Shown one piece after another: positions 1 through 64,000 of a DNA stretch of 64,000 nucleotides. Source of the DNA: a virus; the IMG/VR virus record IMGVR_UViG_3300042895_001344, positions 153,143-217,142 of that record. One strand, written 5' to 3'. The position numbers were made by a program, and so were the translations under genes. Position 1 is the stretch's first letter. The number at the start of each line of letters is the position of its first letter. Below the pieces are notes generated by a model, which saw only the letters and a program-made list of their open reading frames with translations, ran no database searches and was not told the origin of the DNA.

Positions 1-481
1 CTCTAAAGTCATAATCAAAAGCATTTCCTTTATCGTCAATTCTGTATGTTATTCTACCAAACGCAGCACCCGCGGTAACTTCAGTAGATGTAAAATATGG
101 ATCATATTGTATTGTATCACCTGAATATTCTGGTTGATATGCGTGTTCTGAAATTTTATCAACATCAGTTGCCAACACAAGTATAGGTGCCACATTACCT
201 TGTTTGTAATTACCCGTTTCAATTGTACTACCAGTGTGGTCATAATCAGGTTGGTCATAACAAGTTTTGAAATCTGTAATTAAATAATGTTTACCTGGTG
301 TTAATGTTGCACCTGTTAAAAGAGAATATAACTCACTATGTGTTACTTCCTCATATATTGAGACACTTAGTAAATTACTTACGCTTACTTTTTTAGTTTC
401 TCCGTTGTTAACTATTGGTAACATATCTCCCGATAAAGGTTCGGTAAGTTCATTTAATAGTGAAATTTTTTGATCTGCCAT
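1..481 (-). CDS. Fibre/adhesin-like virion protein, N-terminal part (runs off the window)
   Basis: The visible 160 residues are the N-terminus of a longer protein that continues beyond base 1. The start (ADQKISLLNELTEP, then SGDMLPIVNNGETKKV) is a short attachment-type segment often seen at the N-terminus of phage fibre proteins. It is followed by a beta-rich region containing HYLITDFKTCYD. It is the first of four minus-strand genes of this style. A TATTTATA box lies 21 nt upstream of the ATG. The role in fibre attachment is inferred; the C-terminal receptor-binding part is not visible. Confidence 0.6.
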   Translation of the reverse strand, partial: MADQKISLLNELTEPLSGDMLPIVNNGETKKVSVSNLLSVSIYEEVTHSELYSLLTGATLTPGKHYLITDFKTCYDQPDYDHTGSTIETGNYKQGNVAPILVLATDVDKISEHAYQPEYSGDTIQYDPYFTSTEVTAGAAFGRITYRIDDKGNAFDYDFR

Positions 482-502
482 TTTGTGTTTGTTTTTCTTT
501 TA

Positions 503-510
503 TATAAATA
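503..510 (-). promoter_or_regulatory. Late-type box TATTTATA
   Basis: TATTTATA on the minus strand, 21 nt before the gene ending at base 1. It sits in a longer block (ATAGACA, A-rich stretch, TATTTATATAA) that is nearly repeated before the next gene at 3533. Confidence 0.5.
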
Positions 511-546
511 GTTTTATTTTTTGTCTATTACTTAGTATTTTTATTA

Positions 547-3525
547 TTAACTACCGAATGTTATTGATATTGGGTCGGCATATACAAATGGATTAGCCGA
601 TGTTACTGTTTGTGTGGCAGGTCCCGTTTGTATTGTAAAGATTCCGCCAATAGTATCAGCAAAGAACGTACCTGGTGTTGTACTTGTGTATGTTACAGTG
701 TTAGCACCTTGTGTTATAGATATTGTACCACCATTAGTTGCCAATTCAGTAAATTGAGTTGTGTAGTTGGTACCATTACTATCATCTAAATTGAAATAAA
801 TTTCATTAACACCGTTTGATTTATTTGGATTAAATGTTTCAGTTACTTCATTAGTTTCATTATTTCTTATTAAAAATATAGAATTACCATCTGATAACGG
901 TGGTTGTGCATCAAAAATACCTCCTTCATCACTATAGAAATACCACGCACCTATTCCTCCACCTATTGATGTTGGTGTGGGTGTCGGTGTTGGTCCTCCT
1001 AATCCTATACCTACAACGACATCAATCGAACCGCCAGACCATGTGTAAGTATATGTTCCATTAGTTAAACCTAAACTCGATAATGTTTGACCTGTAAATG
1101 TTTGACTACTTGAAATGTTCGCACCTGATGTGTATCCTGTTGGTACAATCAATAAGTATGGTGGTGCCATATTCATGATTACACCAAACGCCTGTCCAGT
1201 ACCTGAACTATGTGGTAATCCAGAACCACTTCCGAAATTACTTGGTACAGATGTGAATCCACTATATGAACTACCTGATGAACCACTAGCCCCACAAACA
1301 AATGTTGCATTACTAATACCTAAACCTCCATTTCCAAATGGTCCAGCACTTGATGATACTAAAGTTAATCCACTAAGGTCAACTGTTCCCGATGCAGACA
1401 TAACAACATTAGAACCTACTTCAGTTATAGTAACTGTCATTGGTGCCGAACCAGATGTTGGTGTTGGAGTTGGTGTACTTGTTGCCGGTAAAGGTGTTGC
1501 AGTACTTGTCGGTTCTGGTGTTGGTGTACTTGTTGCAGCTAAAGGTGTTGGTGTAGGTGTATCTGTTGGTACTCCTGTTGGTGCTGGTGTCGCCGTTGCA
1601 GGTTCAGGTGTACTTGTTGCCTCAGGTGTTGGTGTAGGTGTGTCTGTTGGAACGTTTGTTGGTTCTGTTGTAGACGTAGGTGTTGGAGTTGGTGTCGATT
1701 GACCTGAAACTAATATATCTATATAGAAAACCTCCCCAAATGTAAATGTAGAAACGGGCGAACTTTGTACTAATGATAATTTAGTTGAATCTAAAAAATA
1801 CGAACTATTACTACCGTCATATACCATGGCAATATTTGTACCTGAATATATTGCACTATTTCCATTTTGACATAATGTTACAGTAAATGAAGTACCTACT
1901 GCATTTCCGAAGTATGTTGTTTGGTCTGTTCCATCATTATCAATTTCATTAAAATATAATACCGAAGAATTAGTACCTAATATATTAACGAGATTTAATG
2001 CTGTTGCCGGCATTGTACTTGATATCCAAAGTGACTCACCTGAACTTGGTGTTGTTAATAAATTTGACAACACATAAGGTTTACCACTACATGATGCAAC
2101 TGTTGTTGGTGTAGGGGTTGGTGTTTCAGTAGGTGTCGGTGTTGGTGTTGCGGTTGATGAAACTACTGTTGGTGTAGGTGTTGGTGTCATTTCAGGGAAC
2201 ACAGCTTTTAATGTTGCTGTATCACCAGTAATAGTTACAATGGTGTTAGATGAATTAGGTACAGGTAAATTAACATTAGTACCCTCCCAATTTTGGAATA
2301 ACCCACTACCACTAAACGCAGTAATAGAATATTGTTGATTTTTAACAACACTGATTGTTGTATCTGATGTATATGTGACTCCACCGAATGAAATACCATC
2401 ATAACCCATAACTATATCAATAAATAACGACGCCATTTCTGGTGTTGGTGTTGGTGTAGCGGTTGGACCTGGTGTTGGTGTTGGTGTAGGTGTATTTGAT
2501 GGAATACAGTTAACAATATCCACAAATTGACTATTGGTAAACTGAGATAAGAAATAAAATCCACTACCATCGGTAAGAATGTAATACCCATCAAATAGTA
2601 ATGAAACTGTTTCATTTGAATTTGAACTTACGTAAACATAATCAAAAATTTCACCATCGACATAACCGATAATTGAATCCTGTGCGGAACAACTTGAATT
2701 CATTAAACAATCAAGTGCACTACAAGCGGTGGTTAAATCATTAAAAAATGGACCCGTATTATCGGTATTACCAATTATTGTAATTTGATATGGATGATTA
2801 ATTGGTTCATTCGTTGCCGTTGGTGTACTTGTTGCCGGTAAAGGTGTATCTGTTGGTACGGGAGTTGGTGTACTTGTTGCCGGTAAAGGTGTAGGAGTAT
2901 CAGTTGGTACCGATGTTGAATCTGGCGTTGGTGTAGGAGTTGGGGTTGTTGATGTAGATTCTAATAAAATATTATCCCCATTTTCTTGTAATAAACTATC
3001 ACCATTCTCTTGTAATAAACTATCACCTAAATTATCTGTCGGTGTTGGTGTAGGTGTTGCTGTAGCTGGTAACGGAGTTGGAGTACTAGTTGCCGGTAAA
3101 GGAGTAGGTGTTGCCGTTGGTAAATTTGTAGGTGTAGGGGTTGGTGTTGGTAAATCTTCACCATATGTTGTAAAATAACCGTTATTATTTAACCAAGTTT
3201 TAGCATCACTACCATTTGTAAATGGTTCTAAACCATCTGTTATTGGTAAAACGTTTAATAAATCTAATAAAGATTGTTCGGTTAAATCTGTTGATCTCCA
3301 AAAATTAATATAGGAATCTTCATCCACCGGTGTCGGATGATCTCCCGTTGGTACTTGGTTGGCAATAACATAACCTAACTCTTCATCGGGTCCCATCCAC
3401 CATTTAACCCCACCTGGATCTTGTGAATAATCTTGATCTGAAACACCTATTGCGATGTTTCCAATTTGTATTGTTCCGTCTATGGTGGTACCTGTGTTGT
3501 ATGCGAAGGGTCTTGTTGTTGCCAT
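547..3525 (-). CDS. Large multi-domain fibre/adhesin with Pro-Thr linkers
   Basis: A 992-residue protein built from globular beta-rich segments separated by low-complexity TPTPTPT / LPATSTPTP linkers. Residues 1-124 form a conserved-looking N-terminal domain (RPFAYNTG, WWMGPDEELGYVIA, FWRS). A short tandem repeat (GDSLLQEN twice, then a variant) follows the first linker near residues 165-190. At least five more Pro-Thr linkers separate later domains. No signal peptide is seen. The layout suits a long flexible host-recognition fibre or decoration protein. The same linkers recur in the genes at 5014 and 5363. The specific ligand cannot be read. The opposite-strand open frame over 1115-1702 is a by-product of the repeats. 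Confidence 0.65.
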   Translation of the reverse strand: MATTRPFAYNTGTTIDGTIQIGNIAIGVSDQDYSQDPGGVKWWMGPDEELGYVIANQVPTGDHPTPVDEDSYINFWRSTDLTEQSLLDLLNVLPITDGLEPFTNGSDAKTWLNNNGYFTTYGEDLPTPTPTPTNLPTATPTPLPATSTPTPLPATATPTPTPTDNLGDSLLQENGDSLLQENGDNILLESTSTTPTPTPTPDSTSVPTDTPTPLPATSTPTPVPTDTPLPATSTPTATNEPINHPYQITIIGNTDNTGPFFNDLTTACSALDCLMNSSCSAQDSIIGYVDGEIFDYVYVSSNSNETVSLLFDGYYILTDGSGFYFLSQFTNSQFVDIVNCIPSNTPTPTPTPGPTATPTPTPEMASLFIDIVMGYDGISFGGVTYTSDTTISVVKNQQYSITAFSGSGLFQNWEGTNVNLPVPNSSNTIVTITGDTATLKAVFPEMTPTPTPTVVSSTATPTPTPTETPTPTPTTVASCSGKPYVLSNLLTTPSSGESLWISSTMPATALNLVNILGTNSSVLYFNEIDNDGTDQTTYFGNAVGTSFTVTLCQNGNSAIYSGTNIAMVYDGSNSSYFLDSTKLSLVQSSPVSTFTFGEVFYIDILVSGQSTPTPTPTSTTEPTNVPTDTPTPTPEATSTPEPATATPAPTGVPTDTPTPTPLAATSTPTPEPTSTATPLPATSTPTPTPTSGSAPMTVTITEVGSNVVMSASGTVDLSGLTLVSSSAGPFGNGGLGISNATFVCGASGSSGSSYSGFTSVPSNFGSGSGLPHSSGTGQAFGVIMNMAPPYLLIVPTGYTSGANISSSQTFTGQTLSSLGLTNGTYTYTWSGGSIDVVVGIGLGGPTPTPTPTSIGGGIGAWYFYSDEGGIFDAQPPLSDGNSIFLIRNNETNEVTETFNPNKSNGVNEIYFNLDDSNGTNYTTQFTELATNGGTISITQGANTVTYTSTTPGTFFADTIGGIFTIQTGPATQTVTSANPFVYADPISITFGS
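1450..1700. repeat. GGTGTTGGTGTA-type degenerate microsatellite (Pro-Thr linker DNA)
   Basis: Densely repeated GGTGT[TA]GG units encoding Pro-Thr on the minus strand. Similar tracts lie at about 2100-2190, 2430-2490, 2815-2955, 3040-3150, 5090-5290, 5375-5390 and 5890-5995, across three genes. Their similarity gives many short homologies for recombination between fibre genes. Confidence 0.7.
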
Positions 3526-3532
3526 TATGTTA

Positions 3533-3540
3533 TATAAATA
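3533..3540 (-). promoter_or_regulatory. Late-type box TATTTATA
   Basis: TATTTATA on the minus strand, 7 nt before the ATG of the 992-residue fibre gene. The upstream context (ATAGACA, then an A-rich stretch) matches the box at 503. Confidence 0.55.
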
Positions 3541-3567
3541 CTTTTATTTTCTGTCTATTTTAATTTT

Positions 3568-4989
3568 TTAGTGTAATCTTTCTATTGAAATAAAGTTATT
3601 AAGATAAGTGTCACCGATTATCAAAATAATTCTATATACTCTATTGTTTGTATCATCTCTTAAAATGTAGGTAGATGTATCACCTTGTCCAGTAAAGTTC
3701 CAATTAAACATTGATGCAGTTGCGGTTGTTGATAATGAAGTTGAACTAACACTTCCCGATGAAGAACCTCCAAAAGCTTGATAATGTGCCGAAATAAATC
3801 CTGTAACAGTATCAGATACTGTTGCGACACTCAACCCCCTATTACCGCTTGATGTTAGAGTTGCTTTAATATTATCTAATGTTACAAATGTTCCAGCATT
3901 TACTATTCCACTTGATTTACACGTCAATTCACCACTAACGCCGGCGGGTGACTTACTTAAATCAAGATATACACCTCTTGCACCTCCACCTTGTTCAAAA
4001 ATTCTTAATCTATTTTGATAAGAATCAATTGTAATTCCACTACCTGTAAGTGAGTTGTTTGTTTGTGATTTTGCTAATAAAATTTCTCCACCTTCATCAC
4101 CACTTCCAGTTCCAATTTGTAATGCAGTTGTTATTATATTCATTGAACCACTTATTATTACCGAACCTGTAATATTTTGAGTTGTTGAAATTGAACCTGT
4201 TGTAATTAAACCCGTATAACTAACAACTCCACTAGTTCCTGATGAACCATTAGAACCCGATGTTCCACTACTACCATTAGAACCTGATGTACCACTTGTA
4301 CCTGACCAACCATTTATTTGGGTTACCATCATAAAACACTGATTTGTGCTAAACCCACCAGTTGAATTACTAAAAGTACTTCTTAGGGCTACTTGTGTCG
4401 TTCCTGTTGTGACAATAATTGCCTCCGCCAATGGTTGCCAAGCTGCAGGAGCGACACTATTAACAACTATTACACCTGCTAGATTTCCTATTAAAGTATT
4501 ACTTGTGGTTACATTTATCCATTGATATTGTGTTTCAGCATTGTTTATATTATTTGCCAATGCAAAACTAGCATTAAGTTTATATGTCTTATTTGCTGCT
4601 AAGGTTATAATACCCGTAGATTGATTATAAGATACCGAACCATTTGATATTGTGGTACCCGATAATATAAAATTATTTCCCGTTGATGGTATGGTTGCAG
4701 TTGATGGTGTAAAATATAACCAATCATTGTCTACGTAACCTGATGTTCCCGATGACCCTGAACTACCGTTTGAACCTGACGAACCCGAAGAACCGTTAGA
4801 CCCCGATGTTCCCGATGAACCGGCAGTTCCTGAAGAACCTAAATCAAGAAATGGTTGACTTGATACCAAATCTTCAATTGATATGCGATTTGATGTGTAC
4901 CCACTACCGCTGGTTGAGGATATCATTAATATATCATCAATTTTTACGGAACCCGTACTAGTTAATTCTGAAACTTTTATTAGTGCCAT
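3568..4989 (-). CDS. Fibre-like virion protein with collagen-like Gly-Ser-Thr repeats
   Basis: A 473-residue protein. The start (MALIKVSELTSTGSVKIDDILMI) resembles fibre attachment segments. Two repeat blocks of GSSGTSG/GSNGSSG units lie near residues 50-85 and 228-252 and separate beta-rich domains. Such repeats usually mark trimeric, flexible phage fibre shafts. The C-terminal domain (roughly 255-473) is Gly/Ser/Thr-rich with no recognisable enzyme motif. The gene sits between two Pro-Thr linker genes on the same strand. Fibre function is inferred from composition and position. Confidence 0.6.
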   Translation of the reverse strand: MALIKVSELTSTGSVKIDDILMISSTSGSGYTSNRISIEDLVSSQPFLDLGSSGTAGSSGTSGSNGSSGSSGSNGSSGSSGTSGYVDNDWLYFTPSTATIPSTGNNFILSGTTISNGSVSYNQSTGIITLAANKTYKLNASFALANNINNAETQYQWINVTTSNTLIGNLAGVIVVNSVAPAAWQPLAEAIIVTTGTTQVALRSTFSNSTGGFSTNQCFMMVTQINGWSGTSGTSGSNGSSGTSGSNGSSGTSGVVSYTGLITTGSISTTQNITGSVIISGSMNIITTALQIGTGSGDEGGEILLAKSQTNNSLTGSGITIDSYQNRLRIFEQGGGARGVYLDLSKSPAGVSGELTCKSSGIVNAGTFVTLDNIKATLTSSGNRGLSVATVSDTVTGFISAHYQAFGGSSSGSVSSTSLSTTATASMFNWNFTGQGDTSTYILRDDTNNRVYRIILIIGDTYLNNFISIERLH

Positions 4990-5013
4990 TTTTATTTATA
5001 TTTTTATAATTTT

Positions 5014-5337
5014 TTATTCAGGTATTAGTATGTTTCCATTTTCATCTGAAATTATGTAAACACCGTTTTCGGTTATTATACCAAACTCATTCGGAGTTGG
5101 ACTTGGTGTATTTGTTATTGTAGGAGTTGGTGTAGGTGTAATTGTTGGAGTGGCAGTTGGTGGAACAGGGGTAGATGTTGGCGTTGGTGTTGGTGTATCT
5201 GTTGGTACCGGTGTTGGTGTACTTGTAGCTGGTAAAGGTGTATCGGTAATTGACGGCGTCGGCGTAGGTGTCCCCGTTGGTGGGGATGTTTGGTTTTTTG
5301 GGACTAAAATGAATTTACCGTTTATCTGCCAAGACAT
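5014..5337 (-). CDS. Short Pro-Thr repeat protein
   Basis: A 107-residue protein: a short N-terminal segment ([16 protein letters not shown]), about 65 residues of [14 protein letters not shown] repeats, and a short C-terminal beta-like segment ([18 protein letters not shown]). It looks like a linker flanked by two small caps and shares its repeat with both neighbouring genes. It may be a small fibre tip or a remnant of a larger fibre gene reduced by recombination. No function can be assigned. Confidence 0.55.
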
Positions 5338-5362
5338 ACATTAAATATTTTGTTTTATGAAA

Positions 5363-7090
5363 TTATATTGGTGTAGGGGTTGGAGTTGGTAAAGTATTCT
5401 GATCTACGAATCCAAAACAAACCGTACAATAGTTTTCTGTTTCAGTGTAATTAAAACTTACGCTACTTACCGTACCATCTATACGGATAATATTAAACCC
5501 TTCAATTCCTGTAAATTGAGTATATTGAGTTCCATTTACTGGGTTTTGGTATGTTGTATCTAGTTCCCAAATTGGTGTGAATGGTGCGGAAACGATAACC
5601 GGAACGGATGTAATTGAATTACCCACACTAGCAAAGGCAATCAAAGGATTTGTAACTGGTTGACTAAATGTTGCGGTAAACACACCCATCGATGTATTTC
5701 GTATTTGAGTTCCACTAACCGGAACATTATATTCTTGAGGGAACGTTGTACCCTCATACATACCTGAACTCTGTATTCCCATACCACCTACACTTTGTGT
5801 AACTGCAATAGTAATACCATTTTGACCTATACCTGATGCGGTTGAATCGGTAACTGAGTTAATAGTCATCCATTGAAATCCTAAACTTACAGGTGTTGCT
5901 GTAGGTGTAACAGTTGGCGTAGGAGTTGGACTTGGTGTCGATGTAGGAACCGGAGTTGGTGAAGGTGTTACTGTTGGTGTTGCCGTTGGTGGAACATATG
6001 CTCTCACGTCATCAACACAAGGTGCATTACATATTTCAAAAGTATATCCTGTTAATGTTCTAAAATTATGTTTAACGTGAATAAAATCTAATGGTTCTTC
6101 ATAATATAATGCCGATTTAATATTAAACCCACATGTTTTTGATGTATTACCAAAATAAGTGTAGTTATATCCTCCACCCCAAGATTGTATTAAAGTTTGT
6201 TCGTCTCTATATGACGGTATAATCTCTTCCCAATTAGTTTCGGTATAAATTAAATTACCATTTAAATAAAACTTTAAATCACCCAATCTCATATCTCTTT
6301 GTTCCGCCCATTTTTTATTTAATTCTTCAACATACTCAGTTGTAATTGTACCACCCGTAACCCAATCTTCTATTGTATTGGTAATTGTGTATCCTGTTGT
6401 GATTTGTGTTGATGTCATTGCGGTGACACCTGTTAATGGTTTAATAAATTCTACCGCATGTGGACCTCTAATTAAATTGTTAAATCCACCCACATTATCC
6501 AAATCACAATCTGTAAATTCTTTATATCTATTAAAAACTATCGTTAAATTAAAATCACTCGTATTTCCTGTTACACATAATACAGGTGTTTGACCATTTA
6601 AAAGACTATGTGTCTCAGTATAACCCGTAGTATTACAATAACCTGAATAATGATATGAAACCCACTTTACCCTACCATCATTTGTAAATTGAAATGATAA
6701 GTTATTATCCAAATAATTTGTATATGTAGTATCACCATCAACCCCGATATAGTAAAAAATCGTACCTCCAGACCAATTTACTGAGTTTCTATTGAATACA
6801 AAATCCAACGTCCAACCCTTTTCTGTTCTTCTTCTAACCGTAAAATCACAGGTATCTCCCGTGTAACGACTAGCAACCGGAACAACCCATGGTTTCTGAT
6901 CGTTTAAAGGTGTGGTTAAACAACTTGAGTCAATTGTAAGAGCACTATATGTGATTGGGGTAGTTAAATCTAACACATCTGTATCGTAATCAACCTCATT
7001 TGTGGTTAATTGATAGTCATAAAGTTCCGATGAATCTAACTTCAAATCCAATTTAGATCCGTAATAGTTTAAAATATTCTGTCTATTCAT
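5363..7090 (-). CDS. Structural/fibre-like protein with one Pro-Thr linker
   Basis: About 575 residues from the chosen start MNRQNILNYYG. An in-frame ATG at 7111 exists, but the 7090 start sits 5 nt after a TATTTATA box, as in many genes here. The N-terminal ~370 residues (FTVRRRTEKGWTLDFVFNR, FYYIGVDG, LRLGDLKFYLNGNLIY-like elements) look like a jelly-roll/lectin-like beta domain. A Pro-Thr linker near 375-405 joins a second beta domain, and a TPTPTP tail ends the protein. Domain order suits a tail or fibre component. It is divergent from the plus-strand block starting at 7144. Confidence 0.55.
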   Translation of the reverse strand: MNRQNILNYYGSKLDLKLDSSELYDYQLTTNEVDYDTDVLDLTTPITYSALTIDSSCLTTPLNDQKPWVVPVASRYTGDTCDFTVRRRTEKGWTLDFVFNRNSVNWSGGTIFYYIGVDGDTTYTNYLDNNLSFQFTNDGRVKWVSYHYSGYCNTTGYTETHSLLNGQTPVLCVTGNTSDFNLTIVFNRYKEFTDCDLDNVGGFNNLIRGPHAVEFIKPLTGVTAMTSTQITTGYTITNTIEDWVTGGTITTEYVEELNKKWAEQRDMRLGDLKFYLNGNLIYTETNWEEIIPSYRDEQTLIQSWGGGYNYTYFGNTSKTCGFNIKSALYYEEPLDFIHVKHNFRTLTGYTFEICNAPCVDDVRAYVPPTATPTVTPSPTPVPTSTPSPTPTPTVTPTATPVSLGFQWMTINSVTDSTASGIGQNGITIAVTQSVGGMGIQSSGMYEGTTFPQEYNVPVSGTQIRNTSMGVFTATFSQPVTNPLIAFASVGNSITSVPVIVSAPFTPIWELDTTYQNPVNGTQYTQFTGIEGFNIIRIDGTVSSVSFNYTETENYCTVCFGFVDQNTLPTPTPTPI

Positions 7091-7095
7091 TATAA

Positions 7096-7103
7096 TATAA
7101 ATA
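7096..7103 (-). promoter_or_regulatory. Late-type box TATTTATA
   Basis: TATTTATA on the minus strand, 5 nt before the ATG at 7090. It is the reason for preferring that start over the upstream ATG at 7111. Confidence 0.5.
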
Positions 7104-7120
7104 TCTTTCATAACATTTGA

Positions 7121-7128
7121 TATTTATA
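7121..7128 (+). promoter_or_regulatory. Late-type box TATTTATA
   Basis: GATATTTATATAAAA on the plus strand, 15 nt before the ATG at 7144. It is divergent from the box at 7096, so the two promoters are back to back. Confidence 0.55.
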
Positions 7129-7143
7129 TAAAAGTCTATTTAG

Positions 7144-7893
7144 ATGAATAATTTTATAAAACAGGTAATTGAGGAGAAATTTGCTTCAAAAGCACAACAA
7201 AGGTTCTTCTACGCTAAGGCGAATGAAAAGGGTAAACCCAAGAAAGAAAAGAAGAAATGGTCTAAATGGGCTAAGGAGTTCTCCGATAAAACAGATTATG
7301 ATGAAATCCCCGATAAAGTAGAGAAAGAGGAAGAAGTAGATGAAATCGTGGACGGTGCCGGTAATTTTGCTAAAAGTAAAAAACCAACTAACTCAAGAGC
7401 TGAAGTAACATCAAATTCAACAACTGATGAATTTGTATTAACAGGAGCGGGTCAATCGTCTATATCACCAAAATTAGGTATGGGTTTTAGAAGATATTGG
7501 GGTGAGTCTGATATGAGTAAAGCATTAGGTGCTGAAGATACAATTATGGATGATGCTAATTATGAAGAAGCTAAAAAGAAATTTATTGAGTTGGGTGTAA
7601 CTGACCCAAAGGAATTGGAAGATAGATTAGGACAAATGGGATATGATCCAAAATTACCAGACGATAAGGTGAGATTGGTAGAAAACCCTAAAAAATTCAT
7701 GGAAGAATACATAGATAATCTTTTAAAACAAAAAGGAAAAGATAATGATGTATTACCCAAAGAAGAAGAGGTTGAGGAGATTGAAATCAATCCAATAGTT
7801 GTAAAACAAATAAAATCACTTAAAAATAGTATGAAAACTTATGGTCTTAAACCAGACCATATTTTGAAAGGACTTAAAGACGATAATGAATAA
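7144..7893 (+). CDS. Virion-associated hypothetical protein with N-terminal tag
   Basis: A 249-residue charged protein. It begins MNNFIKQVIEEKFASKAQQRFFYAKAN, an amphipathic tag containing I-E-E followed by a Lys-rich SKAQQRFFY/KKWAKEFS region of a style widespread in large phages. The middle is acidic and Ser/Thr-rich; the C-terminus has an acidic coiled region and a final helical segment (KSLKNSMKTYGLKPDHILKG). No catalytic motif is seen. It overlaps the next gene by 8 nt. A structural or capsid-internal role is inferred from tag and position. Confidence 0.6.
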   Translation: MNNFIKQVIEEKFASKAQQRFFYAKANEKGKPKKEKKKWSKWAKEFSDKTDYDEIPDKVEKEEEVDEIVDGAGNFAKSKKPTNSRAEVTSNSTTDEFVLTGAGQSSISPKLGMGFRRYWGESDMSKALGAEDTIMDDANYEEAKKKFIELGVTDPKELEDRLGQMGYDPKLPDDKVRLVENPKKFMEEYIDNLLKQKGKDNDVLPKEEEVEEIEINPIVVKQIKSLKNSMKTYGLKPDHILKGLKDDNE

Positions 7894-8377
7894 AGAGTTA
7901 AAAAATAGGGACTTTGATTTACCACAGAACATTTTAGATAAGATCAACCACACGGTTACAGGTCTTAACGGTCAAAATGTGCATGGGGTAATGAGAGCAA
8001 AAAAACTTTTAACCGATAAAAAAGTAACATATGGTCAACTTAAACGTATTATTCATGACATACAAGGTATGGATAAAGTTGCTGATAAAATTAGGTATGA
8101 CTTGGCTGGTGGTGATTTAATGGATACGTGGTCAAAACAATATCTTCAGGGTGAGAGAGATTTAATTCAAAATAGAAAAGAAGGTAGAAAACAGGCTGAT
8201 GATATTTCAAGTACAACGGGAGAAAGAAAAAATAGTTTCTTAACGAAACATACAAAAAAATCAAGTTGGTTACCGTCATTTAAATTTAATTCTAATTCAG
8301 AAAAAAATTCAGTGGCGTCAATAAAATTAACAGGTTTATTTGAACAAGTTAATAGAATAAAAAAATTAATGTTATAA
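7886..8377 (+). CDS. Hypothetical protein, helical, possible virion component
   Basis: A 163-residue basic, mostly helical protein. The N-terminal ~85 residues (DLPQNILDKIN ... GVMRAKKLLTDKKVTYGQLKRIIHDI) read as a compact helical domain. The C-terminus is Ser/Lys-rich and ends FEQVNRIKKLML, a helix similar to ends or starts of other proteins here (NIKRLMFS, RIKQMMISEE). It overlaps the upstream gene and is 1 nt from the downstream one, so the three are probably co-translated. Function is unknown. Confidence 0.55.
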   Translation: MNKELKNRDFDLPQNILDKINHTVTGLNGQNVHGVMRAKKLLTDKKVTYGQLKRIIHDIQGMDKVADKIRYDLAGGDLMDTWSKQYLQGERDLIQNRKEGRKQADDISSTTGERKNSFLTKHTKKSSWLPSFKFNSNSEKNSVASIKLTGLFEQVNRIKKLML

Positions 8378-8378
8378 T

Positions 8379-9071
8379 ATGGCAACAAAATTAGATCAAA
8401 TATCAGAACAGTTTAGAAAAGAATCTATTACAAGAAATTCTTATAACGAAAAGAATTTATATAATAGTCAAAATATTAATGCATTATCTAACGGAGATGA
8501 AAAAGGTAAAGGTCAAATTGGTGACAGCGATAAAATCGGTTCAACCACTGACATTCAAAATAGAATTTCAAGTTTAGGTAGAAACACTTACAATGAAAAT
8601 AATCAATATAGTTTAACTAATCCAAATGCATTAGCAGATGGAGATGAAAAAGGAAGAGGTCAAAAAGAAGATAATGTTGCAATTGGAACATCTGTAGATA
8701 TTGCAAATAGAAATTTATTATTAAGTAAAAACACATATAAATTAAATAATAAATATGGTGTTAACAATCCTAATGCAATGTCCGACGGTGATGAAAAAGG
8801 TAAGGGACAAAAAGGTGAAACAGGTGAGGTTGGTTCAAGAACTGACGTGTTAAAAAGAACTGAAAATTTAGTAAAAAATAAGTTTAATAAAAAGAATTTA
8901 TATAATAGTACAAATCCTGATGCAATTTCTGACGGAGATGAAAATGGTAAAGGACCTAAAGATGAAAATGGAACTGTTGGTTCTAAAACTGATATTTTAA
9001 AAAGAACCGAAAATACTGGTAAGAATAGTTATAACTCTAAAAAAGAATATAATAGACATCCAACAGAATAA
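8379..9071 (+). CDS. Four-fold tandem-repeat protein (DGDEKGKG repeats)
   Basis: A 230-residue protein made almost wholly of four ~48-residue repeats. Each has the pattern N-x-YN-x-x-N-x-Y, NPNA-x-SDGDEKGKGQ, then G-S-x-TDI-x-x-R. Repeats start near residues 20, 69, 118 and 167, and a partial unit closes the protein. The acidic DGDE(K/N)GKG loop recurs in each unit and could bind cations, but it does not match a canonical EF-hand. The stop overlaps the next start (TAATG). Within the virion-like block it may be a repetitive structural or capsid-internal protein. The family is not recognised. Confidence 0.6.
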   Translation: MATKLDQISEQFRKESITRNSYNEKNLYNSQNINALSNGDEKGKGQIGDSDKIGSTTDIQNRISSLGRNTYNENNQYSLTNPNALADGDEKGRGQKEDNVAIGTSVDIANRNLLLSKNTYKLNNKYGVNNPNAMSDGDEKGKGQKGETGEVGSRTDVLKRTENLVKNKFNKKNLYNSTNPDAISDGDENGKGPKDENGTVGSKTDILKRTENTGKNSYNSKKEYNRHPTE

Positions 9072-9820
9072 TGAGTTTTACAAATACAATCTTCAAAATA
9101 CTTGAAGAACAAAATATTTTAAGGACATCAAAAACTAAACCTATAGTTGATTCAATCAAAAATAGGAATAAGATTTCTTTTTTTTATACTGGTCCAAGAA
9201 AACCTGCAAAAGATAGTGTTAAACCTGGTAAAAGAATTGATGCCGAAGCAGTGGCTTTAGGGTTAAGTAAAAGAGGTAATTTAGTTATTCGTGCATATGT
9301 CCAACCACCTTCAGTATCCAAAAAAGGATTTGATAAAACAGGTTGGAGAACTTTTATGGTTAGTAGAATGAGTGATTTAAGAATTAGCGATGAAAAATTT
9401 GATCAGAAGAGACCCGACTATAAAGAAGGTGATGATAAATCAATGAGTGTTACTTACGTAACAACAGATTGGACAAATAAACCTGAGGTTAAGAAACCAA
9501 GGATTGTTAAACCAAAACCAAGTGTCCCTTCGGCAACTGCAACAACTCAATCAACTCCAAGTGTTGACCCGACAACAACAACTACACCTGAGGAACCAAA
9601 AACAACAGAACTACCACAACCAAAAACTCAAACTAAACCTGAGAAAGTTGTACCAAAACCTGAACCAACAAAAACAGAACCTGAAACAACAGAACCTAAA
9701 ACACAAGAATTACCTCAACCAAAACAAACAGAAAAACCAGTTGCAAATCCTGAAGAGGATGAGGAAAATAAAAATTTACAAGAAAGTATTAAAAATATTA
9801 AGCGTTTAATGTTTTCTTAA
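9071..9820 (+). CDS. WYL-like beta domain with Pro-rich tail
   Basis: A 249-residue protein. The tag-like N-terminus (MSFTNTIFKILEEQNIL, with I-L-E) is followed by a domain at about 24-120 (IKNRNKISFFYTGP, GLSKRGNLVIRAYV, GWRTFMVSRMSDLRIS). That order of elements resembles the WYL fold used as a ligand-sensing module in bacterial regulators. Residues ~145-230 are a low-complexity Pro/Thr/Glu/Lys tail. The C-terminus (ESIKNIKRLMFS) is a short helix. No DNA-binding domain is present, so a classical regulator is unlikely. The WYL call is by eye. Confidence 0.5.
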   Translation: MSFTNTIFKILEEQNILRTSKTKPIVDSIKNRNKISFFYTGPRKPAKDSVKPGKRIDAEAVALGLSKRGNLVIRAYVQPPSVSKKGFDKTGWRTFMVSRMSDLRISDEKFDQKRPDYKEGDDKSMSVTYVTTDWTNKPEVKKPRIVKPKPSVPSATATTQSTPSVDPTTTTTPEEPKTTELPQPKTQTKPEKVVPKPEPTKTEPETTEPKTQELPQPKQTEKPVANPEEDEENKNLQESIKNIKRLMFS

Positions 9821-9842
9821 AATAGTTTATTATAATATAAAA

Positions 9843-9850
9843 TATTTATT
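9843..9850 (+). promoter_or_regulatory. Late-type box variant TATTTATT
   Basis: TATTTATT ending 3 nt before the ATG at 9854. It has one mismatch to the common box. Confidence 0.35.
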
Positions 9851-9853
9851 AAC

Positions 9854-10423
9854 ATGTCACAACAAGGATCAATATCATCTAACGATTTAATGAAAAAGTT
9901 AGTACAAGCAAAAAAAGTAATGAATAAAGTTGATGGTGGAAATTATGAAAGAGGTCATGTTAATAGTGAAATGTTAAGATCTGATCCTTCAGAATTAATG
10001 GAAATGCAAACACCTCAACAACCTAATACAAGACCTGTGGGTGGTAATATGAGTATTGATAAAATACAAAATTCAAAATTACCTGACGCAATTAAAAAAG
10101 CAATGATGGAAAACCCAATTCAACAAATTTCTTTAAATGATACTTTAGATATGGATTTCGTTAAAGGAGCAAAACGTTTAATGGAACAAGAAGGTGTTGC
10201 AACAAGACCGTCGGCACAACCAAAACAAACTATTGTTAATAATAATATTGACATGAACGCAATCGCAGTTCTTATTGAAAATACAGTTCGTAAAGTAATG
10301 GATGAAAAATTAAATCAAATCCTTACAGCATCCACAACATCATCTATTAATGAAAATTTAGTACTGAAGGTGGGAGACTCTATTTTCAAGGGTAAAATTA
10401 CAGGAGTAAATAAAGCCAAGTAA
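9854..10423 (+). CDS. Hypothetical helical virion-like protein
   Basis: A 189-residue, Met/Gln/Asn-rich protein (SNDLMKKLVQAKKVMNKVDGGN at the start). The central region has helical segments (LPDAIKKAMMENPIQQI) and an FVKGAKRLMEQEG element. The C-terminal third (DMNAIAVLIENTVRKVMDEKLNQIL) is a likely oligomerising helix, followed by a short beta tail. It is the last gene before a host-type promoter opens the glycosyltransferase block. No known family is recognised. Confidence 0.55.
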   Translation: MSQQGSISSNDLMKKLVQAKKVMNKVDGGNYERGHVNSEMLRSDPSELMEMQTPQQPNTRPVGGNMSIDKIQNSKLPDAIKKAMMENPIQQISLNDTLDMDFVKGAKRLMEQEGVATRPSAQPKQTIVNNNIDMNAIAVLIENTVRKVMDEKLNQILTASTTSSINENLVLKVGDSIFKGKITGVNKAK

Positions 10424-10455
10424 TTTTGTTTTTCCAATTTTTTTAGTTATATTTT
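10424..10455 (+). promoter_or_regulatory. Bacteroidetes-type promoter (TTTTG-N19-TATATTTT)
   Basis: TTTTG at 10424-10428 and TATATTTT at 10448-10455 with a 19-nt spacer, 20 nt before the ATG at 10476. It likely drives the glycosyltransferase/dUTPase/PhoH/sigma block. Confidence 0.6.
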
Positions 10456-10475
10456 AGACATATAAGTTAATTTAA

Positions 10476-11696
10476 ATGTCAAAAATTAGAATTTTAGCAA
10501 TTCCATCGGATAAGCATGGTGTAGGTAAGTTTAGAATGATGGATCCATTTGTATTCATTTCAGATAAACATTCGGAAGATATTCACGTAGATATTTCGTA
10601 TAATGCGGAAGATAGAGATGATTATTTTTTAAACTACGATATTGTAGTTTTTCATACTTTTATCCATCAAACAAATCACGAACATAACATTAAAAGAATT
10701 AATTGGTTAAAATCCAAAGGTATTATTACTATTATGGATATTGATGACCTATGGTTTGTTGATCAAAGACATCCAATGTATCATGCAATTAAAATGAATA
10801 AAGTTGGTGAGATGAAAATTGACATGTTAAAGACAGTTGATTATGTTAGTACTACCACTCCAATATTTGCAAAAACAATTAAAGATAAATTAAAAGTTAA
10901 TAATGTTGTTGTTTTTCCAAATGCGGTAAATGAAGATGAACCACAGTTTCAAAATAAACCTGTTCAATCAGATAAAGTTAGATTTGGTTGGTTAGGTGGG
11001 TCTTCTCATTTACATGATTTAGAGTTATTGTCTAATGGAATTTCTTCCACATATAATTTATTTAAAGATAAAGTACAATTTGTTTTATGTGGGTTTGATA
11101 CAAGAGGTAGTGTTACTGTGATTGATCAGAGTGGTAAACAACAACAAAGACCTATACAACCAACTGAAACAGTATGGTACAAATATGAAGGATTTTTCAC
11201 AGATGATTTTAAAGTATTAAGTTCTGAATATAAAAATTATTTAGGAACATTTACTCAAGGAGATTACAACGACATAGATGAACCATATAGAAGAAGATGG
11301 ACAAAAGATATTAACAGTTATGCAACAAACTATAACACGTTTGACGTATCATTAGCACCGTTAGTTGATTCGGTATTCAACGCAAATAAATCACAATTAA
11401 AAGTAATTGAAGCGGGATTTTTTAAGAAGGCAATCATTGCAAGTGATGTTGATCCATTTACAATCGATTTAATTTCTGCGGTTGATGAAGGTAAGTTTAA
11501 TGATAAAGGAAACGCATTATTAGTAGGTTCTAAAAAGAACCATAAAGATTGGGCAAAACATATGAAACGTTTAGTTGAAAATCCTAATATGATTGAAGAC
11601 TTAGGTAATCGTTTATATGAAACAGTTAAAGACACATACTCATTAAAGAAAGTATGTAAAGATAGAGTAGAATTTTTTAAATCAATAATAAAATAA
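10476..11696 (+). CDS. GT4-like glycosyltransferase
   Basis: A 406-residue GT-B type protein. The N-terminal half has Rossmann-like strands (IRILAIPSDKHGVGKFRM, ITIMDIDDLWF). The C-terminal half has the donor-binding signature region (VSLAPLVDSVFNANKSQLKVIEAGFFKKAIIASDV), followed by a typical terminal helix region. It probably transfers a sugar from a nucleotide-sugar, to a virion protein, phage DNA or the host surface; the acceptor cannot be read. It is the first gene after a host-type promoter and one of three glycosyltransferases in 6 kb. Confidence 0.75.
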   Translation: MSKIRILAIPSDKHGVGKFRMMDPFVFISDKHSEDIHVDISYNAEDRDDYFLNYDIVVFHTFIHQTNHEHNIKRINWLKSKGIITIMDIDDLWFVDQRHPMYHAIKMNKVGEMKIDMLKTVDYVSTTTPIFAKTIKDKLKVNNVVVFPNAVNEDEPQFQNKPVQSDKVRFGWLGGSSHLHDLELLSNGISSTYNLFKDKVQFVLCGFDTRGSVTVIDQSGKQQQRPIQPTETVWYKYEGFFTDDFKVLSSEYKNYLGTFTQGDYNDIDEPYRRRWTKDINSYATNYNTFDVSLAPLVDSVFNANKSQLKVIEAGFFKKAIIASDVDPFTIDLISAVDEGKFNDKGNALLVGSKKNHKDWAKHMKRLVENPNMIEDLGNRLYETVKDTYSLKKVCKDRVEFFKSIIK

Positions 11697-11702
11697 AACA
11701 AC

Positions 11703-11939
11703 ATGCATTATTTAGTTACAATCGGTTATGAGACCGAACAAATGGACAGAGAAGGAAACCCTCGTGTTAAAAAGTACAAGTACATTATCGAGGCAGAATC
11801 AGTAGAAGAAGCAACCATTGTTGCATCAAAATACAGAGCTGGTGACACACGTTCAAGTGAAAGTATTTCAGTTGCAAAAATGGCAATTGAATGTATCATT
11901 GACAGTAAGAACACACCCGAGTATTACAAAAGTAAATAA
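11703..11939 (+). CDS. Small protein, DUF4494-like by eye
   Basis: A 78-residue protein with the layout: beta strand (YLVTIGYET), linker, YKYIIEAESVEEATIVASKY, then SISVAKMAIECIIDS. The pattern of a processed signal strand followed by E-A-x-S-V-E-E-A resembles DUF4494 small proteins of Bacteroidota. That similarity is weak. It lies 6 nt after the glycosyltransferase gene. Confidence 0.5.
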   Translation: MHYLVTIGYETEQMDREGNPRVKKYKYIIEAESVEEATIVASKYRAGDTRSSESISVAKMAIECIIDSKNTPEYYKSK

Positions 11940-11958
11940 CAATTAAACACCAACTGAT

Positions 11959-12174
11959 ATGGAATTTTATAGTCGTGAGATACAAATTATGCGTCAATCA
12001 CAAAGTAAAATGGCATTGGAATATGTAACATCAGTTGGTGTTTCTGTTACTCTTGAGGAGTTGGTAAGGATTACCGATTTATTTGTGGAGATATGTTTAC
12101 GTCCACAAGATGATAATCTTAAACAAAGAATTAAGGCATTAGATAAATGGTTAGAAGAAAAGAAAAATAAATAA
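11959..12174 (+). CDS. Small helical hypothetical protein
   Basis: A 71-residue all-helical protein (REIQIMRQSQSKMALEYVTSVG, then VTLEELVRITDLFVEIC). It lies between small genes and the dUTPase, with 1 nt between its stop and the next ATG, consistent with an operon. No motif indicates a function. Confidence 0.5.
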   Translation: MEFYSREIQIMRQSQSKMALEYVTSVGVSVTLEELVRITDLFVEICLRPQDDNLKQRIKALDKWLEEKKNK

Positions 12175-12175
12175 A

Positions 12176-12808
12176 ATGGACCAAAAAGAAGCTGAAGAAT
12201 ATTTAAAAAAATTAGAAGATTTTGAAAAAACAATCGGAACCGATAATGAAGATGATTTAGATTTAAATTTTATGTCGGAGTTAAATGAATTGTTGACAAA
12301 ATTACAAGAAGAATTACAACCAATTCAACCTGTTACTGAACAAAATATAATTAACACTCAACCAACGATGACGGGTGGGGGTGTTTTAGTTAAAGTAAAA
12401 AAATTAGATACAAATGCGGTTATTCCTTCATATTCAAAAGTTGGTGATGCTGGTATGGATTTAACAATCACAAAAGAAATTGAAAATACATCATTTAGTG
12501 TATCGTATGGTTTTGGTATTGCAATGGAAATTCCTAAAGGTTATGTTGGGTTAGTATTTCCTCGTTCATCAGTTAGAAATCAAGATTTAATATTATCAAA
12601 TTGTGTTGGTGTTATTGATAGTGGATATAGAGGTGAATTACAAGCAACATTTAAGAAAACTCAAGGTTTGGATTCAATTAAATATAAAGTGGGTGAAAGA
12701 GGTGCACAGATTATCATATTACCTTATCCTACTATATATATGACTGAAGTTCCTGAATTATCAGATACTGAAAGAGGTAGTGGTGGATTTGGATCTACGG
12801 GAAAATAG
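12176..12808 (+). CDS. dut: dUTP diphosphatase (dUTPase)
   Basis: A trimeric all-beta dUTPase that hydrolyses dUTP to dUMP and pyrophosphate, limiting uracil in phage DNA and supplying dTMP synthesis. All five motifs are present: I DAGMDLT (91-97), II PRSSV (129-133), III GVIDSGYRGE (145-154), IV GERGAQIIILP (173-183), V RGSGGFGSTG (200-209). An unusual ~68-residue acidic helical N-terminal extension precedes the enzyme domain and could mediate a partner interaction. The gene is followed by phoH and preceded by small operon genes. Confidence 0.93.
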   Translation: MDQKEAEEYLKKLEDFEKTIGTDNEDDLDLNFMSELNELLTKLQEELQPIQPVTEQNIINTQPTMTGGGVLVKVKKLDTNAVIPSYSKVGDAGMDLTITKEIENTSFSVSYGFGIAMEIPKGYVGLVFPRSSVRNQDLILSNCVGVIDSGYRGELQATFKKTQGLDSIKYKVGERGAQIIILPYPTIYMTEVPELSDTERGSGGFGSTGK

Positions 12809-12811
12809 TGA

Positions 12812-12819
12812 TATTTATA
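12812..12819 (+). promoter_or_regulatory. Late-type box TATTTATA upstream of phoH
   Basis: GTGATATTTATAAAC just after the dut stop and 32 nt before the TTG start of the PhoH-like gene. It could give that gene a second, late promoter. Confidence 0.4.
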
Positions 12820-12851
12820 AACAATAAACGGATCATTTAAAACTATCAACT

Positions 12852-13583
12852 TTGGCGTATAAAACAAAAACCAAGACAACCAACCACCCACCCGTATTAG
12901 TAGAAGAAAAGAAAGTATCACATAAAGATAGGATTAGACAAATCATCAAACGTCCTAAAGAAAAGTTCCTAACCAAAAACCAAGAAACCTATTGGAATAT
13001 TCTTGGAGAAAATCAAATTACATTATGTTTCGGTCCCGCAGGTGTAGGTAAATCCTACATAGCAATGAAACGTGCAGTAGACCTATTATACGACGATTCT
13101 AACAAGTATGAGAAGATTATCATAGTAAGACCCGCAGTTGAAGCTGAGGAGAAATTAGGGTCACTTCCAGGGGGATTAGAAGAGAAATTAGATCCATACA
13201 TATACCCATCATATTATCTATTAAATAAGATTATCGGGAAAGAGGCTCGTGAAGAACTAAAAGATCAAGGTTATATCGAAGTTGCTGCCCTTGCTTACAT
13301 GAGAGGTTGGAACGTAGATAATACTATCCTTGTTTTTGAAGAAGCTCAAAATGCTACACCATCTCAAATTAAGTTATTATTAACTCGTATCGGTTTTAAT
13401 TCTAAATTCTTTATTTCGGGTGATCTTGAACAATCAGACAAATATCGCGACAAAACAAAATCAGGACTTTACGATGCTAAAATGAGATTACAAGATGTTA
13501 AAGGAATTGGTTTATTTGAATTCGGAATGCAAGATATTGTAAGGAACCCTATCATCGGTGAAATATTGAATAGATACGATTAG
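12852..13583 (+). CDS. phoH: PhoH-like P-loop ATPase
   Basis: A 243-residue PhoH family protein common in large phages. Walker A is GPAGVGKS (61-68); Walker B is ILVFEEAQN (about 157-165). Conserved IIIVRPAVEAEEKLGSLPGG and FISGDLEQSDK segments follow. The family is a predicted RNA-associated ATPase; its role in phage infection is unsettled. The start is TTG at 12852: the next upstream in-frame codon of note is a stop at 12825 and no ATG intervenes, so a non-ATG start is needed to include the N-terminal segment. Confidence 0.85.
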   Translation: MAYKTKTKTTNHPPVLVEEKKVSHKDRIRQIIKRPKEKFLTKNQETYWNILGENQITLCFGPAGVGKSYIAMKRAVDLLYDDSNKYEKIIIVRPAVEAEEKLGSLPGGLEEKLDPYIYPSYYLLNKIIGKEAREELKDQGYIEVAALAYMRGWNVDNTILVFEEAQNATPSQIKLLLTRIGFNSKFFISGDLEQSDKYRDKTKSGLYDAKMRLQDVKGIGLFEFGMQDIVRNPIIGEILNRYD

Positions 13584-13620
13584 TATTTACTTATAATTCA
13601 ATTCGTTGTATATTTTTACA

Positions 13621-14307
13621 ATGGAAATATATATTAGTATTGATGGTGTTTTAAGAAATACAATTCAAAAGTTTGATTATCATTATAATGAATCATATTT
13701 CAATAGTGATATTACAATTGAAGATGAAGAAGAAAACACATTTGAATATGCAGTTACTGAACCTATTCAAAATGATAATCTTTTAAATTCTTACAAATTT
13801 CAATCACAAGAAGAGTTTGAAAACTTTTTATTCATTGAATACCCAATTGAAATATTTGGTCATGCTGGATTAAGTTATTCAACTACATTTACCGATTTAC
13901 ATAAAATTTTATTTGATAATCCCGAACATAATTTTACATTAGTTGGGTTGGACGAATTAGGTAAATCTAAACCTGCAACATTATTCTTTTTATCTAAAAA
14001 TGGTTTTCTTGGTAATAATATTAAATTTATTAAAACAAAAGATATTGAAGATAATTGGAAACAATGCGATGTGTGGATCACCGACAATAAAAAGATTATT
14101 GACTTAATTCCTGAGAATAAAACTGGAATCAAATTCAATACCACTTATAATCAATTCTTTACTTATGGTAAAGAAATATCTAAATTAATAGAAATAAACG
14201 AACCATGGTTGAAATCTTTGGAAAAAACTACTACATTGACCTTGACGGAATCACAGAGAAGTGTAGAACAGGAGGAACCATCCCAGACGAAGACGGAACT
14301 GAAGTAA
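13621..14307 (+). CDS. HAD-like protein with degenerate first motif
   Basis: About 228 residues from the ATG at 13621; an upstream TTG in frame lies within an AT-rich promoter-like stretch and is rejected. The N-terminus (IYISIDGVLRN) is in the place of the HAD motif I, hhhDxDG, but the nucleophilic Asp is Ser. Motif II-like FFLSK and motif IV-like DVWITDNKKIIDL regions follow. Loss of the nucleophile suggests a non-catalytic HAD fold, perhaps binding a phosphorylated ligand. The last 103 nt overlap the next gene in another frame. Confidence 0.6.
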   Translation: MEIYISIDGVLRNTIQKFDYHYNESYFNSDITIEDEEENTFEYAVTEPIQNDNLLNSYKFQSQEEFENFLFIEYPIEIFGHAGLSYSTTFTDLHKILFDNPEHNFTLVGLDELGKSKPATLFFLSKNGFLGNNIKFIKTKDIEDNWKQCDVWITDNKKIIDLIPENKTGIKFNTTYNQFFTYGKEISKLIEINEPWLKSLEKTTTLTLTESQRSVEQEEPSQTKTELK

Positions 14308-14489
14308 CCGAAGTAAACATATTCAAATACGAAATTATAAAAATGTGTTTGGATAGAGTTTTAGGTGAAATTGACGAAGTTGACGAAGGGCTTGGAAAAT
14401 TTGCACAAGAAGGAACATCAGTATCTTTCAGAATTGCATTTAACACATTAATAAAAAATCAAATTTTAATAGAAGACGAAGATGAGTAA
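14205..14489 (+). CDS. Small conserved-looking protein in a 103-nt overlap
   Basis: A 94-residue protein (FGKNYYIDLDGITEKCRTGGTI, then INIFKYEIIKMCLDRVLGE and an acidic end). It starts inside the preceding gene in a different frame and overlaps the following gene by 8 nt, so it fits the operon chain. Its composition and even spread of hydrophobic residues look coding. Function is unknown. Alternatively the true start could be further downstream, but no later Met would keep the compact N-terminal domain. Confidence 0.6.
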   Translation: MVEIFGKNYYIDLDGITEKCRTGGTIPDEDGTEVTEVNIFKYEIIKMCLDRVLGEIDEVDEGLGKFAQEGTSVSFRIAFNTLIKNQILIEDEDE

Positions 14490-15537
14490 AGAAAACATAG
14501 AAAAACTTGAATCAGCCTTAGGAAGGTTAGAAACAAAAGAAAACGTTATATATTTTTTAACGTACGATACTAAAAATAATGCGAGAGCAGCGATTAAACA
14601 TATCTATGATATGGCTTTAACGTTAAAAGAAAATGGACACACTCCAAAAATTTTAACAGAAGATAAATCATATATTAGACCTGAATGGTTAGGTGAAAAA
14701 TATGATGATTTAGAACTTGTTTCAATTAAAGAAGACAAAATCAATATTCAAATTGATGATGTGATTGTTGTTCCTGAATATTATTCAAATGTACTACAAC
14801 AATTATCAAATGTAAGATGTACTAAAGTTATGTTGATACAACAAAAAGAATATATTTTTGAAACATTACCAGTTGGTAGTCGTTGGAGTGATTATGGATT
14901 TGATCGTGTAATCGTAACCACCGAGTCAACTAAAAAATATGTACAAGAATTATTTCCAGAATCTTTAGTTCATATTATCCCACCAATTATTGGTGATAAT
15001 TTTAAACCTACTGAAGGTATTGTAAAACCTTACATTGCAATTAGTTGTAGAGATAGAGTTAAACATAGAAAATTCATTTCTGAATTTTATATCAAATATC
15101 CTCATTTACGTTGGATCACATTTAAAGATATGGTTCAAATGACATATGAAGAATTCTCAGAAGGACTAAAAGATTGTATGGTTTCATTATGGGCCGATGA
15201 CGAATCAACATTTGGTACGTTCCCATTAGAATCAATGAAATCGGGTGTTCCGATTATTGGTAAAATACCAAGTACAGAACCTGATTGGTTAAATGAAAAT
15301 GGTATGTGGACTTATGATGAAAATAAATTAGTTGACATTTTAGGGACATTTGTTTTAGCTTGGTTAGATGGTGTTGAATTAACTGATGAAGTTAAACAAA
15401 AAATGAAAGATACTTTATTACCATATGATACTGAAATAACTAAAAATAATATCTTATCAATTTTCAATTCATTTACCAATAAAAGAGTTGAGACTTTATC
15501 GAAGGCATTAGAAAATCTAAAAAAAGAACAAGAATAA
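14482..15537 (+). CDS. GT4/GT-B-like glycosyltransferase
   Basis: A 351-residue GT-B type protein. The N-terminal domain contains VIYFLTYDTKNNARAAIKHI and IQIDDVIVVPEYYSNVL; the C-terminal donor-binding region reads VSLWADDESTFGTFPLESMKSGVPIIGKIPS, the usual site of an EX7E-type acidic motif. The acceptor is unknown. It is the second of three glycosyltransferases and is 1 nt from the third, so they may act in sequence on one glycan. Confidence 0.75.
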   Translation: MSKENIEKLESALGRLETKENVIYFLTYDTKNNARAAIKHIYDMALTLKENGHTPKILTEDKSYIRPEWLGEKYDDLELVSIKEDKINIQIDDVIVVPEYYSNVLQQLSNVRCTKVMLIQQKEYIFETLPVGSRWSDYGFDRVIVTTESTKKYVQELFPESLVHIIPPIIGDNFKPTEGIVKPYIAISCRDRVKHRKFISEFYIKYPHLRWITFKDMVQMTYEEFSEGLKDCMVSLWADDESTFGTFPLESMKSGVPIIGKIPSTEPDWLNENGMWTYDENKLVDILGTFVLAWLDGVELTDEVKQKMKDTLLPYDTEITKNNILSIFNSFTNKRVETLSKALENLKKEQE

Positions 15538-15538
15538 T

Positions 15539-16318
15539 ATGAAAAATATAACAGTAATTTTACCTGTACATAGACTAGATGGCATTTATAAAGAAATGTT
15601 AGATAATTCGATTAAATCAGTTGAACAATTTCATAATGATGTTAACTTATCAATAGTATGTCCACCATCATTAAAAACAGAATTAGTAAATTTATCTGAA
15701 GTTTTAGAAATTGAAGTTATTTCTAACAATGGTAAAACTGATTTTTGTTCTCAAGTAAATTTGGGAATTGAAAAATGTAAAACTGAATGGTTTAGTATTT
15801 TAGAAATTGATGATGAGTATAAATCAATTTGGTTAAAATCAACAAACGAATATGTTAAAACATATACCGATGTTGATGTATTTTTACCTGTAGTTAAGGA
15901 TATTAATGTTGATGGAAATTTTGTAAGTTTTACAAATGAATCAACTTGGGCATATGGGTTTACTGAAAAACAAGGTATATTGGATAATGAAGTTTTATTA
16001 GATTTTCAAAACTATCAAATTAGTGGTGGACTTTATAAAACACAAGTTATTAAAGATAATGGTTCATTAAAAGAAAATATCAAGTTAACATTTGGTTATG
16101 AGTTTTTATTAAGATTAACACATAACAATATTAAGGTTATGACCGTACCAAGAGTAGGATATCAACACTTAAACTTTAGAGAGGATTCGTTATTTTGGTC
16201 ATATAAAAACGATGAAACTAATAAGATTAGTGAAGATGAGGCTAAGTTTTGGTTGGAGACGGCAAAGAAGGAATTTTTCTTTAAAAATAAACGAGATGTA
16301 AATTATGAAATAGCTTAA
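15539..16318 (+). CDS. GT2-like glycosyltransferase
   Basis: A 259-residue GT-A type protein. The N-terminus (NITVILPVHRLDGIY) is the usual nucleotide-sugar strand of GT2 enzymes. Residues near 90-98 (WFSILEIDDEY) hold the acidic metal-binding DxD-like site. A later SGGLYKTQVI and HLNFREDSLF fit the catalytic half. The stop overlaps the start of the sigma gene. It is likely to act with the adjacent GT4-like enzyme; the target is not evident. Confidence 0.7.
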   Translation: MKNITVILPVHRLDGIYKEMLDNSIKSVEQFHNDVNLSIVCPPSLKTELVNLSEVLEIEVISNNGKTDFCSQVNLGIEKCKTEWFSILEIDDEYKSIWLKSTNEYVKTYTDVDVFLPVVKDINVDGNFVSFTNESTWAYGFTEKQGILDNEVLLDFQNYQISGGLYKTQVIKDNGSLKENIKLTFGYEFLLRLTHNNIKVMTVPRVGYQHLNFREDSLFWSYKNDETNKISEDEAKFWLETAKKEFFFKNKRDVNYEIA

Positions 16319-17019
16319 TGCCAAGACCAAGAACCCAAAAAATATATTTTGGGGAGGATCAAGAGAAGGCGGTAGTCAATTACTTAGAAAGTACTGATGA
16401 AGCAGAAAAAAATAAGATATTCAATGAATATTTACGTGAACCCCTAATTATAATGGTCGAATCAATTATTCGACGTTATAAACTTTATAGAAAAGATATG
16501 GAATTTGAAGAGATTCATACAGACACCATGTCCTTTCTTATAACAAAGATCAACAAGTTTGATCATACCAAGAATACCAAAGCATATTCTTATTTTGGTA
16601 CCATCTGTAAAAACTACCTTATGGGTGCAATACAGAAGGATACAAAGGAACAAAACAGACAAGTATCGTATGATGATATATCCTCAGATTTTGAAGATAG
16701 TAAAGACCTTTCATATGTAATTGACGAATTCGTAGTTGATTACGCATCTGTAATTGTAAAACTTACCGTGGATTTAGAAAATTTTGTGGAAAAGGAAAAA
16801 AACCTATCTGATAATGAAAGAAAACTGGGTTATGCATTATTAGAAATTTTTGGAAACTTCGATAAGATATTTCAAGTAGGAGATGGTAATAAATTCAATA
16901 AGAACCTCATTTTACTCTCTTTAAGAGAAATGACCTCATTATCAACAAAAGAGATTAGAGTCTCCCTAAAACGTTACAAGAAATTATATGACGGTATTTT
17001 GGGTGGGTTTTTAGAATAA
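16318..17019 (+). CDS. Late-transcription sigma factor, gp55-like
   Basis: A 233-residue protein with a sigma-70 region 2-like arrangement: ESIIRRYKLYRKDMEFEEIHTDTMSFLITKINKFDHTKNTKAYSYFGTICKNYLMGAIQ. The YSYFGTICKNY segment is where sigma factors carry the -10-recognising helix. The C-terminal part lacks an obvious region 4. That matches T4 gp55, a short sigma that reads the late TATAAATA box with RNA polymerase, gp33 and the sliding clamp. Here the reverse complement of that box precedes many structural genes. The call is by motif and genome context. Confidence 0.7.
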   Translation: MPRPRTQKIYFGEDQEKAVVNYLESTDEAEKNKIFNEYLREPLIIMVESIIRRYKLYRKDMEFEEIHTDTMSFLITKINKFDHTKNTKAYSYFGTICKNYLMGAIQKDTKEQNRQVSYDDISSDFEDSKDLSYVIDEFVVDYASVIVKLTVDLENFVEKEKNLSDNERKLGYALLEIFGNFDKIFQVGDGNKFNKNLILLSLREMTSLSTKEIRVSLKRYKKLYDGILGGFLE

Positions 17020-17022
17020 ATC

Positions 17023-17030
17023 TATTTATT
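17023..17030 (+). promoter_or_regulatory. Late-type box variant TATTTATT
   Basis: TATTTATT ending 3 nt before the ATG at 17034, between the sigma gene and the next structural block. Confidence 0.35.
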
Positions 17031-17033
17031 GAT

Positions 17034-17414
17034 ATGAGAACACAAAGAAACAATATTACATTAGATGTTGATTCGGCGTTAGCCTTAATGCAGGAGATCT
17101 ACAACGATGTCGTTGAGAATAGAAATACCGCATCCACCATTTTGAGAAAAATGATGAGTTTTATGAAGGACGCTGAAGATATGAGTACAATCGGACCTGT
17201 TATTAAAGAACAACAGAAGATCCTTAACGATTGTACCGAGAAGAAAATTTCATTAGTTAAATTACAAAGTGTTTTACTTAAACAAACCACCGGTGGGTCT
17301 GGTGGTGGAGGTGGTTCTATGGGTAAATTGACTTTATCTGACGAAGATCGTGAGATTTTGGATAGATTGGTTAATGATGGAAATGATAATAAATCAACTA
17401 ACTATTCATTATAA
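17034..17414 (+). CDS. Small helical protein with Gly linker
   Basis: A 126-residue protein. Residues 1-88 are helical (LDVDSALALMQEIYNDVVENR, TASTILRKMMSFMKDAED), then a GGSGGGGGS linker, then a short acidic helix (LSDEDREILDRLVNDG). Its place right after a gp55-like gene allows a speculative T4 gp33-like co-activator role, but no sequence signature confirms it. The stop overlaps the next ATG. Confidence 0.55.
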   Translation: MRTQRNNITLDVDSALALMQEIYNDVVENRNTASTILRKMMSFMKDAEDMSTIGPVIKEQQKILNDCTEKKISLVKLQSVLLKQTTGGSGGGGGSMGKLTLSDEDREILDRLVNDGNDNKSTNYSL

Positions 17415-19348
17415 TGTTTGACAAATTAAAGACCAAAATTGATTTAATTCAGAAAAGTGTTGATAGTGCATCAGTTAAAATGGAAATTAATTCTGATGAC
17501 TTTATTAAAAAACATGCTCCTAAATTACCAAATTTAGATGCTAAATTAGAACAGTTTAAATCTAAATTAGCAAACAAAAAAAAGAAAAAACAAAATCAAA
17601 AAAATATTTTTGAGGAAGTTATTAGTGTAGTAAATAAATTTTTAGAAGCGGGTAGAAAAGTTAATGATTCAAGTAGATTTCAATCTACTCAAAGATTAAG
17701 ACAACACGTTATTGATTCTGTAGAAGTCACATCTAATTCCGCAAAACAAATTTTAATGGATTGCGTTAAAAGTGCGTTTTTTGCAAATGGAGGAATATGT
17801 GGTACTGATCGATTTCTTACAGGTGCCGATATGGACTCTGTAGTTATTTCACCAAAAGAGATTGATTTTTTAAATATGTTTAGAGTTCCACCAAAAAGTG
17901 ATTATGGTGCAATAATGTATGAAAACCCCAAAAGAACGGGGGGTAATAAAGTTCAAGTAAATACAGGACTATATAATTCATTTACAGGAGGAACATTTGA
18001 ATATGAAACACCAAGTAATAAAACATTATTTACATCAACTTGGAATACAAGTGATCAAACATTTCAAATAAGTGGATTAACACAGGGTCCAGGTCTTGGA
18101 CAATATGGTATTATTAAAGTAGAAGATTTCTTTAATGATTATTATTCAAATATAGAAATGCCAGATTTAAATGAAATTGTAAAGAAAGCGATGTTACTTA
18201 CTTTAAAGGCGGCTAGTGTCAGTGCAGATAAAACCGGTGTAAAAGTCGGAGGATCTGCAACAGGAATGGAAAATCCTTTAGATTTTACCCCTTCATTAGA
18301 TGAGGCAATTAATAACTTGGAAAGAATGTTAAATAAATTGTTTGCTTTTTGTAATAACCAAACCGAACAATTGAGTGGACAAACTCCAACAAATCTATTT
18401 CACGAAAATGAAGAACCCGATGAATTTTATTTTGATTTTGATGACGTTGAAGGAATTGATATAGATTCTGAAGATGCGAGAAGAAGAAAAGTTTTAAAAT
18501 TTGTGGACTGTAACAACTTTGAGGTTCCTTATAATACGGTTCATATTGAGGACTTTATTTATTTAGAAGATAAAACGGATCTAAGAACATTGATAGACGG
18601 TGCATTAAATAAAGCTGCGTCAGATGCATATGAACAATCTAATTTTGCAATTGACTTACCTAGTTTTCAATTATCCATAAATTTATCTTTTATCTTCAAT
18701 ATACCTAAGGCCTTAATAATGAGTGTAATATCACCTAAGATGTTTTTACCATTTGTAATAATTTATAAATTATTCACAGCGGGAGCAAAACAATTGATAT
18801 TCGATGTAAAAACAATAATGAAATTATTGAAAAAGATTTTCTTATGTACAATTAACCAATTGTTTTGGAAATTTTTACGTGAGTTTTGGAAAAGAGTTAA
18901 AGCCGACCTTAAGAATTTTTTAAAAAGAATAATACAAAAAATATTAAGAGATAAGTTTAGAAGATATTATATAGTAATTGCCGCGTTGATTGCATTATTA
19001 AAAAGAATAATTGAAACTGGTATAAATAACTGTGCGGATTTAATTGGTGCAATTGGTGCTGCAATTGACGGCGCATTAAGTGCATCGGGGGGTTTAAACA
19101 TACCAAACGTCCTTTTATTAATTGCAGATAAATTACCTGGTTTTAGTGCGGTTAAAACATCTATGGACGTTAATGAAAAAATGGAAGCGATGGGGATTCC
19201 AACAGGAGATGTAAATGGAGAACCTAACTATCACCTACTATCACATTCAGCGGCGATAGAGGGACTCGCCGATAATTTAGCAAAAACACCATTTATATCA
19301 ATACCTAAAGCATCAGGTATACCGGTTGGTGCATTAATGAAACATTAA
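17414..19348 (+). CDS. Large virion protein with hydrophobic C-terminal region
   Basis: A 644-residue protein. Residues 1-70 are Lys-rich and helical; residues ~70-420 form a globular region with acidic stretches (FYFDFDDVEGIDIDSEDA). Residues ~430-560 contain several hydrophobic helices (ALIMSVISPKMFLPFVIIY, YYIVIAALIALLKRI) alternating with basic segments. A structured end follows. Directly upstream of the gp5-like hub gene, it may be a baseplate or membrane-contacting tail protein. No homology is claimed. Confidence 0.55.
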   Translation: MFDKLKTKIDLIQKSVDSASVKMEINSDDFIKKHAPKLPNLDAKLEQFKSKLANKKKKKQNQKNIFEEVISVVNKFLEAGRKVNDSSRFQSTQRLRQHVIDSVEVTSNSAKQILMDCVKSAFFANGGICGTDRFLTGADMDSVVISPKEIDFLNMFRVPPKSDYGAIMYENPKRTGGNKVQVNTGLYNSFTGGTFEYETPSNKTLFTSTWNTSDQTFQISGLTQGPGLGQYGIIKVEDFFNDYYSNIEMPDLNEIVKKAMLLTLKAASVSADKTGVKVGGSATGMENPLDFTPSLDEAINNLERMLNKLFAFCNNQTEQLSGQTPTNLFHENEEPDEFYFDFDDVEGIDIDSEDARRRKVLKFVDCNNFEVPYNTVHIEDFIYLEDKTDLRTLIDGALNKAASDAYEQSNFAIDLPSFQLSINLSFIFNIPKALIMSVISPKMFLPFVIIYKLFTAGAKQLIFDVKTIMKLLKKIFLCTINQLFWKFLREFWKRVKADLKNFLKRIIQKILRDKFRRYYIVIAALIALLKRIIETGINNCADLIGAIGAAIDGALSASGGLNIPNVLLLIADKLPGFSAVKTSMDVNEKMEAMGIPTGDVNGEPNYHLLSHSAAIEGLADNLAKTPFISIPKASGIPVGALMKH

Positions 19349-19351
19349 GAT

Positions 19352-19555
19352 ATGGAAAGTCAAAAATTAATTGAAATTGCAAACGATGTAGAAAATAAAT
19401 CTAATAAAGATTTAATGATTGTTGCGGATGAATTAAATGAGGAATTTGAAAAAACTAAAGAATTAATTATTGATTTAACCAGACATTTAGATGGTGTTGA
19501 AAGTTTATATAATAAGGTTAATAAAGAAATAGAAAAAAGATATACAGGGAAATGA
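19352..19555 (+). CDS. Small coiled-coil protein
   Basis: A 67-residue, highly helical, acidic protein (LNEEFEKTKELIIDLTRHLDGVESLYNKVNKEI). It overlaps the next gene by 4 nt and follows the previous by 3 nt. It is probably a chaperone-like or structural partner of one of its neighbours. No motif is available. Confidence 0.55.
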   Translation: MESQKLIEIANDVENKSNKDLMIVADELNEEFEKTKELIIDLTRHLDGVESLYNKVNKEIEKRYTGK

Positions 19556-21066
19556 AAATAATAGATATTGGTAAATGTATTGATAATGTTGATCCTTTAG
19601 GTATTGGTAGAATAAGGGTTAGTCGTTATAACGAATATACGGGACAGAAAGAAGGTGCGATCGACTATGAACCATGGAGTGATAGAGATTTATTTATTGC
19701 CAATCCTTTCTTACCTTCTAATGTCAATTTTATTCCTGAGATTAATCAATCTGTAAAAATAATACAATACAATACTGATAAAGATACAGTAAACGTTGAG
19801 TACATTGCCGGTCCATTTACAACGATGTATGATTATAACGGACAAACATTCTCACAACAAATTGCAAATACCACTTATGGTACTAACGTTAAACATAAAG
19901 CTAATATTAGAAATTCGACAGGTGAATATATAAATAAAAAATCTGAAAATACATTTGCAAAAGAAAAAGATTTTGCAATATATGGTAAGAGTGGTTCTGA
20001 TGTTCTTTTTACAGAAAATGGATTACAATTGAGAGGTGGTAAATTATTATCCAAAGAGGCGGCCAGTACTGTGAATAGACAAACTATGTTAGATTATCCT
20101 TTAATGGCTAAAAAGTCATCAAGGATTTATTTGAAAAAATTCCCTAAAAAAATGAACTTAGAGGAGGTTTTAACTACCGAAAATATAAGTGAAAACAAAG
20201 ATTTAAATTATATTATTGAATATGATGTAAATAGTTTTGTAAATGATGCAACGGGTTATACTATTAGTTTGTATGTTTATAAAGTAAACGGGGCGTTAGG
20301 TGATCTATTTAAAACAAATTATTTTACCGAAAATACCGAGGTTCAATCTTCTTTAATTAAGTTAATTAATGATGACAACACGAACACAACACCCACTTAT
20401 CAAATAACTGTAACATCAATATCCGACATATATAGAGAAATAAGAGATAAAATATTTTTAGTACACGACAAAGGATTAAATGAATTAAACACTCAATATC
20501 CTTCAGATGATATACATCCGTTCTTTTTTAGGCCATACACTAATTTTAAAAGATCTTTATCGACTACGGACGAATTAAATAATAAACAAACTATTTTGAA
20601 TGGAATTAACGTATTAAGAATTGGTCCTGGTGCTGGTTTAATATGGTCAGCAACAAGAGCAAAGGCGGAAGTTAATCCTGTTAATTCGATTGAGAAGGTT
20701 GCTAAAATTGATAATAATACTGCCGAACAAACATTTGGAGCTATGTTAGTGGATAAACTTTATCTATTATCAACTGATTTAGGTACAAACGAATCTACCA
20801 ATCCTGTACCATTTGTCGATTTAAATGGTTATGAATTATCTCAACAAGATTATATAGAAAAAATTGAACCTTCAACCTTTTCAACGGTAAGAGGTGAAAA
20901 TCTATTAAAATTACTTAGTAAAATGATAGAAGTTATTTTTACTCATAGACATAATCCATTAATGCCAATATCGGGTCAATATGATTACGATCATGGTAAT
21001 GAACTTAAGGAACTTTTTAAGACTATTGAAAATGACATTTTAAATAAATCGATTAGAATCAACTAA
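19552..21066 (+). CDS. Baseplate hub protein with gp5-type OB fold
   Basis: A 504-residue protein. The N-terminus (GKCIDNVDPLGIGRIRVSRYNEYTG) is the OB-fold signature of gp5/VgrG-type tail-spike hub proteins (DPL..GRIRV). The centre is long and less ordered in type. The C-terminal ~60 residues (RGENLLKLLSKMIEVIFTHRHNPL) are a further conserved-looking structural motif. No lysozyme domain is visible, unlike T4 gp5. It probably forms the membrane-puncturing tail hub. The gene lies within the baseplate group. Confidence 0.65.
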   Translation: MKIIDIGKCIDNVDPLGIGRIRVSRYNEYTGQKEGAIDYEPWSDRDLFIANPFLPSNVNFIPEINQSVKIIQYNTDKDTVNVEYIAGPFTTMYDYNGQTFSQQIANTTYGTNVKHKANIRNSTGEYINKKSENTFAKEKDFAIYGKSGSDVLFTENGLQLRGGKLLSKEAASTVNRQTMLDYPLMAKKSSRIYLKKFPKKMNLEEVLTTENISENKDLNYIIEYDVNSFVNDATGYTISLYVYKVNGALGDLFKTNYFTENTEVQSSLIKLINDDNTNTTPTYQITVTSISDIYREIRDKIFLVHDKGLNELNTQYPSDDIHPFFFRPYTNFKRSLSTTDELNNKQTILNGINVLRIGPGAGLIWSATRAKAEVNPVNSIEKVAKIDNNTAEQTFGAMLVDKLYLLSTDLGTNESTNPVPFVDLNGYELSQQDYIEKIEPSTFSTVRGENLLKLLSKMIEVIFTHRHNPLMPISGQYDYDHGNELKELFKTIENDILNKSIRIN

Positions 21067-21071
21067 TTTGA

Positions 21072-21079
21072 TATTTATA
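21072..21079 (+). promoter_or_regulatory. Late-type box TATTTATA
   Basis: TTGATATTTATA, 11 nt before the ATG at 21091. Confidence 0.5.
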
Positions 21080-21090
21080 ATAAAAAAGAG

Positions 21091-22512
21091 ATGTCATATA
21101 TACGTTCCTATTTTGAGAAGAATAACACAATTATAAAGGGTTCAACCACAAATACCGCTAAAAATCCAACCACGGAGATTTATTACGGTAATAGCACTTT
21201 TTCTAAATTTATATTTAAGGTTGATTTCACAGATTTAATTGGAAAATTAAGTAATGGAGAATTGACTCTTACAGATATTGGTGTTAGTGGTAATACTGTA
21301 TCACATACATTACACCTAACAAATTGTATATTTGGTGATGAGGGGTTTAAAGGTCAGGGTAGAAGTACTGGTAGACAAAGAGCGACCTCTTTTGATCTAA
21401 TATTATTTGAAATTACCGAAGAATGGGATGAGGGTGTTGGTTTTGACTATGTGAATGCTCCCTCAGATACTACAGACGATAGTACAATTTTTGATCAAAA
21501 CCCATCAAATTGGTACAGTAGAACGACTTTAGACGCTTGGTCAACATCAGGAATTTATGCTGAAAACCCAACTGTGATAGGGACAATACATTTTGATAAT
21601 GGAAATGAAAATATTGATTTTGATTTAACAACTTATATTAATCAAAAATTAAGAAATGAGGTATTAAATTTCGGTACTAAATTAAGTCAAATTAAGGGAT
21701 TTGGATTGGCGTTTTCTTTACCTTATCAAGATCTCACACCTGAATATGATAAGTCAGTTTCGTTCTTTACAAAATATACACAAACATTTTTTGAACCTTA
21801 CGTCGAGACATTTGTAAATGATAGAATTAACGATAATAGAACAAACTTTGCTGCGGGTGTTTATAATTACTTATATCTTTATGTTACTAAAGGTTCTAAT
21901 TTTTATAATTTAGACACTATGCCGATAGTTAATGTTTTAGATTCAAATAACAACGTTATTGATGGTTTAGGTAATCAACAAGAGGTTTCTAGAGTTAAAA
22001 AAGGTGTTTATAAAGTAAAATTAGGTATTGATGGTGATTTGTGTGACGGTAAAAAATTCTTTTACGATCAGTGGACAAACCTTTCGATTGACGGGGTTGA
22101 AATTGATGATGTGAAACAAAAATTTGTTCCTAAACCATTTACCTCACAATATACAATTGGGGAAAATCAAACGGAATTACAAAGATATAAAATACAATAC
22201 TTTGGTATAAAACAAAACGAAAAGATTGTAAGAGGTGAATTGAGAAAAGTAGTTGTAACCATTAAATCTATAGATATTCAAAAAGCCAACTTGTTTGATG
22301 AGGTTTATTTTAGAATGTTTATTAAGGAAGGTACTACAAATGTAAATGTACATGATTGGACATTGTTAGATAAAACTAATGAAAATTCGTTTCATTTTGA
22401 CACTTCAGTTTATATCCCAAGAGAATATTTTATTGAAATTAAAGCTAAAACTCACACTGAAGAAATATTCTATAATGAACATATTAAATTTGAGATTGTC
22501 TCAGAAAAATAA
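21091..22512 (+). CDS. Virion protein with DNRLRE-like beta domain
   Basis: A 473-residue protein. The N-terminal ~230 residues resemble the DNRLRE-type beta-sandwich (alternating strands, then FEITEEWDEGVGFDY, the usual 'W-x-E-G' element). The rest is beta-rich with no enzyme motif. It probably forms part of the tail or baseplate exterior. It stands behind its own TATTTATA box and before the tagged-protein group. Confidence 0.55.
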   Translation: MSYIRSYFEKNNTIIKGSTTNTAKNPTTEIYYGNSTFSKFIFKVDFTDLIGKLSNGELTLTDIGVSGNTVSHTLHLTNCIFGDEGFKGQGRSTGRQRATSFDLILFEITEEWDEGVGFDYVNAPSDTTDDSTIFDQNPSNWYSRTTLDAWSTSGIYAENPTVIGTIHFDNGNENIDFDLTTYINQKLRNEVLNFGTKLSQIKGFGLAFSLPYQDLTPEYDKSVSFFTKYTQTFFEPYVETFVNDRINDNRTNFAAGVYNYLYLYVTKGSNFYNLDTMPIVNVLDSNNNVIDGLGNQQEVSRVKKGVYKVKLGIDGDLCDGKKFFYDQWTNLSIDGVEIDDVKQKFVPKPFTSQYTIGENQTELQRYKIQYFGIKQNEKIVRGELRKVVVTIKSIDIQKANLFDEVYFRMFIKEGTTNVNVHDWTLLDKTNENSFHFDTSVYIPREYFIEIKAKTHTEEIFYNEHIKFEIVSEK

Positions 22513-22515
22513 AAC

Positions 22516-22523
22516 TATTTATA
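22516..22523 (+). promoter_or_regulatory. Late-type box TATTTATA
   Basis: AACTATTTATATATT: the box ends 4 nt before the ATG at 22528, so a transcript starting at the usual distance would be leaderless. Confidence 0.5.
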
Positions 22524-22527
22524 TATT

Positions 22528-23181
22528 ATGAAAGTAATTAAACTAAAAGAAAACGATCTTAGAAAATATATTGCTAAGATTATAAAGGAAAATCAATCAA
22601 CCGAAAACTATATGTTTTTCAGTAATTTACAACAAATACATAGACAATGTGAGATGTTGATGAAAATGGATCCACAAGAGTTAGATCAAATTATTAAAAA
22701 CGGTCACGATTGGGCGGACGATCATGTATCTGAAGCTAAGAACAATATGGATCAAGTTTTTGATTTCTTTATGAATGAAACTAAAAGTAAAGATAAACAA
22801 GATGTTACTGCCGATATGGATCAGTTTAGTATGAACGAAGAAGGACAACTTGACGAAAAATGTTGGGATGGGTATAAACAAGTTGGTAGTAAGAAAAAAG
22901 GTGGAAAAATGGTACCGAATTGTGTACCTGTAAGTGAAGCAAGTAGTCCTGCACAACAAGCTGCAATTGCAATCAATATGAAGAAAAAGGGTGTTGAACC
23001 TAAAAATGAGTCATACGGTGAAATAGACGAAAGTAAGAACTGTCCAACAGACCCTGCGAAGTGGGCAGCATCAAAGGCTAAAGCTAAATCTAAATTTGAC
23101 GTCTATCCTTCAGCATATGCAAATGGATTCGCGGCGAAAGATTATAAAGCAAAAGGTGGTGGTTGGAGAAAATGTAAATAG
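22528..23181 (+). CDS. Mosaic tagged protein with DUF5872-like C-terminus
   Basis: A 217-residue mosaic. Residues 1-21 are a tag (MKVIKLKENDLRKYI, with L-K-E). An acidic helical part follows. A Cys segment (KCWDGYKQVGSKKKGGKMVPNC, residues ~111-132, split here for length) is of a style common in large phages. SPAQQAAIAINMKKKG follows. The end (WAASKAKAKSKFDVYPSAYANG, then AKGGGWRKCK) matches the layout of DUF5872, seen in large viruses and phages. It is a probable virion-internal protein. The next ATG follows the stop directly. Confidence 0.6.
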   Translation: MKVIKLKENDLRKYIAKIIKENQSTENYMFFSNLQQIHRQCEMLMKMDPQELDQIIKNGHDWADDHVSEAKNNMDQVFDFFMNETKSKDKQDVTADMDQFSMNEEGQLDEKCWDGYKQVGSKKKGGKMVPNCVPVSEASSPAQQAAIAINMKKKGVEPKNESYGEIDESKNCPTDPAKWAASKAKAKSKFDVYPSAYANGFAAKDYKAKGGGWRKCK

Positions 23182-23943
23182 ATGAATTTAGAAGAGAACA
23201 TACAAAGAATTAAACAAATGATGATTTCTGAGGAGATGGTACAATCTGATGCTTGGAAGTCTTTAAAGAAGACATTAGATGTTCTTAAAAAGAAGAAAAA
23301 AGTTTTACTATTAAGTTGTTCTAATAGACACAATTGGGACGAAAATGATATTGATATACCAAAATCTAAAATGATTGCGATGTATCTTAACGAAGAATTA
23401 GGTGACAAATCCGTTTTAATAGATGTACCTGAACTTAAGATATTTCCTTGTGAAGGTAACGTATCAAGAAAAGACGGAGATTCATGTGGAGTATTAAAAT
23501 CTAAACTTGAAGACAAGGACAAAAATCCTTCAGGTCATCATAGATGTTGGGCAAGTATAAACAACAAATCAGATGAACTTTGGAAAATATCTAAAGAACT
23601 ATTTGAATCGGACGCGGTTATATTTTTTAGTTCAATAAGGTGGGGACAGACAAATATGTATTATCAAAATCTAATTGAAAGACTTAATTGGATTGAAAAT
23701 AGACATACAACACAAAATGAATCAAACATAGTAAAAGATATTGAATCTGGATATATTTGTACGGGACATAATTGGAATGGAAGTAACGTTGTTGATCTAC
23801 AAAAACAAGTTCATTCATTTTATGGATTCAAACCAAACGATGATATATATTGGAATTGGCAGTATACTAAAGATATTAACGACGAAAGTCAAAAATCATA
23901 TAAAGATTCTCATGATAAATTCATAAAAGACACTAAATTATAA
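23182..23943 (+). CDS. Flavodoxin-fold NAD(P)H:FMN reductase-like enzyme with tag
   Basis: A 253-residue protein. The N-terminal tag (NIQRIKQMMISEE, with I-S-E) precedes a flavodoxin-like core: VLLLSCSNRHN at the phosphate-binding loop position, VLIDVPELKIFPCEGNVSRKDG, and DAVIFFSSIRWGQTNMYYQNLIERL (the usual W-G-x-x-x-x-x flavin region). The pattern resembles NADPH-dependent FMN reductase or iron-sulfur flavoprotein relatives. A Cys-rich middle (PCEGNVS, DSCGV, HHRCW) could bind a metal. Adjacent to a pterin dehydratase. The substrate is not identifiable. Confidence 0.65.
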   Translation: MNLEENIQRIKQMMISEEMVQSDAWKSLKKTLDVLKKKKKVLLLSCSNRHNWDENDIDIPKSKMIAMYLNEELGDKSVLIDVPELKIFPCEGNVSRKDGDSCGVLKSKLEDKDKNPSGHHRCWASINNKSDELWKISKELFESDAVIFFSSIRWGQTNMYYQNLIERLNWIENRHTTQNESNIVKDIESGYICTGHNWNGSNVVDLQKQVHSFYGFKPNDDIYWNWQYTKDINDESQKSYKDSHDKFIKDTKL

Positions 23944-23944
23944 T

Positions 23945-24223
23945 ATGAGAATAATAATAACCGAAGACCAAAAAAATAAAATTATGAATAGTAATGATTG
24001 GGTGGAAACAAACGGTAAATTAATTAAAACATTTTATTTTAAAGATTATAAGGAAGTTATGTCATTTGCTAATGAGGTGATGAAAATTGCCAACAAACAA
24101 AATCATCACCCCGATATGACGGTTCATTATGATAATGTAAAGTTATCAATTACAGACCACGATAAGGGTAAGGTGTCCGATAAGTGTCATAAATTTGTTA
24201 ATGAGGTAAATAAAATTATATAA
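23945..24223 (+). CDS. Pterin-4a-carbinolamine dehydratase-like enzyme with tag
   Basis: A 92-residue protein. After a tag (MRIIITEDQKNKI, with I-T-E), the sequence matches the PCD/DCoH family: HHPDMTVHYDNV (54-65), with H54-H55-P56 as the active-site motif and H72/D73 after the fixed spacing. PCD dehydrates 4a-hydroxytetrahydrobiopterin to regenerate the cofactor, and small PCD folds also act as transcription dimerisation partners. A phage copy in a late structural block is unusual. The length is close to that of single-domain PCDs, with the tag replacing the normal N-terminus. Confidence 0.8.
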   Translation: MRIIITEDQKNKIMNSNDWVETNGKLIKTFYFKDYKEVMSFANEVMKIANKQNHHPDMTVHYDNVKLSITDHDKGKVSDKCHKFVNEVNKII

Positions 24224-24224
24224 C

Positions 24225-24977
24225 ATGAAAATTATTGTTTCAAAGGAAGATAAAGAATATATAAACGAATGTCTTAAATCAGGTGAGGTTTTAAAAGAAG
24301 ATCTTACAAGGTGGTTTAAAGAGAAGTGGGTAGATGTTAGTAAAAAGGTAGATGGTAAACACCCACCTTGTGGTAGAAAAGATGCTGATGGTAAATCGTA
24401 TCCTAAATGTAGACCTTCTAAAAAAGTGTCTAAAGAAACTCCAAAAGTTGCCTCTTCATATGATAAAAAAGAAAAGAAAGCAATGACTTCACAAAAAAGA
24501 AGAGCAGAAAAGAAAGACCCTAAAGTGGGTAAGGGTAATAAACCAACAATGACTAAATTTGATGAGAATATGGAAAAGAGAACAATAATTCAAATATCTG
24601 AAGATCAATTCGAAAGACTATTTGAATACAACGAAGAAACTCCTGTATTGATATATGAGGATGAGTTTGGATCAATAGAAAATACTAAATTTGAATACGA
24701 CTTAGGTCTTTTAAATGAGGCTGAGTATCAAGGACGTAAAGTTCAACTTGGTAAAATCATGCAAGGGGACGTAAAGAAATCAAAAGTTTATGTTAAGAAC
24801 GATAAAGGTAAAGTCGTTAAAGTAAACTTTGGTTTTGGTGGTAAATCCGCTAAAGGTAAACGAATGGTTATTAAGAAAAATAACCCTGCAAGACGTAAAT
24901 CATTTAGAGCACGTATGAATTGTGATAATCCAGGTCCTCGTTGGAAACCAAGATATTGGGCTTGTAGAACTTGGTAA
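24225..24977 (+). CDS. Mosaic tagged basic protein (DUF6321-like plus CRTW motif)
   Basis: A 250-residue protein with two tags: the N-terminus (MKIIVSKEDKEYINECL) and an internal copy near residue 117 (RTIIQISEDQFERLFEY, with I-S-E). Between them, DLTRWFKEKWVDVSKKVDG, PPCGRKDADGKSYPKCRPSKK and KKAMTSQKRRAEKK resemble the DUF6321 domain found in large viruses. The C-terminal motif (FRARMNCDNPGPRWKPRYWA, then CRTW) is Cys/Trp-rich. A strongly basic protein of this kind could bind DNA inside the capsid. It converges end to end with the following minus-strand gene. Confidence 0.6.
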   Translation: MKIIVSKEDKEYINECLKSGEVLKEDLTRWFKEKWVDVSKKVDGKHPPCGRKDADGKSYPKCRPSKKVSKETPKVASSYDKKEKKAMTSQKRRAEKKDPKVGKGNKPTMTKFDENMEKRTIIQISEDQFERLFEYNEETPVLIYEDEFGSIENTKFEYDLGLLNEAEYQGRKVQLGKIMQGDVKKSKVYVKNDKGKVVKVNFGFGGKSAKGKRMVIKKNNPARRKSFRARMNCDNPGPRWKPRYWACRTW

Positions 24978-25274
24978 TTAAATTAATTTTTGATTAGATA
25001 TAAAGTATACCCTATCGGACGCATAGAGACCTTTATAGGACGCCTCTTTCTTTTCCACTAACTTACCCATCTGTATTAAATGAAGACCGTTTTTAAGGTC
25101 TATTCCCACTAATAAACGACCTTGCCACTTTTCGTAGGTTGTTTCACGCACATATTTTCCCTCATCGTCCATTTTGAGGTGTTCAATCATCACTTCTTTT
25201 TTAATTTTACACGTAATCCCCCTCTCATCTATGAGTTTGGTTAAGACGTCTAATCGTAGATTTTCGTATTCCAT
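24978..25274 (-). CDS. Small protein with SAP-like N-terminus
   Basis: A 98-residue protein. Residues ~5-35 (NLRLDVLTKLIDERGI, KKEVMIEHLK) resemble the SAP helix-extension-helix used for nucleic-acid binding. The rest (GRLLVGIDLKNGLHLIQMG) is beta-like. It has its own host-type promoter, unlike the head genes around it, so it may be an early regulator. The stop abuts the stop of the converging gene at 24977. The SAP call is weak. Confidence 0.6.
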   Translation of the reverse strand: MEYENLRLDVLTKLIDERGITCKIKKEVMIEHLKMDDEGKYVRETTYEKWQGRLLVGIDLKNGLHLIQMGKLVEKKEASYKGLYASDRVYFISNQKLI

Positions 25275-25278
25275 AACA

Positions 25279-25310
25279 CAAATATACTATATTTTTTAGA
25301 ATATACCAAA
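25279..25310 (-). promoter_or_regulatory. Bacteroidetes-type promoter (TTTG-N20-TATATTTG)
   Basis: On the minus strand TTTG (complement of 25307-25310) and TATATTTG (complement of 25279-25286), 5 nt before the ATG at 25274. It directly follows the capsid-gene terminator. Confidence 0.55.
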
Positions 25311-25313
25311 AAT

Positions 25314-25343
25314 AAAAAACCCCCGATTTCTCGAGGGTTTTTC
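25314..25343 (-). terminator. Bidirectional-type terminator after the capsid gene
   Basis: Hairpin AACCCCCGA / TCGAGGGTT with a 4-nt loop (one mismatch), T-runs on both strands. It ends transcription of the capsid gene, which stops at 25362. Confidence 0.75.
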
Positions 25344-25361
25344 GTGATATTCCTATTAAGA

Positions 25362-27119
25362 TTATCTTAATGTATCTAAACCAAACACTTGGATACCTTG
25401 TACATCGATTACACCGAAGTAACGGTTGTTCACCATTTTCTTTGCGTAACGTGTCATGATACCTTTGATTGGAGTCATGTTGAATGGATTGTACATTGTA
25501 GGAGTTAATTGTAATGGCACATATGGTGCGTATACATAACCTGCATCTAACAATGATTTTCCTTTATGACCGATCAAGATTTTGTTAGCTGGGAAGTAAG
25601 GATCACGATACACTTGGTAACGACCACCTACTGTACCGATTTTCTCGATACCCATGTTATATTGATCTTGTTCTGGTTCTGCGTTAGAAACGTGGAAATA
25701 CTCTAAATCATCGAATACTGCAGAAACTTCTGAAGAAACAACGATCCAGTTAGCACCACCTCTTAACGTAGTTTTGTGGATTTGAGCAGAAATTTGGTTG
25801 ATTTTTGTAACCAAAGTTTGGTTCCAATCTTTTTGAGTGTAACCTTGTAAAGTTGAGTTTCCAGATCCACCGTATTTCCATCCATTGTAATCCCATTTAG
25901 CTTTCCATGCTGCACCTTTACGTAAGTCACGTAAGATTTCACGGTCAACCTCAGCAGCGATTTGCTCTGATAATAAAGCTGTCAATTCAGCTTCAGCGTC
26001 GATGTTGTGGAACGCACTAACATCTTGTGCTAATTCTGGAGACCAGCTAGCTCTTAATTTTCTTTCAGTTACAGAAACTGTTACTGATTCTAAATCAAAA
26101 GATACTTCACCAATTTGATCTTCAAACTCCAAAGTATCGTACTTGCGATAAGAAGCGTTGAATTCTGTTCTTGCTAAAGTTGAACCTGTTACTTCGTAAT
26201 CAGAAAAACCCGAAGTTGGGTCGTATTTTTGTAAATCTACTTGTACATAGATTTTACCGTCAGTATCACAAATATCGTAGAAATTTTGTGTTGCGTTAGT
26301 TGTTTTAGCACCGTATTCTACAATACCTTTACCGTACTTTTGAGTAACGATATTGATTGGTAATGAAGTACCTGTAGTTGCACCTAAGAAAGCTAATAAG
26401 TTAGCATCTGAAGTGAAAACTTGTAATGAAGCTAAGAATTCTTCAGAATCCATTTCATTACCGTCTGGTCCTTTCAATTTACCTGCACCTGCAGATTCAA
26501 ATCCTTCTAATTCTAAAATTACATAAGATTTAGTTGTACCGGTATTAATAGCAGATGTACTTGTAGTAACTTCACCGTTAGAGAAAGTTGTGAAACCATT
26601 TACAGTTAATGCGCTAACAGAATAAGCACCTTTTGAATAATCAAAAAGACCTTGTTCTAAGTCGTCATTAGCTTCGTAGAAACGATCGTAAAGATTCTTA
26701 GCACCTGTATTATAACCTGCTGTTGCAGCGTCAGAGTTACCTGGCATACCGTAAGGAGAGTAATGACCGTTAGCGTCAGTTCTCTCTTGGATTTTAGGTA
26801 CGAAGAAGAACAATTTACCGATTGGTAAGTTCATAGCTTGTACAGACACGATGTCGTTAGCTAATAATTTAGAGAATACACGACGAATGATAGGGAAAAC
26901 TACAGTCTCGAAAGAACCAGACGCATCAGCTACTGCTGCTTCGTTGATTAAGTAAGACGCTTGGTTTTCATACAATTGCGCGATGTTATCTTTTTGGTGA
27001 CCACCAAGACCCTCTAAGAATCCTAATTCGTCCCATTTTTTAATGGTATCTTCTTTGATAACTCTAAGGTGCTTAAGACCTATGTTACCAACCATACCGC
27101 TTTCTAATAATGCTCCCAT
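25362..27119 (-). CDS. Major capsid protein, T4 gp23-like
   Basis: A 585-residue capsid protein of the HK97/gp23 type. Residues ~61-100 (SGSFETVVFPIIRRVFSKLL, then VSVQAMNLPIGKLFFF) match the gp23 N-arm region after processing, close to T4's SGAVTQ...VRRAIPNL...VQPMNSPTG. The sequence YLINEAA around residue 60 fits the prohead protease site I-x-E, giving a predicted mature N-terminus at residue 61 (T4 cuts after 65). It is preceded by the scaffold and protease genes and followed by a strong terminator, the usual T4 order. Confidence 0.9.
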   Translation of the reverse strand: MGALLESGMVGNIGLKHLRVIKEDTIKKWDELGFLEGLGGHQKDNIAQLYENQASYLINEAAVADASGSFETVVFPIIRRVFSKLLANDIVSVQAMNLPIGKLFFFVPKIQERTDANGHYSPYGMPGNSDAATAGYNTGAKNLYDRFYEANDDLEQGLFDYSKGAYSVSALTVNGFTTFSNGEVTTSTSAINTGTTKSYVILELEGFESAGAGKLKGPDGNEMDSEEFLASLQVFTSDANLLAFLGATTGTSLPINIVTQKYGKGIVEYGAKTTNATQNFYDICDTDGKIYVQVDLQKYDPTSGFSDYEVTGSTLARTEFNASYRKYDTLEFEDQIGEVSFDLESVTVSVTERKLRASWSPELAQDVSAFHNIDAEAELTALLSEQIAAEVDREILRDLRKGAAWKAKWDYNGWKYGGSGNSTLQGYTQKDWNQTLVTKINQISAQIHKTTLRGGANWIVVSSEVSAVFDDLEYFHVSNAEPEQDQYNMGIEKIGTVGGRYQVYRDPYFPANKILIGHKGKSLLDAGYVYAPYVPLQLTPTMYNPFNMTPIKGIMTRYAKKMVNNRYFGVIDVQGIQVFGLDTLR

Positions 27120-27141
27120 TTTTAATATTGGTTTTAATTTT

Positions 27142-28440
27142 TTATTTTATTTTTCTCATCATTTCTTTAATTCTACTGAATTGAGGATTTTCATAAGCTT
27201 TTGACTCAGATAATACCTCTGTAGAAGAAGATGTTGATGGAGTGTTAGAGATTTTTTTCGCAACTGATTCGGTAACCGTAGTTTTTGAACCTAATTCAGT
27301 TTTGATTGTTGAGAATAAAGACTTAGCTTCATTCATAGTAGAAACTGTATCAAATCTCTTTAATATATTCAATTTCTCTTGTTTTGTAGTTGAATGTTCA
27401 GTAAACAAACGTGTAGCGTAAGCTAAGTTTGCATTGAATACTGCAACTTCATTTAGTTTATCCTTGAATAATACTAACGCCTTTTTATATTCAGCATTTT
27501 GTTTTTTCAATGTTTCAACTTGTTCGTTGATACCTGAACCCGCTTTGTACATTTTTTTAGATGGTAAACCAGCTCTTTTCATACCGTTCTTGTTTCCATG
27601 AGGGTTTGATTTTGTACGTGCAGCTTCTGTAGCTTCAACTTTTTTAGGTTCTTCAACCTCGTCTTCCTCGTCTAATTCGATTTCATAGATAGTTTCTTCG
27701 TCAGCTTCTAATTCGTCTTCAGCATCAACATCTTCCATATCGGTTTCTGTATCAACATCAGATTCTAAATCAGAATCAACGTCTGTATCCATTCCACTCA
27801 TATCAACGTCGGAATCAACGTCAGAATCAACATCTGTATCTAAGTCAGCTCCCATGTCCATTCCAGTATCAAGATCAGAATCTTCACTATCTAATTTGAT
27901 AATGTATTCATTTTCTCCGTCACCGAATTCGACATTGTTACCGTCTTTTTTAACTACAATACCATCTTCTGGTTTCATAGCCTTGAATACTTTAAGAACT
28001 TCATCGTCTGAAGCACCTGTCATATCCATAACGTCTTCATCATCCATTGAACCTTCGTCACTCATAGATTCCATATCAGTACCCATATCGGTACCCATGT
28101 CATCCATGTCAACATCAGTGTCAACATCCGAATCAACGTCATCTGTTGAGTCTAAGTTATCGAGGTCTGTATCTGTATCAACATCTGTATCAACGTCTTC
28201 TTCAGATTCATCATCTGTGTCTTCGTCGTCAGCTGTTACATCTTGTTCTGCCTCTTCTTCAGGTTTAGCAACTTCTTCATCAGTTGTTGTTTCTTCCTCT
28301 TCTTCCAATGATTCTTTTAGCAAATCTTTAAGTTCTTCCTTCATTGTTGAAGCAAGTATACCTTTTGCATTTTGCTTTACGGCCTCTTCAAGATTTTGTA
28401 CTTGAAGTAACGCTTGTTCTAAAATTGATTTTTCGCTCAT
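27142..28440 (-). CDS. Acidic prohead core scaffold, gp22-like
   Basis: A 432-residue protein with a very acidic middle (VDTDVD/SDVDMS repeats, D/E/S/T-rich) and helical ends. The C-terminal region (YKKALVLFKDKLNEVAVFNANLAYATRLFTEHS) is of the type seen in phage scaffold proteins. Its place between protease and capsid gene and its charge fit the gp22 prohead core, which is later proteolysed. The end SRIKEMMRKIK resembles the helical ends of other proteins in the window. Confidence 0.75.
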   Translation of the reverse strand: MSEKSILEQALLQVQNLEEAVKQNAKGILASTMKEELKDLLKESLEEEEETTTDEEVAKPEEEAEQDVTADDEDTDDESEEDVDTDVDTDTDLDNLDSTDDVDSDVDTDVDMDDMGTDMGTDMESMSDEGSMDDEDVMDMTGASDDEVLKVFKAMKPEDGIVVKKDGNNVEFGDGENEYIIKLDSEDSDLDTGMDMGADLDTDVDSDVDSDVDMSGMDTDVDSDLESDVDTETDMEDVDAEDELEADEETIYEIELDEEDEVEEPKKVEATEAARTKSNPHGNKNGMKRAGLPSKKMYKAGSGINEQVETLKKQNAEYKKALVLFKDKLNEVAVFNANLAYATRLFTEHSTTKQEKLNILKRFDTVSTMNEAKSLFSTIKTELGSKTTVTESVAKKISNTPSTSSSTEVLSESKAYENPQFSRIKEMMRKIK

Positions 28441-28467
28441 TGTGAAAATTAATTGTTTTTATTACCT

Positions 28468-28475
28468 TATAAATA
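28468..28475 (-). promoter_or_regulatory. Late-type box TATTTATA
   Basis: GTATTTATA on the minus strand, 27 nt before the scaffold ATG at 28440. It is close to a small hairpin (28478-28497) between the protease and scaffold genes. Confidence 0.5.
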
Positions 28476-28529
28476 CTACGATTTATTAAAAAATCGTGTT
28501 TTTTAATGTTCCTGCCCCTAAAAAGTTTA

Positions 28530-29213
28530 TTATTTAGATAGAAATGTATCTAAATTGCCCATAAGTTTAGACATTCTACTGTCAAGTGTTGGTTTCTTAA
28601 TTTCCGCTTCTTGATATTGGTCTCTTTCTGATGGGTCTTTAAAAATATAAGCACCGGGAGTTGATGGTGATGATACTAAATCAAAACAAACTAATTCGAA
28701 ATCATCTTGTACGATGTTTTCTCCTTTAACTTGTTTAAGTGATCCTACACCACGTGAAGAGATACCTAAAGTTGCCCCGTTCATTAATAACATCGCAGCT
28801 TGATCTCCTTTGGTTGAAACGATACCCATCTTCTTCCATCCAGGAGAAGTGAATAACTTGATTTTACCCATAAGGATTCTACCGTCCCACCAAGTTTCTA
28901 AAATTGAATGTGATACTCGATCTAAATCGATTAGTGAAGATGAAGGGTGATTTAATTCATTTAATGCTCCACCCTTTTTAATTAGTGATTGATATTTTTC
29001 GTTTTCTCTCTTAAGTAACATTTCAGGATATATCCTTCCGTTCTTATTTGGAGTATCGAATTTTTGTAAAACAGCATAAAGGATTAGATCTTCAGAGAAG
29101 TCCACACCCTTCATTTCCTGTATAATTTTTTTATTCTCTTCTGGAGATACGTGTCCTGCGTCGTATTCTATTAAAATTCCTGTTCCAAGTTCTTTGGGTC
29201 CTAATATCTTCAT
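28530..29213 (-). CDS. Prohead protease, T4 gp21-like
   Basis: A 227-residue serine protease of the gp21 family that matures the prohead by cutting after I/L-x-E. The signature regions are present: DTPNKNGRIYP (53-63), ALNELNHPSS with H89, GKIKLFTSPGW, and LGISSRGVGSL with S152/S153. The DDFELVCFDLVSSPSTPGA end follows. It sits upstream of scaffold and capsid genes as in T4. Its cut-site preference gives a test for the N-terminal tags described elsewhere in this window. Confidence 0.88.
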   Translation of the reverse strand: MKILGPKELGTGILIEYDAGHVSPEENKKIIQEMKGVDFSEDLILYAVLQKFDTPNKNGRIYPEMLLKRENEKYQSLIKKGGALNELNHPSSSLIDLDRVSHSILETWWDGRILMGKIKLFTSPGWKKMGIVSTKGDQAAMLLMNGATLGISSRGVGSLKQVKGENIVQDDFELVCFDLVSSPSTPGAYIFKDPSERDQYQEAEIKKPTLDSRMSKLMGNLDTFLSK

Positions 29214-29229
29214 TTATAGATTTTATTAC

Positions 29230-29237
29230 TATAAATA
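29230..29237 (-). promoter_or_regulatory. Late-type box TATTTATA
   Basis: GTATTTATA on the minus strand, 16 nt before the prohead protease ATG at 29213. Confidence 0.55.
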
Positions 29238-29251
29238 CATCGATATCCCTA

Positions 29252-29677
29252 TTATTTTTTGGATTTGTAGAAATTGAATAGATTTTTGTCAGAAAGTCCA
29301 TCTTCTATTACCATAGATAGAATATCTTTTACGTTATTTTTAATTTCTTTTGATTTAACGTCGAACTGTTTATCAACATATAATGTGATTTCTAAGTTCA
29401 TAAAAGATCTTTTTTCTAATTTAATTCCCTTTGTTCTAATATCTAAATCAACAATAGATTGTTGTTTAAAATAAGGGTTCTTAAGATTATAAATTATTTC
29501 TTTAACCTTTCGTCTTGATTTATGAATCATATGATCAAAATCATCAGTCTCATTTTCGGCTTGTACCCATGAGTTTAATTTCAAATAAATGGTTTTAAGA
29601 TTCTTAAAATCTACGGTACCATAACCGATCTTTACATCATTGTAAATCCCTAATGGGATATACTTACCTGTTTTCAT
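29252..29677 (-). CDS. Hypothetical protein near head genes
   Basis: A 141-residue mixed alpha/beta protein (GIYNDVKIGYGTVDFKNLKTIYLKLNSWVQ, then KRSFMNLEITLYVDKQF). It is transcribed with the head genes, just before the protease gene. No enzyme motif or signal peptide is seen. It may be a neck or head-completion protein, but only position supports that. Confidence 0.55.
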   Translation of the reverse strand: MKTGKYIPLGIYNDVKIGYGTVDFKNLKTIYLKLNSWVQAENETDDFDHMIHKSRRKVKEIIYNLKNPYFKQQSIVDLDIRTKGIKLEKRSFMNLEITLYVDKQFDVKSKEIKNNVKDILSMVIEDGLSDKNLFNFYKSKK

Positions 29678-29730
29678 TAATATTTCATATTATTATTTCT
29701 TATGGTGTTTTTAAAAAATAACTAAAATAC

Positions 29731-29762
29731 TTGGAATAACCAAAAATAATTTCATATATTTG
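29731..29762 (+). promoter_or_regulatory. Bacteroidetes-type promoter (TTGG-N20-TATATTTG)
   Basis: TTGG at 29731-29734 and TATATTTG at 29755-29762, 17 nt before the bS21 ATG. It gives bS21 its own plus-strand transcription inside a minus-strand head region. Confidence 0.5.
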
Positions 29763-29779
29763 TTGTATATTTATTATAT

Positions 29780-29971
29780 ATGATTATTATAGACTTATCT
29801 AAAGAAAAAAGTATTGAGACAGCGTTAAGAACTTATAAACAAAAAGTTCAAAAAACAAAGCAAGTTCAAAAATTGAGGGAAAGACAACAGTTCGTAAAAC
29901 CTTCCGTTAAAAAAAGAACTGAAAAATTAAAAGCAGTTTATTTACAACAAAAAAGAAATGGACTTAGTTAA
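29780..29971 (+). CDS. rpsU: Ribosomal protein bS21
   Basis: A 63-residue bS21 homologue: MIIIDLSKEKSIETALRTYK, then RERQQFVKPSVKKRTEKLKA and a basic end. The length and order (beta start, basic helix, KPSV turn, RR/KR helix) are those of bacterial bS21. In Bacteroidota, bS21 helps hide the anti-Shine-Dalgarno sequence of 16S rRNA, so a phage copy could change which mRNAs ribosomes prefer. No Shine-Dalgarno precedes this gene. It is the only plus-strand gene between 24977 and 40379, and its 3' end is a shared terminator palindrome. Confidence 0.9.
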   Translation: MIIIDLSKEKSIETALRTYKQKVQKTKQVQKLRERQQFVKPSVKKRTEKLKAVYLQQKRNGLS

Positions 29972-29985
29972 GTCCATTTTTTAAT
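29956..29985. terminator. Shared bidirectional terminator for bS21 and the 30701 gene
   Basis: A perfect 11-bp palindrome (AAATGGACTTA, 2 nt, TAAGTCCATTT) at 29956-29979, with T-runs following on the plus strand. It spans the last codons and stops of both converging genes (29971 and 29964). Confidence 0.75.
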
Positions 29986-30701
29986 TCGTTTAATCTGTAG
30001 TAATTGTATCTCGACGGAAACATTTGATTTACTTCATCTTTAACAGCATTTAATTTATTTATTAAATCCGTTTCATTTGATTCACTTAAAAGTGTTGATA
30101 CTTGACTTACAATTGATTCTTTTAATTCAGTTGTTTTGGTGATGATCTCATCATAAGGAATAGATAAGATATTTTTTAATTCTTCTTTTTGTGATTCTGA
30201 TAATGTATTAGAATAAAGAGCGTTAAAATTGTTTGTTAACACCGCATTTAATAAATTTTCATTTGGTATCAAGGTTGAATCTTTAGATTCTTTAATTTCT
30301 TTTTTGGTTGTTAAATGATTTACTAAATTCTTTTTTGCATTAACCTTCTTTTCAATATTTGATAGACTATCTTTTTCAATTAAGATATCTAATGAATTGT
30401 ATATTTCATTTTCATTAATTGCCTCTACGTTTATCATTTTATTTAATGATGTACAAAATGTAGTTAAATCATCCATTTGTTGTTTTAAGATACTAATAAC
30501 TCCCTCGACGTATAACTTTGCGGTTTCTTTATCGTCAATATATTTGTTTTCAATTTCTTCATAAAACAAATACATTTCTTTAAAATTTTTATTTTCTTTA
30601 ATTGTTGTTAAAATATTTTTAATCTCACCTTTATTTTCATTGGTGTAAGATTCAGTTAACTTGTTTAATAATTTGGTTTTAATGACCCCGAATTTGTTCA
30701 T
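29964..30701 (-). CDS. Helical head-region protein with tag-like start
   Basis: A 245-residue, almost wholly helical, acidic/Lys-rich protein. The start (MNKFGVIKTKLLNKLTESY) resembles the tags of other proteins and contains L-T-E. No enzyme motif is visible. It follows the portal gene by 2 nt. It may be a portal-associated or core protein. It converges with bS21, sharing the terminator. Confidence 0.6.
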   Translation of the reverse strand: MNKFGVIKTKLLNKLTESYTNENKGEIKNILTTIKENKNFKEMYLFYEEIENKYIDDKETAKLYVEGVISILKQQMDDLTTFCTSLNKMINVEAINENEIYNSLDILIEKDSLSNIEKKVNAKKNLVNHLTTKKEIKESKDSTLIPNENLLNAVLTNNFNALYSNTLSESQKEELKNILSIPYDEIITKTTELKESIVSQVSTLLSESNETDLINKLNAVKDEVNQMFPSRYNYYRLNELKNGLN

Positions 30702-30703
30702 GT

Positions 30704-32545
30704 TTAATCGTTTAAGATATCATTTATTTTTGTCTCTATTTCATAAATATTCTGTTGAGCTTTTTCCATATCAAACAGAATATTAAAATCTTCTTTTTCT
30801 TCACCTAACATACCAAGTATTTTAGATTTTTTTGATTTTTTAGCTAATGTAGATTCACTCAAAGGTTCCTCTCCTCCACCCGCTGGTGGCGGTGGTGCTC
30901 CACCTCCCATATCCATTCCTCCACCTCCCATATCCATTCCTCCACCCGCTTCTGCTCCTGCGGCTTCCATTGCCTTTTCTCTATCCTCTTCAGGAATACC
31001 ATACTTAGCATCTACCTCATCAAATACACCTGAACGTTTAATAACATTCTGAGTATTCGTTAATTCAAATCCTAATGCACGTTCTAAACGTTGTTGTTGT
31101 AAGTCTAACATAACTTCACTATCACTAAATCCAAGGATATTTTTCTTAGCCCATGTATGTGATACTGGTAAGATACCCACTTGAGATTGATCCGATGTTG
31201 CGTCTTTATAAAGTGTTACTTTTTCTTTCCATTGTTCAATACGTAATAAATCAGATTGTGCTGATGGGTTAGTTAATGATAATGAGAAATTATTTAATTC
31301 ATCCTCCATACCTAAAAGGTATAATTGAATTAATGCAATTTTATTTAATTCTTGAATAACAGATTTTTGAATTCTATTAATAGTTCTAGCAAAACGAATA
31401 TCCATTAAAGCTAAACTCTTACCTTCACCGACAACTTCTTCAAATCCTAAGAACGCTTTAGGTATACGTAATGCGGCTAACATCTTCTTTTGAATGTATT
31501 CAATATCAGCAATCTCTCCTAAGTTTTGTGCTCCTGGTAATGTTTCAATTGGATTAGATTGTGATGGATCACGAACAGGAATAAAATAATCCTGATCAAC
31601 AGCCATTTGATTATATCTCATATCGACTTGACCGTTACGTGGATCTGAAATCTGATCTCTTTTAAATTTGTTTGCAACACGTTGTACGTAAGATTCAATA
31701 TCCTTATCATCCATATTACCAACGAATACTTTGAATACACGTCTTTCAGGTGCTCTTGATGTTCTATAGATTAACATGGCATCTTCAGCAAGTAAAAGTT
31801 GTTTCCAAATACGTCTAATTTTATCTAACATAGAAGTACCGTAAGGTAACTTTCTATCATCACCTAATAATCTAAAGTGAGCAATTTCCCATGCTTGAAA
31901 TTCCAAATCTTTGTTCTTCCATTGAAAACGTAATTCTCTTGATGGAACTTTTAAATCTCTATTTTGTGTTGTGGTCTTACCCGCGGCACCTTCAATTCTT
32001 TCAATTTCAATATTTGGTAATTGTTGACATCCGATGATACCTTTTTCGGGATCTAACTTTAAATAAACAAAGTTGTCACCATACTTACAAACACCTCTAG
32101 TCCACATTTGTAAGTTAGTATTAACGTCTAATCTGTTATTAAATAAATCTTCTAATATTTCTTTAATTCTATCTGATTCAGAATAGATCGTTAAAATTTG
32201 ACCCTTTTCAGACATTGTAGTGGATTCTTCCGCATATATGTCTAACGCTGCAGATATTTCAGGAGTAAACTCCATCGCCTCATAATCGTAATAAGCTGCT
32301 AATCTATTTGGTTCATAATAAACCGATTGGTTATAGAGAGATTGGTCTAATTTAGTCCATTTATCAGCGATGTATTGACTCTGTTGAGCCTGTAACATTG
32401 CCTTATCATAATCTTCTTTGTTATCTGTTTTTAATAATTCATCTTTACTGAAATTAAATGAAGGTGCCTGTGTTACCTGAGGTTTCCCTGGGTACCCAAA
32501 CATCTTTGTTAATTTCTGAAATACAGTTAAATTTTGATTTGCCAT
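30704..32545 (-). CDS. Portal protein, T4 gp20-like
   Basis: A 613-residue portal. It carries the family layout: YEPNRLAAYYDYEAMEFTPE, IYAEESTT (like T4's active-site-proximal region), RGVCKYGDNFVYLKLD, AWEIAHFRLLGD, LPYGTSMLDKIRRIWKQL and a long crown region. The C-terminal ~80 residues are Gly/Met/Pro-rich then helical. It lies between terminase and the scaffold/protease genes, the expected T4 order. It forms the dodecameric DNA-entry vertex. Confidence 0.88.
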   Translation of the reverse strand: MANQNLTVFQKLTKMFGYPGKPQVTQAPSFNFSKDELLKTDNKEDYDKAMLQAQQSQYIADKWTKLDQSLYNQSVYYEPNRLAAYYDYEAMEFTPEISAALDIYAEESTTMSEKGQILTIYSESDRIKEILEDLFNNRLDVNTNLQMWTRGVCKYGDNFVYLKLDPEKGIIGCQQLPNIEIERIEGAAGKTTTQNRDLKVPSRELRFQWKNKDLEFQAWEIAHFRLLGDDRKLPYGTSMLDKIRRIWKQLLLAEDAMLIYRTSRAPERRVFKVFVGNMDDKDIESYVQRVANKFKRDQISDPRNGQVDMRYNQMAVDQDYFIPVRDPSQSNPIETLPGAQNLGEIADIEYIQKKMLAALRIPKAFLGFEEVVGEGKSLALMDIRFARTINRIQKSVIQELNKIALIQLYLLGMEDELNNFSLSLTNPSAQSDLLRIEQWKEKVTLYKDATSDQSQVGILPVSHTWAKKNILGFSDSEVMLDLQQQRLERALGFELTNTQNVIKRSGVFDEVDAKYGIPEEDREKAMEAAGAEAGGGMDMGGGGMDMGGGAPPPPAGGGEEPLSESTLAKKSKKSKILGMLGEEKEDFNILFDMEKAQQNIYEIETKINDILND

Positions 32546-32549
32546 TCTA

Positions 32550-32557
32550 TATAAATA
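32550..32557 (-). promoter_or_regulatory. Late-type box TATTTATA
   Basis: AGTATTTATATAGA on the minus strand, 4 nt before the portal ATG at 32545. Confidence 0.55.
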
Positions 32558-32599
32558 CTTTTCTTTATAATATAAACTAAAATAATGATAAACTAAACA

Positions 32600-34378
32600 T
32601 TATCTACGTTTACCAAATAACCAAGAATTCTCTTGATATGTTTGTTTACTGACATTCATATTATTATCTCGATAATATAAATTATTATTATCCGTTCCCA
32701 TTGAACCTATTTGATCAAATGCGGTACCATATGAATAGAATGATTTACTTGTCTCATATGATCTTTCACTCATAGTCCAAGAATCTAACATTGCTTTGTT
32801 CGCATTTTCGTTCTTTTGTAATAAATTAAATGATACATCCGCAGCATATAAAGCCATTGACATACCCATAATAGCATCATCATGTGTTCCTTTCATATGA
32901 TCAGGTCTACCGTTCATATAAACAAACGTGTTAAGTTCGTTTAATAATCTTGCAGATCTAACAATAAATCCTTTTCTAAGTTGTTCCTCAAATGCTGCAA
33001 CAATTTGAGTTCTTTTGTTGTTAAAGTTAAGACCTGGTATTTTCTCCATCGCCTTAGCGTTATAGTCCCAAATGTTTTGAGTATTAACACCCTCAACGTA
33101 TACGTTTTTGTAATTTAACTCAGTTAATTTTCTTGATGTTGCAACTCCCATTCCACCTGTAATATCCGTTACAATAAACGCATTACCATATAGGATAGCC
33201 CATTTGTATGCAACTGCCGCTAAGTCATCGGGAGGTATTTTACCAATATATTCTGCAACCTGTTCCCTATCATCAAAATCTATAATTGATATAGCCGAAA
33301 AATCCTCACTATCTCCTCTACTAACATCCACACCCATAATATAACGATGACCAATTATTGGTTCTTTCCATTGCCAAAACGTAGCCTGCATGTATTTTTC
33401 AATAGGTTCTCTAATCATGTTTTTAGCAATATTCTCTTGAATATCACCAGGGATAACACCATCTCCCGAACCTAAGAAATCACATTCCAACTCCTGAGCA
33501 ATTTTACGTCTATCGTATTTAAATTTCTTAGACATTGACTCAAACCACGAAGAAAATGGTTTATAACCATCCTCTAAAAGTTTGTTATATTCTTTCATAT
33601 CAAAATCATGTAAAACAACTTCATCGTCATTATATTGTTCTCTATTCAACATGTAATGACAGATGTCCTGACATTTAACCCAATGTAAATCTTTGGTGTA
33701 ACGAGGGTCTTTAAACCACCTTAAATCTGTTATATGGAAATCATTGATTCCACGTAATGCTTGGTCGTAAACACCGTAATAGATAGGGTCATAACCATTT
33801 GGAGTGGAGATAAGAATAATCTTACCACCCGTTGATAGGGACGCCATAGATGCTGCCCAAAAATCATCACCTGCTTCAATATATGCTGCCTCATCAAATA
33901 CAAGTATGGTAGGTGTATAACCACGAAGGGCATCCGCTGAAGTTGCAACCGCCTTAACCTCACAACCATTATTTAATCTAAATCTACTCTCTGAGTTTTT
34001 ATCAGGTGAGAACCCAACATTTAACCATTCAGGCCATTGTTCCAAGAAGTGTCTAACCTTATTAGCCATCTCCACCGCAGTATCACGTTTGTTTGCAATA
34101 AGTAGAACTCTCTCAGGATTATCGGGTTTTGCTAATTGTAATTTTTTTGATAACCATGCGGCCGTTACTGTTGTTACACCCGCCTGTCTATATTTTCTTG
34201 TAATGTTTTCGTTGTAATCTTCGTAGTCCTTTATTAGTTGAATTTGATCTTCAAACAGGTCCATTGGGACATACTTCTTCTGTGTATTATCGAATGTTTG
34301 TAAATACGTTCTAAGTGCATACGGAGTATCTTTTATAATCTTTGCATACTCAATTAATTGTTCCGTTCTGGTATTCAT
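32600..34378 (-). CDS. terL: Terminase large subunit, T4 gp17-like
   Basis: A 592-residue packaging motor. The N-terminal ATPase has the region YRQAGVTTVTAAWL (63-76) at the Walker A site, where the usual Lys is replaced by Val, and Walker B ILVFDEA (158-164). The C-terminal nuclease carries VDVSRGDSEDFSAISIID and DDAIMGMSMALY, typical of the RNase H-like active site. It packages DNA into the prohead through the portal encoded just downstream. Its own TATTTATA box precedes it. Confidence 0.9.
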   Translation of the reverse strand: MNTRTEQLIEYAKIIKDTPYALRTYLQTFDNTQKKYVPMDLFEDQIQLIKDYEDYNENITRKYRQAGVTTVTAAWLSKKLQLAKPDNPERVLLIANKRDTAVEMANKVRHFLEQWPEWLNVGFSPDKNSESRFRLNNGCEVKAVATSADALRGYTPTILVFDEAAYIEAGDDFWAASMASLSTGGKIILISTPNGYDPIYYGVYDQALRGINDFHITDLRWFKDPRYTKDLHWVKCQDICHYMLNREQYNDDEVVLHDFDMKEYNKLLEDGYKPFSSWFESMSKKFKYDRRKIAQELECDFLGSGDGVIPGDIQENIAKNMIREPIEKYMQATFWQWKEPIIGHRYIMGVDVSRGDSEDFSAISIIDFDDREQVAEYIGKIPPDDLAAVAYKWAILYGNAFIVTDITGGMGVATSRKLTELNYKNVYVEGVNTQNIWDYNAKAMEKIPGLNFNNKRTQIVAAFEEQLRKGFIVRSARLLNELNTFVYMNGRPDHMKGTHDDAIMGMSMALYAADVSFNLLQKNENANKAMLDSWTMSERSYETSKSFYSYGTAFDQIGSMGTDNNNLYYRDNNMNVSKQTYQENSWLFGKRR

Positions 34379-34383
34379 ATATG

Positions 34384-34391
34384 TATAAATA
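34384..34391 (-). promoter_or_regulatory. Late-type box TATTTATA
   Basis: GTATTTATACATAT on the minus strand, 5 nt before the terminase ATG, immediately after the preceding gene's terminator. Confidence 0.6.
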
Positions 34392-34396
34392 CAAAA

Positions 34397-34422
34397 AAAG
34401 GTGGTTATTGTAAACCACCTTT
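34397..34422 (-). terminator. Terminator after the 35844 gene
   Basis: A perfect hairpin AAAGGTGGTT / AACCACCTTT with a 6-nt loop and a T-run on the minus strand. It separates the upstream accessory head genes from terminase. Confidence 0.75.
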
Positions 34423-34425
34423 GTA

Positions 34426-35844
34426 TTATTTCGTAGGTCTGTCTAACCCTAACTCGTCAAATAGACTGTCATCATCATCTTCTTCATCATTACCACCACT
34501 TGGTAAATCAACACCTAAATTATTTAAAAAACCCTTTAATTCATCGTTATCAGTTTCATCACTTATACCTGTTAAGTCCTCGTCAAATTCCGCCATCGTT
34601 TGTTCGTAATCGTAATTGTTGATGTCCTCTTCAATTGCACGAACCAATGTTTCCATTAAACGATTTCCATTCTCAGAATTAGAAACTATTTCTTTCATGA
34701 ATACTAAGAATTCCTTTGCTGGTTTTTTGAATATATGTTGGAATACCATTAATTGAATAATTCCTTTATCTTCATCTGTCAATACATCTTCAGGGAATTT
34801 AGATCTAATTCTATCCCAAATTGCAGGTCCTAAACGTAAATCCCACATTTCTTTTTCCAATGTATCTTCACTATCTTCAATTGCTGTAAAGTCTTCTTCA
34901 TTACCTTCTTCATCTCTTTTTCTACCTTGTAATGCAACTAACTCTAAAGTTCCTTTAATCAATTCGTGTATTAAAACTGGAAAGTTTACTGCTCTTGCTT
35001 TAACTGTCGGTGGATCAGTTTGTCTATCAACATCTTCTCTACCTGCAATATTACCAGCTTGACCCATTGCTTTCATGGTATCATTAGGTAATTGCCAATA
35101 TAATGCGTCGTTTACTGACATCATAATTCCGTAAAGACCAACAAGCCTGTCGTTACCAACAATTTGACTAATTCTCTCTTCAGCGTAATGATACATGTAA
35201 TGACCTCTTTTAGATGCACCTTGTATAATTGTATTTATAAATCTTCTTTTTGCTTTTTCTAAGTCAAGTTTCTCTAAATCATTAACGATTTCAATTTCGT
35301 TACCAAAATTCATTTCTTCTTCACCACCTTCTTCTTCACCACCTTCTTCTTCACCACCTTCTTCTTCACCTTCTTGGTCGTGATTAAAATCTTCAGGGTT
35401 GAATTCCCCCATACCAATAATTTTTGCATCATATTGAACTGACCCTTCAGGAATACCTAATTCCTTCATAACTAATTCAATCGCTAACGCTTCTAATTCT
35501 CCTCTGTGGTTTTGTTCAAACTGTAAGATTTGGTTGTGAGCACTCATCATTTGTTGCATCAATGGAGACATACCTTGTGTACCTCTAATAGTGGCATTTG
35601 TACCGGTATATTGTCTCATTTTAGCAACAACTTGTCTATATCTTTCTGAAGCTAATAGTTCTTGGAAGTTCTTGTTAGGTTCATCCCCTGTTTCAGGGAA
35701 AGGTATTTTTTGCAATGGGGTTTCTCCCGCAGCTAAATCATCTTGTACCCCTTGGTCAGGTCTATCCTGACTATCAAAATCCATTGGCATTTCATTCAAA
35801 TTTTCTTGAATTAAAGATAAGAGTTTTTTCTTAGAAAATTGCAT
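34426..35844 (-). CDS. Accessory head protein with tag and EEEGG repeats
   Basis: A 472-residue protein. The start (MQFSKKKLLSLIQENLNEM) is tag-like, with I-Q-E and L-N-E. Residues ~160-180 hold three EEEGGEEEGG-type acidic repeats. The middle is helical (YHYAEERISQIVGNDRLVGLYG, PVLIHELIKGTLELVALQ) and resembles head-associated proteins of large T4-like phages. The end is acidic. No catalytic motif. Function unknown; virion location is likely. Confidence 0.6.
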   Translation of the reverse strand: MQFSKKKLLSLIQENLNEMPMDFDSQDRPDQGVQDDLAAGETPLQKIPFPETGDEPNKNFQELLASERYRQVVAKMRQYTGTNATIRGTQGMSPLMQQMMSAHNQILQFEQNHRGELEALAIELVMKELGIPEGSVQYDAKIIGMGEFNPEDFNHDQEGEEEGGEEEGGEEEGGEEEMNFGNEIEIVNDLEKLDLEKAKRRFINTIIQGASKRGHYMYHYAEERISQIVGNDRLVGLYGIMMSVNDALYWQLPNDTMKAMGQAGNIAGREDVDRQTDPPTVKARAVNFPVLIHELIKGTLELVALQGRKRDEEGNEEDFTAIEDSEDTLEKEMWDLRLGPAIWDRIRSKFPEDVLTDEDKGIIQLMVFQHIFKKPAKEFLVFMKEIVSNSENGNRLMETLVRAIEEDINNYDYEQTMAEFDEDLTGISDETDNDELKGFLNNLGVDLPSGGNDEEDDDDSLFDELGLDRPTK

Positions 35845-35849
35845 TTTAA

Positions 35850-37013
35850 TTACTTTTTTTTCTCCTCGGCCATTTTTGCCTTTGGTTTAGGGTTTGTCCC
35901 TGGTCCAGGTTGAAAAGGAGTTTTTCTTGGATCTTCTCTTCTTGTTGGAGTTGGTCTTGTACCAGGTTTAGTTGATGGTGCGGGTTTTGAAGGTGCAGTT
36001 TTTGGTTCCGCACTTACAATGGCATCATATGACATAAACTCAGGAATACCGTTGTGTCCCTTTTTAACTTTAGGACCGAATTGGTGGGTCATTGTTTCAG
36101 ACTCATTAAGTTTAGATTGGATAAGTTCCATAATTTCGTTTTTAGACGTAAAGCTATGAAATTCTTTGTTCTCCACCAAACCTTTAACCCAATTTTTTAC
36201 TTCTTTAACATCTACCTTTTTACACTTACATTTAGATTCTACCTTTTCACACTCATCACATTTTTTAATATTTTTAAGTTGTGGGAAATCTTCTTTAGAT
36301 TTCTGTAATGCCTTTTCACTTCTTTCATTGTGATAGTCACCCTCTTCTACTTCACTCTCTTTCTTTTCTTTTCTCTTATTATAACCATTAAAATCTGGAC
36401 TTGGTGGTTTTCCTGGATTAAATGGATTTTTTCCCTTTTTTTCTTTAGACTCGTTATCCTTTTTCCAACTATCAACAAATTTACCAAGTTCTTTTTCAAC
36501 TTCATGATCTTCAGGATCTCTACCTAAATCTTTTTTTAATTTTTCTTTAGTTGCACCTATCATAATACCATGTAAAGATTCGTCCACTTCTCCCTCTTCA
36601 GTTTCGTCAACTTCTTTTTTCTTAGGGGTAGATTTCTTTTTAGGAGTTCCACCAAATACCGTTGAACTACTTGATTTTGAACCTTTAATAGTTAAACCCA
36701 TATCCGCTTCGCTCACATCTTCCTTTGTTTCACCCTTCTTTTCTTTATTCAAGATTGCAAAGTCGTCAGCATCTATTTTACCGTTCTTGTTTTTATCAAT
36801 TTTATTTTGTTTTCCTTTTAAAATTTCTTTAACCTCAACAGTTTTATTTGGATCATTTGCCAATTTCTGAATTTCAGGATTGGATGCCATAGCTTGTGTA
36901 GTTGTTACAATTCTTTCTGATAAATCGTTAAGTTGTTTATCGGTAAAATTAACTAATGTCTTTTCAGAAAAACCTTCTTTTAAAAGTCTTCCTATTAATT
37001 CTGTTCTTTTCAT
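35850..37013 (-). CDS. Tagged protein with EF-hand-like loop and Cys cluster
   Basis: A 387-residue protein. The start (MKRTELIGRLLKEGFSE) contains L-K-E. An EF-hand-like loop (DKNKNGKIDADDF) lies near residues 73-85. The middle is Lys/Glu-rich and low complexity. A Cys cluster (KCDECEKVESKCKCKK) near 250-265 could bind zinc. VKNWVKGLVENKEFHSF and KNEIMELIQSKLNES follow. The C-terminus is Pro/Arg-rich. It is probably capsid-internal or head-associated. Confidence 0.55.
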   Translation of the reverse strand: MKRTELIGRLLKEGFSEKTLVNFTDKQLNDLSERIVTTTQAMASNPEIQKLANDPNKTVEVKEILKGKQNKIDKNKNGKIDADDFAILNKEKKGETKEDVSEADMGLTIKGSKSSSSTVFGGTPKKKSTPKKKEVDETEEGEVDESLHGIMIGATKEKLKKDLGRDPEDHEVEKELGKFVDSWKKDNESKEKKGKNPFNPGKPPSPDFNGYNKRKEKKESEVEEGDYHNERSEKALQKSKEDFPQLKNIKKCDECEKVESKCKCKKVDVKEVKNWVKGLVENKEFHSFTSKNEIMELIQSKLNESETMTHQFGPKVKKGHNGIPEFMSYDAIVSAEPKTAPSKPAPSTKPGTRPTPTRREDPRKTPFQPGPGTNPKPKAKMAEEKKK

Positions 37014-37411
37014 GATTCCTTGAATTTTATTTCTTCTTTTAAGAGGATAAACCCTCTTGATTTTAATTTTTTTGTTACGTTTTCAATTGGTTCCGCAAAC
37101 TTAAATGTTAGTCTTTCTTCTGTATTTTCAAAATCAAACTTTTCCCAAGCCATTGAAATTACACCATCTACAGCATCAATAACTCCGAAATGATCGGAGT
37201 CTTGAACTAATTCTAATTGTAAATCTGTATCTTTTAATAAACCAACTACGTCAACATATTCGATGTCAGGTGATTTAGACCGTTGGCAAGCCGAAGCAGG
37301 TATAACGAACCAATCGCCCATATCAATTTCAGTGGTCTCACTGAATACGAATTCGTATTGTTTTTGACCTTTGTAATCTGACCCAATTTCATTGACATAT
37401 ATTAGATGCAT
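37010..37411 (-). CDS. Hypothetical head-region protein
   Basis: A 133-residue beta-rich protein (MHLIYVNEIGSDYKGQKQYEF at the start). It overlaps the next gene by 4 nt (ATGA) and lies 2 nt from the previous gene, so it is tightly coupled. This type of small protein recurs in head blocks of large T4-like phages by eye. No function is assigned. Confidence 0.55.
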   Translation of the reverse strand: MHLIYVNEIGSDYKGQKQYEFVFSETTEIDMGDWFVIPASACQRSKSPDIEYVDVVGLLKDTDLQLELVQDSDHFGVIDAVDGVISMAWEKFDFENTEERLTFKFAEPIENVTKKLKSRGFILLKEEIKFKES

Positions 37412-37413
37412 TT

Positions 37414-38385
37414 TTATTTAAAATATTTGCTTAATGTATCACCAATTGCAGCCTTTATTTCGTCCAAATCTAATTCTTTAGTTTCATCTTCCGCGTCCAT
37501 TTCACCTTCTTCTTTAATTGAATACTTACTCAAATTTACTTCATCGGTATCCATTGGGGTATTAACGAATTCATCTAAAGCTGACATTGAATCGTATTCG
37601 TTCATATCTAATTCAGGTTCAGCAGATGGAGCAGGTTCTTCACCTGTTGGTTCTTCAGAACCCATTCCACCTTCTTCTTCCTCTCTTTCAAATTTCTTAG
37701 CAACATCTTCAATATCTTCATCTGATAATTTATCTAAATCAACTGCAGAAATAATCATGTTTAAAATGTATTTGATATCATCACTTTCCATTCTATCATG
37801 TAAATCTCTTAATTCTTGACCTAATTTACCAGCGTATTTTTGAGCTTCAGCCATGTAAGATGATCTCTTACCAGCATCTTCATCTTCACCACCTTCAGCA
37901 GGAGGAGCATCTGTAGGTGCATCCATTGGAACTTCACCTTCAGGAGATGGGGGAGGAACGTCACCTGATGCATCAGCCGCAGGTGCTGGAGGTAAATCCA
38001 TCGGTGCTTCAGGCATTGGAGCCTCTTGTTGAGGTTTGTTTTGCTTTAACACATATTTTGTTGCTTCCTGTAGTTCTTCCTGTCCTTTCAACAATTCAAG
38101 TCGTTTGAACGCTTCGGCATACGAAGAGAACTTATTCTTGTTCTTCATGAACATACCACCGATATAATCGAGTGATGATTCATTTAATCCTCTCTTTACA
38201 TAGTAACCGTCTTTTTCTTTAACGACACCATATACACCCCCGTTTTTAGATTCTTTCACTAATTCGGGTTTACTCGAAGAACGACTGTTATTTTTATTAC
38301 TGTTGAAGTATGTTAATTCAAGGATTCTTTTTAACTTGTCGTCCCCGTTTAATTTTTCACTTCCTAGTGGTTTTAATTCTGCCAT
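37414..38385 (-). CDS. Acidic head-associated hypothetical protein
   Basis: A 323-residue protein. Residues 1-110 are Lys/Asn-rich and contain GVYGVVKEKDGYYVKRGL. The middle is Pro/Ala-rich (APMPEAPMDLPPAPAADA). The C-terminal half is acidic and helical (IIDMISAV-type segments DIKYILNMIISAVDLDKLSDE). It is the first gene after a TATTTATA box, and the next two genes follow within 2-4 nt. Probably a virion or assembly protein. Confidence 0.55.
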   Translation of the reverse strand: MAELKPLGSEKLNGDDKLKRILELTYFNSNKNNSRSSSKPELVKESKNGGVYGVVKEKDGYYVKRGLNESSLDYIGGMFMKNKNKFSSYAEAFKRLELLKGQEELQEATKYVLKQNKPQQEAPMPEAPMDLPPAPAADASGDVPPPSPEGEVPMDAPTDAPPAEGGEDEDAGKRSSYMAEAQKYAGKLGQELRDLHDRMESDDIKYILNMIISAVDLDKLSDEDIEDVAKKFEREEEEGGMGSEEPTGEEPAPSAEPELDMNEYDSMSALDEFVNTPMDTDEVNLSKYSIKEEGEMDAEDETKELDLDEIKAAIGDTLSKYFK

Positions 38386-38420
38386 TTTATAAAATTGTTA
38401 AGATATACTTATTCTTATCC

Positions 38421-38428
38421 TATAAATA
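38421..38428 (-). promoter_or_regulatory. Late-type box TATTTATA
   Basis: GTATTTATA on the minus strand, 35 nt before the ATG at 38385. Confidence 0.45.
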
Positions 38429-38456
38429 CATAGATATATAGAAAAATTAGGTATAA

Positions 38457-39209
38457 TTATTGTGTTATAGACAATTTCCTGTCCTTAAGTTGCGTTTTTA
38501 GTCTTAAAAGTTTTTGGATGTATCCGTTTCTTCTTAATAATTTGAATGTTAGATTTTCATAAGAATATTCCCCACCCGACTCTAAACCACTCTGTCTAAA
38601 CTCTTTTATCTTTTTTCTAAGATCTTCAAGTTGATCAATGGTGATTTCTTTTGGGTTTTGTACTAACCGATCTATCTTTTTTCCAAACTCTTCACCCTTC
38701 TCTAAAATCTTTCTGTCATCAATATTCGGTTTATCTTTTTCAGGTTCTACAATCCATTTATTATGTAATACGGAGTAAACACCTGATGACACATGTTCCT
38801 CATTTACATCTTGGACGTAAACCTCAACATCATAACCTTTTATTTTAATATCATATTTTTCATTCCACACGTTTTTCTTCGCATCGAAAAACTCTTTTAA
38901 GATATCCATTTCATATTTGGATTCTTCAAAGTCAATAAGAATATGTAAATCAACGTCGGAGTATTGTGACCAATTATAGTTCGCTAAAGATCCAGTGAGA
39001 ACTACATCATGTATAAAAAACTCAACCCCCAAACTTTCAATAAAGTCATTAGATACCTCAAGAAGTCTTTTTTTAATTTCATCACGCATAACAAAATGAC
39101 CCTTTTTCTCCTCAAAAATTTGATCGGATAAAGTTTCTTTTGTTTCGAAAGATTTTACAATTTGTTTGTCTTTCTTTTTTCCCTCAATAAGTTCTTCAAA
39201 TAAACTCAT
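38457..39209 (-). CDS. Nucleotidyltransferase-fold protein
   Basis: A 250-residue protein with a Pol-beta-like nucleotidyltransferase signature: LTGSLANYNW then SDVDLHILID (G73-S74, D85, D87), and a possible third acidic residue in YDVEVYVQD. The family transfers nucleotides to nucleic acids, proteins or small molecules; T4-like phages often carry one in the head region. The acceptor cannot be told. It overlaps the KTSC gene by 4 nt. Confidence 0.7.
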   Translation of the reverse strand: MSLFEELIEGKKKDKQIVKSFETKETLSDQIFEEKKGHFVMRDEIKKRLLEVSNDFIESLGVEFFIHDVVLTGSLANYNWSQYSDVDLHILIDFEESKYEMDILKEFFDAKKNVWNEKYDIKIKGYDVEVYVQDVNEEHVSSGVYSVLHNKWIVEPEKDKPNIDDRKILEKGEEFGKKIDRLVQNPKEITIDQLEDLRKKIKEFRQSGLESGGEYSYENLTFKLLRRNGYIQKLLRLKTQLKDRKLSITQ

Positions 39210-39451
39210 CCTTTTTTAGTATAGTTATGTGCTTTAGCGATATTTTCGTTAAAGTATTTTCCTTGGGATTCAGATAACCTAAATTTGGTGAACTTAGACC
39301 AAGGAACTTTATTATACTCATAAATACTTCCGTTATTGAATATAACGGTCAAGTCTTCTGTTTCTGTATGGTAAGAGACTTCTTTAAGATTGGATGATTG
39401 GACAACGACAGTAATAAGTTTACCATCAATTTTTTCTGATATTATTCCCAT
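39206..39451 (-). CDS. KTSC-domain protein, copy 1
   Basis: An 81-residue protein matching the KTSC domain: SSNLKEVSYHTETEDLTVIF, NNGSIYEYNKVP, KFRLSESQGKYFNENI. The domain's biochemical role is not established. A paralogue follows at 39524. It overlaps the nucleotidyltransferase gene. Confidence 0.75.
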   Translation of the reverse strand: MGIISEKIDGKLITVVVQSSNLKEVSYHTETEDLTVIFNNGSIYEYNKVPWSKFTKFRLSESQGKYFNENIAKAHNYTKKG

Positions 39452-39493
39452 ATTATATTGTTTATATATTATAGATAATAAATATCAAAAAAT

Positions 39494-39516
39494 AAACCCC
39501 TCATTTAGAGGGGTTT
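39494..39516 (-). terminator. Terminator between the two KTSC genes
   Basis: A perfect hairpin AAACCCCTC / GAGGGGTTT with loop ATTTA and a T-rich tail on the minus strand. Confidence 0.7.
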
Positions 39517-39523
39517 AAGTTAG

Positions 39524-39775
39524 TTAGATACTTTTAACTTTTCTCGTCTTAAACTGACTCACAATGTTCTCGTTTAAGAACTTACCTTGTGATTTAGCCA
39601 ATCTAAACTTTGTAAAAGTTGTAGACGGAACGTTTTGGTACTCATAAGATTTACCTGTTGTAAAGGTAACTCTTAAATTTTCTTTTAAAGTGTCGTAAGA
39701 CGCAGCCTTTAAACTAGTGGAAGCGATTGATACGGTGATCATCTTTCCGTTGATTTTTTCTTTTTTTACTGACAT
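39524..39775 (-). CDS. KTSC-domain protein, copy 2
   Basis: An 83-residue KTSC paralogue of the gene at 39206: ASTSLKAASYDTLKENLRVTF, GKSYEYQNVP, KFRLAKSQGKFLNENI. It keeps the F-x-K-F-R-L and S-Q-G-K-x-x-N-E-N-I pattern. A TATATTTG -7-like box lies upstream but no clear -33. It is separated from copy 1 by a terminator. Confidence 0.75.
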   Translation of the reverse strand: MSVKKEKINGKMITVSIASTSLKAASYDTLKENLRVTFTTGKSYEYQNVPSTTFTKFRLAKSQGKFLNENIVSQFKTRKVKSI

Positions 39776-39842
39776 GGTGTTAAATTTTATATTATAAATC
39801 TACACAAATATATCCATAAAAAAAAATTTTAGAGAAAATATT

Positions 39843-40199
39843 TTAATTCAATGAAATCAATCTTTCTAAACTTTTCTTCTTATCAATTGGTAATGAAAGA
39901 GTTAGAACTCCGTTTTCTACTTTTCCTTCGATTTCTTTTTCTTTAACATCTTCTGGAATATTGTAGGATTTCACAAAACTTCCAATAAAATGATGTGTAT
40001 TATCACTCTCTTCTTTTTGGTAAGTGATCTTTAACACACCTTCTTTGGTAGAAATTTTAAGGTCTTCCTTTGTTAAACCAGGAACACTGATGGATACCGT
40101 GTATCCTAATTCATCTTTTTCGATGTTAGTTTCAGGAGTAGATAGAAATCCCTTCGTGTCCAATCCTCTAAAAAATGGGTCTTTAAATAATGTAATCAT
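39843..40199 (-). CDS. Small heat-shock protein Hsp20-like
   Basis: A 118-residue alpha-crystallin-type chaperone. The core runs from ~27 to 110: GYTVSISVPGLTKEDLKIST, GVLKITYQKEE, IGSFVKSYNIPEDV, and the family-typical VENGVLTLSLPI. It lacks a long N-terminal arm. It probably holds unfolded proteins for the ClpC-like gene divergent from it, with which it shares an operator-bearing intergenic region. Confidence 0.88.
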   Translation of the reverse strand: MITLFKDPFFRGLDTKGFLSTPETNIEKDELGYTVSISVPGLTKEDLKISTKEGVLKITYQKEESDNTHHFIGSFVKSYNIPEDVKEKEIEGKVENGVLTLSLPIDKKKSLERLISLN

Positions 40200-40255
40200 A
40201 ATATATTGTTTTTATACTCTCTTACTAACAAAATTTTTGCCAACACATTAATTTA

Positions 40256-40297
40256 GACAACTTGTCATAGTTTTTTAATTTTATTTGACAACTTGTC
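40256..40297. promoter_or_regulatory. Twin palindromic operator-like sites between hsp20 and clpC
   Basis: The palindrome GACAACTTGTC occurs at 40256-40266 and 40287-40297. Centres are 31 bp apart, about three helical turns, so both would face the same side of DNA. They sit in the divergent promoter region. Confidence 0.6.
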
Positions 40298-40322
40298 ATT
40301 AAAATAAATTTATACACAACCG

Positions 40323-40354
40323 TTTTGTTTTTAGTTCGATTTATGTTATGTTTG
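40323..40354 (+). promoter_or_regulatory. Bacteroidetes-type promoter of clpC (TTTTG-N19-TATGTTTG)
   Basis: TTTTG at 40323-40327 and TATGTTTG at 40347-40354, spacer 19 nt. It places the start well before the ATG at 40379 and rejects an upstream TTG start. Confidence 0.7.
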
Positions 40355-40378
40355 TACTGTAAACTAAACTTATTATTT

Positions 40379-42412
40379 ATGTCAGTAGATTTTTTTGAGG
40401 ATGGACCAACCACGAACCCCAAGAAGGTTAGAAAAGGGTCAAACACACCAATCTTGGACAATTTCTCTCGTGATCTTATTAAGATGGCTGAAGAGGGTAA
40501 AATTGATCCTGTAGTTGGTAGGGATAAAGAGGTAAAAAGAATTGCTCAAATTCTATCTCGTAAAAAGAAAAACAACGCGGTAATTGTTGGAGAGGCTGGT
40601 GTCGGTAAATCAGCGTTAGTTGAAAAATTAGCATTAATGATATACAAAGGAGATTGTCCTTCAAATCTCTTAGACAAACGTATCATGTCTTTGGATTTAA
40701 CTTCATTAGTTGCCGGTACAAAATACCGTGGACAATTTGAAGAGAGAATTAAAGCAATTATCAACGAATTACAAGAGGCTCCAAACGTAATCATCTTTAT
40801 TGATGAATTACATACTATGGTTGGTGCCGGTAATGCGAGTGGTGCGATGGATGCTGCAAATATTTTAAAACCCGCATTAGCACGTGGTGAATTACAATGT
40901 ATTGGTGCAACAACATTTGATGAATTTAAAAAACATATTGAAAAAGACGCAGCATTAGTTCGTCGTTTTCAAAAAATAGTTTTACAAGAACCAACCGAAG
41001 AAGAAACATTAGAAATTCTTAAAAACTTAACAACATCATATCAAGACTTTCACAAAGTAAGTTATGAAGAAGGTGTTTTAGAAACTATTGTTAAACTTTC
41101 AGGTCGTTATATTACTGATAGACAATTTCCTGATAAGGCAATTGACGTATTAGATGAATTAGGTTCTGAAAAAAGAGTATCGTCTAAAATTCCTGAAGTA
41201 ATTGAAAAATTAAAAAAGGAAATTGACATTATTAAAGAAAAGAAAGTTCAAGTTGTAAAAAGTCAAAATTACGAACAAGCTGCGAAGCTTCGTGATGAAG
41301 AAAGGAAGGTCACAACAAAATTAGATGAAGAAAAATTAAAGTGGTCCGACAAACAAAAAGATAATAAAATACCGGTTTCATTAGATGATGTTTACGACAT
41401 CGTTAGTGATATGACGGGAGTTCCAATTACTAAACTTGACACTAAAGAAACTAAGAAGTTATTAGAACTTGAAAATATTTTATCTTCAAAAGTAATTGGT
41501 CAAGACGAAGCGGTTAAAACAATCTCTAAGGCAATTAGAAGAAATCGTGTAGGTATCAAAGAAGCAAATAAACCAATCGGTTCATTTATTTTTATCGGAT
41601 CAACAGGTGTTGGTAAAACATATCTTGCAAAGTCAATTGCTGAAACCTTATTTGGTGATCCTGATAAAATTATCCGTGTTGATATGAGTGAGTATATGGA
41701 GAAACATAATGTATCTAAATTAATCGGTTCTCCACCGGGTTATGTCGGTTATGATGAAGGGGGTCAGTTGACTGAGAAGATTAAAAATAACCCATTCTCT
41801 GTCGTTTTATTTGATGAAATTGAGAAGGCTCATAAAGACGTGTTTAATATCTTACTCCAAATTTTAGATGAAGGACATTTAACAGATTCATTTGGTAGAA
41901 AAATTAATTTCACAAATACAATTGTTATCATGACATCTAACGTAGGAGCTAAACGTGTATCTGATTTAGGTGCAGGTGTTGGATTTAAAACTTCATCAAG
42001 TGAAGAACAACAATATGAAGTTAGAAAGACAATGATTCAAAAGGCATTGAAACAACAATTCAATCCTGAGTTTTTAAATCGTATTGACGATATCATTCTA
42101 TTCAATTCATTAAATGATGAAACGTTAAGAAAAATTATTGGAATTGAAGTTAATAATTTAAACAAACGTTTAATTAATAAGAACTACAAAATTAATTTCG
42201 ATAAAACGGTTATCAATAGAATTTATGAATTGAACTCACAAGAAGAGTACGGTGCACGTCCGTTAAAACGTATTATACAAAATCTTTGTGAAGACTTTTT
42301 GAGTGAGGAAATTTTAAAAGGTACAATTTTAGAAAATGTACAATATATTTTGAAATATAAGGACGAAAATTTAACTATCACTAAAAAAACCACCAATATT
42401 GAATCAAAATAA
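40379..42412 (+). CDS. clpC: ClpC/ClpA-like AAA+ unfoldase without N-domain
   Basis: A 677-residue unfoldase of the Clp/Hsp100 class 1 family. AAA1 has Walker A GEAGVGKS (71-78) and IIFIDELHTMVGAG. A UVR-like segment (NYEQAAKLRDEE, ~297) lies between. AAA2 has GSTGVGKT (~407) and VVLFDEIEKAH. The VGF (534-536) in the second AAA module is the ClpP-docking tripeptide. The usual ~145-residue Clp_N adaptor domain is absent. It may feed selected proteins to host ClpP. The start ATG is chosen because the promoter lies between it and an in-frame TTG. Confidence 0.9.
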   Translation: MSVDFFEDGPTTNPKKVRKGSNTPILDNFSRDLIKMAEEGKIDPVVGRDKEVKRIAQILSRKKKNNAVIVGEAGVGKSALVEKLALMIYKGDCPSNLLDKRIMSLDLTSLVAGTKYRGQFEERIKAIINELQEAPNVIIFIDELHTMVGAGNASGAMDAANILKPALARGELQCIGATTFDEFKKHIEKDAALVRRFQKIVLQEPTEEETLEILKNLTTSYQDFHKVSYEEGVLETIVKLSGRYITDRQFPDKAIDVLDELGSEKRVSSKIPEVIEKLKKEIDIIKEKKVQVVKSQNYEQAAKLRDEERKVTTKLDEEKLKWSDKQKDNKIPVSLDDVYDIVSDMTGVPITKLDTKETKKLLELENILSSKVIGQDEAVKTISKAIRRNRVGIKEANKPIGSFIFIGSTGVGKTYLAKSIAETLFGDPDKIIRVDMSEYMEKHNVSKLIGSPPGYVGYDEGGQLTEKIKNNPFSVVLFDEIEKAHKDVFNILLQILDEGHLTDSFGRKINFTNTIVIMTSNVGAKRVSDLGAGVGFKTSSSEEQQYEVRKTMIQKALKQQFNPEFLNRIDDIILFNSLNDETLRKIIGIEVNNLNKRLINKNYKINFDKTVINRIYELNSQEEYGARPLKRIIQNLCEDFLSEEILKGTILENVQYILKYKDENLTITKKTTNIESK

Positions 42413-43058
42413 TCTTTGGGTATTTGGAGATTCCTTTTCTGTTCCATTTAAAAAAATAGAAAAGGAATGTCCTTATGTCCATTATAAAGGGTACTGTCCA
42501 AAAATATATTCAGAACTTTTATCTGAAAAATTAGAATATAATTTAATTGATATGTCAATTGGTGGATGTTCTAATTATAGTTTATTCCATAAATTTATTG
42601 ACTGTGTAGAAAAAATTAAACCTAATGACATTTTAATATTTGGTTGGACACAACCAATTAGATTTAGGGTTGCATCTAAACATAATGATTTTTATGACGT
42701 TATGATTGCGGTTGTAAAACATATGACTGACATGTTTACACTTAAAGTTGATACGTTACAGGACATAACAATTAATCGAAATGAAAATTCCGTTTATTAC
42801 ACCGAATTATCGGATTACATAAAACTTATAAATTTTACATTAAAAAATAATAAAATAATTCATTGGACTTGGGTAGAACCATCTAATAAATTTTTTACTG
42901 ATGAAAAACAATATGAAAAAGCATATTATGATTTATTAGAACCATATAAAAAATATCTTTTAATAAAAGAAGAAACAAATAAAGAAATTGACGATTTTCA
43001 TTATGGTGAAATTGCTCATTTAGAATTATCAGAAGATTTATATAAAAAAATAATGTAA
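42399..43058 (+). CDS. SGNH/GDSL-like hydrolase
   Basis: A 219-residue protein. The block I motif is WVFGDSFSVPF (GDS near residue 10) and a later DDFHYGEIAH near 200 gives the D-x-x-H of block V. GGCSNYS fits block III. The family hydrolyses esters, often on glycans or lipids; phage members may trim surface sugars. The start is TTG overlapping the clpC stop by 14 nt; no ATG precedes the GDS motif. Confidence 0.65.
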   Translation: MNQNNLWVFGDSFSVPFKKIEKECPYVHYKGYCPKIYSELLSEKLEYNLIDMSIGGCSNYSLFHKFIDCVEKIKPNDILIFGWTQPIRFRVASKHNDFYDVMIAVVKHMTDMFTLKVDTLQDITINRNENSVYYTELSDYIKLINFTLKNNKIIHWTWVEPSNKFFTDEKQYEKAYYDLLEPYKKYLLIKEETNKEIDDFHYGEIAHLELSEDLYKKIM

Positions 43059-43062
43059 ATAG

Positions 43063-43092
43063 TTGACTTTTTATTAAAGTTATATATATTTA
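43063..43092 (+). promoter_or_regulatory. Bacteroidetes-type promoter (TTG-N19-TATATTTA) of the small RNA
   Basis: TTG at 43063-43065 and TATATTTA at 43085-43092, spacer 19 nt. No gene begins between this and the terminator at 43171, so it appears to drive an untranslated RNA. Confidence 0.55.
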
Positions 43093-43098
43093 TATCAC

Positions 43099-43198
43099 TA
43101 TAGGTTCTCTTTGTCGATTACCTTTTCGTTTTTCAAAAGTAAGTGGGGTTGAACCCACCCAAAGACCTTAAACCCCGACATCTCGTTGGGGTTTTTTT
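43099..43198 (+). ncRNA. Candidate structured small RNA, three-way junction
   Basis: About 100 nt from predicted start to terminator with no convincing ORF. Predicted stems: P1 CTTTG (43109-43113) with CAAAG (43160-43164); P2 TTAC-C-TTTT (43118-43126) with AAAAGTAA (43135-43142); P3 GTGGG (43143-43147) with CCCAC (43154-43158). P2 and P3 are adjacent and could stack. A terminator hairpin closes the RNA. The sequence is not an obvious tRNA. It lies between an SGNH-like gene and a lipoprotein gene. Function is unknown. Confidence 0.5.
43171..43198 (+). terminator. Terminator of the candidate small RNA
   Basis: AACCCC / GGGGTT hairpin followed by seven T residues. Confidence 0.75.
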
Positions 43199-43204
43199 AT
43201 GTAA

Positions 43205-43236
43205 TTTGGTTTTATCGTTAAACTTTCGTATATTTA
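43205..43236 (+). promoter_or_regulatory. Bacteroidetes-type promoter (TTTGG-N19-TATATTTA)
   Basis: TTTGG at 43205-43209 and TATATTTA at 43229-43236, 6 nt before the lipoprotein ATG, implying a leaderless or near-leaderless mRNA. Confidence 0.55.
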
Positions 43237-43242
43237 CTATAT

Positions 43243-43461
43243 ATGAAAAAAGTAACATTTATTTTAGCTCTTGGTGTAGCACTTACACTAACAGCATGTG
43301 GTTCAGGGTCAGCCGCAACAGAAACAACAGACTCTACAGTAGCTCCTGTTGCAGATACAACTGCAGTAGTCGCTGATTCAACAGTATCACCTGTAGAAGG
43401 TGGTGGTGTTTTATTAAAAGAAGGTGCTGAAAAACCAGTATCTAATGAAGAAGTAAAATAA
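43243..43461 (+). CDS. Small phage-encoded lipoprotein
   Basis: A 72-residue protein with an Sec/SPII signal peptide: KK charge, hydrophobic core, and lipobox TLTAC (C19), followed by a Ser/Ala/Thr/Val-rich mature part. It is likely anchored in the outer or inner membrane. Phage lipoproteins of this size can block superinfection by masking a receptor (as in T5 Llp), but that role is only an inference here. It has its own host-type promoter and terminator. Confidence 0.7.
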   Translation: MKKVTFILALGVALTLTACGSGSAATETTDSTVAPVADTTAVVADSTVSPVEGGGVLLKEGAEKPVSNEEVK

Positions 43462-43462
43462 G

Positions 43463-43498
43463 AAATAGGGGTTGGTTTATTCTGACCCCCATTTTTTA
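43463..43498 (+). terminator. Terminator after the lipoprotein gene
   Basis: A hairpin with GGGGTT / GACCCC stem and flanking AAAT/ATTT pairs, followed by a T-run. Confidence 0.65.
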
Positions 43499-43514
43499 AT
43501 CCTAAATCTCTCCT

Positions 43515-43943
43515 ATGGATATTACAAACGAGACACAAGGCGAATTAATATTATTACGAGGTTTACCTGGTTCAGGTAAAACAACTCTAGCAAAAATCAT
43601 ACTACAACTTAGAAGTACGGACGAACCTGAAATTTTATCTGCCGATGATTTTTTCGAAGATAAAGAAGGTGATTACAATTTTGATCCTACTAAATTAAAA
43701 GAAGCTCATAACTATTGTCAATTTAGATGCTCAGAAAGAATGAGACAACAAAAGGCAAAGATAGTTGTTGCAAATACTTTTACCCAAGAATGGGAAATGG
43801 ACGAATATTTTAAAATGGCTGAAAGATACAATTATCGTGTTCATACAGTGGTTGTTGAAAACAGACATGGTAATGAAAATATTCATGGGGTTCCCGAAGA
43901 TAAACTTCAACAAATGAAGAATAGATTTCAAGTTAAACTTTAA
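43515..43943 (+). CDS. P-loop kinase-like protein (N4BP2/PNK-like)
   Basis: A 142-residue P-loop protein. Walker A is GLPGSGKT (16-23); SADDFF, FDPTKLKEAHNYCQ and VVANTFTQEWEM follow, then NRHGNENIHGVPEDKLQQM. This order is typical of the small AAA_33/N4BP2L1-type kinases, some of which are polynucleotide 5'-kinases. It is directly upstream of an RNA ligase 1 and a cyclic-phosphate receiver protein, supporting an RNA end-healing role. The substrate is inferred. The stop overlaps the next start. Confidence 0.7.
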   Translation: MDITNETQGELILLRGLPGSGKTTLAKIILQLRSTDEPEILSADDFFEDKEGDYNFDPTKLKEAHNYCQFRCSERMRQQKAKIVVANTFTQEWEMDEYFKMAERYNYRVHTVVVENRHGNENIHGVPEDKLQQMKNRFQVKL

Positions 43944-44185
43944 TGAGTCAATTTATTTCTTCTTTTATTGAATCCATAAATCCAAAACCAAAGATGAAAT
44001 TTCACGCTAACTTACATAGAAACCAATGGTCAATATATCCATTACCTTTTGTTTATTTTTATTTTGAAACATGTCAACCAGATTCTCATGTATCAATTTG
44101 GAAAAACAAAATATGTGGAGTATATTTGTCCTTTAATTGGTTGAAACATACTTACAACATCGGAATCCACAAAACAATAAACTAA
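43943..44185 (+). CDS. Small hypothetical protein in the RNA-repair cluster
   Basis: An 80-residue basic/aromatic protein (KFHANLHRNQWSIYPLPFVYF, then GVYLSFNWLKHTYN). Its start overlaps the kinase stop and its stop overlaps the RNA ligase ATG, so it is translationally coupled to both. No family recognised. Confidence 0.5.
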   Translation: MSQFISSFIESINPKPKMKFHANLHRNQWSIYPLPFVYFYFETCQPDSHVSIWKNKICGVYLSFNWLKHTYNIGIHKTIN

Positions 44186-45255
44186 TGTTAGAGATTTTAG
44201 AGAAATATTATACTGATGGTTTGTTACATAAACAAACACATCCTACTAAAGATTTGACTATATGGAATTATTCTCCTAAAGTTCAATACGAAAGATTGTG
44301 GGATGATATTACTTTGCAATGCCGTGGATTGGTGACCAATTCAAAAGGTGATATTGTTGCAAGACCATTTAAGAAATTCTTTAACTACGAAGAACATAAA
44401 CCAGAAGATATTCCAAATGAAACTTATGTTGTTTATGAAAAGATGGATGGATCATTAGGTATTCTTTTTAATTATGAAGGAGAATGGATATTATCCACTC
44501 GTGGTTCTTTTACATCACCGCAAGCAATTAAAGGAAAAGAAATTCTTGATAGACACGACATCAGTGCGTGGAGAAAAGACAACACATATTTGTTTGAAAT
44601 TATTTATCCTGAAAATAGAATTGTTGTTGATTACAAAGGTGAAGAAAAATTAGTTGTTCTTGGTGCTTTTCATACTGAAAGTGGAATGGAAATACCTGAT
44701 AGTAGTTTATTTTGGACACAAGATTCAGGATTTGAAGTTGCTATGACATACAAAACTTGGGGAGAAGGATATGATTTACTTAAAGAAGAAATATCTAAAG
44801 ATAGAGAAGGATATGTAATTAAATTTAAGAATGGTTTTCGTATGAAAATCAAAGGAGAAGAATATAAAAGATTACATAAAATATTAACCAACTTTTCATC
44901 CAAAGATATTTGGGAATTATTGAGGGATGGAAAACCTATGGATGAATTTTTAGATAGGGTACCTGATGAATTTTACAAGTGGGTTAAACAACAAGTGAGT
45001 TCTTTTGAATATGCCAAATACAGAATTGGTGAACATTGTGGTAAGATACACGATTATTTTAGATATGGAAAATATGGTGATGTGGACCCAATGCCAACAA
45101 AAAAAGATTTTGCGTTACATTTAGAAAAATGTAATGTTGAGACATTTTATAGACCAATATTATTTGCAATGTGGGACGGAAAACCATATGAACATATTAT
45201 TTGGAGAATAATGAAACCTAAATACGAAAAACCATTTAAGAAAGATGAAAATTAA
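44185..45255 (+). CDS. rnlA: RNA ligase, T4 Rnl1-like
   Basis: A 356-residue ATP-dependent RNA ligase. Motif I YEKMDGSLG places the adenylated Lys at residue 86. The DGYVIKF-type motif IV (EGYVIKFKNG) and motif V-like RMKIKGEEYKR follow. It joins 3'-OH to 5'-PO4 RNA ends; T4 Rnl1 repairs cleaved tRNA anticodons. The start at 44185 is chosen because it overlaps the previous stop as TAATG; an in-frame upstream ATG at 44137 would run deep into that gene. It overlaps the cREC gene by 11 nt. Confidence 0.88.
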   Translation: MLEILEKYYTDGLLHKQTHPTKDLTIWNYSPKVQYERLWDDITLQCRGLVTNSKGDIVARPFKKFFNYEEHKPEDIPNETYVVYEKMDGSLGILFNYEGEWILSTRGSFTSPQAIKGKEILDRHDISAWRKDNTYLFEIIYPENRIVVDYKGEEKLVVLGAFHTESGMEIPDSSLFWTQDSGFEVAMTYKTWGEGYDLLKEEISKDREGYVIKFKNGFRMKIKGEEYKRLHKILTNFSSKDIWELLRDGKPMDEFLDRVPDEFYKWVKQQVSSFEYAKYRIGEHCGKIHDYFRYGKYGDVDPMPTKKDFALHLEKCNVETFYRPILFAMWDGKPYEHIIWRIMKPKYEKPFKKDEN

Positions 45256-45733
45256 TAATAGATTGAGATTATACCTTGACGATATAAGAACTCCTGTGGA
45301 TGATGATTGGATTGTTGTGAGAAATTATGATGAATTTGTTGCACAAATAAAATTACATGGATTAGGTAATTTTGAAGTTATATCCTTAGATCATGATTTA
45401 GGTGAAGGTGCTATGGTGGAATACTATACAAATGTAAAAAATAATTATATGTTGGATTACAACAACATAGAAGAAAGAACGGGAATGGATTGTTGTAGAT
45501 ATTTGGTTAGTGAGAGTATGAACGAAAAAATACCCTTACCTCAAGTATATATACATTCCGCAAACCCTATTGGTTCCGCAAATATGATGGGATATATCAA
45601 CAATTATTTAATGAATTGTAGACTACCTCAAACCTGTGTAAGAGTTCAAATTAATCACACCATTAATGAAATCCACATGTTATCCCCTGAAGCACGTAAA
45701 GCAAAGTGGGATCGTAGTATGGAGAATGAATAA
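45245..45733 (+). CDS. Cyclic-phosphate processing receiver-domain protein
   Basis: A 162-residue protein of the cREC type: RLYLDDIRTPVDDDWIVVRN, FEVISLDHDLGEG, GMDCCRYLVSESM, PQVYIHSANPIGSANMMGYI. The family is predicted to process 2',3'-cyclic phosphate ends of RNA. Next to an RNA ligase and a kinase, it would heal the 3' end before ligation. The activity is predicted, not proven. Confidence 0.75.
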   Translation: MKINNRLRLYLDDIRTPVDDDWIVVRNYDEFVAQIKLHGLGNFEVISLDHDLGEGAMVEYYTNVKNNYMLDYNNIEERTGMDCCRYLVSESMNEKIPLPQVYIHSANPIGSANMMGYINNYLMNCRLPQTCVRVQINHTINEIHMLSPEARKAKWDRSMENE

Positions 45734-45736
45734 TTC

Positions 45737-45766
45737 TTGGATATTCAAAAAAAATCATTATTTTTA
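45737..45766 (+). promoter_or_regulatory. Bacteroidetes-type promoter (TTG-N19-TATTTTTA)
   Basis: TTG at 45737-45739 and TATTTTTA at 45759-45766, spacer 19 nt, 35 nt before the ATG at 45801. Confidence 0.55.
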
Positions 45767-45800
45767 CGTTCATAACTAAACAAACTAAACACTTACCCAC

Positions 45801-46139
45801 ATGGAAAATTTGGATCAACCAAAAAGAAGAAAGAAACCTTATAAAGAATTGATTATCAATGGAATTTATAAGGATTGGAAAAGTTTTTACGAACCAAACA
45901 AAGAAGACATTTATAAATCTATAATTGAAATTTTTGAGGAGTTTAAAAACACAAGAAAAAAATCTTTAGTATTAAAACTTTCAGCTAAGTTTAAAAACAC
46001 TGATTGGAATACAGAATTTGAATTTCATCGTAATGAAACCATTGTTTTAAAAAGAGATATTTTACCTTTTTTTGAAGAAAATGAAGATTATGAAATGTGT
46101 GGTCAAGTATTAAATTTACATAAAGAATTGACTTCTTAA
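45801..46139 (+). CDS. Hypothetical basic/acidic protein
   Basis: A 112-residue protein with a basic N-terminus (KRRKKPYKELI) and aromatic/acidic middle (IYKDWKSFYEPNKEDIYKSI). It resembles a small nucleic-acid-binding or inhibitor protein in composition only. It has its own host-type promoter and the terminator at 46198, and lies just before the envelope block. Confidence 0.5.
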   Translation: MENLDQPKRRKKPYKELIINGIYKDWKSFYEPNKEDIYKSIIEIFEEFKNTRKKSLVLKLSAKFKNTDWNTEFEFHRNETIVLKRDILPFFEENEDYEMCGQVLNLHKELTS

Positions 46140-46163
46140 AATATAATTAATATATTAGTAAAG

Positions 46164-46194
46164 TATCAGGAGAGAGGTACATTTATTTTTTGTC
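46164..46194 (+). repeat. Left copy of a 31-nt imperfect direct repeat
   Basis: 27 of 31 positions match the copy at 60630-60660, in the same orientation. The core is TTTATTTTTTGTC. The two copies flank the whole envelope gene block (46228-60577). Confidence 0.65.
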
Positions 46195-46197
46195 AAG

Positions 46198-46229
46198 TCC
46201 TCGAGGTTTATACTTCGGGGATTTTTTTT
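46198..46229 (+). terminator. Terminator for the 45801 gene
   Basis: TCCTCGA / TCGGGGA stem (one G-T pair) with a 10-nt loop and eight T residues on the plus strand. It overlaps the stop of the converging envelope gene. Confidence 0.7.
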
Positions 46230-47835
46230 ATAATACCATTCTACTACCTATTTGGAAATTACTTAAAAAATCAGAAAATGGTTTGGTGTTTCCACTCATT
46301 TTGTAGTTTGCGGAGAACCCAAATCTCTTACTAATTTTATAATCAAATGCTGCACCTAATAAAAATCCCATATGTCTATTGACTGTTGTTACACCCGTTG
46401 CACTATTATAACTTATAGGTGCAAACATTGTAAATACCTGTGGTGATATTGTTAATTTTTTATTATACTGATAAGGTTTAGTCCAAAACACAATTGCAGA
46501 TGTAGCCATATTGTATTCAAACCCACCCGTCTCATCGTTTTTAAGTAATAGATTAATTACACCCACATTATAACCATATGTTCCTTTTTTTGCAGTTGGT
46601 TTGATGTATGTATATCCTAATAAATTCATATAGTTTCCACCTAAGTACGCAATTCCAGTTCCGTATGAATGTATTGCGTCTAATTGTCCATCTTCGGTCA
46701 TTCCCATTTTTGTTATACCACCCGTCATTACGATTGAACTTAAATTACTATTCACCATCAATCCAGCACTATAACTCACATCACCTGCTAACGATGATTT
46801 ACTAAGTCCTAATGATATAGACGCTAAGAAACTACCCGGAGTTGCTTCCATAACACTTATATCCGATGCCAATAGTGTTGGATTTGTTACCTCTTGTTTT
46901 TTCTTTTTTTCTTCTTCTTTTTTCTTTTCTTCCTCTTTCTTTTTCTCTTCCTCTTTTTTAGCTTCTTCTTTCTTCTCTTCTTCTTTTTTGGCTTCTTCCT
47001 TTTTCTCCTCAGTCTTTTTTTCTTCTGATTTCTTTTCTTCGGTTTTTGCTTCTTCTTTCTTTTCTTCTGTTTTAGCTTCAGTTTTCTTTTCTTCGGTTTT
47101 TTGTTCTGCAGGTTTGTCCGATTTAGTTTCAGCAGGTTTTGCCTCCGCGGGTTTTGCTTCAGCAGGTTTTGCTTCTGTTGATGATGAACTACCACCACTT
47201 GCAGGAGGTGGAGATGAACTACCACTTGCGGGTGGTGGTGCAGCTGCCGGTGGAGGTGCTGCCGTTGGTGGGGGTGCAGTGACTACGGGTGGTGGGGGTG
47301 GTGGTGCAATGTTTATTGGTGGTGGTGTTGCTGCATTTGCCGCTGCAGAACTTGCTGCCGCACTTGCCGATGAACTTGCTGCCGATGATGCCGATGAACT
47401 TGCAGCCTTTGCCGCAGCCTCTGCAGCCGCCTTTGCTGCAGCATCTGCGGCAGCTTTTGCGGCGGCGTCCGATGCCGCTTTTGCTGCGGCATCTGCAGCT
47501 GCCTTTGCGGCTGCGTCAGCGGCAGCTCTTGCTGCAGCATCTGCGGCAGCTCTCGCGGCAGCTTCTTGTGCCAATCTTATATTATCATTTATAGGACAAG
47601 GAGTTGAAAATATTGAATTTACCCATACTTGAAACGCACCACTACTCATGTCAGCTAATGTAACTATTTTAGATTTACCTCTAATAACTGCAACCGTTTG
47701 ATTTTGACCAAAGGGAATTGTTACCACATAGACTTTATTGTCACATGGATCAATATATGTTTGTGTTATAGTACTTTGACTAAACGACTTAACATAAAAA
47801 AATAATATTAGGAGAGAGATAATATATTTTTTCAT
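46228..47835 (-). CDS. Secreted TolA-like helix protein with outer-membrane barrel
   Basis: A 535-residue exported protein. A signal peptide (residues 1-20) ends in Ser-Gln. After a ~70-residue beta domain comes an Ala-rich coiled helix of AADAAAKAAADA repeats (~89-168), a Pro/Ser-rich linker, and a Lys/Glu-rich helix (EEKKKEEE, ~215-325). The last ~200 residues look like an outer-membrane beta barrel (alternating Tyr/Gly strands, terminal aromatic). The layout recalls TolA (Ala/Lys helices spanning the periplasm) fused to a barrel. Function is unknown; an anchor or pore is plausible. Confidence 0.65.
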   Translation of the reverse strand: MKKYIISLLILFFYVKSFSQSTITQTYIDPCDNKVYVVTIPFGQNQTVAVIRGKSKIVTLADMSSGAFQVWVNSIFSTPCPINDNIRLAQEAAARAAADAAARAAADAAAKAAADAAAKAASDAAAKAAADAAAKAAAEAAAKAASSSASSAASSSASAAASSAAANAATPPPINIAPPPPPPVVTAPPPTAAPPPAAAPPPASGSSSPPPASGGSSSSTEAKPAEAKPAEAKPAETKSDKPAEQKTEEKKTEAKTEEKKEEAKTEEKKSEEKKTEEKKEEAKKEEEKKEEAKKEEEKKKEEEKKKEEEKKKKQEVTNPTLLASDISVMEATPGSFLASISLGLSKSSLAGDVSYSAGLMVNSNLSSIVMTGGITKMGMTEDGQLDAIHSYGTGIAYLGGNYMNLLGYTYIKPTAKKGTYGYNVGVINLLLKNDETGGFEYNMATSAIVFWTKPYQYNKKLTISPQVFTMFAPISYNSATGVTTVNRHMGFLLGAAFDYKISKRFGFSANYKMSGNTKPFSDFLSNFQIGSRMVL

Positions 47836-47841
47836 TATTCG

Positions 47842-48570
47842 TTATTCAAATTTTTCATTATAATCTTTTATTGTAAATGGACAATATACTGAATATCTAA
47901 TGTCTTTTGATAAGTTTTTAGTTACCTCATGTACGTAATTGTATTTTTGATGTTCAATCAACACACATTTATTAAAATTTGGTAAAACTTCTATTTCACC
48001 ATTTTTAGTATAAAGTTTTAATAATGACCCATCATCAAATTTTCTATCGTTGTTTATAAAAAATACAGCAGTAAATAATCTTTCACCATTTGGGTCACTA
48101 TCAAAATGTTTCTTAATAAATGATCCTTCTGGATATACATTTATATGACCAACTAATGAATCTTTAAAATTTGGTTTAATTTTTTTATTAAATAATTCAA
48201 ATAATATGTTTTCGTAACATTTAGATATTAGATCATAAATTCCATTAGTTTTTAACAAACTACTATTATGTGTTAATAAAAAATTAAAATAATCATTTTC
48301 ATTAAATCCATATTGATCATTTAATTTATTTAAAAAACAATAATCTGTATAATTCAATGAATATGAATCTACTATTTTATTGTATCTTATTGGATCTATT
48401 TCTTTAACTTTATTTTCCACATCATTTGACCATTGTAAAAACCCTAACGAGCTATTAATCTCATCAACATTTACGTCAAAATTAATTAATGATGTATTAA
48501 GTTTAACAAACTCATCTTTAGTAAGATAATTTTCTAAATCAAATATTTTATAGTCAAAATCTAAATTCAT
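47842..48570 (-). CDS. 2-oxoglutarate/Fe(II) oxygenase-like protein
   Basis: A 242-residue protein with the 2OG-Fe(II) facial triad: H155-x-D157 (KKHFDSD), H214 (YVHEV) and R225 (IRYSVY), in a double-stranded beta-helix context. Members hydroxylate proteins, nucleic acids or small molecules. The overlap with the next gene (TAATG-like at 48570) makes it part of the same operon. The substrate is unknown. Confidence 0.7.
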   Translation of the reverse strand: MNLDFDYKIFDLENYLTKDEFVKLNTSLINFDVNVDEINSSLGFLQWSNDVENKVKEIDPIRYNKIVDSYSLNYTDYCFLNKLNDQYGFNENDYFNFLLTHNSSLLKTNGIYDLISKCYENILFELFNKKIKPNFKDSLVGHINVYPEGSFIKKHFDSDPNGERLFTAVFFINNDRKFDDGSLLKLYTKNGEIEVLPNFNKCVLIEHQKYNYVHEVTKNLSKDIRYSVYCPFTIKDYNEKFE

Positions 48571-49415
48571 TATTTGTTATTTAAACCTATTGATATTTGT
48601 GTGTATCCTCTTATTGGGTCGGTATCTAATTTTAATGTAACGAATTTAAAATCTTTTATAATACCAACTTTAAATGTGGTAAATGATGAATTTGATTTTG
48701 GAAATGAAATACCACCTAAGTCATCTTTACCTTGCCATCTAATAACTTCATTACCAAATCCTACCATACCATGTATTCCTATTTTACCAATTCTTTTACC
48801 ACCACCAACATAGAAAGTTGATTCTTTTTTCCAATCTTCTTTACTAAGTGGAAAGTCGACATTGTTAATTTGACCATATGGATAATAGCTATTTTGGTCT
48901 ATTGCGTAAGTCATTACATAATCCATAATAAAATATCCTCTCTTGTCACCAATCGTTCCCCAATAAGAAATTTGTTTATTATTTGTATGTCCAAATCCAA
49001 AGGAGGTATAAACACGTTCTTTTCTAATAGTATCTCTTTTTCCACCTTCATATATATGAATTACACTTCTTTGTCTCCATCCGTAATCATCATACCAAAT
49101 ATAAGGCATTGGTTGATACCATCCCCAGTTTCCCCAATAGTAACCAAATTGATTATTTCTATTCCAATTTTGAACACGTACTCTACCACGTTGGTCTGGT
49201 TGTGATTGTTGAGGTTGATTATTTCTCCAACTACTTACATTATTTTGTTGTGGTACAGATGGTTGAACTCTTGTTTGAGTTGATTGTGATGTTTGTGATG
49301 ATGCTGGAACACTTCCACCAGTTTGTCTCCAAGAACTAACTTGGGAATATAACATTATTGTGCAGAATAATATTAATATTAATATTAAACCTGTAACTAA
49401 TAAAACCTTTTTCAT
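48570..49415 (-). CDS. Secreted membrane protein with aromatic repeats
   Basis: A 281-residue protein. A signal anchor near 1-24 is followed by a Gln/Ser/Pro/Val-rich segment with SSWR repeats, then an aromatic stretch (FGYYWGNWGWYQPMPYIWYDD). The C-terminal ~150 residues have alternating beta strands like an outer-membrane barrel. Its ATG overlaps the PspC stop by 4 nt. It is probably envelope-located; function unknown. Confidence 0.55.
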   Translation of the reverse strand: MKKVLLVTGLILILILFCTIMLYSQVSSWRQTGGSVPASSQTSQSTQTRVQPSVPQQNNVSSWRNNQPQQSQPDQRGRVRVQNWNRNNQFGYYWGNWGWYQPMPYIWYDDYGWRQRSVIHIYEGGKRDTIRKERVYTSFGFGHTNNKQISYWGTIGDKRGYFIMDYVMTYAIDQNSYYPYGQINNVDFPLSKEDWKKESTFYVGGGKRIGKIGIHGMVGFGNEVIRWQGKDDLGGISFPKSNSSFTTFKVGIIKDFKFVTLKLDTDPIRGYTQISIGLNNK

Positions 49416-49591
49416 ACTGTTTCAGTTAAAATTGTGGTTAGTAAATAACCGGTTATTATTGGGAATGGTGAAAATATTAAAAAAAAGAACAATAACCTCC
49501 AAACCAATGGATCAACATTTGTACGGTGACTTAAACCACTACATACACCAAAAAAAACTTTGTCGTCGTGAACTCTTTTAAACTTTTTCAT
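49412..49591 (-). CDS. PspC-domain protein
   Basis: A 59-residue protein, too short to be obvious at first sight. It reads MKKFKRVHDDKVFFGVCSG, then LSHRTNVDPLVWRLLFFFLI and a hydrophobic end. That matches the PspC domain (R-x-x-D-x-x-x-x-G-V-x-x-G-x-A/S, then a membrane helix). In bacteria PspC proteins sense or stabilise envelope stress. A TATTTATA box ends 4 nt before its ATG and it overlaps the next gene as ATGA. Confidence 0.75.
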   Translation of the reverse strand: MKKFKRVHDDKVFFGVCSGLSHRTNVDPLVWRLLFFFLIFSPFPIITGYLLTTILTETV

Positions 49592-49595
49592 ATAA

Positions 49596-49603
49596 TATAA
49601 ATA
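49596..49603 (-). promoter_or_regulatory. Late-type box TATTTATA
   Basis: TATTTATATTAT on the minus strand, 4 nt before the PspC ATG and immediately after the upstream terminator. Confidence 0.55.
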
Positions 49604-49607
49604 TTAA

Positions 49608-49631
49608 AAAAGGGGTTATAAAACCCCTTTT
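49608..49631 (-). terminator. Terminator of the FeoA-like gene
   Basis: A perfect AAAAGGGGTT / AACCCCTTTT hairpin with a 4-nt loop. It includes the stop codon region of the gene ending at 49616. Confidence 0.75.
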
Positions 49632-49849
49632 AAACATATTCTATCTAATTCTTCTTGCCTTAAACCTATGGTTGAATCTATTTGTCCTCCGTCGGATAAA
49701 ATGTTTACTAAATAAAGACCAAATTTTTTATCACTTATCTCAATTTCTTGCCCATGTATAAACCCCATATCCATCAATTTTAATCTCATACATGGTGTAC
49801 AATTTTCACAAGGATTATTTTGTGGAACGTCCACTACTTCATATTTCAT
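49616..49849 (-). CDS. FeoA-like SH3-fold protein
   Basis: A 77-residue protein. After a Cys-rich start (NNPCENCTPCMRLKLMDMG), the FeoA-type order follows: MGFIHGQEIEISD, GLYLVN and a GLRQEELDRI end. FeoA is a cytosolic component of ferrous iron uptake. The four Cys here are atypical and could bind metal. There is no FeoB in view, so a regulatory or repurposed role is more likely. The ATG overlaps the stop of the CsgG-like gene. Confidence 0.65.
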   Translation of the reverse strand: MKYEVVDVPQNNPCENCTPCMRLKLMDMGFIHGQEIEISDKKFGLYLVNILSDGGQIDSTIGLRQEELDRICLKGVL

Positions 49850-50577
49850 TATTTCGTGAATATACCTTTTTTAATCATTCTATCAAGGATGTTAGCACAT
49901 GCAATGTCTAAAGCTTTCTTTGTTGCAATACTAATTGTTGATTGATTGAACTTAATTGGGTCAATGGTCGCATCCGATAAAAGGGTTAACTCTCTTTTTG
50001 TTGTTGCCTCACCTAAACCTGACCCACCAAATACTACACCTGTTTCAGCATCAGTAAATCTAACCTGAAGACCTATACGAGTTACCATATTGTCTTTAAT
50101 ACCGTCTTTTAGGTTAATAGTTTCGTCTTCTGACACCGAGTAGTCATAACACTCAATCGTAACAAAATACTTCGCCAAATTGATTTTACCACGACCGTCT
50201 AATTTATTCTCAGAAATACCCGCAGCAGACGCTTGGAATTGTTTTACCATCCTATTCTTAATTTCTGTCTTATCCTCGGTAAATTTGAATCTATTTAAGT
50301 TTTCAAGGTATTCCATTGAAATGTTAGCAACACCCAAACCAACACGTTTTTCTTTTAACTCAGGATACATTTCATACATCTCATCAGAAATGCCTGCCTT
50401 TAATATTTGAATTGGAATTTGAGGACCGTCGTAATCCATGTAAGCACTTATGTCTCGTTTTTTTTCAAAATCTGCTTTATACTGTTCGGTTTTTGTTGAT
50501 CCTATTGTTTGTCCCATTGCATTATCTGCAATTAAACAGGTTAAAATAAAAATTAAAAATATTATTAAATGTCTCAT
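49849..50577 (-). CDS. CsgG-like secreted protein
   Basis: A 242-residue exported protein with a signal peptide near 1-22. The core resembles CsgG-type assembly proteins: KRVGLGVANISMEYLENLNR, KINLAKYFVTIECYDYS, and VRFTDAETGVVFGGSGLGEA. CsgG forms the outer-membrane pore for curli, or a related export/assembly pore. The signal peptide lacks a clear lipobox Cys, so it may be periplasmic rather than a lipoprotein pore. It is in the envelope operon, next to a FeoA-like gene. Confidence 0.55.
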   Translation of the reverse strand: MRHLIIFLIFILTCLIADNAMGQTIGSTKTEQYKADFEKKRDISAYMDYDGPQIPIQILKAGISDEMYEMYPELKEKRVGLGVANISMEYLENLNRFKFTEDKTEIKNRMVKQFQASAAGISENKLDGRGKINLAKYFVTIECYDYSVSEDETINLKDGIKDNMVTRIGLQVRFTDAETGVVFGGSGLGEATTKRELTLLSDATIDPIKFNQSTISIATKKALDIACANILDRMIKKGIFTK

Positions 50578-50586
50578 AGTTTTATA

Positions 50587-51330
50587 TTAAGGGTTCCATT
50601 TATTTAATGCACTTATGTAGTTACTCGTCATATGATCTTTGGCAGTATTACCTGTGAATACAGCTTTAAGATATTCACCAACTCTTTGCCAATCAATCAT
50701 CCATTTTTTAACTTTACCCTCACTATCAATACGTAATTCAGTATTAACGTGGTGATATCCAATATTTGGGGCACGAGTAACAACATCTAAATTATTAACA
50801 ATCCTTAATGATTCAATTGATGATTTATCAAAGTTCTGTTTGAATACTTTATTACCAACTCTTGGACTACCGATAGTACAACATATAATTTTATTTGATT
50901 TATAAATTGAATAAATCTCATATGCACATAAGGTAGAAACTGCAGCTCCCAAACTGTGACCGCAAACAATAATATTATCAACTTCACCCTCCCCACCTAA
51001 TGTGGATAATGCTTTTTCAAATGATTTATAAGTTTCGTCTTTAACAGCGTCCCAAGATGATTTAAATCCAATGTGAACTTTTTCACCATCTTGAACAAAT
51101 GGAACTTTATCAATTGATGCGTCGTTTTGGAAATCCTTTTTAGAAGAACTTCCTCTCCAAACGATATAGATAGATTTATCCTTTGTGGCAACAAATCCTT
51201 GTGTATCTGTTTTTTTATCGTCAATCCATTTAATTAATTTTAATCTTTGTGCTTTAAAATCAATGTCTTTTTGTTCTGAATATACTTTCTCGGTTAAACC
51301 GACATTGTATAGTATTTCGTTTTTTGTCAT
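50587..51330 (-). CDS. Class 3 lipase-like hydrolase
   Basis: A 247-residue alpha/beta hydrolase of the lipase_3 type. The nucleophile elbow GHSLG has Ser126; Asp182 (NNLDVVT) and His233 (KDHMTS) complete a likely triad. No signal peptide is visible, so it acts in the cytoplasm or is carried by the virion. It may cut host membrane lipids during lysis. It follows the tail-collar-like gene. Confidence 0.8.
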   Translation of the reverse strand: MTKNEILYNVGLTEKVYSEQKDIDFKAQRLKLIKWIDDKKTDTQGFVATKDKSIYIVWRGSSSKKDFQNDASIDKVPFVQDGEKVHIGFKSSWDAVKDETYKSFEKALSTLGGEGEVDNIIVCGHSLGAAVSTLCAYEIYSIYKSNKIICCTIGSPRVGNKVFKQNFDKSSIESLRIVNNLDVVTRAPNIGYHHVNTELRIDSEGKVKKWMIDWQRVGEYLKAVFTGNTAKDHMTSNYISALNKWNP

Positions 51331-51354
51331 TGTGTATTTGTTTTTGTTATAATA

Positions 51355-51591
51355 TTACTGTCTTGCTGGCCATATACCACGAGTGGCTATTATGTATTTC
51401 ATACCATCCATAGGTGGTTCCATTTTAGGTACCGCAAATAAATTTGGTGTTGCTCCGTATCTATCTTGCAGTAATACATATAACGCCTCATTTTCCCTTA
51501 TGTTTAATAATTGTCCGTTGCATTCTACATATCCTTGAGGAGCGTAGCCTCCTGCAAATAATTTAATTGCCCCAATTAATTCTTCTTCCAT
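51355..51591 (-). CDS. Tail-collar-domain protein
   Basis: A 78-residue protein with the collar-type order GAIKLFAGGYAPQGYVECNGQ, then ENEALYVLLQDRYGATPNLFAVP. Such domains form fibre tips or collars of tailed phages. Only one domain is present, so it may be a small tip protein. It lies next to lysis-type genes. Confidence 0.75.
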   Translation of the reverse strand: MEEELIGAIKLFAGGYAPQGYVECNGQLLNIRENEALYVLLQDRYGATPNLFAVPKMEPPMDGMKYIIATRGIWPARQ

Positions 51592-51594
51592 AGT

Positions 51595-52668
51595 TTATTG
51601 TGTTTTTGTTTTAGATTGATCACCCTTCTTTAAAAATATATCAAATATTGTTTTAGGACTGTATTCTACAAGTAATATTAAACCCTTCCTCAACGTAGAG
51701 TTTTTTACAACGTGATTTAAAATATCTTTAATAACCTCTTTAATGGCGAAATTTTTAGTGTCAAAATATGTTCCATCAAAATATCTTGGACTTGTTCCCT
51801 CACCACCTGGTGAACCGTGATGAGCACCTATAGAGGTACGCCAATAATCAGCATGATTTTGCCATTCAGGAACTGAAACCAATTCAGGTGAATCAAAAAA
51901 TAAATTCCACGATAATACATTACCCTTTTGTAACATATTACCAGTACCTAAGTTAAAAAGATTTAAAAAGTATTGATTAAACTTATCTAATTTGTGATCA
52001 CTTGTTGTTACCATTCCTCCTATTTCTACATTGATATGTCCTGTACTATATGCTTCTTCCTTTATTGCAAATTCAGGATTTTTAAATCTTGGTGATAAAC
52101 CCTTTCCGAGTTGAAATATAGGTTCTTTAGGATTTCCTGGTAGATGTGTTAAAACACGAATAGCATTTTCTTTGTTGATAGGATACTTACGAGAACTGTA
52201 TTTTAATAATGGCCAAATTGCTCTTAATAGACCACCTTGATTTTCACCTGGTGTTAACCAAATTTTTCCCTCAACCATCATATCCGCAGCAATTTCCTTT
52301 GTGTCTTCATTAACCCATCCTCTTTGTCCCGTAACTGTTACTTCCACATTGATACAAATCTCATCTCCAATCCACATCCCTTGTTGAGGACAGATTATGG
52401 AATAAATTCTACCTTCATTGGTATATCCTATTCTTGAAATATAAGGAGCAAATTGTACATAACAACGTTTTGGGTCTTTTTCCCCATTTAGGGTATTCCA
52501 ACTAAACATTGGCCATTTAACACCCCATTGTCTTTGTAGTAAATTAATGTTATCCATATTACCCAACATAGGTAATGAGGTTAAATCTGTGGTAGGATAT
52601 AGCATTTTCTTTTGTTTTTCAGATGGAAAACCACCTTGCCATCCCGTAGGAATTTGTTCGTTTGTCAT
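51595..52668 (-). CDS. Hypothetical 357-residue protein
   Basis: A Trp/Gly/Pro-rich protein with no signal peptide: GWQGGFPSEKQKKMLYP, RQWGVKWPMFSW, and a histidine-containing AHHGSPGGEG late in the sequence. It could be a virion or tail protein by its place near the collar gene and late box. No catalytic motif is secure. Confidence 0.5.
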   Translation of the reverse strand: MTNEQIPTGWQGGFPSEKQKKMLYPTTDLTSLPMLGNMDNINLLQRQWGVKWPMFSWNTLNGEKDPKRCYVQFAPYISRIGYTNEGRIYSIICPQQGMWIGDEICINVEVTVTGQRGWVNEDTKEIAADMMVEGKIWLTPGENQGGLLRAIWPLLKYSSRKYPINKENAIRVLTHLPGNPKEPIFQLGKGLSPRFKNPEFAIKEEAYSTGHINVEIGGMVTTSDHKLDKFNQYFLNLFNLGTGNMLQKGNVLSWNLFFDSPELVSVPEWQNHADYWRTSIGAHHGSPGGEGTSPRYFDGTYFDTKNFAIKEVIKDILNHVVKNSTLRKGLILLVEYSPKTIFDIFLKKGDQSKTKTQ

Positions 52669-52678
52669 ATTCTTTTAA

Positions 52679-52686
52679 TATAAATA
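52679..52686 (-). promoter_or_regulatory. Late-type box TATTTATA
   Basis: GTATTTATATT on the minus strand, 10 nt before the ATG at 52668, just after a terminator. Confidence 0.55.
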
Positions 52687-52691
52687 CACAA

Positions 52692-52716
52692 AAAAGGGAG
52701 TTTTTAACTCCCTTTT
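52692..52716 (-). terminator. Terminator between the holin-like gene and the 52668 gene
   Basis: AAAAGGGAGTT / AACTCCCTTTT perfect hairpin with a 3-nt loop and T-run on the minus strand. Confidence 0.75.
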
Positions 52717-52719
52717 ATA

Positions 52720-52968
52720 CTAACCTTCTGTTTCTTCTTTCTTTTTGTGAGAGAATTTATCCAAAGTATCTGCACCCATTCCAATTCCCGTGATTAACAT
52801 CACCGCATTCACCAATTCAGGTGATGGAGCGAAATCCGCGTGAGAGAACGAATTTAAAATCATCGTAATACATAGGAATAAAGCACCTATCATTGCTATT
52901 ACCGGCTTTACCGATATTGATCCTCTTTCATCTTTGAAAATTTCAATAACCCATTGTTTAAAATTCAT
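52720..52968 (-). CDS. Candidate holin (two membrane helices)
   Basis: An 82-residue protein with two predicted membrane helices (VIAMIGALFLCITMILNSF, VNAVMLITGIGMGAD) and a basic C-terminus (KFSHKKKEE). This shape and size fit phage holins. No endolysin is seen beside it, so the call rests on shape only. It is part of three consecutive small membrane proteins. Confidence 0.55.
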   Translation of the reverse strand: MNFKQWVIEIFKDERGSISVKPVIAMIGALFLCITMILNSFSHADFAPSPELVNAVMLITGIGMGADTLDKFSHKKKEETEG

Positions 52969-52997
52969 AGTTTTTTATTTTTTGTCTTTTGTTTATT

Positions 52998-53666
52998 TTA
53001 TCCTTCCGTATGCATTTCTGCATTTTCATCTTTAATTTTACCACATTTTAAACACTCCTCAATGCCATCACCATCCAAGTCACCCCAAACGTGTTCACAT
53101 TGTCTATGTGCGAAATACATATCTATTTTACCGTCACCATCAAAATCAATACCATCTATTGTACCATCACCATCTTCATCAACCTCAACACCTGTTCTTG
53201 GTTGTGATTTGAAAGGACTTTCAACAACTTGAGGATTATTTGGTTCTGATTTTACCTCTACTTTGTTTGCCTCAATTAAGTTGATTTCATGTGCGTTCTT
53301 TGCGGCTTGCACAAATGCATCTGGAATCAATGGAGTGTTATTTGGTGGAGTTACAGGCATATCAGCAGTATTACTCATTGACGTACCATCTTCTTCGTCC
53401 ATTTTCTGAACTAACATCTTATCCTTATCAGTATCACTAAACCAATAGTCAATGATTTTACCATAACTACCGATAAACGCTCCTAATAATAATAAAAGAA
53501 GTTCTTTCCATTCTCCTTCAATCGTAGATTTATTTAATATACCAAAGAACATTCCTCCAATAATAATCATAAATCCACCTAACACTATCGCAGTGATATA
53601 CCACCTGCGTTTCATCATATTTGCTAATAAATCCTTAAATCCGCTTGGCGGTTGTTCATTACTCAT
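52998..53666 (-). CDS. Membrane protein with EF-hand-like calcium loops
   Basis: A 222-residue protein. Two membrane helices lie near residues 23-45 and 54-72. The C-terminal half has acidic loops DEDGDGTIDG, DFDGDGKID and DLDGDGIEE that fit calcium-binding EF-hand/thrombospondin-like loops. A C-x-x-H ... C-x-x-C arrangement (CEHVW ... CLKCG) suggests a zinc ribbon. The N-terminal half resembles large-phage holin-like proteins. Ca-dependent lysis control is speculative. Confidence 0.55.
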   Translation of the reverse strand: MSNEQPPSGFKDLLANMMKRRWYITAIVLGGFMIIIGGMFFGILNKSTIEGEWKELLLLLLGAFIGSYGKIIDYWFSDTDKDKMLVQKMDEEDGTSMSNTADMPVTPPNNTPLIPDAFVQAAKNAHEINLIEANKVEVKSEPNNPQVVESPFKSQPRTGVEVDEDGDGTIDGIDFDGDGKIDMYFAHRQCEHVWGDLDGDGIEECLKCGKIKDENAEMHTEG

Positions 53667-53683
53667 CTTTTTTTAATTTAAAA

Positions 53684-53998
53684 TTACCATTTAGGTGCTT
53701 CTTCTTTAAACTCATCACCTTCTTTTTTCTTAGGTTTTGGTGCTGGCGCCGGTTTAGCACTACCGTCTCCACCTTTATTGATGATTACAGTTTTACCACC
53801 ACCCGATTGTTGAGTTTGTGAATTGGTAATGTTGATTACAGGTGCCGCTTGTTGAACGGGAGCCTCTTTTTCGTCACCACCTGTTAATTTTGTTGTAAAC
53901 CAACCACCCACACCTAATGTGATGGTGCTTACTAAACCGATAATGATGTTCTTAATTGAACCACCTGTACTTTCTGATTTTTCTTGTTCTTCTGCCAT
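53684..53998 (-). CDS. Small single-helix membrane protein
   Basis: A 104-residue protein with one membrane helix near residues 14-33 (NIIIGLVSTITLGVGGWF) and a Lys/Pro/Gly tail. It is the first gene of the three-gene membrane group that may act in lysis. No family recognised. Confidence 0.5.
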   Translation of the reverse strand: MAEEQEKSESTGGSIKNIIIGLVSTITLGVGGWFTTKLTGGDEKEAPVQQAAPVINITNSQTQQSGGGKTVIINKGGDGSAKPAPAPKPKKKEGDEFKEEAPKW

Positions 53999-54030
53999 AA
54001 TTTTGTGTTTTTTGTCTTTATATAATTATC

Positions 54031-54399
54031 TTAAATTTTATTAAAATCTGTAATTCCTAACATATTACCCGCAACATCGTATAATGCAATCCTATACGCT
54101 GAAGATGGTAAAGCGGATGTATACACCCTTAAAATGTTATCACCAACCTTAACCTCACTTGTTGATTTTGATACCACTCTATTGGAAATATCAAAAATCT
54201 TAACGGTTACAGTTTGAGCAACATCACTTTTTATGTTCATTGCAACTTCATTTGTTATAAATGAAGTTTCTAATTTTAATCCCACTGAACTTGAGATTTT
54301 AAGGTTGTCACTAATCACTTGTGGTTGCATTGGTATGTCTACTTTTCTACATCCAACAAGTAAGATTAATCCAAAGAGTACGAGAGATACTTTTTTCAT
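54031..54399 (-). CDS. Lipoprotein with T9SS-CTD-like domain
   Basis: A 122-residue lipoprotein: lipobox LLVGC (Cys ~17). Residues ~60-122 form an Ig-like domain: VTVKIFDISNRVVSKST, VGDNILRVYTSALPSSAYRIALYD and a final GITDFNKI. This follows the order of type A sorting domains of the Bacteroidota type IX secretion system. A lipoprotein carrying that domain is odd, since those domains are normally at the C-terminus of secreted proteins. It is a paralogue of the next gene. Confidence 0.55.
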   Translation of the reverse strand: MKKVSLVLFGLILLVGCRKVDIPMQPQVISDNLKISSSVGLKLETSFITNEVAMNIKSDVAQTVTVKIFDISNRVVSKSTSEVKVGDNILRVYTSALPSSAYRIALYDVAGNMLGITDFNKI

Positions 54400-54411
54400 T
54401 TTTTGTCTTGT

Positions 54412-54765
54412 TTAATTTATAATTATTCTTGTTTTACCTATTTGATTATTATTTTGATCCTTTAACACGACACTTAGGTTTTTTGTCGGTAAAGTATTAG
54501 TAAATATTTTAAGAGAGTTTAATCCTACTTTACCAGTAAACCTTTCCCTTGATACTACTTGGTTTTGAACCGTATCAATCATTGTTAAAGTATATACTCC
54601 TCCTGTAGTTAAATTAATATTAATAACATCCCCGTTTTTTACCTTATTTTCAGATAAGGAGAAAAATTCCACATTTGTCGGTGACACAGGTGTAAACGGA
54701 ACCATTTTTTTGCACGATATTATAAAAACCATACAACACAATAATATAATTTTGATACGTTTCAT
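54412..54765 (-). CDS. Lipoprotein paralogue with the same Ig-like domain
   Basis: A 117-residue lipoprotein: lipobox FIISC (Cys ~18). Residues ~40-117 follow the same pattern: GDVININLTTGGVYTLTMID, VVSRERFTGKVGLNSLKIF, then SVVLKDQNNNQIGKTRI. The pairing with the gene at 54031 suggests tandem duplication. Role unknown; it probably sits on the outer membrane. Confidence 0.55.
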   Translation of the reverse strand: MKRIKIILLCCMVFIISCKKMVPFTPVSPTNVEFFSLSENKVKNGDVININLTTGGVYTLTMIDTVQNQVVSRERFTGKVGLNSLKIFTNTLPTKNLSVVLKDQNNNQIGKTRIIIN

Positions 54766-54768
54766 ATT

Positions 54769-55662
54769 TTAAAATTGAAAGTTTGTTCCTATCATAAATA
54801 GAATTGGATTACTCTTTTTATACCCAACCGATTCACTTAATTTATTCCAAGTTGTGTTATATCTAACATTAGTATTCAATACAAATTTTTTAGTTATTTT
54901 CCAATCAATAGATGTACCATAATATAAGTCCAAATTGAAATCATCTACATATGCTAAATCCGATTCAGTCCCATCTTTGAATACTTTGTAGATATCACTC
55001 ATTGCAAATATTTGTGGTGAGATGTTTACTCTCTTTGTTTTGAATGTATACGTATACATTGCCATACCTCTATAACTAATTTGACTTGATGATGGCATTT
55101 GTGGATATATTAAATCTTTAAAATCACCATTTTCATCTACTATATATTTTCCTTCCCATTGACCTTGATAACTTCCCCAAAACGATTTTGACGCAATCAC
55201 ACTATAACCAAATGTTCCAAACTTTTTAGTTCTGAATACATCAATGAATGATAGAGAAATATCTTTTTGAAAATCAAAATCGGTTGAATAGAATGATTGT
55301 AATGTAGTAGTTCTTGTATTCGTATTTCTACTGAAACCATAACCCACACCATAGTAGTTCCATATTGGATTTATTGATGATGCGAATGAGTGACCCCATT
55401 TACCATTTTTAGATGATTTACTATATCCTAAATTTAAGGTAGTAGATACTTGTTTTCCAATTACACCTACTGATAAATTTGAGGATGAAAGAACATCTTT
55501 TGAAAAATCAATATATGACTCTAATATACCTAAATTATTCCAATCACCACTTTCTCCAAATAATTCTTTTGGTGATAGTTGTAAGGTATCTGGTTTTACA
55601 ATTTGTGCGTTTGTAACAAATGTTGTCAAAATTAGTGACAGAATTAATAATAGTTTTTTCAT
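54769..55662 (-). CDS. Outer-membrane beta-barrel-like protein
   Basis: A 297-residue exported protein with a signal peptide (~1-19, ending TNAQ). The mature part has many alternating polar/hydrophobic strands (GYSKSSKNGKWGHSFASSI, MYTYTFKTKRVNISPQIF) and ends in an aromatic residue (GTNFQF), as expected of barrels assembled by the Bam machine. It may be a porin-like or surface protein made by the phage. Its stop abuts the start of the next gene. Confidence 0.65.
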   Translation of the reverse strand: MKKLLLILSLILTTFVTNAQIVKPDTLQLSPKELFGESGDWNNLGILESYIDFSKDVLSSSNLSVGVIGKQVSTTLNLGYSKSSKNGKWGHSFASSINPIWNYYGVGYGFSRNTNTRTTTLQSFYSTDFDFQKDISLSFIDVFRTKKFGTFGYSVIASKSFWGSYQGQWEGKYIVDENGDFKDLIYPQMPSSSQISYRGMAMYTYTFKTKRVNISPQIFAMSDIYKVFKDGTESDLAYVDDFNLDLYYGTSIDWKITKKFVLNTNVRYNTTWNKLSESVGYKKSNPILFMIGTNFQF

Positions 55663-58271
55663 TAATTTATTTTTATTTTTAATGATTTTCCATCTTTATT
55701 AACTGCGTCCGTTGAACCTATTGAAATTAAACCCAATATGTTATCCAATTTTGTGTTTGACGAAAATGAAATCTTATATGTTGTTGTCTTATCTAAACTT
55801 GTACTACCATCACTTACCAAAGAACCTAAATTAATGTAATTACCCTTGTTGGTTGCATAGTTGGTAGGTGAACCTTTTGTGGTAAATTGTATTCCTTTAA
55901 AATTTAAGACCGAATTATCGTAGTTTAATTGAAATTGAGTTCCTACCACGTTTTGTTGTAATGGGTCAAATGTGATGTAAGCATAAACACTATCACCAAT
56001 TACTTCGGTCATAATAGATGCGTTGATGTCAGTTGATATTGGTGTACTCATTGATGTTCTAACTGTCATCGTTGTGATATTATTTGATGGAGGAGTTGCC
56101 GAATGTGATAAGTTTACATCACCTTTCCAACTAACAGCCAAATCGTAGTTATAACTTATTACATTATCTAATAAACTAAAATTATAAGTTTTTCCTGCAA
56201 AATTTTGAAAAGAACTCCAAGTTGACTTACCAATTTTATTATAAATTGAATCAGGTATCAAACGTATTGTATTATCCAAAGTATAATTACTAACTAAGTT
56301 TTGTACACCCGTTAAATTTTGTAATAATTTGAAACAATCCGCTTCATTAAATAAACCATCATCATTTACATCTGCGTTTTTATATTGAATTCCGTAAGTA
56401 AACTCATTACCACTTTGATTTCCAAATATACCACCATTTGCCAATTCCTTAAATGCCAAATACACATCTGATACTGTTACGATACTATTATACAAAGTTT
56501 TTAATTGTGTACTATCATATTCTTGTAATTCCATTTTGTGTTGTTTGAACGCACCTTGTTGGGTAAGTCCAATACCACATGCAAATGCATAGTCGGTATT
56601 TGAACCATTCATATTTCTAATATATTGATTATATGCAGAAGTTCCATCGGTTACTTTTGTTAATGGAGATGGAACAGTATATTGTGCCCAACCATTATTG
56701 TCATGTGATGTATATGTAACAGGCCCATCATACGCATCTAATATTTTTACATTTGATATTTTCGTTGGGTCTATACTTCCAACTTGTCTCATATCAATTA
56801 ACAATCTACTATTACCATTTAACCAACTTGCATTTGGATTTGTATAAGACCACTCTACCCCACCCGGAGATATAGTTGCTTTGTATGATGCAGGTGCCGA
56901 TACGAATTGGTAACTTAATCCCCATCCACCATAACCCGATGTTGATACTCCATTACGAGTTGAACCAACATATTCACTTAACCCCTGTACTACTTTAATA
57001 TAAACTTCTTTTGTTTGTCCGTCTGATATTACACCAGCATGTACCGCTGCGGCTGGAATATATGAATCACTTGTATAGATATCGGTTCCCCATATTGCTC
57101 CACCTGTTGTACCTGTTATTGTTATTCTATATATCTTACCAATATCCGATTCATTAAATTGTTGCATATCGGATGTTCCTGCTGTTAATGGAATACCAGT
57201 TGTATAAATCTTTGAAGTATCTATTTGATTTGAAAGAAATACTTTACCCAAACCACTCAATGATTTATAACCATCCGCCGCTGCCCAATTTGAATATGTG
57301 TCGTTTCTTTTGAATATCTGTGCTAAGAATTTTGTTTTATCTATTGAAGTATTAAACTTAAATCCAAATAATGCTTTTATAGTTTCTCCGTTTGAATGTG
57401 TTACTGAATTGGTATAGAACTCCGTAAATGTTGCATCATCGGGATTAGACCAAGTTCCATATTCAATTACATATGGGTTACTCCAATTGTTTGATAAGTC
57501 ATTCCATTGATTACCATTCCATTTTGTTACTGCATAATCCTCACTATGATTATATCCGTTTGGTTCACCATTTGCCCAATTATTATACACACCTGGTCGG
57601 TTTCCGGCAGTTGGTCCGTTGGATGTTTTCATCACAGTCCCCTTTTCAGGACCCGCATCAATTACCCAAGTTCCATCTATAACTTCATCTGTTGCTGCAA
57701 ACCATATATTTGATTGTGGTACATTAGCTTGAATAAATAAATCTTCCGATGATGATGTTAGTGTTAATAGATAACCCGTCTGTCCTTTGAATGTTGTTGT
57801 TAACGCAATTGCTCTTGCGTTTGTATAAGTTGTACCGGTTGTTACGGGTTTGTAAAAGTGACCATTTACTCCATTGAAATAATATCCTGGTTGATTAACA
57901 GTTGCGGCCACTGAAATATTAATATCACCAATTACTGTTCCTGTGTTTATTTTTAGAGACGCTAACGCAGTATTAATACTTGCCATTGTTCCAGTTACCA
58001 CTAAACGAGTTTTATTACCACTTAAAGTAAATCCACTTGCTGCCGTTAAACCCGTTGTTGTGTTTAATACGAATGTTGTACCTGATGGTGGATTGACTAA
58101 ACTTATAGAAGCAAGTAAAGTAGATGTTGCACCAAATCCACTTAATGAAAATCCACTAGCGTCTTGTCCTGTGGTATTCACAGTAAATGATTTAGGGTCT
58201 GGAGCCGTTACTGACTGACCAAACCCTAAAAATGATATAAATAAAAATAATACTACTAATAGTTTCTTCAT
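55662..58271 (-). CDS. Secreted lectin/dockerin/cohesin-like protein
   Basis: An 869-residue exported protein with a signal peptide (~1-18). Residues ~127-272 resemble a C-type lectin domain (WFAATDEVIDGTWVIDAGP, YNNWANGEPNGYNHSEDYAV, GNQWNDL). A dockerin-like repeat (NADVNDDGLFNEADCFKLL) lies near 629-645. The C-terminal ~120 residues (~745-869) look like a cohesin fold. Its C-terminal half is a paralogue of the next gene. The pieces recall adhesin or scaffold proteins of cellulosome type. Confidence 0.6.
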   Translation of the reverse strand: MKKLLVVLFLFISFLGFGQSVTAPDPKSFTVNTTGQDASGFSLSGFGATSTLLASISLVNPPSGTTFVLNTTTGLTAASGFTLSGNKTRLVVTGTMASINTALASLKINTGTVIGDINISVAATVNQPGYYFNGVNGHFYKPVTTGTTYTNARAIALTTTFKGQTGYLLTLTSSSEDLFIQANVPQSNIWFAATDEVIDGTWVIDAGPEKGTVMKTSNGPTAGNRPGVYNNWANGEPNGYNHSEDYAVTKWNGNQWNDLSNNWSNPYVIEYGTWSNPDDATFTEFYTNSVTHSNGETIKALFGFKFNTSIDKTKFLAQIFKRNDTYSNWAAADGYKSLSGLGKVFLSNQIDTSKIYTTGIPLTAGTSDMQQFNESDIGKIYRITITGTTGGAIWGTDIYTSDSYIPAAAVHAGVISDGQTKEVYIKVVQGLSEYVGSTRNGVSTSGYGGWGLSYQFVSAPASYKATISPGGVEWSYTNPNASWLNGNSRLLIDMRQVGSIDPTKISNVKILDAYDGPVTYTSHDNNGWAQYTVPSPLTKVTDGTSAYNQYIRNMNGSNTDYAFACGIGLTQQGAFKQHKMELQEYDSTQLKTLYNSIVTVSDVYLAFKELANGGIFGNQSGNEFTYGIQYKNADVNDDGLFNEADCFKLLQNLTGVQNLVSNYTLDNTIRLIPDSIYNKIGKSTWSSFQNFAGKTYNFSLLDNVISYNYDLAVSWKGDVNLSHSATPPSNNITTMTVRTSMSTPISTDINASIMTEVIGDSVYAYITFDPLQQNVVGTQFQLNYDNSVLNFKGIQFTTKGSPTNYATNKGNYINLGSLVSDGSTSLDKTTTYKISFSSNTKLDNILGLISIGSTDAVNKDGKSLKIKIN

Positions 58272-58274
58272 AAA

Positions 58275-59927
58275 TTATTCAACAATCAAATTAATCTTGT
58301 TTCCGTTTCCATCAACCGCGTCAGCTAAAACTGTATAAAATAAACCCGCCGTATTTGTTATGGTTTCTTTCGGTATAAAAGTTAATTTGTAAGGTGTCCC
58401 TATTTTAATTCTACCAGTTTTCATTTGATCCATTGAACCGAATGTTAATCTACCATCTCCATTTGTTGAGAAGTTAGTTACGTTTGGACCGGCGTCAAAT
58501 GATATATTATCAAATGTTAATTTTGAATTGTCATATTGTAAGATTACCTCTAATCCCGCTAATCCGTCTTTTGTTAATGTTCCCGTTAATACAACTTTAC
58601 CATTAACAATTGTAGAGTTTAATCCTAATGTTGCCTTTTCAATTGTTGGTGTATATGACATTGATTGAACTGAAAATGATTTGATTGATGAGGTACTTTT
58701 TTCATTAATTGAGTTTAAGTAAGTTCCTGCTGCAATTCTACTTGCGATTACATCAGGGTCAGATGAATGAGACCAATCCAAATCACCACCCCATGCGTAT
58801 ACCATATCTACCGATTGATTTGATGATGTTACTTTTGTTTTGTAAGTAGGTACACCATCTAACCAACTTTGATTTAATAAACCACTATACCATTTGAATA
58901 AACCACTATTTGTACTCAATGGAATCCATGCACTATCTTTTACATTAGCGATACCCATTACATATGCAAACATATAATATGAATCACTTTCACTAAACAC
59001 ACTTTTACTCTTTGTAATTTGACCTATATTCTTTTGTAATTGTGGTCTTGTAAAATAAGTTTTTACACCCGCGATATCCGTTTGTGAAATACCTAAAAAT
59101 GCTTTATATGCGTCTGATACTGTTATAATGTTATTCATAAAAGTTTTTCCTGTTGCACCATACATCCACACCGCCAAACTATCTCCCACTTTCACTTCTG
59201 TTGTAAATGTCGCCTCACCACTTGCATCTAATACTTTTGTTGCAATTGGTGTTACTGTAAAATCAATTGTACCATCTGTTTTTATTGGAAATAATGCAAC
59301 ACTGTGTGCGGTAATATCATATCCTGTTGGGAATAAAACTCTTAGTTTGAACTGAGACGTATTACCAACAACATTTGTTAAAGACATTGTACCTGGATCA
59401 GTTGTAATTGGTGTAATGTATGCACTTGTTGCATCAATTGAATATGATAAGTCTAATTTATGAATGTCGGTATACGCACCCAAATCTTTGATTACATATT
59501 TTTGAGTTGCAACATCTCCGTTGATAGATGCATCGGTTCTTTGAACAGTTAATTGACCAACATTCCAATCTGCGTTGGCTGCGTAACCCCATGGAGATAT
59601 TAGATATTGTGCATATAAATCTTTAGCTGTAATACTATTTGCTGCACTTGAAGTAAATTTATAAGACGACCAACCTGTGTAGAATGTTTGAACTGATGTT
59701 CCTTGTGAGAACGTCGTTGAAACATATGAAAGTGCCTTATTGTTAAATTGATATCTCAACCAAAAATAACGAGGCGTGGTTGTACCTCTCGCAACCGTGT
59801 ATTTAACTGAAACCGTATCACCAACCTTTAACCCTGTTGTAGGTGTCACAGATTGGTTGACAGTTAATTGTGCATTTGTTGCTATGGATATTACTAGTAT
59901 TCCAAGTAGCGTTAATAGTTTTTTCAT
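58275..59927 (-). CDS. Secreted protein with degenerate dockerin and cohesin-like domain
   Basis: A 550-residue exported protein with a signal peptide (~1-19). The first ~250 residues are beta-rich. Around 265-300 an ITVSDAYKAFLGI segment, then FSESDSYYMFAYVMG, parallels the dockerin region of the gene at 55662 but lacks its D-x-N-x-D loop. GGDLDWSHSSDPD matches GDVNLSHSATPP there. The last ~110 residues look like a cohesin-type domain. It overlaps no neighbour (3 nt gap) and is transcribed before the lectin protein. Confidence 0.6.
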   Translation of the reverse strand: MKKLLTLLGILVISIATNAQLTVNQSVTPTTGLKVGDTVSVKYTVARGTTTPRYFWLRYQFNNKALSYVSTTFSQGTSVQTFYTGWSSYKFTSSAANSITAKDLYAQYLISPWGYAANADWNVGQLTVQRTDASINGDVATQKYVIKDLGAYTDIHKLDLSYSIDATSAYITPITTDPGTMSLTNVVGNTSQFKLRVLFPTGYDITAHSVALFPIKTDGTIDFTVTPIATKVLDASGEATFTTEVKVGDSLAVWMYGATGKTFMNNIITVSDAYKAFLGISQTDIAGVKTYFTRPQLQKNIGQITKSKSVFSESDSYYMFAYVMGIANVKDSAWIPLSTNSGLFKWYSGLLNQSWLDGVPTYKTKVTSSNQSVDMVYAWGGDLDWSHSSDPDVIASRIAAGTYLNSINEKSTSSIKSFSVQSMSYTPTIEKATLGLNSTIVNGKVVLTGTLTKDGLAGLEVILQYDNSKLTFDNISFDAGPNVTNFSTNGDGRLTFGSMDQMKTGRIKIGTPYKLTFIPKETITNTAGLFYTVLADAVDGNGNKINLIVE

Positions 59928-59929
59928 AG

Positions 59930-60577
59930 TTATTTAACAAATAATTTAGTTATTAATTTATCCGCCGATTTTTTTAAGGCGTTACTAAGTGACGTTTGAT
60001 TAAATTGACCTCCCTCATCAACAATTAATGTTGACATTGATATTTCTGAAGATGATTCTTCGACCATTATTTCCTTTTCTTTTTTACCATCCTTATATAA
60101 AGTTCCTTTCATACGAATGACAACTTCTTCTTCATTTTTGTGAAAAACAGAAATGTTCTTTTTTGTTGTAAGAACATCTAAATAAATGATTTGAACTTTT
60201 AATTTGTATGGGGCTGAAGGTGTTAAATCATAACCCTTTTCTTGTAAGAATTCTTCCAATGTATTTTTTACACCGAAAGCTAAATTTCTATTACCTGCCA
60301 ATTTACCCATCTTAACTTCATTGGTAACACTCTCCACCCAAATATGGTCTTCAGCCACATAGAATATATTTTCAGGTGAGTTCTTGAATGTACCATCAAT
60401 CCTCCACGAAATCCAATTTGAGATGTCTCTTGTTATTTCTCTTTGGCCTGAAAATTCCAAAACCGCCATGGATATACCGAATATCATTCCAAATATTACC
60501 CATGATATCGCAAAGTATAAAAAACCTAAAAAGATTTTTTCTTTAATATTAATTGATAGTGTTCTTAATTTTTCCAT
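59930..60577 (-). CDS. Membrane-anchored periplasmic protein
   Basis: A 215-residue protein with one N-terminal membrane helix (~15-40: IFLGFLYFAISWVIFGMIFG) and a soluble alpha/beta region with VAEDHIWVESVTNEVKMGK and LKVQIIYLDVLTTKKNISVF. It is the first gene of the envelope operon after a TATTTATA box and the right-hand direct repeat. It resembles assembly/lipoprotein-associated periplasmic proteins in layout only. Function unknown. Confidence 0.55.
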   Translation of the reverse strand: MEKLRTLSINIKEKIFLGFLYFAISWVIFGMIFGISMAVLEFSGQREITRDISNWISWRIDGTFKNSPENIFYVAEDHIWVESVTNEVKMGKLAGNRNLAFGVKNTLEEFLQEKGYDLTPSAPYKLKVQIIYLDVLTTKKNISVFHKNEEEVVIRMKGTLYKDGKKEKEIMVEESSSEISMSTLIVDEGGQFNQTSLSNALKKSADKLITKLFVK

Positions 60578-60629
60578 ACTGTTCTGAGTTTACAATTCCC
60601 TCAGAACCACATATTAATATAATACATAA

Positions 60630-60660
60630 TATCTTGAGAGAGATACGTTTATTTTTTGTC
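60630..60660 (+). repeat. Right copy of a 31-nt imperfect direct repeat
   Basis: Same orientation as 46164-46194, 27/31 identical, sharing TTTATTTTTTGTC. It lies between the envelope operon's first gene and its TATTTATA box, so it is in the 5' leader of that operon. Confidence 0.65.
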
Positions 60661-60664
60661 TGTC

Positions 60665-60672
60665 TATAAATA
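60665..60672 (-). promoter_or_regulatory. Late-type box TATTTATA for the envelope operon
   Basis: GTATTTATA on the minus strand. It gives a predicted ~80-nt leader before the ATG at 60577; the direct repeat sits in that leader. Confidence 0.5.
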
Positions 60673-60722
60673 CTATTGAATTAGTCTACTGATGAAACTC
60701 ATGAGTTATTTTATTGAAAATA

Positions 60723-60754
60723 TTTTGTTTTCATAAAAAAATATCTTATATTAT
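60723..60754 (+). promoter_or_regulatory. Bacteroidetes-type promoter (TTTTG-N19-TATATTAT)
   Basis: TTTTG at 60723-60727 and TATATTAT at 60747-60754, spacer 19 nt, 18 nt before the ATG at 60773. The same two boxes precede 62931 and 63692. Confidence 0.65.
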
Positions 60755-60772
60755 AATATTAAATAAATTATT

Positions 60773-61555
60773 ATGGGAAATTTTAAACATCTCACAGAAT
60801 TGGAAATTCAACAAATGACATTTGATTGGAGATACCGAGGATTTACAACATTAGAACTCTTAACAGAAGAAGAATGTGACGAAATCAATGACGAACTTGA
60901 ACGTTTACGTCAGGAGAGAAAAGGAACATTAACAGACGATGGTAAGGAGTGGGGTGAATGGGATCCATTCGCATATCCACATAAATTATCGGATAAACTT
61001 GCAAAACTATATGTTCACCCTAAATTAATTGAAGCTTGTCAGTTTCTAATGGAAGGTGAAATTGTTGGGATGCAAAGTTGGGCATACTTTAAACCACCAG
61101 GACAATTAGGTAGAGATATGCACCAAAACGCCTTTTACACGGGTTGTAAACACAATGAAATTATCAATACGGCATTAGCATTGGATAACCACGACAACAG
61201 TAATGGTTCCGTGTGGAACTACGAAGGTTCACATAGATTACAAACCTTACCAATTGAGGTTGATGAGGAAAGAACAAAAACTAATCCATCGTTTTGGAGA
61301 AATGAAAGAGGTAAACCTTGTATTATGCCTGAGGGACACGATTTCCGTAAGGTAGAAGGAATTCTAAAAAAAGGACAAGTGGTTTTATTACACTCACATT
61401 GTGTACACGGGTCGGAAGCTAACAACTCAAATAGAATGAGAAGAAACTTTTTAGGTGGATTCTTAAAAAAAGGTGCATTTTACAATCAGGGAAGTCATAT
61501 GAAACGTGAACCAATTGATGTATATGAACTTAGAGATAAACATTGGAGTGAATAG
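60773..61555 (+). CDS. PhyH-like protein with altered iron site
   Basis: A 260-residue protein of the phytanoyl-CoA dioxygenase type (GIVGMQSWAYFKPPG-like context). The iron motif expected as H-x-D reads H117-Q118-N119 (DMHQNAFY), so the Asp ligand is Asn. Distal H212 (VHGSE) and R221/R223 are kept. Loss of the acid ligand could abolish or change activity, or the fold may have another role. It has a strong host-type promoter and its own terminator. Confidence 0.75.
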   Translation: MGNFKHLTELEIQQMTFDWRYRGFTTLELLTEEECDEINDELERLRQERKGTLTDDGKEWGEWDPFAYPHKLSDKLAKLYVHPKLIEACQFLMEGEIVGMQSWAYFKPPGQLGRDMHQNAFYTGCKHNEIINTALALDNHDNSNGSVWNYEGSHRLQTLPIEVDEERTKTNPSFWRNERGKPCIMPEGHDFRKVEGILKKGQVVLLHSHCVHGSEANNSNRMRRNFLGGFLKKGAFYNQGSHMKREPIDVYELRDKHWSE

Positions 61556-61575
61556 TAGTATATTGTTATATTGAT

Positions 61576-61606
61576 AACCCTCACCTTAAAAAGTGGGGGT
61601 TTTTTG
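61576..61606 (+). terminator. Terminator after the PhyH-like gene
   Basis: AACCCTCAC / GTGGGGGTT hairpin (one T-G pair) followed by a T-run. Confidence 0.75.
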
Positions 61607-61623
61607 TAAAAGATTAAAAATAA

Positions 61624-61655
61624 TTTTGTATATTCGTATATATTTATTATCTTTG
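61624..61655 (+). promoter_or_regulatory. Bacteroidetes-type promoter of the tRNA array (TTTTG-N19-TATCTTTG)
   Basis: TTTTG at 61624-61628 and TATCTTTG at 61648-61655, spacer 19 nt, 38 nt before tRNA-Thr. Confidence 0.75.
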
Positions 61656-61693
61656 TAAAATAAGTGGTTCTTTGACATATTGAAATAAAATAA

Positions 61694-61766
61694 GCCTCGT
61701 TAGCTCAGTTGGTAGAGCAAGTCATTTGTAATGATTAGGTCTGCGGTTCAAGTCCGTAACGAGGCT
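61694..61766 (+). tRNA. tRNA-Thr (anticodon TGT)
   Basis: Cloverleaf read by eye: acceptor GCCTCGT / ACGAGGC, D arm GCTC...GAGC, anticodon loop TTTGTAA with TGT, T arm TGCGG-TTCAAGT-CCGTA. Discriminator T. CCA is not encoded. Confidence 0.88.
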
Positions 61767-62036
61767 CAACAGGTGACGACGGTGGTGTGACCCCACTGTC
61801 TATGAATCTCAACTATCCGTTTGAATCTAGATGTAGAACGGTGAGAGTAGAGTTACTATAAGTTGGAGTAATTAACCATTAAGCGAAAAGTAACCTCCGA
61901 TTCATGAATCAGTCTCGGACATGATGTACATAGATGGTACGAAAAACCTGTAACTTTTTGAAACTAACTCAACGAGGACTTTGTTAACCAGTGCATGACA
62001 CGGAGGTGCAACTTAAGTTGGGTTGGAATCAAACAC
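61767..62036 (+). ncRNA. Structured RNA region A, between tRNA-Thr and tRNA-Asn
   Basis: 270 nt with no ORF. Predicted stems: GACGGTGG (61778-61785) with CCACTGTC (61793-61800), 8 bp; a long stem CTC-A-ACT-AT-CCGTT (61808-61821) with AACGG-TGAG-AGT-A-GAG (61837-61852), including internal loops; TCCGA (61896-61900) with TCGGA (61915-61919). The 14-nt GGAGTAATTAACCA (61865-61878) recurs at 62752 in region D. It is part of a tRNA-interleaved structured transcript. Confidence 0.5.
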
Positions 62037-62109
62037 GCTTCCTTAGCTCAGTTGGTAGAGCGCAAAACTGTTAATTTTGAAGTCGGGGGATCGTGACCCT
62101 CAGGGAGCG
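62037..62109 (+). tRNA. tRNA-Asn (anticodon GTT)
   Basis: Acceptor GCTTCCT / AGGGAGC, D arm GCTC...GAGC, anticodon stem CAAAA / TTTTG with loop CTGTTAA (GTT), T stem GGGGG / CCCTC with atypical loop ATCGTGA. Discriminator G. CCA not encoded. Confidence 0.82.
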
Positions 62110-62202
62110 CAACGTGATAATCACTCCACGCAAGTGGTAAGCACCCGGCAGTAACACCGGGATGGCAATGTGGTTATTAAGAGGTAAGGAAAAGACTAAA
62201 AT
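62110..62202 (+). ncRNA. Structured RNA region B
   Basis: 93 nt between tRNAs. An outer stem ATAATCAC (62117-62124) / GTGGTTAT (62170-62177), 8 bp, encloses two hairpins: CCAC-GCAA-GTGG (GNRA loop, 62126-62137) and CCCGG (62144-62148) / CCGGG (62157-62161) with an 8-nt loop. It lacks tRNA arms of normal size. Confidence 0.5.
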
Positions 62203-62277
62203 GGGAATGTAGCTCAGTTGGTTAGTAGCAGTGCTCTCATAAAGCAAAGGTCTTTGGTTCAAATCCAAACTTTCCCA
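62203..62277 (+). tRNA. tRNA-Met-type (anticodon CAT)
   Basis: Acceptor GGGAATG / CTTTCCC (one mismatch), D arm with GCT/AGC pairing, anticodon loop CTCATAA (CAT), T arm TTTGG-TTCAAAT-CCAAA. Discriminator A. CAT can also be an Ile-type tRNA after modification. CCA not encoded. Confidence 0.75.
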
Positions 62278-62471
62278 CACGATTCGGTTAGTCACCGAAT
62301 AGTATGTCCAATATGATGAGAAATGGTTTGACAACCATATGGAAACGTACATTGACGTATAGGAAGAACGTCAGGGGACATCACCCCGACCTCGTGAGGA
62401 CGAAATGATTATTCCTAACCCGAAAGGGGACAGCTAAGACACCTGTGAGTTGGATAAATAAAGGTGTCAAC
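62278..62471 (+). ncRNA. Structured RNA region C
   Basis: 194 nt with a chain of hairpins: ATTCGGT / ACCGAAT (62282-62300), ATGGTT-TGAC-AACCAT (62323-62338), GGGG / CCCC (62374-62387), CCC-GAAA-GGG near 62420 (GNRA loop), and GACACCT (62438-62444) / AGGTGTC (62462-62468) ending 3 nt before tRNA-Ser. A GTGAGGACGAAA segment near 62394 resembles hammerhead-type core bases but the matching CTGATGA is missing. Confidence 0.5.
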
Positions 62472-62557
62472 GGAGAGATGGCAGAGTTGGTCTATCGCGA
62501 CAGTCTTGAAAACTGTAGACTGTAACAGGTCCGTGGGTTCGAATCCTACTCTCTCCG
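62472..62557 (+). tRNA. tRNA-Ser (anticodon TGA)
   Basis: A class II tRNA with a long variable arm: acceptor GGAGAGA / TCTCTCC, anticodon stem ACAGT / ACTGT with loop CTTGAAA (TGA), T arm GTGGG-TTCGAAT-CCTAC. Discriminator G. CCA not encoded. Confidence 0.88.
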
Positions 62558-62820
62558 CTGTAGAGTTTGCCCGTGGTAACGGTCTAATGGGGAAACCTTG
62601 TAGACTTCTCGCGTCAAAACCCAAAACACTGATCTACTGGTGCTTGGGCTAAATGTAGAAAAAAAACGGGATCTTTTTTAATCACAAATAAAAATGTGAG
62701 CTATAATAAAGTAGCCAATTATAAGCCAACATAAAGCTGTTGGATACAGACGGAGTAATTAACCAGAGTATAGTGCAACAATTGTGATATTATAACAAAT
62801 ACCCATTTGAGTGATTATTT
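62558..62820 (+). ncRNA. Structured RNA region D
   Basis: 263 nt without a gene. Stems include CCCAA (62620-62624) / TTGGG (62644-62648) with inner CACT / GGTG, and the hairpin CCAACA-TAAAGC-TGTTGG (62726-62743). The 14-nt GGAGTAATTAACCA of region A recurs at 62752-62765. It ends at tRNA-Glu. Confidence 0.5.
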
Positions 62821-62892
62821 GTTCTTGTCGACTAAGGGTTAGGTCACCTCCCTTTCACGGAGGTAATACGGGTTCGAATCCCGTCGAGAATA
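62821..62892 (+). tRNA. tRNA-Glu (anticodon TTC)
   Basis: Acceptor GTTCTTG / CGAGAAT (two wobble pairs), D arm GACT / GGTC, anticodon stem CCTCC / GGAGG with loop CTTTCAC (TTC), T arm ACGGG-TTCGAAT-CCCGT. Discriminator A. CCA not encoded. Confidence 0.88.
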
Positions 62893-62894
62893 CA

Positions 62895-62926
62895 TTTTGT
62901 TTATTGGAATATTTTTTGTATATTAT
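62895..62926 (+). promoter_or_regulatory. Bacteroidetes-type promoter (TTTTG-N19-TATATTAT)
   Basis: TTTTG at 62895-62899, TATATTAT at 62919-62926, spacer 19 nt. The ATG at 62931 is 4 nt after the -7 box, so the mRNA would be leaderless. Confidence 0.65.
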
Positions 62927-62930
62927 CATC

Positions 62931-63281
62931 ATGAAACCGCAGATTTTTAATTTACTTACATCAATTTCACTTTTCCTATTAGGATCGGTTGGTCATTGGT
63001 ATATAATGTATTGGCAATTTAAAATGGAAAATTGGATTAAGACTCCGTGGCCTTATTTAATTGCAGTCGGTTGTACGTTCTTGTGGATTAAAGCATCTCA
63101 TTATGGTGTAAAAGCGTTTAATGGTGAAATGTGGAGTAATAGATTTATATTTTTTGTGACAGGTATTATGATTGCATCGGTTCTTTATCCGTACCATTTT
63201 GGTCAACCGTTCACAATGAAAACCGCAGTTCAATTACTGTTGGCTTTCACAATTATTATTATATCATTATTTTGGAAATAA
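62931..63281 (+). CDS. Small multi-helix membrane protein
   Basis: A 116-residue protein with four predicted membrane helices (near 6-26, 40-58, 70-92, 97-115). The pattern resembles a half-size DMT/EamA-like membrane protein. The start ATG at 62931 is used because the tRNA-Glu gene and promoter lie upstream; a longer in-frame reading from within the tRNA is rejected. Role unknown. Confidence 0.6.
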   Translation: MKPQIFNLLTSISLFLLGSVGHWYIMYWQFKMENWIKTPWPYLIAVGCTFLWIKASHYGVKAFNGEMWSNRFIFFVTGIMIASVLYPYHFGQPFTMKTAVQLLLAFTIIIISLFWK

Positions 63282-63294
63282 AAAATTAAAAGTT

Positions 63295-63525
63295 ATGTTT
63301 ATAGGTTATTATGTTATTTGTGTTATTTATTGTTTGTATCAGTTGTTTAAAAATTTAGACAAAAGATATTCTAACGACCCAACAGGTGGTTCACCAGAAT
63401 TAGATACTATCATGGTTTTAGTAATGGCTTGGATACTTGCCCCCGTTGATGTTTCATTGACTTGGATTCGTTGGTATAGGGAAGCTGAAGAAGCAAGAAG
63501 AAGACAAGGTAGTAGATTTTTATAA
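63295..63525 (+). CDS. Small membrane protein, two helices
   Basis: A 76-residue protein with hydrophobic stretches at ~2-18 and ~37-55 separated by a polar loop, and an Arg-rich end (EEARRRQGSRFL). It follows the 62931 gene by 13 nt and is probably co-transcribed. No motif for function. Confidence 0.55.
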   Translation: MFIGYYVICVIYCLYQLFKNLDKRYSNDPTGGSPELDTIMVLVMAWILAPVDVSLTWIRWYREAEEARRRQGSRFL

Positions 63526-63528
63526 GAT

Positions 63529-63624
63529 ATGGGACTCCGATGGAAGTCCGCAAGAAGAATAGATGTTTTTCATCCATCAAATATCAATAGTGCTGACTGC
63601 TACGGAGATACAAGACAGAAGTGA
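63529..63624 (+). CDS. Possible 31-residue small ORF
   Basis: An ATG 3 nt after the previous stop opens a 31-codon frame with a basic start (MGLRWKSARRID) ending at a TGA. Length and lack of support make it weak; the same stretch can fold (GGACT / AGTCC) and may be an RNA leader instead. Confidence 0.25.
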   Translation: MGLRWKSARRIDVFHPSNINSADCYGDTRQK

Positions 63625-63645
63625 AGGAACTGTTCCTATTGATTA

Positions 63646-63677
63646 TTTTGTTTTTTAACAAAAAATTCCTATATTAT
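63646..63677 (+). promoter_or_regulatory. Bacteroidetes-type promoter (TTTTG-N19-TATATTAT)
   Basis: TTTTG at 63646-63650 and TATATTAT at 63670-63677, spacer 19 nt, 14 nt before the ATG at 63692. Confidence 0.65.
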
Positions 63678-63691
63678 TAAAAATAGAAAAT

Positions 63692-63907
63692 ATGAAGTGT
63701 TTAAAAAACGTAAAAACGGGAAACATTATTAGAGTTGATGAAAAACAAGCCTATCAAATGGCTGGTTCAACATGGAAATACACAACTAAAACAGAATGGA
63801 AAGGTATTGTAACTGAATCACCAAAAGAGAATGTTGAAGTTGGACATGATATGGGTGGATCATATGAAATTAAAAAAGAAAAAAAATCTAAAAAAGTTTC
63901 AAAATAA
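63692..63907 (+). CDS. Small basic protein
   Basis: A 71-residue protein. The N-terminal half (KCLKNVKTGNIIRVDEKQAYQM, then GSTWKYTTKTEWKGIV) looks like a small beta domain; the C-terminus is Lys-rich. It has a strong host-type promoter, so it may be an early gene. Function unknown. Confidence 0.6.
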   Translation: MKCLKNVKTGNIIRVDEKQAYQMAGSTWKYTTKTEWKGIVTESPKENVEVGHDMGGSYEIKKEKKSKKVSK

Positions 63908-63939
63908 TTTGGAATATTAGAAAACATTTCTTATCTTTG
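63908..63939 (+). promoter_or_regulatory. Bacteroidetes-type promoter (TTTGG-N19-TATCTTTG)
   Basis: TTTGG at 63908-63912 and TATCTTTG at 63932-63939. The driven gene or RNA lies beyond the window. Confidence 0.6.
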
Positions 63940-64000
63940 TAAAAGAAAGGAACAATCAGTAAAAATGTACCTGAAGTGAGAGCGACAAGTTTGCTACACC

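What the first reader, a model, noticed from the sequence alone, without database searches (positions are those of the whole stretch)
22528..24977. A shared short N-terminal tag on unrelated proteins, ending in I/L-x-E: possible capsid-targeting signal
Seen: unrelated proteins share short amphipathic starts: MKVIKLKENDLRKYI (22528), NIQRIKQMMISEE (23182), MRIIITEDQKNKI (23945), MKIIVSKEDKEYI plus an internal RTIIQISEDQFERLF (24225), MNNFIKQVIEEKFA (7144), MSFTNTIFKILEEQ (9071), MQFSKKKLLSLIQENLNEM (35844), MKRTELIGRLLKEG (37013), MNKFGVIKTKLLNKLTESY (30701). Nearly all contain I/L-x-E. Known: T4 gp21 cleaves after I/L-x-E, T4 internal proteins carry removable N-terminal capsid-targeting peptides, and a gp21-like protease is encoded at 28530. 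Inference: these tags route cargo into the prohead and are trimmed there, so the flavodoxin-fold reductase and pterin dehydratase would be delivered into the host with the DNA.
Basis: partly seen in the sequence, partly recalled or inferred. Interest (0 to 1): 0.82.

Follow-up and report, generated by a model that had tools for sequence, protein, structure and literature searches.

The report
Swappable capsid-packaging tags on phage proteins
Large uncultured T4-like phages put short, exchangeable end-tags on dozens of unrelated proteins, each tag ending at the cutting signal of the phage's own head protease, so one can predict from sequence alone which proteins are packed into the virus head and probably injected into the host.

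Summary
The listed peptides are in the window, but they are several different tags. Within this genome alone their similarity does not exceed chance. The case is made by relatives.

(1) A back-translated tag pattern (M-K-x-x-I-R-L-T-E-x-[DE]-L) hits at least 120 viral stretches; its codon-reversed control hits none. 85 tagged proteins fall into about 70 unrelated bodies. Conservation stops at a conserved [IL]-x-E.
(2) Tags are swapped on the same body while the [ILV]xE junction stays: 30/30 orthologs of the 22528 protein, 35/35 of 24225, 17/17 of 35844. In 35 reductases (23182), Glu17 is the only invariant residue of the first 39.
(3) [IL]xE is enriched at N-termini in phages with an I/L-x-E protease (z 2-8, T4 included; weakest 1.1), not in phiKZ or crAss001.
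(4) The same motif bounds the capsid protein's propeptide (76/76) and the scaffold's C-terminal peptide (74/74), which resembles the reductase tag.

Best reading: removable capsid-targeting peptides, as in T4 internal proteins, greatly multiplied and modular. The flavodoxin-fold reductase is a strong cargo candidate. The pterin dehydratase is not proven, because its "tag" overlaps its family's normal first helix. Cleavage, packaging and injection remain inferred.

The parts
22528..22590 (+). class A tag MKVIKLKENDLRKYIAKIIKE| of the 217-aa protein (ORF 22528-23181)
   Evidence: 46 orthologs found; 30 distinct N-terminal stretches, all with [ILVF]xE before the conserved body (shuffled 14.3+-2.7, max 22)
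23182..23232 (+). class B tag MNLEENIQRIKQMMISE| of the flavodoxin-fold reductase (ORF 23182-23943)
   Evidence: Glu17 only invariant residue among first 39 in 35 relatives; tag replaced in L555, L538, varied in L530, L546 with [IL]xE kept
23233..23940 (+). predicted mature reductase
   Evidence: AF2 model pLDDT 71.7; Foldseek best PDB matches are FMN quinone reductases (SP1951 1.7e-5, WrbA, AzoR) with modest TM scores; Pfam FMN_red only E 0.024 in 7/14
23945..24223 (+). pterin-4a-carbinolamine dehydratase; N-terminus MRIIITEDQKNKI is ambiguous (tag-like but part of the family's normal N-terminal region)
   Evidence: PF01329 4.8e-18 from residue 7; PDB relatives align from residue 5
24225..24299 (+). 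class A2 tag MKIIVSKEDKEYINECLKSGEVLKE| before a DUF5872-type domain
   Evidence: 35/35 distinct prefixes end [ILVF]xE|DLxRWF, shuffled 2.2 max 7; replaced by MIIDDTIKKILRE| in G025; DUF5872 7e-13
24576..24719 (+). internal tag-like stretch KRTIIQISEDQFERLF.. ending LLNE|AEYQG, upstream of a second domain (phrog_7595)
   Evidence: L[NQ]E|AEYQG in 38 of 49 family members; phrog_7595 1.1e-7 over residues 167-250
9071..9109 (+). N-terminal tag MSFTNTIFKILEE|
   Evidence: exchanged in orthologs..ILTNILTE|A (G001)..TDILEE|Q (G003)..KKLIVE|A (G025)
9776..9817 (+). C-terminal class B motif LQE|SIKNIKRLMFS of the same protein
8339..8374 (+). C-terminal class B motif FEQVNRIKKLML
7144..7176 (+). N-terminal tag MNNFIKQVIEE| before FASKAQQR
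   Evidence: 3/3 orthologs keep IxE there (few sequences)
35791..35844 (-). N-terminal tag MQFSKKKLLSLIQENLNE| before MPMDFD
   Evidence: 17/17 distinct prefixes end [ILV]xE at the junction, shuffled 2.3 max 9
25362..27119 (-). gp23-type major capsid protein with predicted processing site LINE60|A
   Evidence: PF07068 9.2e-73; INE|A/S at residue 60 in 76/76 relatives
27145..27204 (-). C-terminal peptide of the gp22-like scaffold, LSE|SKAYENPQFSRIKEMMRKIK, resembling the class B tag
   Evidence: [ILV]xE[SAT] before it in 74/74 relatives
28530..29213 (-). gp21-like prohead protease (Peptidase_S77); C-terminus also carries a DRMxKLM motif
   Evidence: PF03420 1.7e-22

Best explanation
The peptides are prohead-targeting propeptides of the T4 internal-protein type. 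A short amphipathic peptide at the N-terminus (for some proteins the C-terminus) binds the prohead core or inner shell and carries an unrelated cargo into the prohead. The S77 protease then cuts after [IL]-x-E and removes the tag, and the freed cargo is packaged with the DNA and probably injected. Shown by sequence: modular tag, swap between bodies, invariant [ILV]xE junction, protease in the genome, same site in MCP and scaffold. Inferred: binding partner, actual cleavage, presence in virions, injection.
For: Tag pattern >=120 viral stretches versus 0 for the codon-reversed control; 85 tagged proteins = 69-70 unrelated body clusters. Conservation 2.7 bits at E22 falls to 0.85 and 0.4 just after it; proteins with a 4-residue insert keep [IL]xE at 26. 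Tag swapping with invariant junction. [IL]xE N-terminal enrichment in G025, G003, G037, immuto and T4 (z 3.9-7.9), weak in G000/G001 (2.0) and MelJY01 (1.1), absent in phiKZ (-0.2) and crAss001 (0.4). MCP and scaffold sites 76/76 and 74/74. Tagged genes mostly accessory (p = 5e-5, 9e-4). T4 precedent: gp21 cuts after L/I-X-E, the first 10 residues of IPIII target it, Ip1-3 share only their leader (PMC9026906; PMC12373910).
Against: No virion data for any of these phages. In the window's own genome the statistical excess is small (z about 2). Some class A/B examples also sit inside or at the C-terminus of proteins, which fits targeting but not a purely N-terminal signal. The S77 link has a high base rate: 25/36 tag contigs versus 4/13 random contigs of 60-150 kb, p = 0.02; size-matched 16/26 versus 4/13, p = 0.10. 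The residue after the cut is often Q, N, E or D, unlike the Ala or Ser seen in T4 IPs and in the MCP here. Gene starts are from a home-made caller.
Confidence: 0.83

Rival explanations
1. The tags are docking helices that stay on the mature protein and attach accessory proteins to some phage assembly (head, tail or a replication compartment); the conserved Glu is a helix-end residue, not a protease site.
For: Tags look like capped amphipathic helices; some occupy internal or C-terminal positions.
Against: The junction motif is [IL]xE whatever the tag sequence or length, including the +4 insert; enrichment tracks protease specificity and is absent in phiKZ and crAss001; MCP and scaffold share the site.
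Confidence: 0.08
2. Chance and ordinary N-termini: AT-rich phage proteins often start with amphipathic helices rich in I, L, K and E.
For: Within the window's own genome pairwise similarity is not above chance and z is only about 2; true of the pterin dehydratase.
Against: Zero hits for the reversed pattern; decoy motifs not consistently enriched; swapping with invariant junction.
Confidence: 0.04
3. A nucleotide-level element: shared 5' ends serve as recombination seams or translation leaders.
For: Consecutive tagged genes in L170 suggest recent cassette duplication.
Against: Identical residues use different codons in 23% of cases within a locus and 42% between loci; unrelated peptides replace each other at the same junction.
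Confidence: 0.03

Closest known systems
T4 capsid targeting sequences (IPI, IPII, IPIII, Alt) with gp21 prohead protease
   Same: Short N-terminal peptide shared by unrelated, mostly accessory proteins; ends in L/I-x-E; S77 protease and gp23-type capsid in the same genome (PMC9026906, PMC12373910).
   Different: Different tag sequences; several classes per genome; tens of tagged genes rather than a few; same body with exchanged tags; one class shared by cargo and scaffold C-termini.
phiKZ / SPN3US head-protein propeptides
   Same: Propeptides removed after Glu by a gp21-related protease during head maturation (PMC9026906, PMC5694885).
   Different: phiKZ cuts at S/A-x-E, and several SPN3US propeptides are longer than 100 residues; no N-terminal [IL]xE excess in phiKZ.
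bS21-encoding Bacteroidetes myophages (PMC9723584)
   Same: Same genome neighbourhood: bS21 on the opposite strand between terminase, portal, prohead protease and MCP.
   Different: The passages searched there describe no tags; the paper only suggests that bS21 might be encapsidated.

Membership tests
T4-type capsid targeting sequence / internal protein | short N-terminal peptide shared by otherwise unrelated proteins | tested here: met
T4-type capsid targeting sequence / internal protein | peptide ends at L/I-x-E and the body follows | tested here: met
T4-type capsid targeting sequence / internal protein | gp21-type S77 protease in the same phage | tested here: met
   own genome; 9 of 10 tag contigs >200 kb, (base rate 4/13 random contigs)
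T4-type capsid targeting sequence / internal protein | MCP carries the same processing motif at its N-terminal domain boundary | tested here: met
   INE60|A/S in 76/76, (sequence only)
T4-type capsid targeting sequence / internal protein | carriers are variable accessory genes | tested here: met
T4-type capsid targeting sequence / internal protein | sequence homology to MKTYQEFIAE | not tested
   only compared by eye; T4 IPs recovered as positive control
T4-type capsid targeting sequence / internal protein | tag sufficient for packaging; cleaved in the prohead; protein injected | not testable with these tools
   needs virion proteomics and fusion assays
phiKZ-type S/A-x-E propeptides | N-terminal S/A-x-E excess | tested here: not met
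   [SA]xE z between -1.7 and 0.5 in G000, G001, G003, G025, G037
Pterin-4a-carbinolamine dehydratase (23945) | canonical PF01329 fold including the N-terminal region | tested here: met
Flavodoxin-like FMN reductase (23182) | flavodoxin-like fold / FMN_red profile | tested here: inconclusive
   Foldseek best hits are FMN reductases but TM scores are modest, about 0.34-0.55; Pfam E 0.024 only

The most novel reading that the evidence does not exclude
A terminus-independent, swappable address code: several tag classes per phage, one of them a mimic of the scaffold's and protease's C-terminal motif, load tens of different effectors into the head. Reading the tags would list the injected proteins of hundreds of uncultured T4-like and jumbo phages.
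Probability: 0.5. Interest if true: 0.85.

Novelty: new variant of a known kind. Interest (0 to 1): 0.74.

Why it matters
T4 internal proteins Ip1-3 are injected inhibitors of type IV restriction enzymes (PMC12373910), but such proteins have been found mainly within one phage group. Here a tag plus its [IL]xE junction flags candidate injected proteins across freshwater and rumen phages; 83 of 85 class A carriers have no Pfam match at E<=1e-3. It also explains why unrelated hypothetical genes share their first 20 residues, and it makes the question of what these phages inject directly testable.

Tried and rejected
A single universal tag: rejected, at least three classes. Pterin dehydratase as tagged cargo: not accepted, since its start is family fold. 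Significance from the window's genome alone: not reached. S77 co-occurrence as strong proof: weakened by the random-contig base rate. First AF2 model of the reductase (14 sequences) was poor, pLDDT 47.6; repeated with 35 sequences. tblastn of a 27-residue tag against named phages found nothing, too short or absent. Reductase against named phages: no match. Literature searches for the motif or for such tags in uncultured phages found no prior report in the held library; subscription papers are not held, so this is not proof of novelty.

Full report
Setting. The window is bases 153143-217142 of a 217-kb IMG/VR virus record. It carries a gp23-type capsid protein, a gp22-like scaffold, an S77 prohead protease, portal and terminase, with a bS21 gene on the opposite strand. 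This is the layout described for uncultured Bacteroidetes-infecting bS21 phages (PMC9723584). Hundreds of contigs carry a close capsid-protein relative; named cultured relatives are distant, among them Flavobacterium phage immuto, Microcystis phage Mel-JY01 and RM378.

The observation. The quoted peptides exist but belong to different classes. Within this genome alone shared N-termini are not above chance and N-terminal [IL]xE is only mildly enriched, z about 2. Two relatives change the picture. G003 has a cassette of unrelated genes starting MKRTIRLTESELTALVKKILNE, MKKIVKLTESDLTKLVKTIVEN, MRIVITERQLNNLI and so on. G025 has dozens.

Class A across viruses. A degenerate pattern for M-K-x-x-I-R-L-T-E-x-[DE]-L found at least 120 stretches in viral contigs, up to five consecutive genes. 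The codon-reversed pattern found none. In 257 Gb of prokaryote genomes it found 13, about ten of them real tags, mostly in rumen MAG contigs that may be phage; two Halobacillus hits are internal chance matches. The 85 distinct tagged proteins form 69-70 unrelated body clusters, and only two match Pfam. Positions 13-22 were not fixed by the pattern, yet they are conserved up to E22 and conservation collapses right after it. Eleven proteins carry four extra residues and keep [IL]xE at 26. Codons vary synonymously, so selection is on the peptide.

Swapping. The body of the 22528 protein is preceded in relatives by wholly different peptides: MKVIKLKENDLRKYIAKIIKE|, MKIVKLTESQLKKVVSNVIKE| (90% body identity), MKKIIISEDQLKKIIE| (91%), MKKIEDIIKIQLKNVIRE|, MNLNSIIKKVLKE|. 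All 30 distinct prefixes have [ILVF]xE close before the body; shuffled prefixes average 14.3, never above 22 in 2000 rounds. The same holds for 24225 (35/35, shuffled 2.2) and 35844 (17/17, shuffled 2.3). For the reductase at 23182, some relatives replace MNLEENIQRIKQMMISE| by MIKLTDLIKEMVLYE| or MISLTEIVREIMLNE|. In a 35-sequence alignment Glu17 is the only invariant residue before position 40. The AF2 model gives the tag low confidence and the following segment high confidence, and fold matches are FMN quinone reductases, with modest TM scores.

Link to the prohead. The capsid protein has INE60|A or S in 76/76 relatives. The scaffold ends in [ILV]xE|SKAYExPQFKRMKDLMSKIK (consensus) in 74/74, and the protease ends in a similar DRMKKLM motif. 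Class B tags (ENIxRIKxMM) resemble this scaffold peptide and occur at N- or C-termini of several unrelated proteins, rarely inside. This is suggestive of a common binding surface, not proof.

Protease specificity as a control. N-terminal [IL]xE excess: G025 7.9, G003 6.3, G037 (jumbo phage contig) 5.2, immuto 4.4, T4 3.9, G000 and G001 2.0, Mel-JY01 1.1; phiKZ, whose protease cuts S/A-x-E (PMC9026906), -0.2; crAss001, without a detectable S77, 0.4. The excess falls but persists without class A proteins. Nine of ten tag contigs above 200 kb carry both S77 and gp23, but S77 is also common in random large contigs (4/13 of 60-150 kb).

Which cargo. The reductase is a strong candidate. The pterin dehydratase is not: its start is normal for the family, although it also looks tag-like. 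The 24225 protein may be a two-module precursor with an internal tag and an LNE|A site. Tagged genes are mostly accessory, like T4 ip genes.

What is known. T4 gp21 cuts after L/I-X-E, and the first ten residues of IPIII suffice for packaging (PMC9026906). T4 Ip1-3 share only their leader and are injected restriction inhibitors (PMC12373910). What appears new is the scale, the several tag classes per phage, the swapping, and the C-terminal form. Cleavage, packaging and injection were not measured.

Noticed in passing
29780-29971 (+): Phage bS21 (PF01165) on the opposite strand among head genes. Its N-terminus carries no [IL]xE tag, so it is predicted not to be packaged by this route, which bears on a suggestion in PMC9723584.
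   Followed up: partly
24225-24977 (+): Looks like a two-module precursor: tag, DUF5872 domain, internal tag, LLNE|A site, then a phrog_7595 domain whose family profile is only 96 residues long.
   Followed up: partly
8379-9071 (+): Protein made of four ~45-residue repeats (NxYNxxNxYNSxNPNAxSDGDExGKGQ) between two tagged genes; weak T5orf172 match.
   Followed up: no
547-7111 (-): Tail-fibre-like proteins with long PTPTPTP repeats.
   Followed up: no
G000:C1:76162-77409 (outside the window): 415-aa protein with an N-terminal tag, an internal class A tag and a C-terminal class B motif together; orthologs in G001 and G003.
   Followed up: partly
L159:1596-2027, L168: Class A-tagged protein whose body contains GLGTDERAI, an annexin-like motif by eye.
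   Followed up: no
L255:8001-8819 (G025): MKIVITENQ-tagged phage lysozyme with LysM domain, a possible packaged lysin.
   Followed up: no
NC_055915 1803-2318, 102294-104354, 113188-113946, 117631-118931: Cultured Flavobacterium phage immuto has its own repeated tags (MENFDLKKFLVENKLTxNS.., MKKSQLRxIIKEAL), most of them near its terminase and capsid genes.
   Followed up: yes
G002 (L095-L107): Coding density only 0.59 with short ORFs; error-rich assembly or recoded stops.
   Followed up: no
L348 (ONBK01000001.1, 408 kb): Tag-bearing contig filed under a Bacteroidales MAG (RUG153), perhaps a jumbo phage binned with a bacterium.
   Followed up: no

Follow-up and report, generated by a model that had tools for sequence, protein, structure and literature searches.

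What lies in the short gap near position 43,100 of the window, the final 64 kb of a 217-kb virus record? A first-pass annotation had placed a free-standing RNA gene there, with its own promoter, a three-way junction, and a terminator, and we asked whether comparison with relatives bears out the gene, its fold, and a role in trans. The RNA gene sits on the plus strand between an ORF at 42399-43058 (+), which has no Pfam match and is also found in a few relatives, and a small lipoprotein-like ORF that begins at 43243. Upstream lies a ClpA/C-type AAA+ gene (clp; 40382-42412, +; Pfam AAA_2 and ClpB_D2-small), a constant neighbor used here for context only, which in 102 of 106 loci is the first or second gene on the 5' side of the RNA. 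The structural genes of the window, including a large terminase judged from its relatives to be of the T4 type, are on the minus strand. A gene for ribosomal protein bS21 (29780-29971, +) lies on the opposite strand from them, as in the large freshwater Bacteroidetes phages described by Chen et al. (2022; PMC9723584).

The transcription signals are present as first described. The promoter (43063-43092, +) consists of TTG at 43063-43065, a 19-nt spacer, and TATATTTA at 43085-43092, the last overlapping a TATTTAT box at 43087-43093. This box occurs in all 85 homologues, nearly always 8 to 10 nt ahead of a conserved GG, and in 33 of the 34 RNAs of a homologue set anchored on clp. The promoter as a whole is similar to the Bacteroidota promoter consensus TTTG/TAnnTTTG (PMC7366714), and it combines TATTTATA with a host-type TTG box. 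The intrinsic terminator (43170-43198, +) pairs 43170-43179 with 43185-43194 in a 10-bp stem followed by a U run; its folding energy (z of -4.1) was equaled by none of the shuffles, and 5 of its 10 pairs have changed on both sides across homologues. The next gene has its own promoter, TTTG-N20-TATATTTA, at 43205-43236. With both ends placed from the promoter and terminator, the RNA would be about 97 nt long (43098-43196, +), and covariance model R1 matches the window at 43100-43195 with 113.5 bits. A TATTTATA box also stands 10 to 30 bases ahead of many structural genes, for example the ORFs at 30704-32545 (-) and 32600-34378 (-), and may serve this phage as a late promoter; its letters are similar to those of the T4 late box read backwards.

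The absence of an ORF, likewise proposed from the single sequence, is borne out by the homologues: a linker within the RNA varies between 5 and 16 nt by increments not divisible by three, and a single T of the core is present in some of them and absent from others. We considered a small peptide with a UUG start (M-SITFSFFKSKWG in the window) and rejected it, as its frame is not kept and its third codon positions are as fixed as the rest.

Homologues were collected by several routes. Among 50 loci fetched by the neighboring kinase-like protein, almost every one with a close relative of this protein also has the RNA, promoter and terminator included. A pattern made from the 5' half of the RNA gave at least 119 matches among viral contigs and three among genome contigs (L171 to L173); the latter three lack both hairpin H3 (see below) and the promoter box and were rejected as homologues, and L171 and L172 appear to be shared coding DNA. 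Removal of copies left at least 89 distinct RNAs from related Bacteroidota jumbo phages. To avoid the bias of searching with the RNA itself, we also collected 80 loci by their clp protein and scanned them with R1. The RNA lies directly 3' of clp in 53 of these, in which clp is at least 71% identical, whereas no RNA adjoins clp in 24 loci with clp at most 69% identical; three loci are cut off by the contig end. Mean identity across 34 clp-anchored loci is 78% for the RNA, 63% for the stretch upstream, 53% for the stretch downstream, and 77% for clp coding DNA, making the RNA about as conserved as the adjoining coding sequence, with its loops kept and its stems turned over. At convincing R1 scores, the RNA is single copy in each phage record examined.

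The family was not encountered elsewhere. A search of 297 Bacteroidota genomes turned up no convincing copy; the single weak R1 match there (L189) is of the terminator type only and was discarded. No Rfam 15 family, 6S RNA and tRNA included, matched at its gathering threshold (the best was MicC, with 24.9 bits against a threshold of 90), and no tRNA-like identity was found for the RNA. Comparison with the DNA of named phages returned just short pieces at chance level. A second pattern search for divergent copies yielded several closer members and no distant one besides L288, a sister phage discussed below, and no description of the family was found in the open-licence papers searched. The family is apparently undescribed and confined to one lineage of Bacteroidota jumbo phages; phage small RNAs as a kind are already known, and it is the family itself that is new. 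One further locus is a near copy of L007: at about 5550-5667 of L006, on a contig shared with L229, the promoter box and hairpin H1 are deleted between TATAT repeats and H3 and the terminator are kept, through either a natural deletion or an assembly error.

Does this RNA act on its neighbors in cis? Its position, almost always directly 3' of clp and in most loci ahead of the lipoprotein-like ORF, would suit a 3' UTR of clp or else a leader, attenuator, or riboswitch acting on the next gene. Against this, the RNA has its own promoter and terminator, and the next gene is served by a separate promoter. Moreover, the lipoprotein-like ORF (43243-43461, +; 43205-43461 with its promoter) is the usual but not the constant downstream neighbor; elsewhere a different gene or one on the opposite strand follows, and with a next gene so inconstant in identity and orientation, the RNA is not its leader. 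In three relatives (L123, L124, and L128), a minus-strand gene separates clp from the RNA. The terminator, the separate promoters, and the varying neighbors together speak against both a leader of the next gene and a clp 3' UTR, and we regard a cis-acting element as quite unlikely. A riboswitch or leader was rejected given the inconstant downstream gene and the intervening terminator and promoter, and an RNA derived from the clp 3' UTR given the conserved promoter box and the intervening gene in the three relatives. An antiterminator formed between the hairpin first called P3 and the terminator, also considered, is lost in several homologues. The view of the RNA as free-standing thus gains from the conserved promoter and terminator, compensatory changes, and changing surroundings. 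With its own promoter and terminator, no conserved ORF, and a predicted structure showing compensatory changes, the RNA is well supported by these comparisons as a stand-alone gene.

The fold initially drawn for the RNA, three helices (P1, P2, and P3) meeting at a junction, fared differently. Compensatory changes were found in P3, where all five pairs have changed on both sides, whereas P1 and P2 are disrupted in homologues, with no compensation. P1 shows no double changes in the wider alignment, and its 5' strand instead pairs locally in a hairpin that we call H1; the 3' strand of P2 is absent or broken in many homologues, leaving 78% of its cells paired. Taken together, P1 and P2 do not exceed shuffled alignments, either in paired cells (87.1% versus 86.8%) or in compensated cells (2 versus 1.1), and none of their pairs is within the 30 strongest in a mutual-information ranking. 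In addition, alignment column 6 covaries with its H1 partner and not with its P1 partner, and the GACC element is missing from L288. Since P1 and P2 are not confirmed, the three-way junction is unsupported. It was a reasonable drawing for one sequence, because part of P1 is favored when the window's own sequence is folded alone. Both copies of ACCU are also conserved in the main lineage, and the AGGU strand could pair alternatively in H1 or in P1. Even so, we judge it extremely unlikely that the junction is the fold of this RNA.

The fold that comparison supports is simpler. RNAalifold, applied to 71 RNAs, gives H1, H3 (the former P3), and the terminator, and neither P1 nor P2. H1 (43102-43123, +) pairs AGGU at 43102-43105 with ACCU at 43120-43123 around the loop UUUGUC (43110-43115); its inner pairs are UC/GA (43108-43109 with 43116-43117, +), and the hairpin as a whole is indicated by RNAalifold, pair counts, covariation ranking, and stem variants alike. 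A linker of varying length follows (43124-43142, +), within which UCGUUU (43126-43131) is conserved in the main lineage and whose U-rich alignments are uncertain. H3 (43143-43158, +) pairs GUGGG at 43143-43147 with CCCAC at 43154-43158 and presents the loop GUUGAA (43148-43153). Behind it lies a single-stranded GACC element (43164-43167, +), present in 34 of 34 clp-anchored homologues of the main lineage. GACC (columns 72 to 75 of alignment A1) stands after H3 in all main-lineage homologues, with no covarying pairing partner. A further helix that would close off the linker and H3 (UCGUU with AANGA) was rejected; it fits some clades in single folds and does not fit the main lineage.

Pairing in H1, H3, and the terminator is well above expectation. 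In these helices, 98.6% of cells are paired and 52 are compensated (shuffles, 6.3), a count that exceeds the number of independent events because many of the homologues are close relatives. In the wider alignment, the same helices have 65 compensated cells against 12.2, and none of 500 shuffles scored as high. Related phages supply many of the homologues, yet repeated changes are seen in several different stem sequences. All five H3 pairs have changed on both sides, and H3 pairs come top in the mutual-information ranking, made without a structure model, with the U-A/A-U pair of H1 in seventh place. H1 is AGGC/GCCU in L226, AAGAU/AUCUU in L243, AGGUA/UACCU in L257, and AGGA/UCCU in one clade. 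When the RNAs are read without an alignment, four pairs in a row can form around the H1 apex in 46 of 47, a reading that also accepts chance helices. The folding energy of the whole stretch (z of -2.5) owes its value to the terminator, and the body without it has a z of only -0.77; it is comparison that reveals the predicted structure, single-sequence folding energy alone being insufficient.

The loops behave in the opposite way from the stems. The apex of H1 is near-invariant, as UC-UUUGNC-GA, and the GUUGAA loop of H3 is found in 31 of 34 clp-anchored homologues. A distant case is L288, a sister phage record of 236 kb with a clp only 61% identical, in which R1 matches positions 1501-1605, about 3 kb downstream of clp. 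A TATATTTAT box stands ahead of this RNA and a terminator behind it. Its stems are wholly different (GUAACA/UGUUAC in H1 and AAACAGG/CCUGUUU in H3), whereas the apex, UUC-UUUGUC-GAA, and the loop GUUGAA are kept; UCGUU and GACC of the main lineage are not. With both stems replaced and the same loops retained, the core of the family therefore appears to be two hairpins with fixed loops.

Sequence comparison thus supports a conserved promoter and terminator, the helices of H1, H3, and the terminator, loops that hardly vary, and a gene that has no conserved ORF and does not depend on its downstream neighbor. Fixed loops on changing stems are probably read by a partner, and their conservation suggests that this recognition takes place in trans. 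Such loops would fit the regulatory or decoy role suggested in the first-pass annotation. We propose that a stand-alone structured RNA of about 97 nt, transcribed from its own promoter and ended by the intrinsic terminator, would carry two hairpins on a U-rich linker, H1 presenting UC-UUUGNC-GA and H3 presenting GUUGAA. The stems would serve as scaffolds and the loops as the working parts. Acting in trans, the RNA would most likely meet a protein that reads the loops: it would belong to a ribonucleoprotein (RNP), or it would be a decoy, keeping a host or phage RNA-binding protein engaged while infection proceeds. We put the chances of this reading, a trans-acting two-hairpin RNA whose loops are read by a protein as RNP or decoy, at about even.

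The main competitor is an antisense RNA whose loops and U-rich linker pair with host or phage mRNAs and alter their translation or stability. Most known phage sRNAs act by antisense pairing (PMC12197685), the start regions of the window phage are A-rich and would suit the linker, and pairing seeds would also look like fixed loops on changing stems. Target prediction, as proposed in the first-pass annotation and run on the phage's own gene starts, returned no target, with duplex energies similar to what shuffled RNA gives. Within the phage's own genome, the longest exact complement was likewise about as long as in shuffles, imperfect long complements (at most three mismatches) in the 297 Bacteroidota genomes were no commoner than those of a reversed control, and complementarity to rRNA did not exceed chance. 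These tests covered the own genome, Bacteroidota genomes, and rRNA, and short antisense seeds are compatible with their negative outcome; we consider an antisense mode possible but doubtful. Because the complementarity tests do not exceed chance, we favor a protein partner over antisense pairing, given the loop conservation as well. A mimic of a host RNA hairpin was also considered and rejected: the H1 pattern in the 297 Bacteroidota genomes is about as frequent as its reversed control, and the single R1 match there is the weak, terminator-type one.

Could the partner be the translation machinery? The RNA might work with the phage's bS21, which the window phage and most RNA-bearing records encode, or mimic the 16S rRNA tail near the anti-Shine-Dalgarno sequence; its GAUNACCU..UUUC presumably bears a loose likeness to the 16S 3' end. 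However, bS21 is also encoded in 8 of 11 sister records in which R1 finds no RNA, and it is absent from two RNA-bearing fragments of 137 and 168 kb, so bS21 is not specifically linked to the RNA. The ACCU strand is paired in H1 and varies to UCCU, GCCU, AUCUU, and UGUUAC, and thus offers no fixed mimic of 16S rRNA. A takeover of translation by either route is very unlikely.

Known systems offer partial parallels to the preferred reading, a loop-binding protein partner. PreS (LPR1) of phage lambda is a trans-acting, Hfq-dependent sRNA of about 88 nt that pairs with dnaN mRNA (PMC12197685). The present RNA is likewise small, non-coding, phage encoded, and thought to act on the host in trans, but no pairing target was found for it, and its host phylum is that of Bacteroides, whose sRNAs operate without obvious Hfq or ProQ (PMC7366714). 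AgvB, a prophage sRNA that competes for Hfq (PMC12197685), exemplifies a phage-derived decoy occupying an RNA-binding protein, a parallel drawn here in putative mode only. GibS, an intergenic Bacteroides sRNA (PMC7366714), shares the stand-alone character, the Bacteroidota-type promoter, and the lack of a known chaperone, but is chromosomal, unlike the present family with no member found in the 297 Bacteroidota genomes. Small structured RNAs are otherwise familiar from tailed phages. Stable RNAs C and D of T4 are encoded within a tRNA cluster, and the phi29 packaging RNA contains a three-way junction, unlike the present family; the comparison with these RNAs was made through Rfam only, where nothing matched.

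A more specific version of the protein reading, in which the RNA is one half of an RNP or a two-loop decoy that captures a conserved Bacteroidota RNA-binding protein during infection, is tentative. Since Bacteroides has no obvious Hfq or ProQ, the RNA could act as a lure for a missing RNA chaperone or for a defense factor of this phylum. If the partner is a protein, the RNA would be ready bait for an RNA-binding protein in a phylum with no known sRNA chaperone, and the covariance model and loop motifs allow the partner question to be tested directly. In any case, a well-supported and apparently undescribed RNA family is added to a widespread lineage of aquatic jumbo phages.

Two other features of the window concern RNA. 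Adjoining the RNA gene, 43515-45733 (+) is a possible RNA-repair cassette that encodes a kinase-like P-loop protein (PF13671), a ligase of the T4 RNA ligase 1 type (PF09511), and a protein with a cyclic-phosphate receiver domain (PF20274). Farther downstream, at 61694-62893 (+), lies a cluster of five tRNA genes (Thr, Asn, Met, Ser, and Glu).
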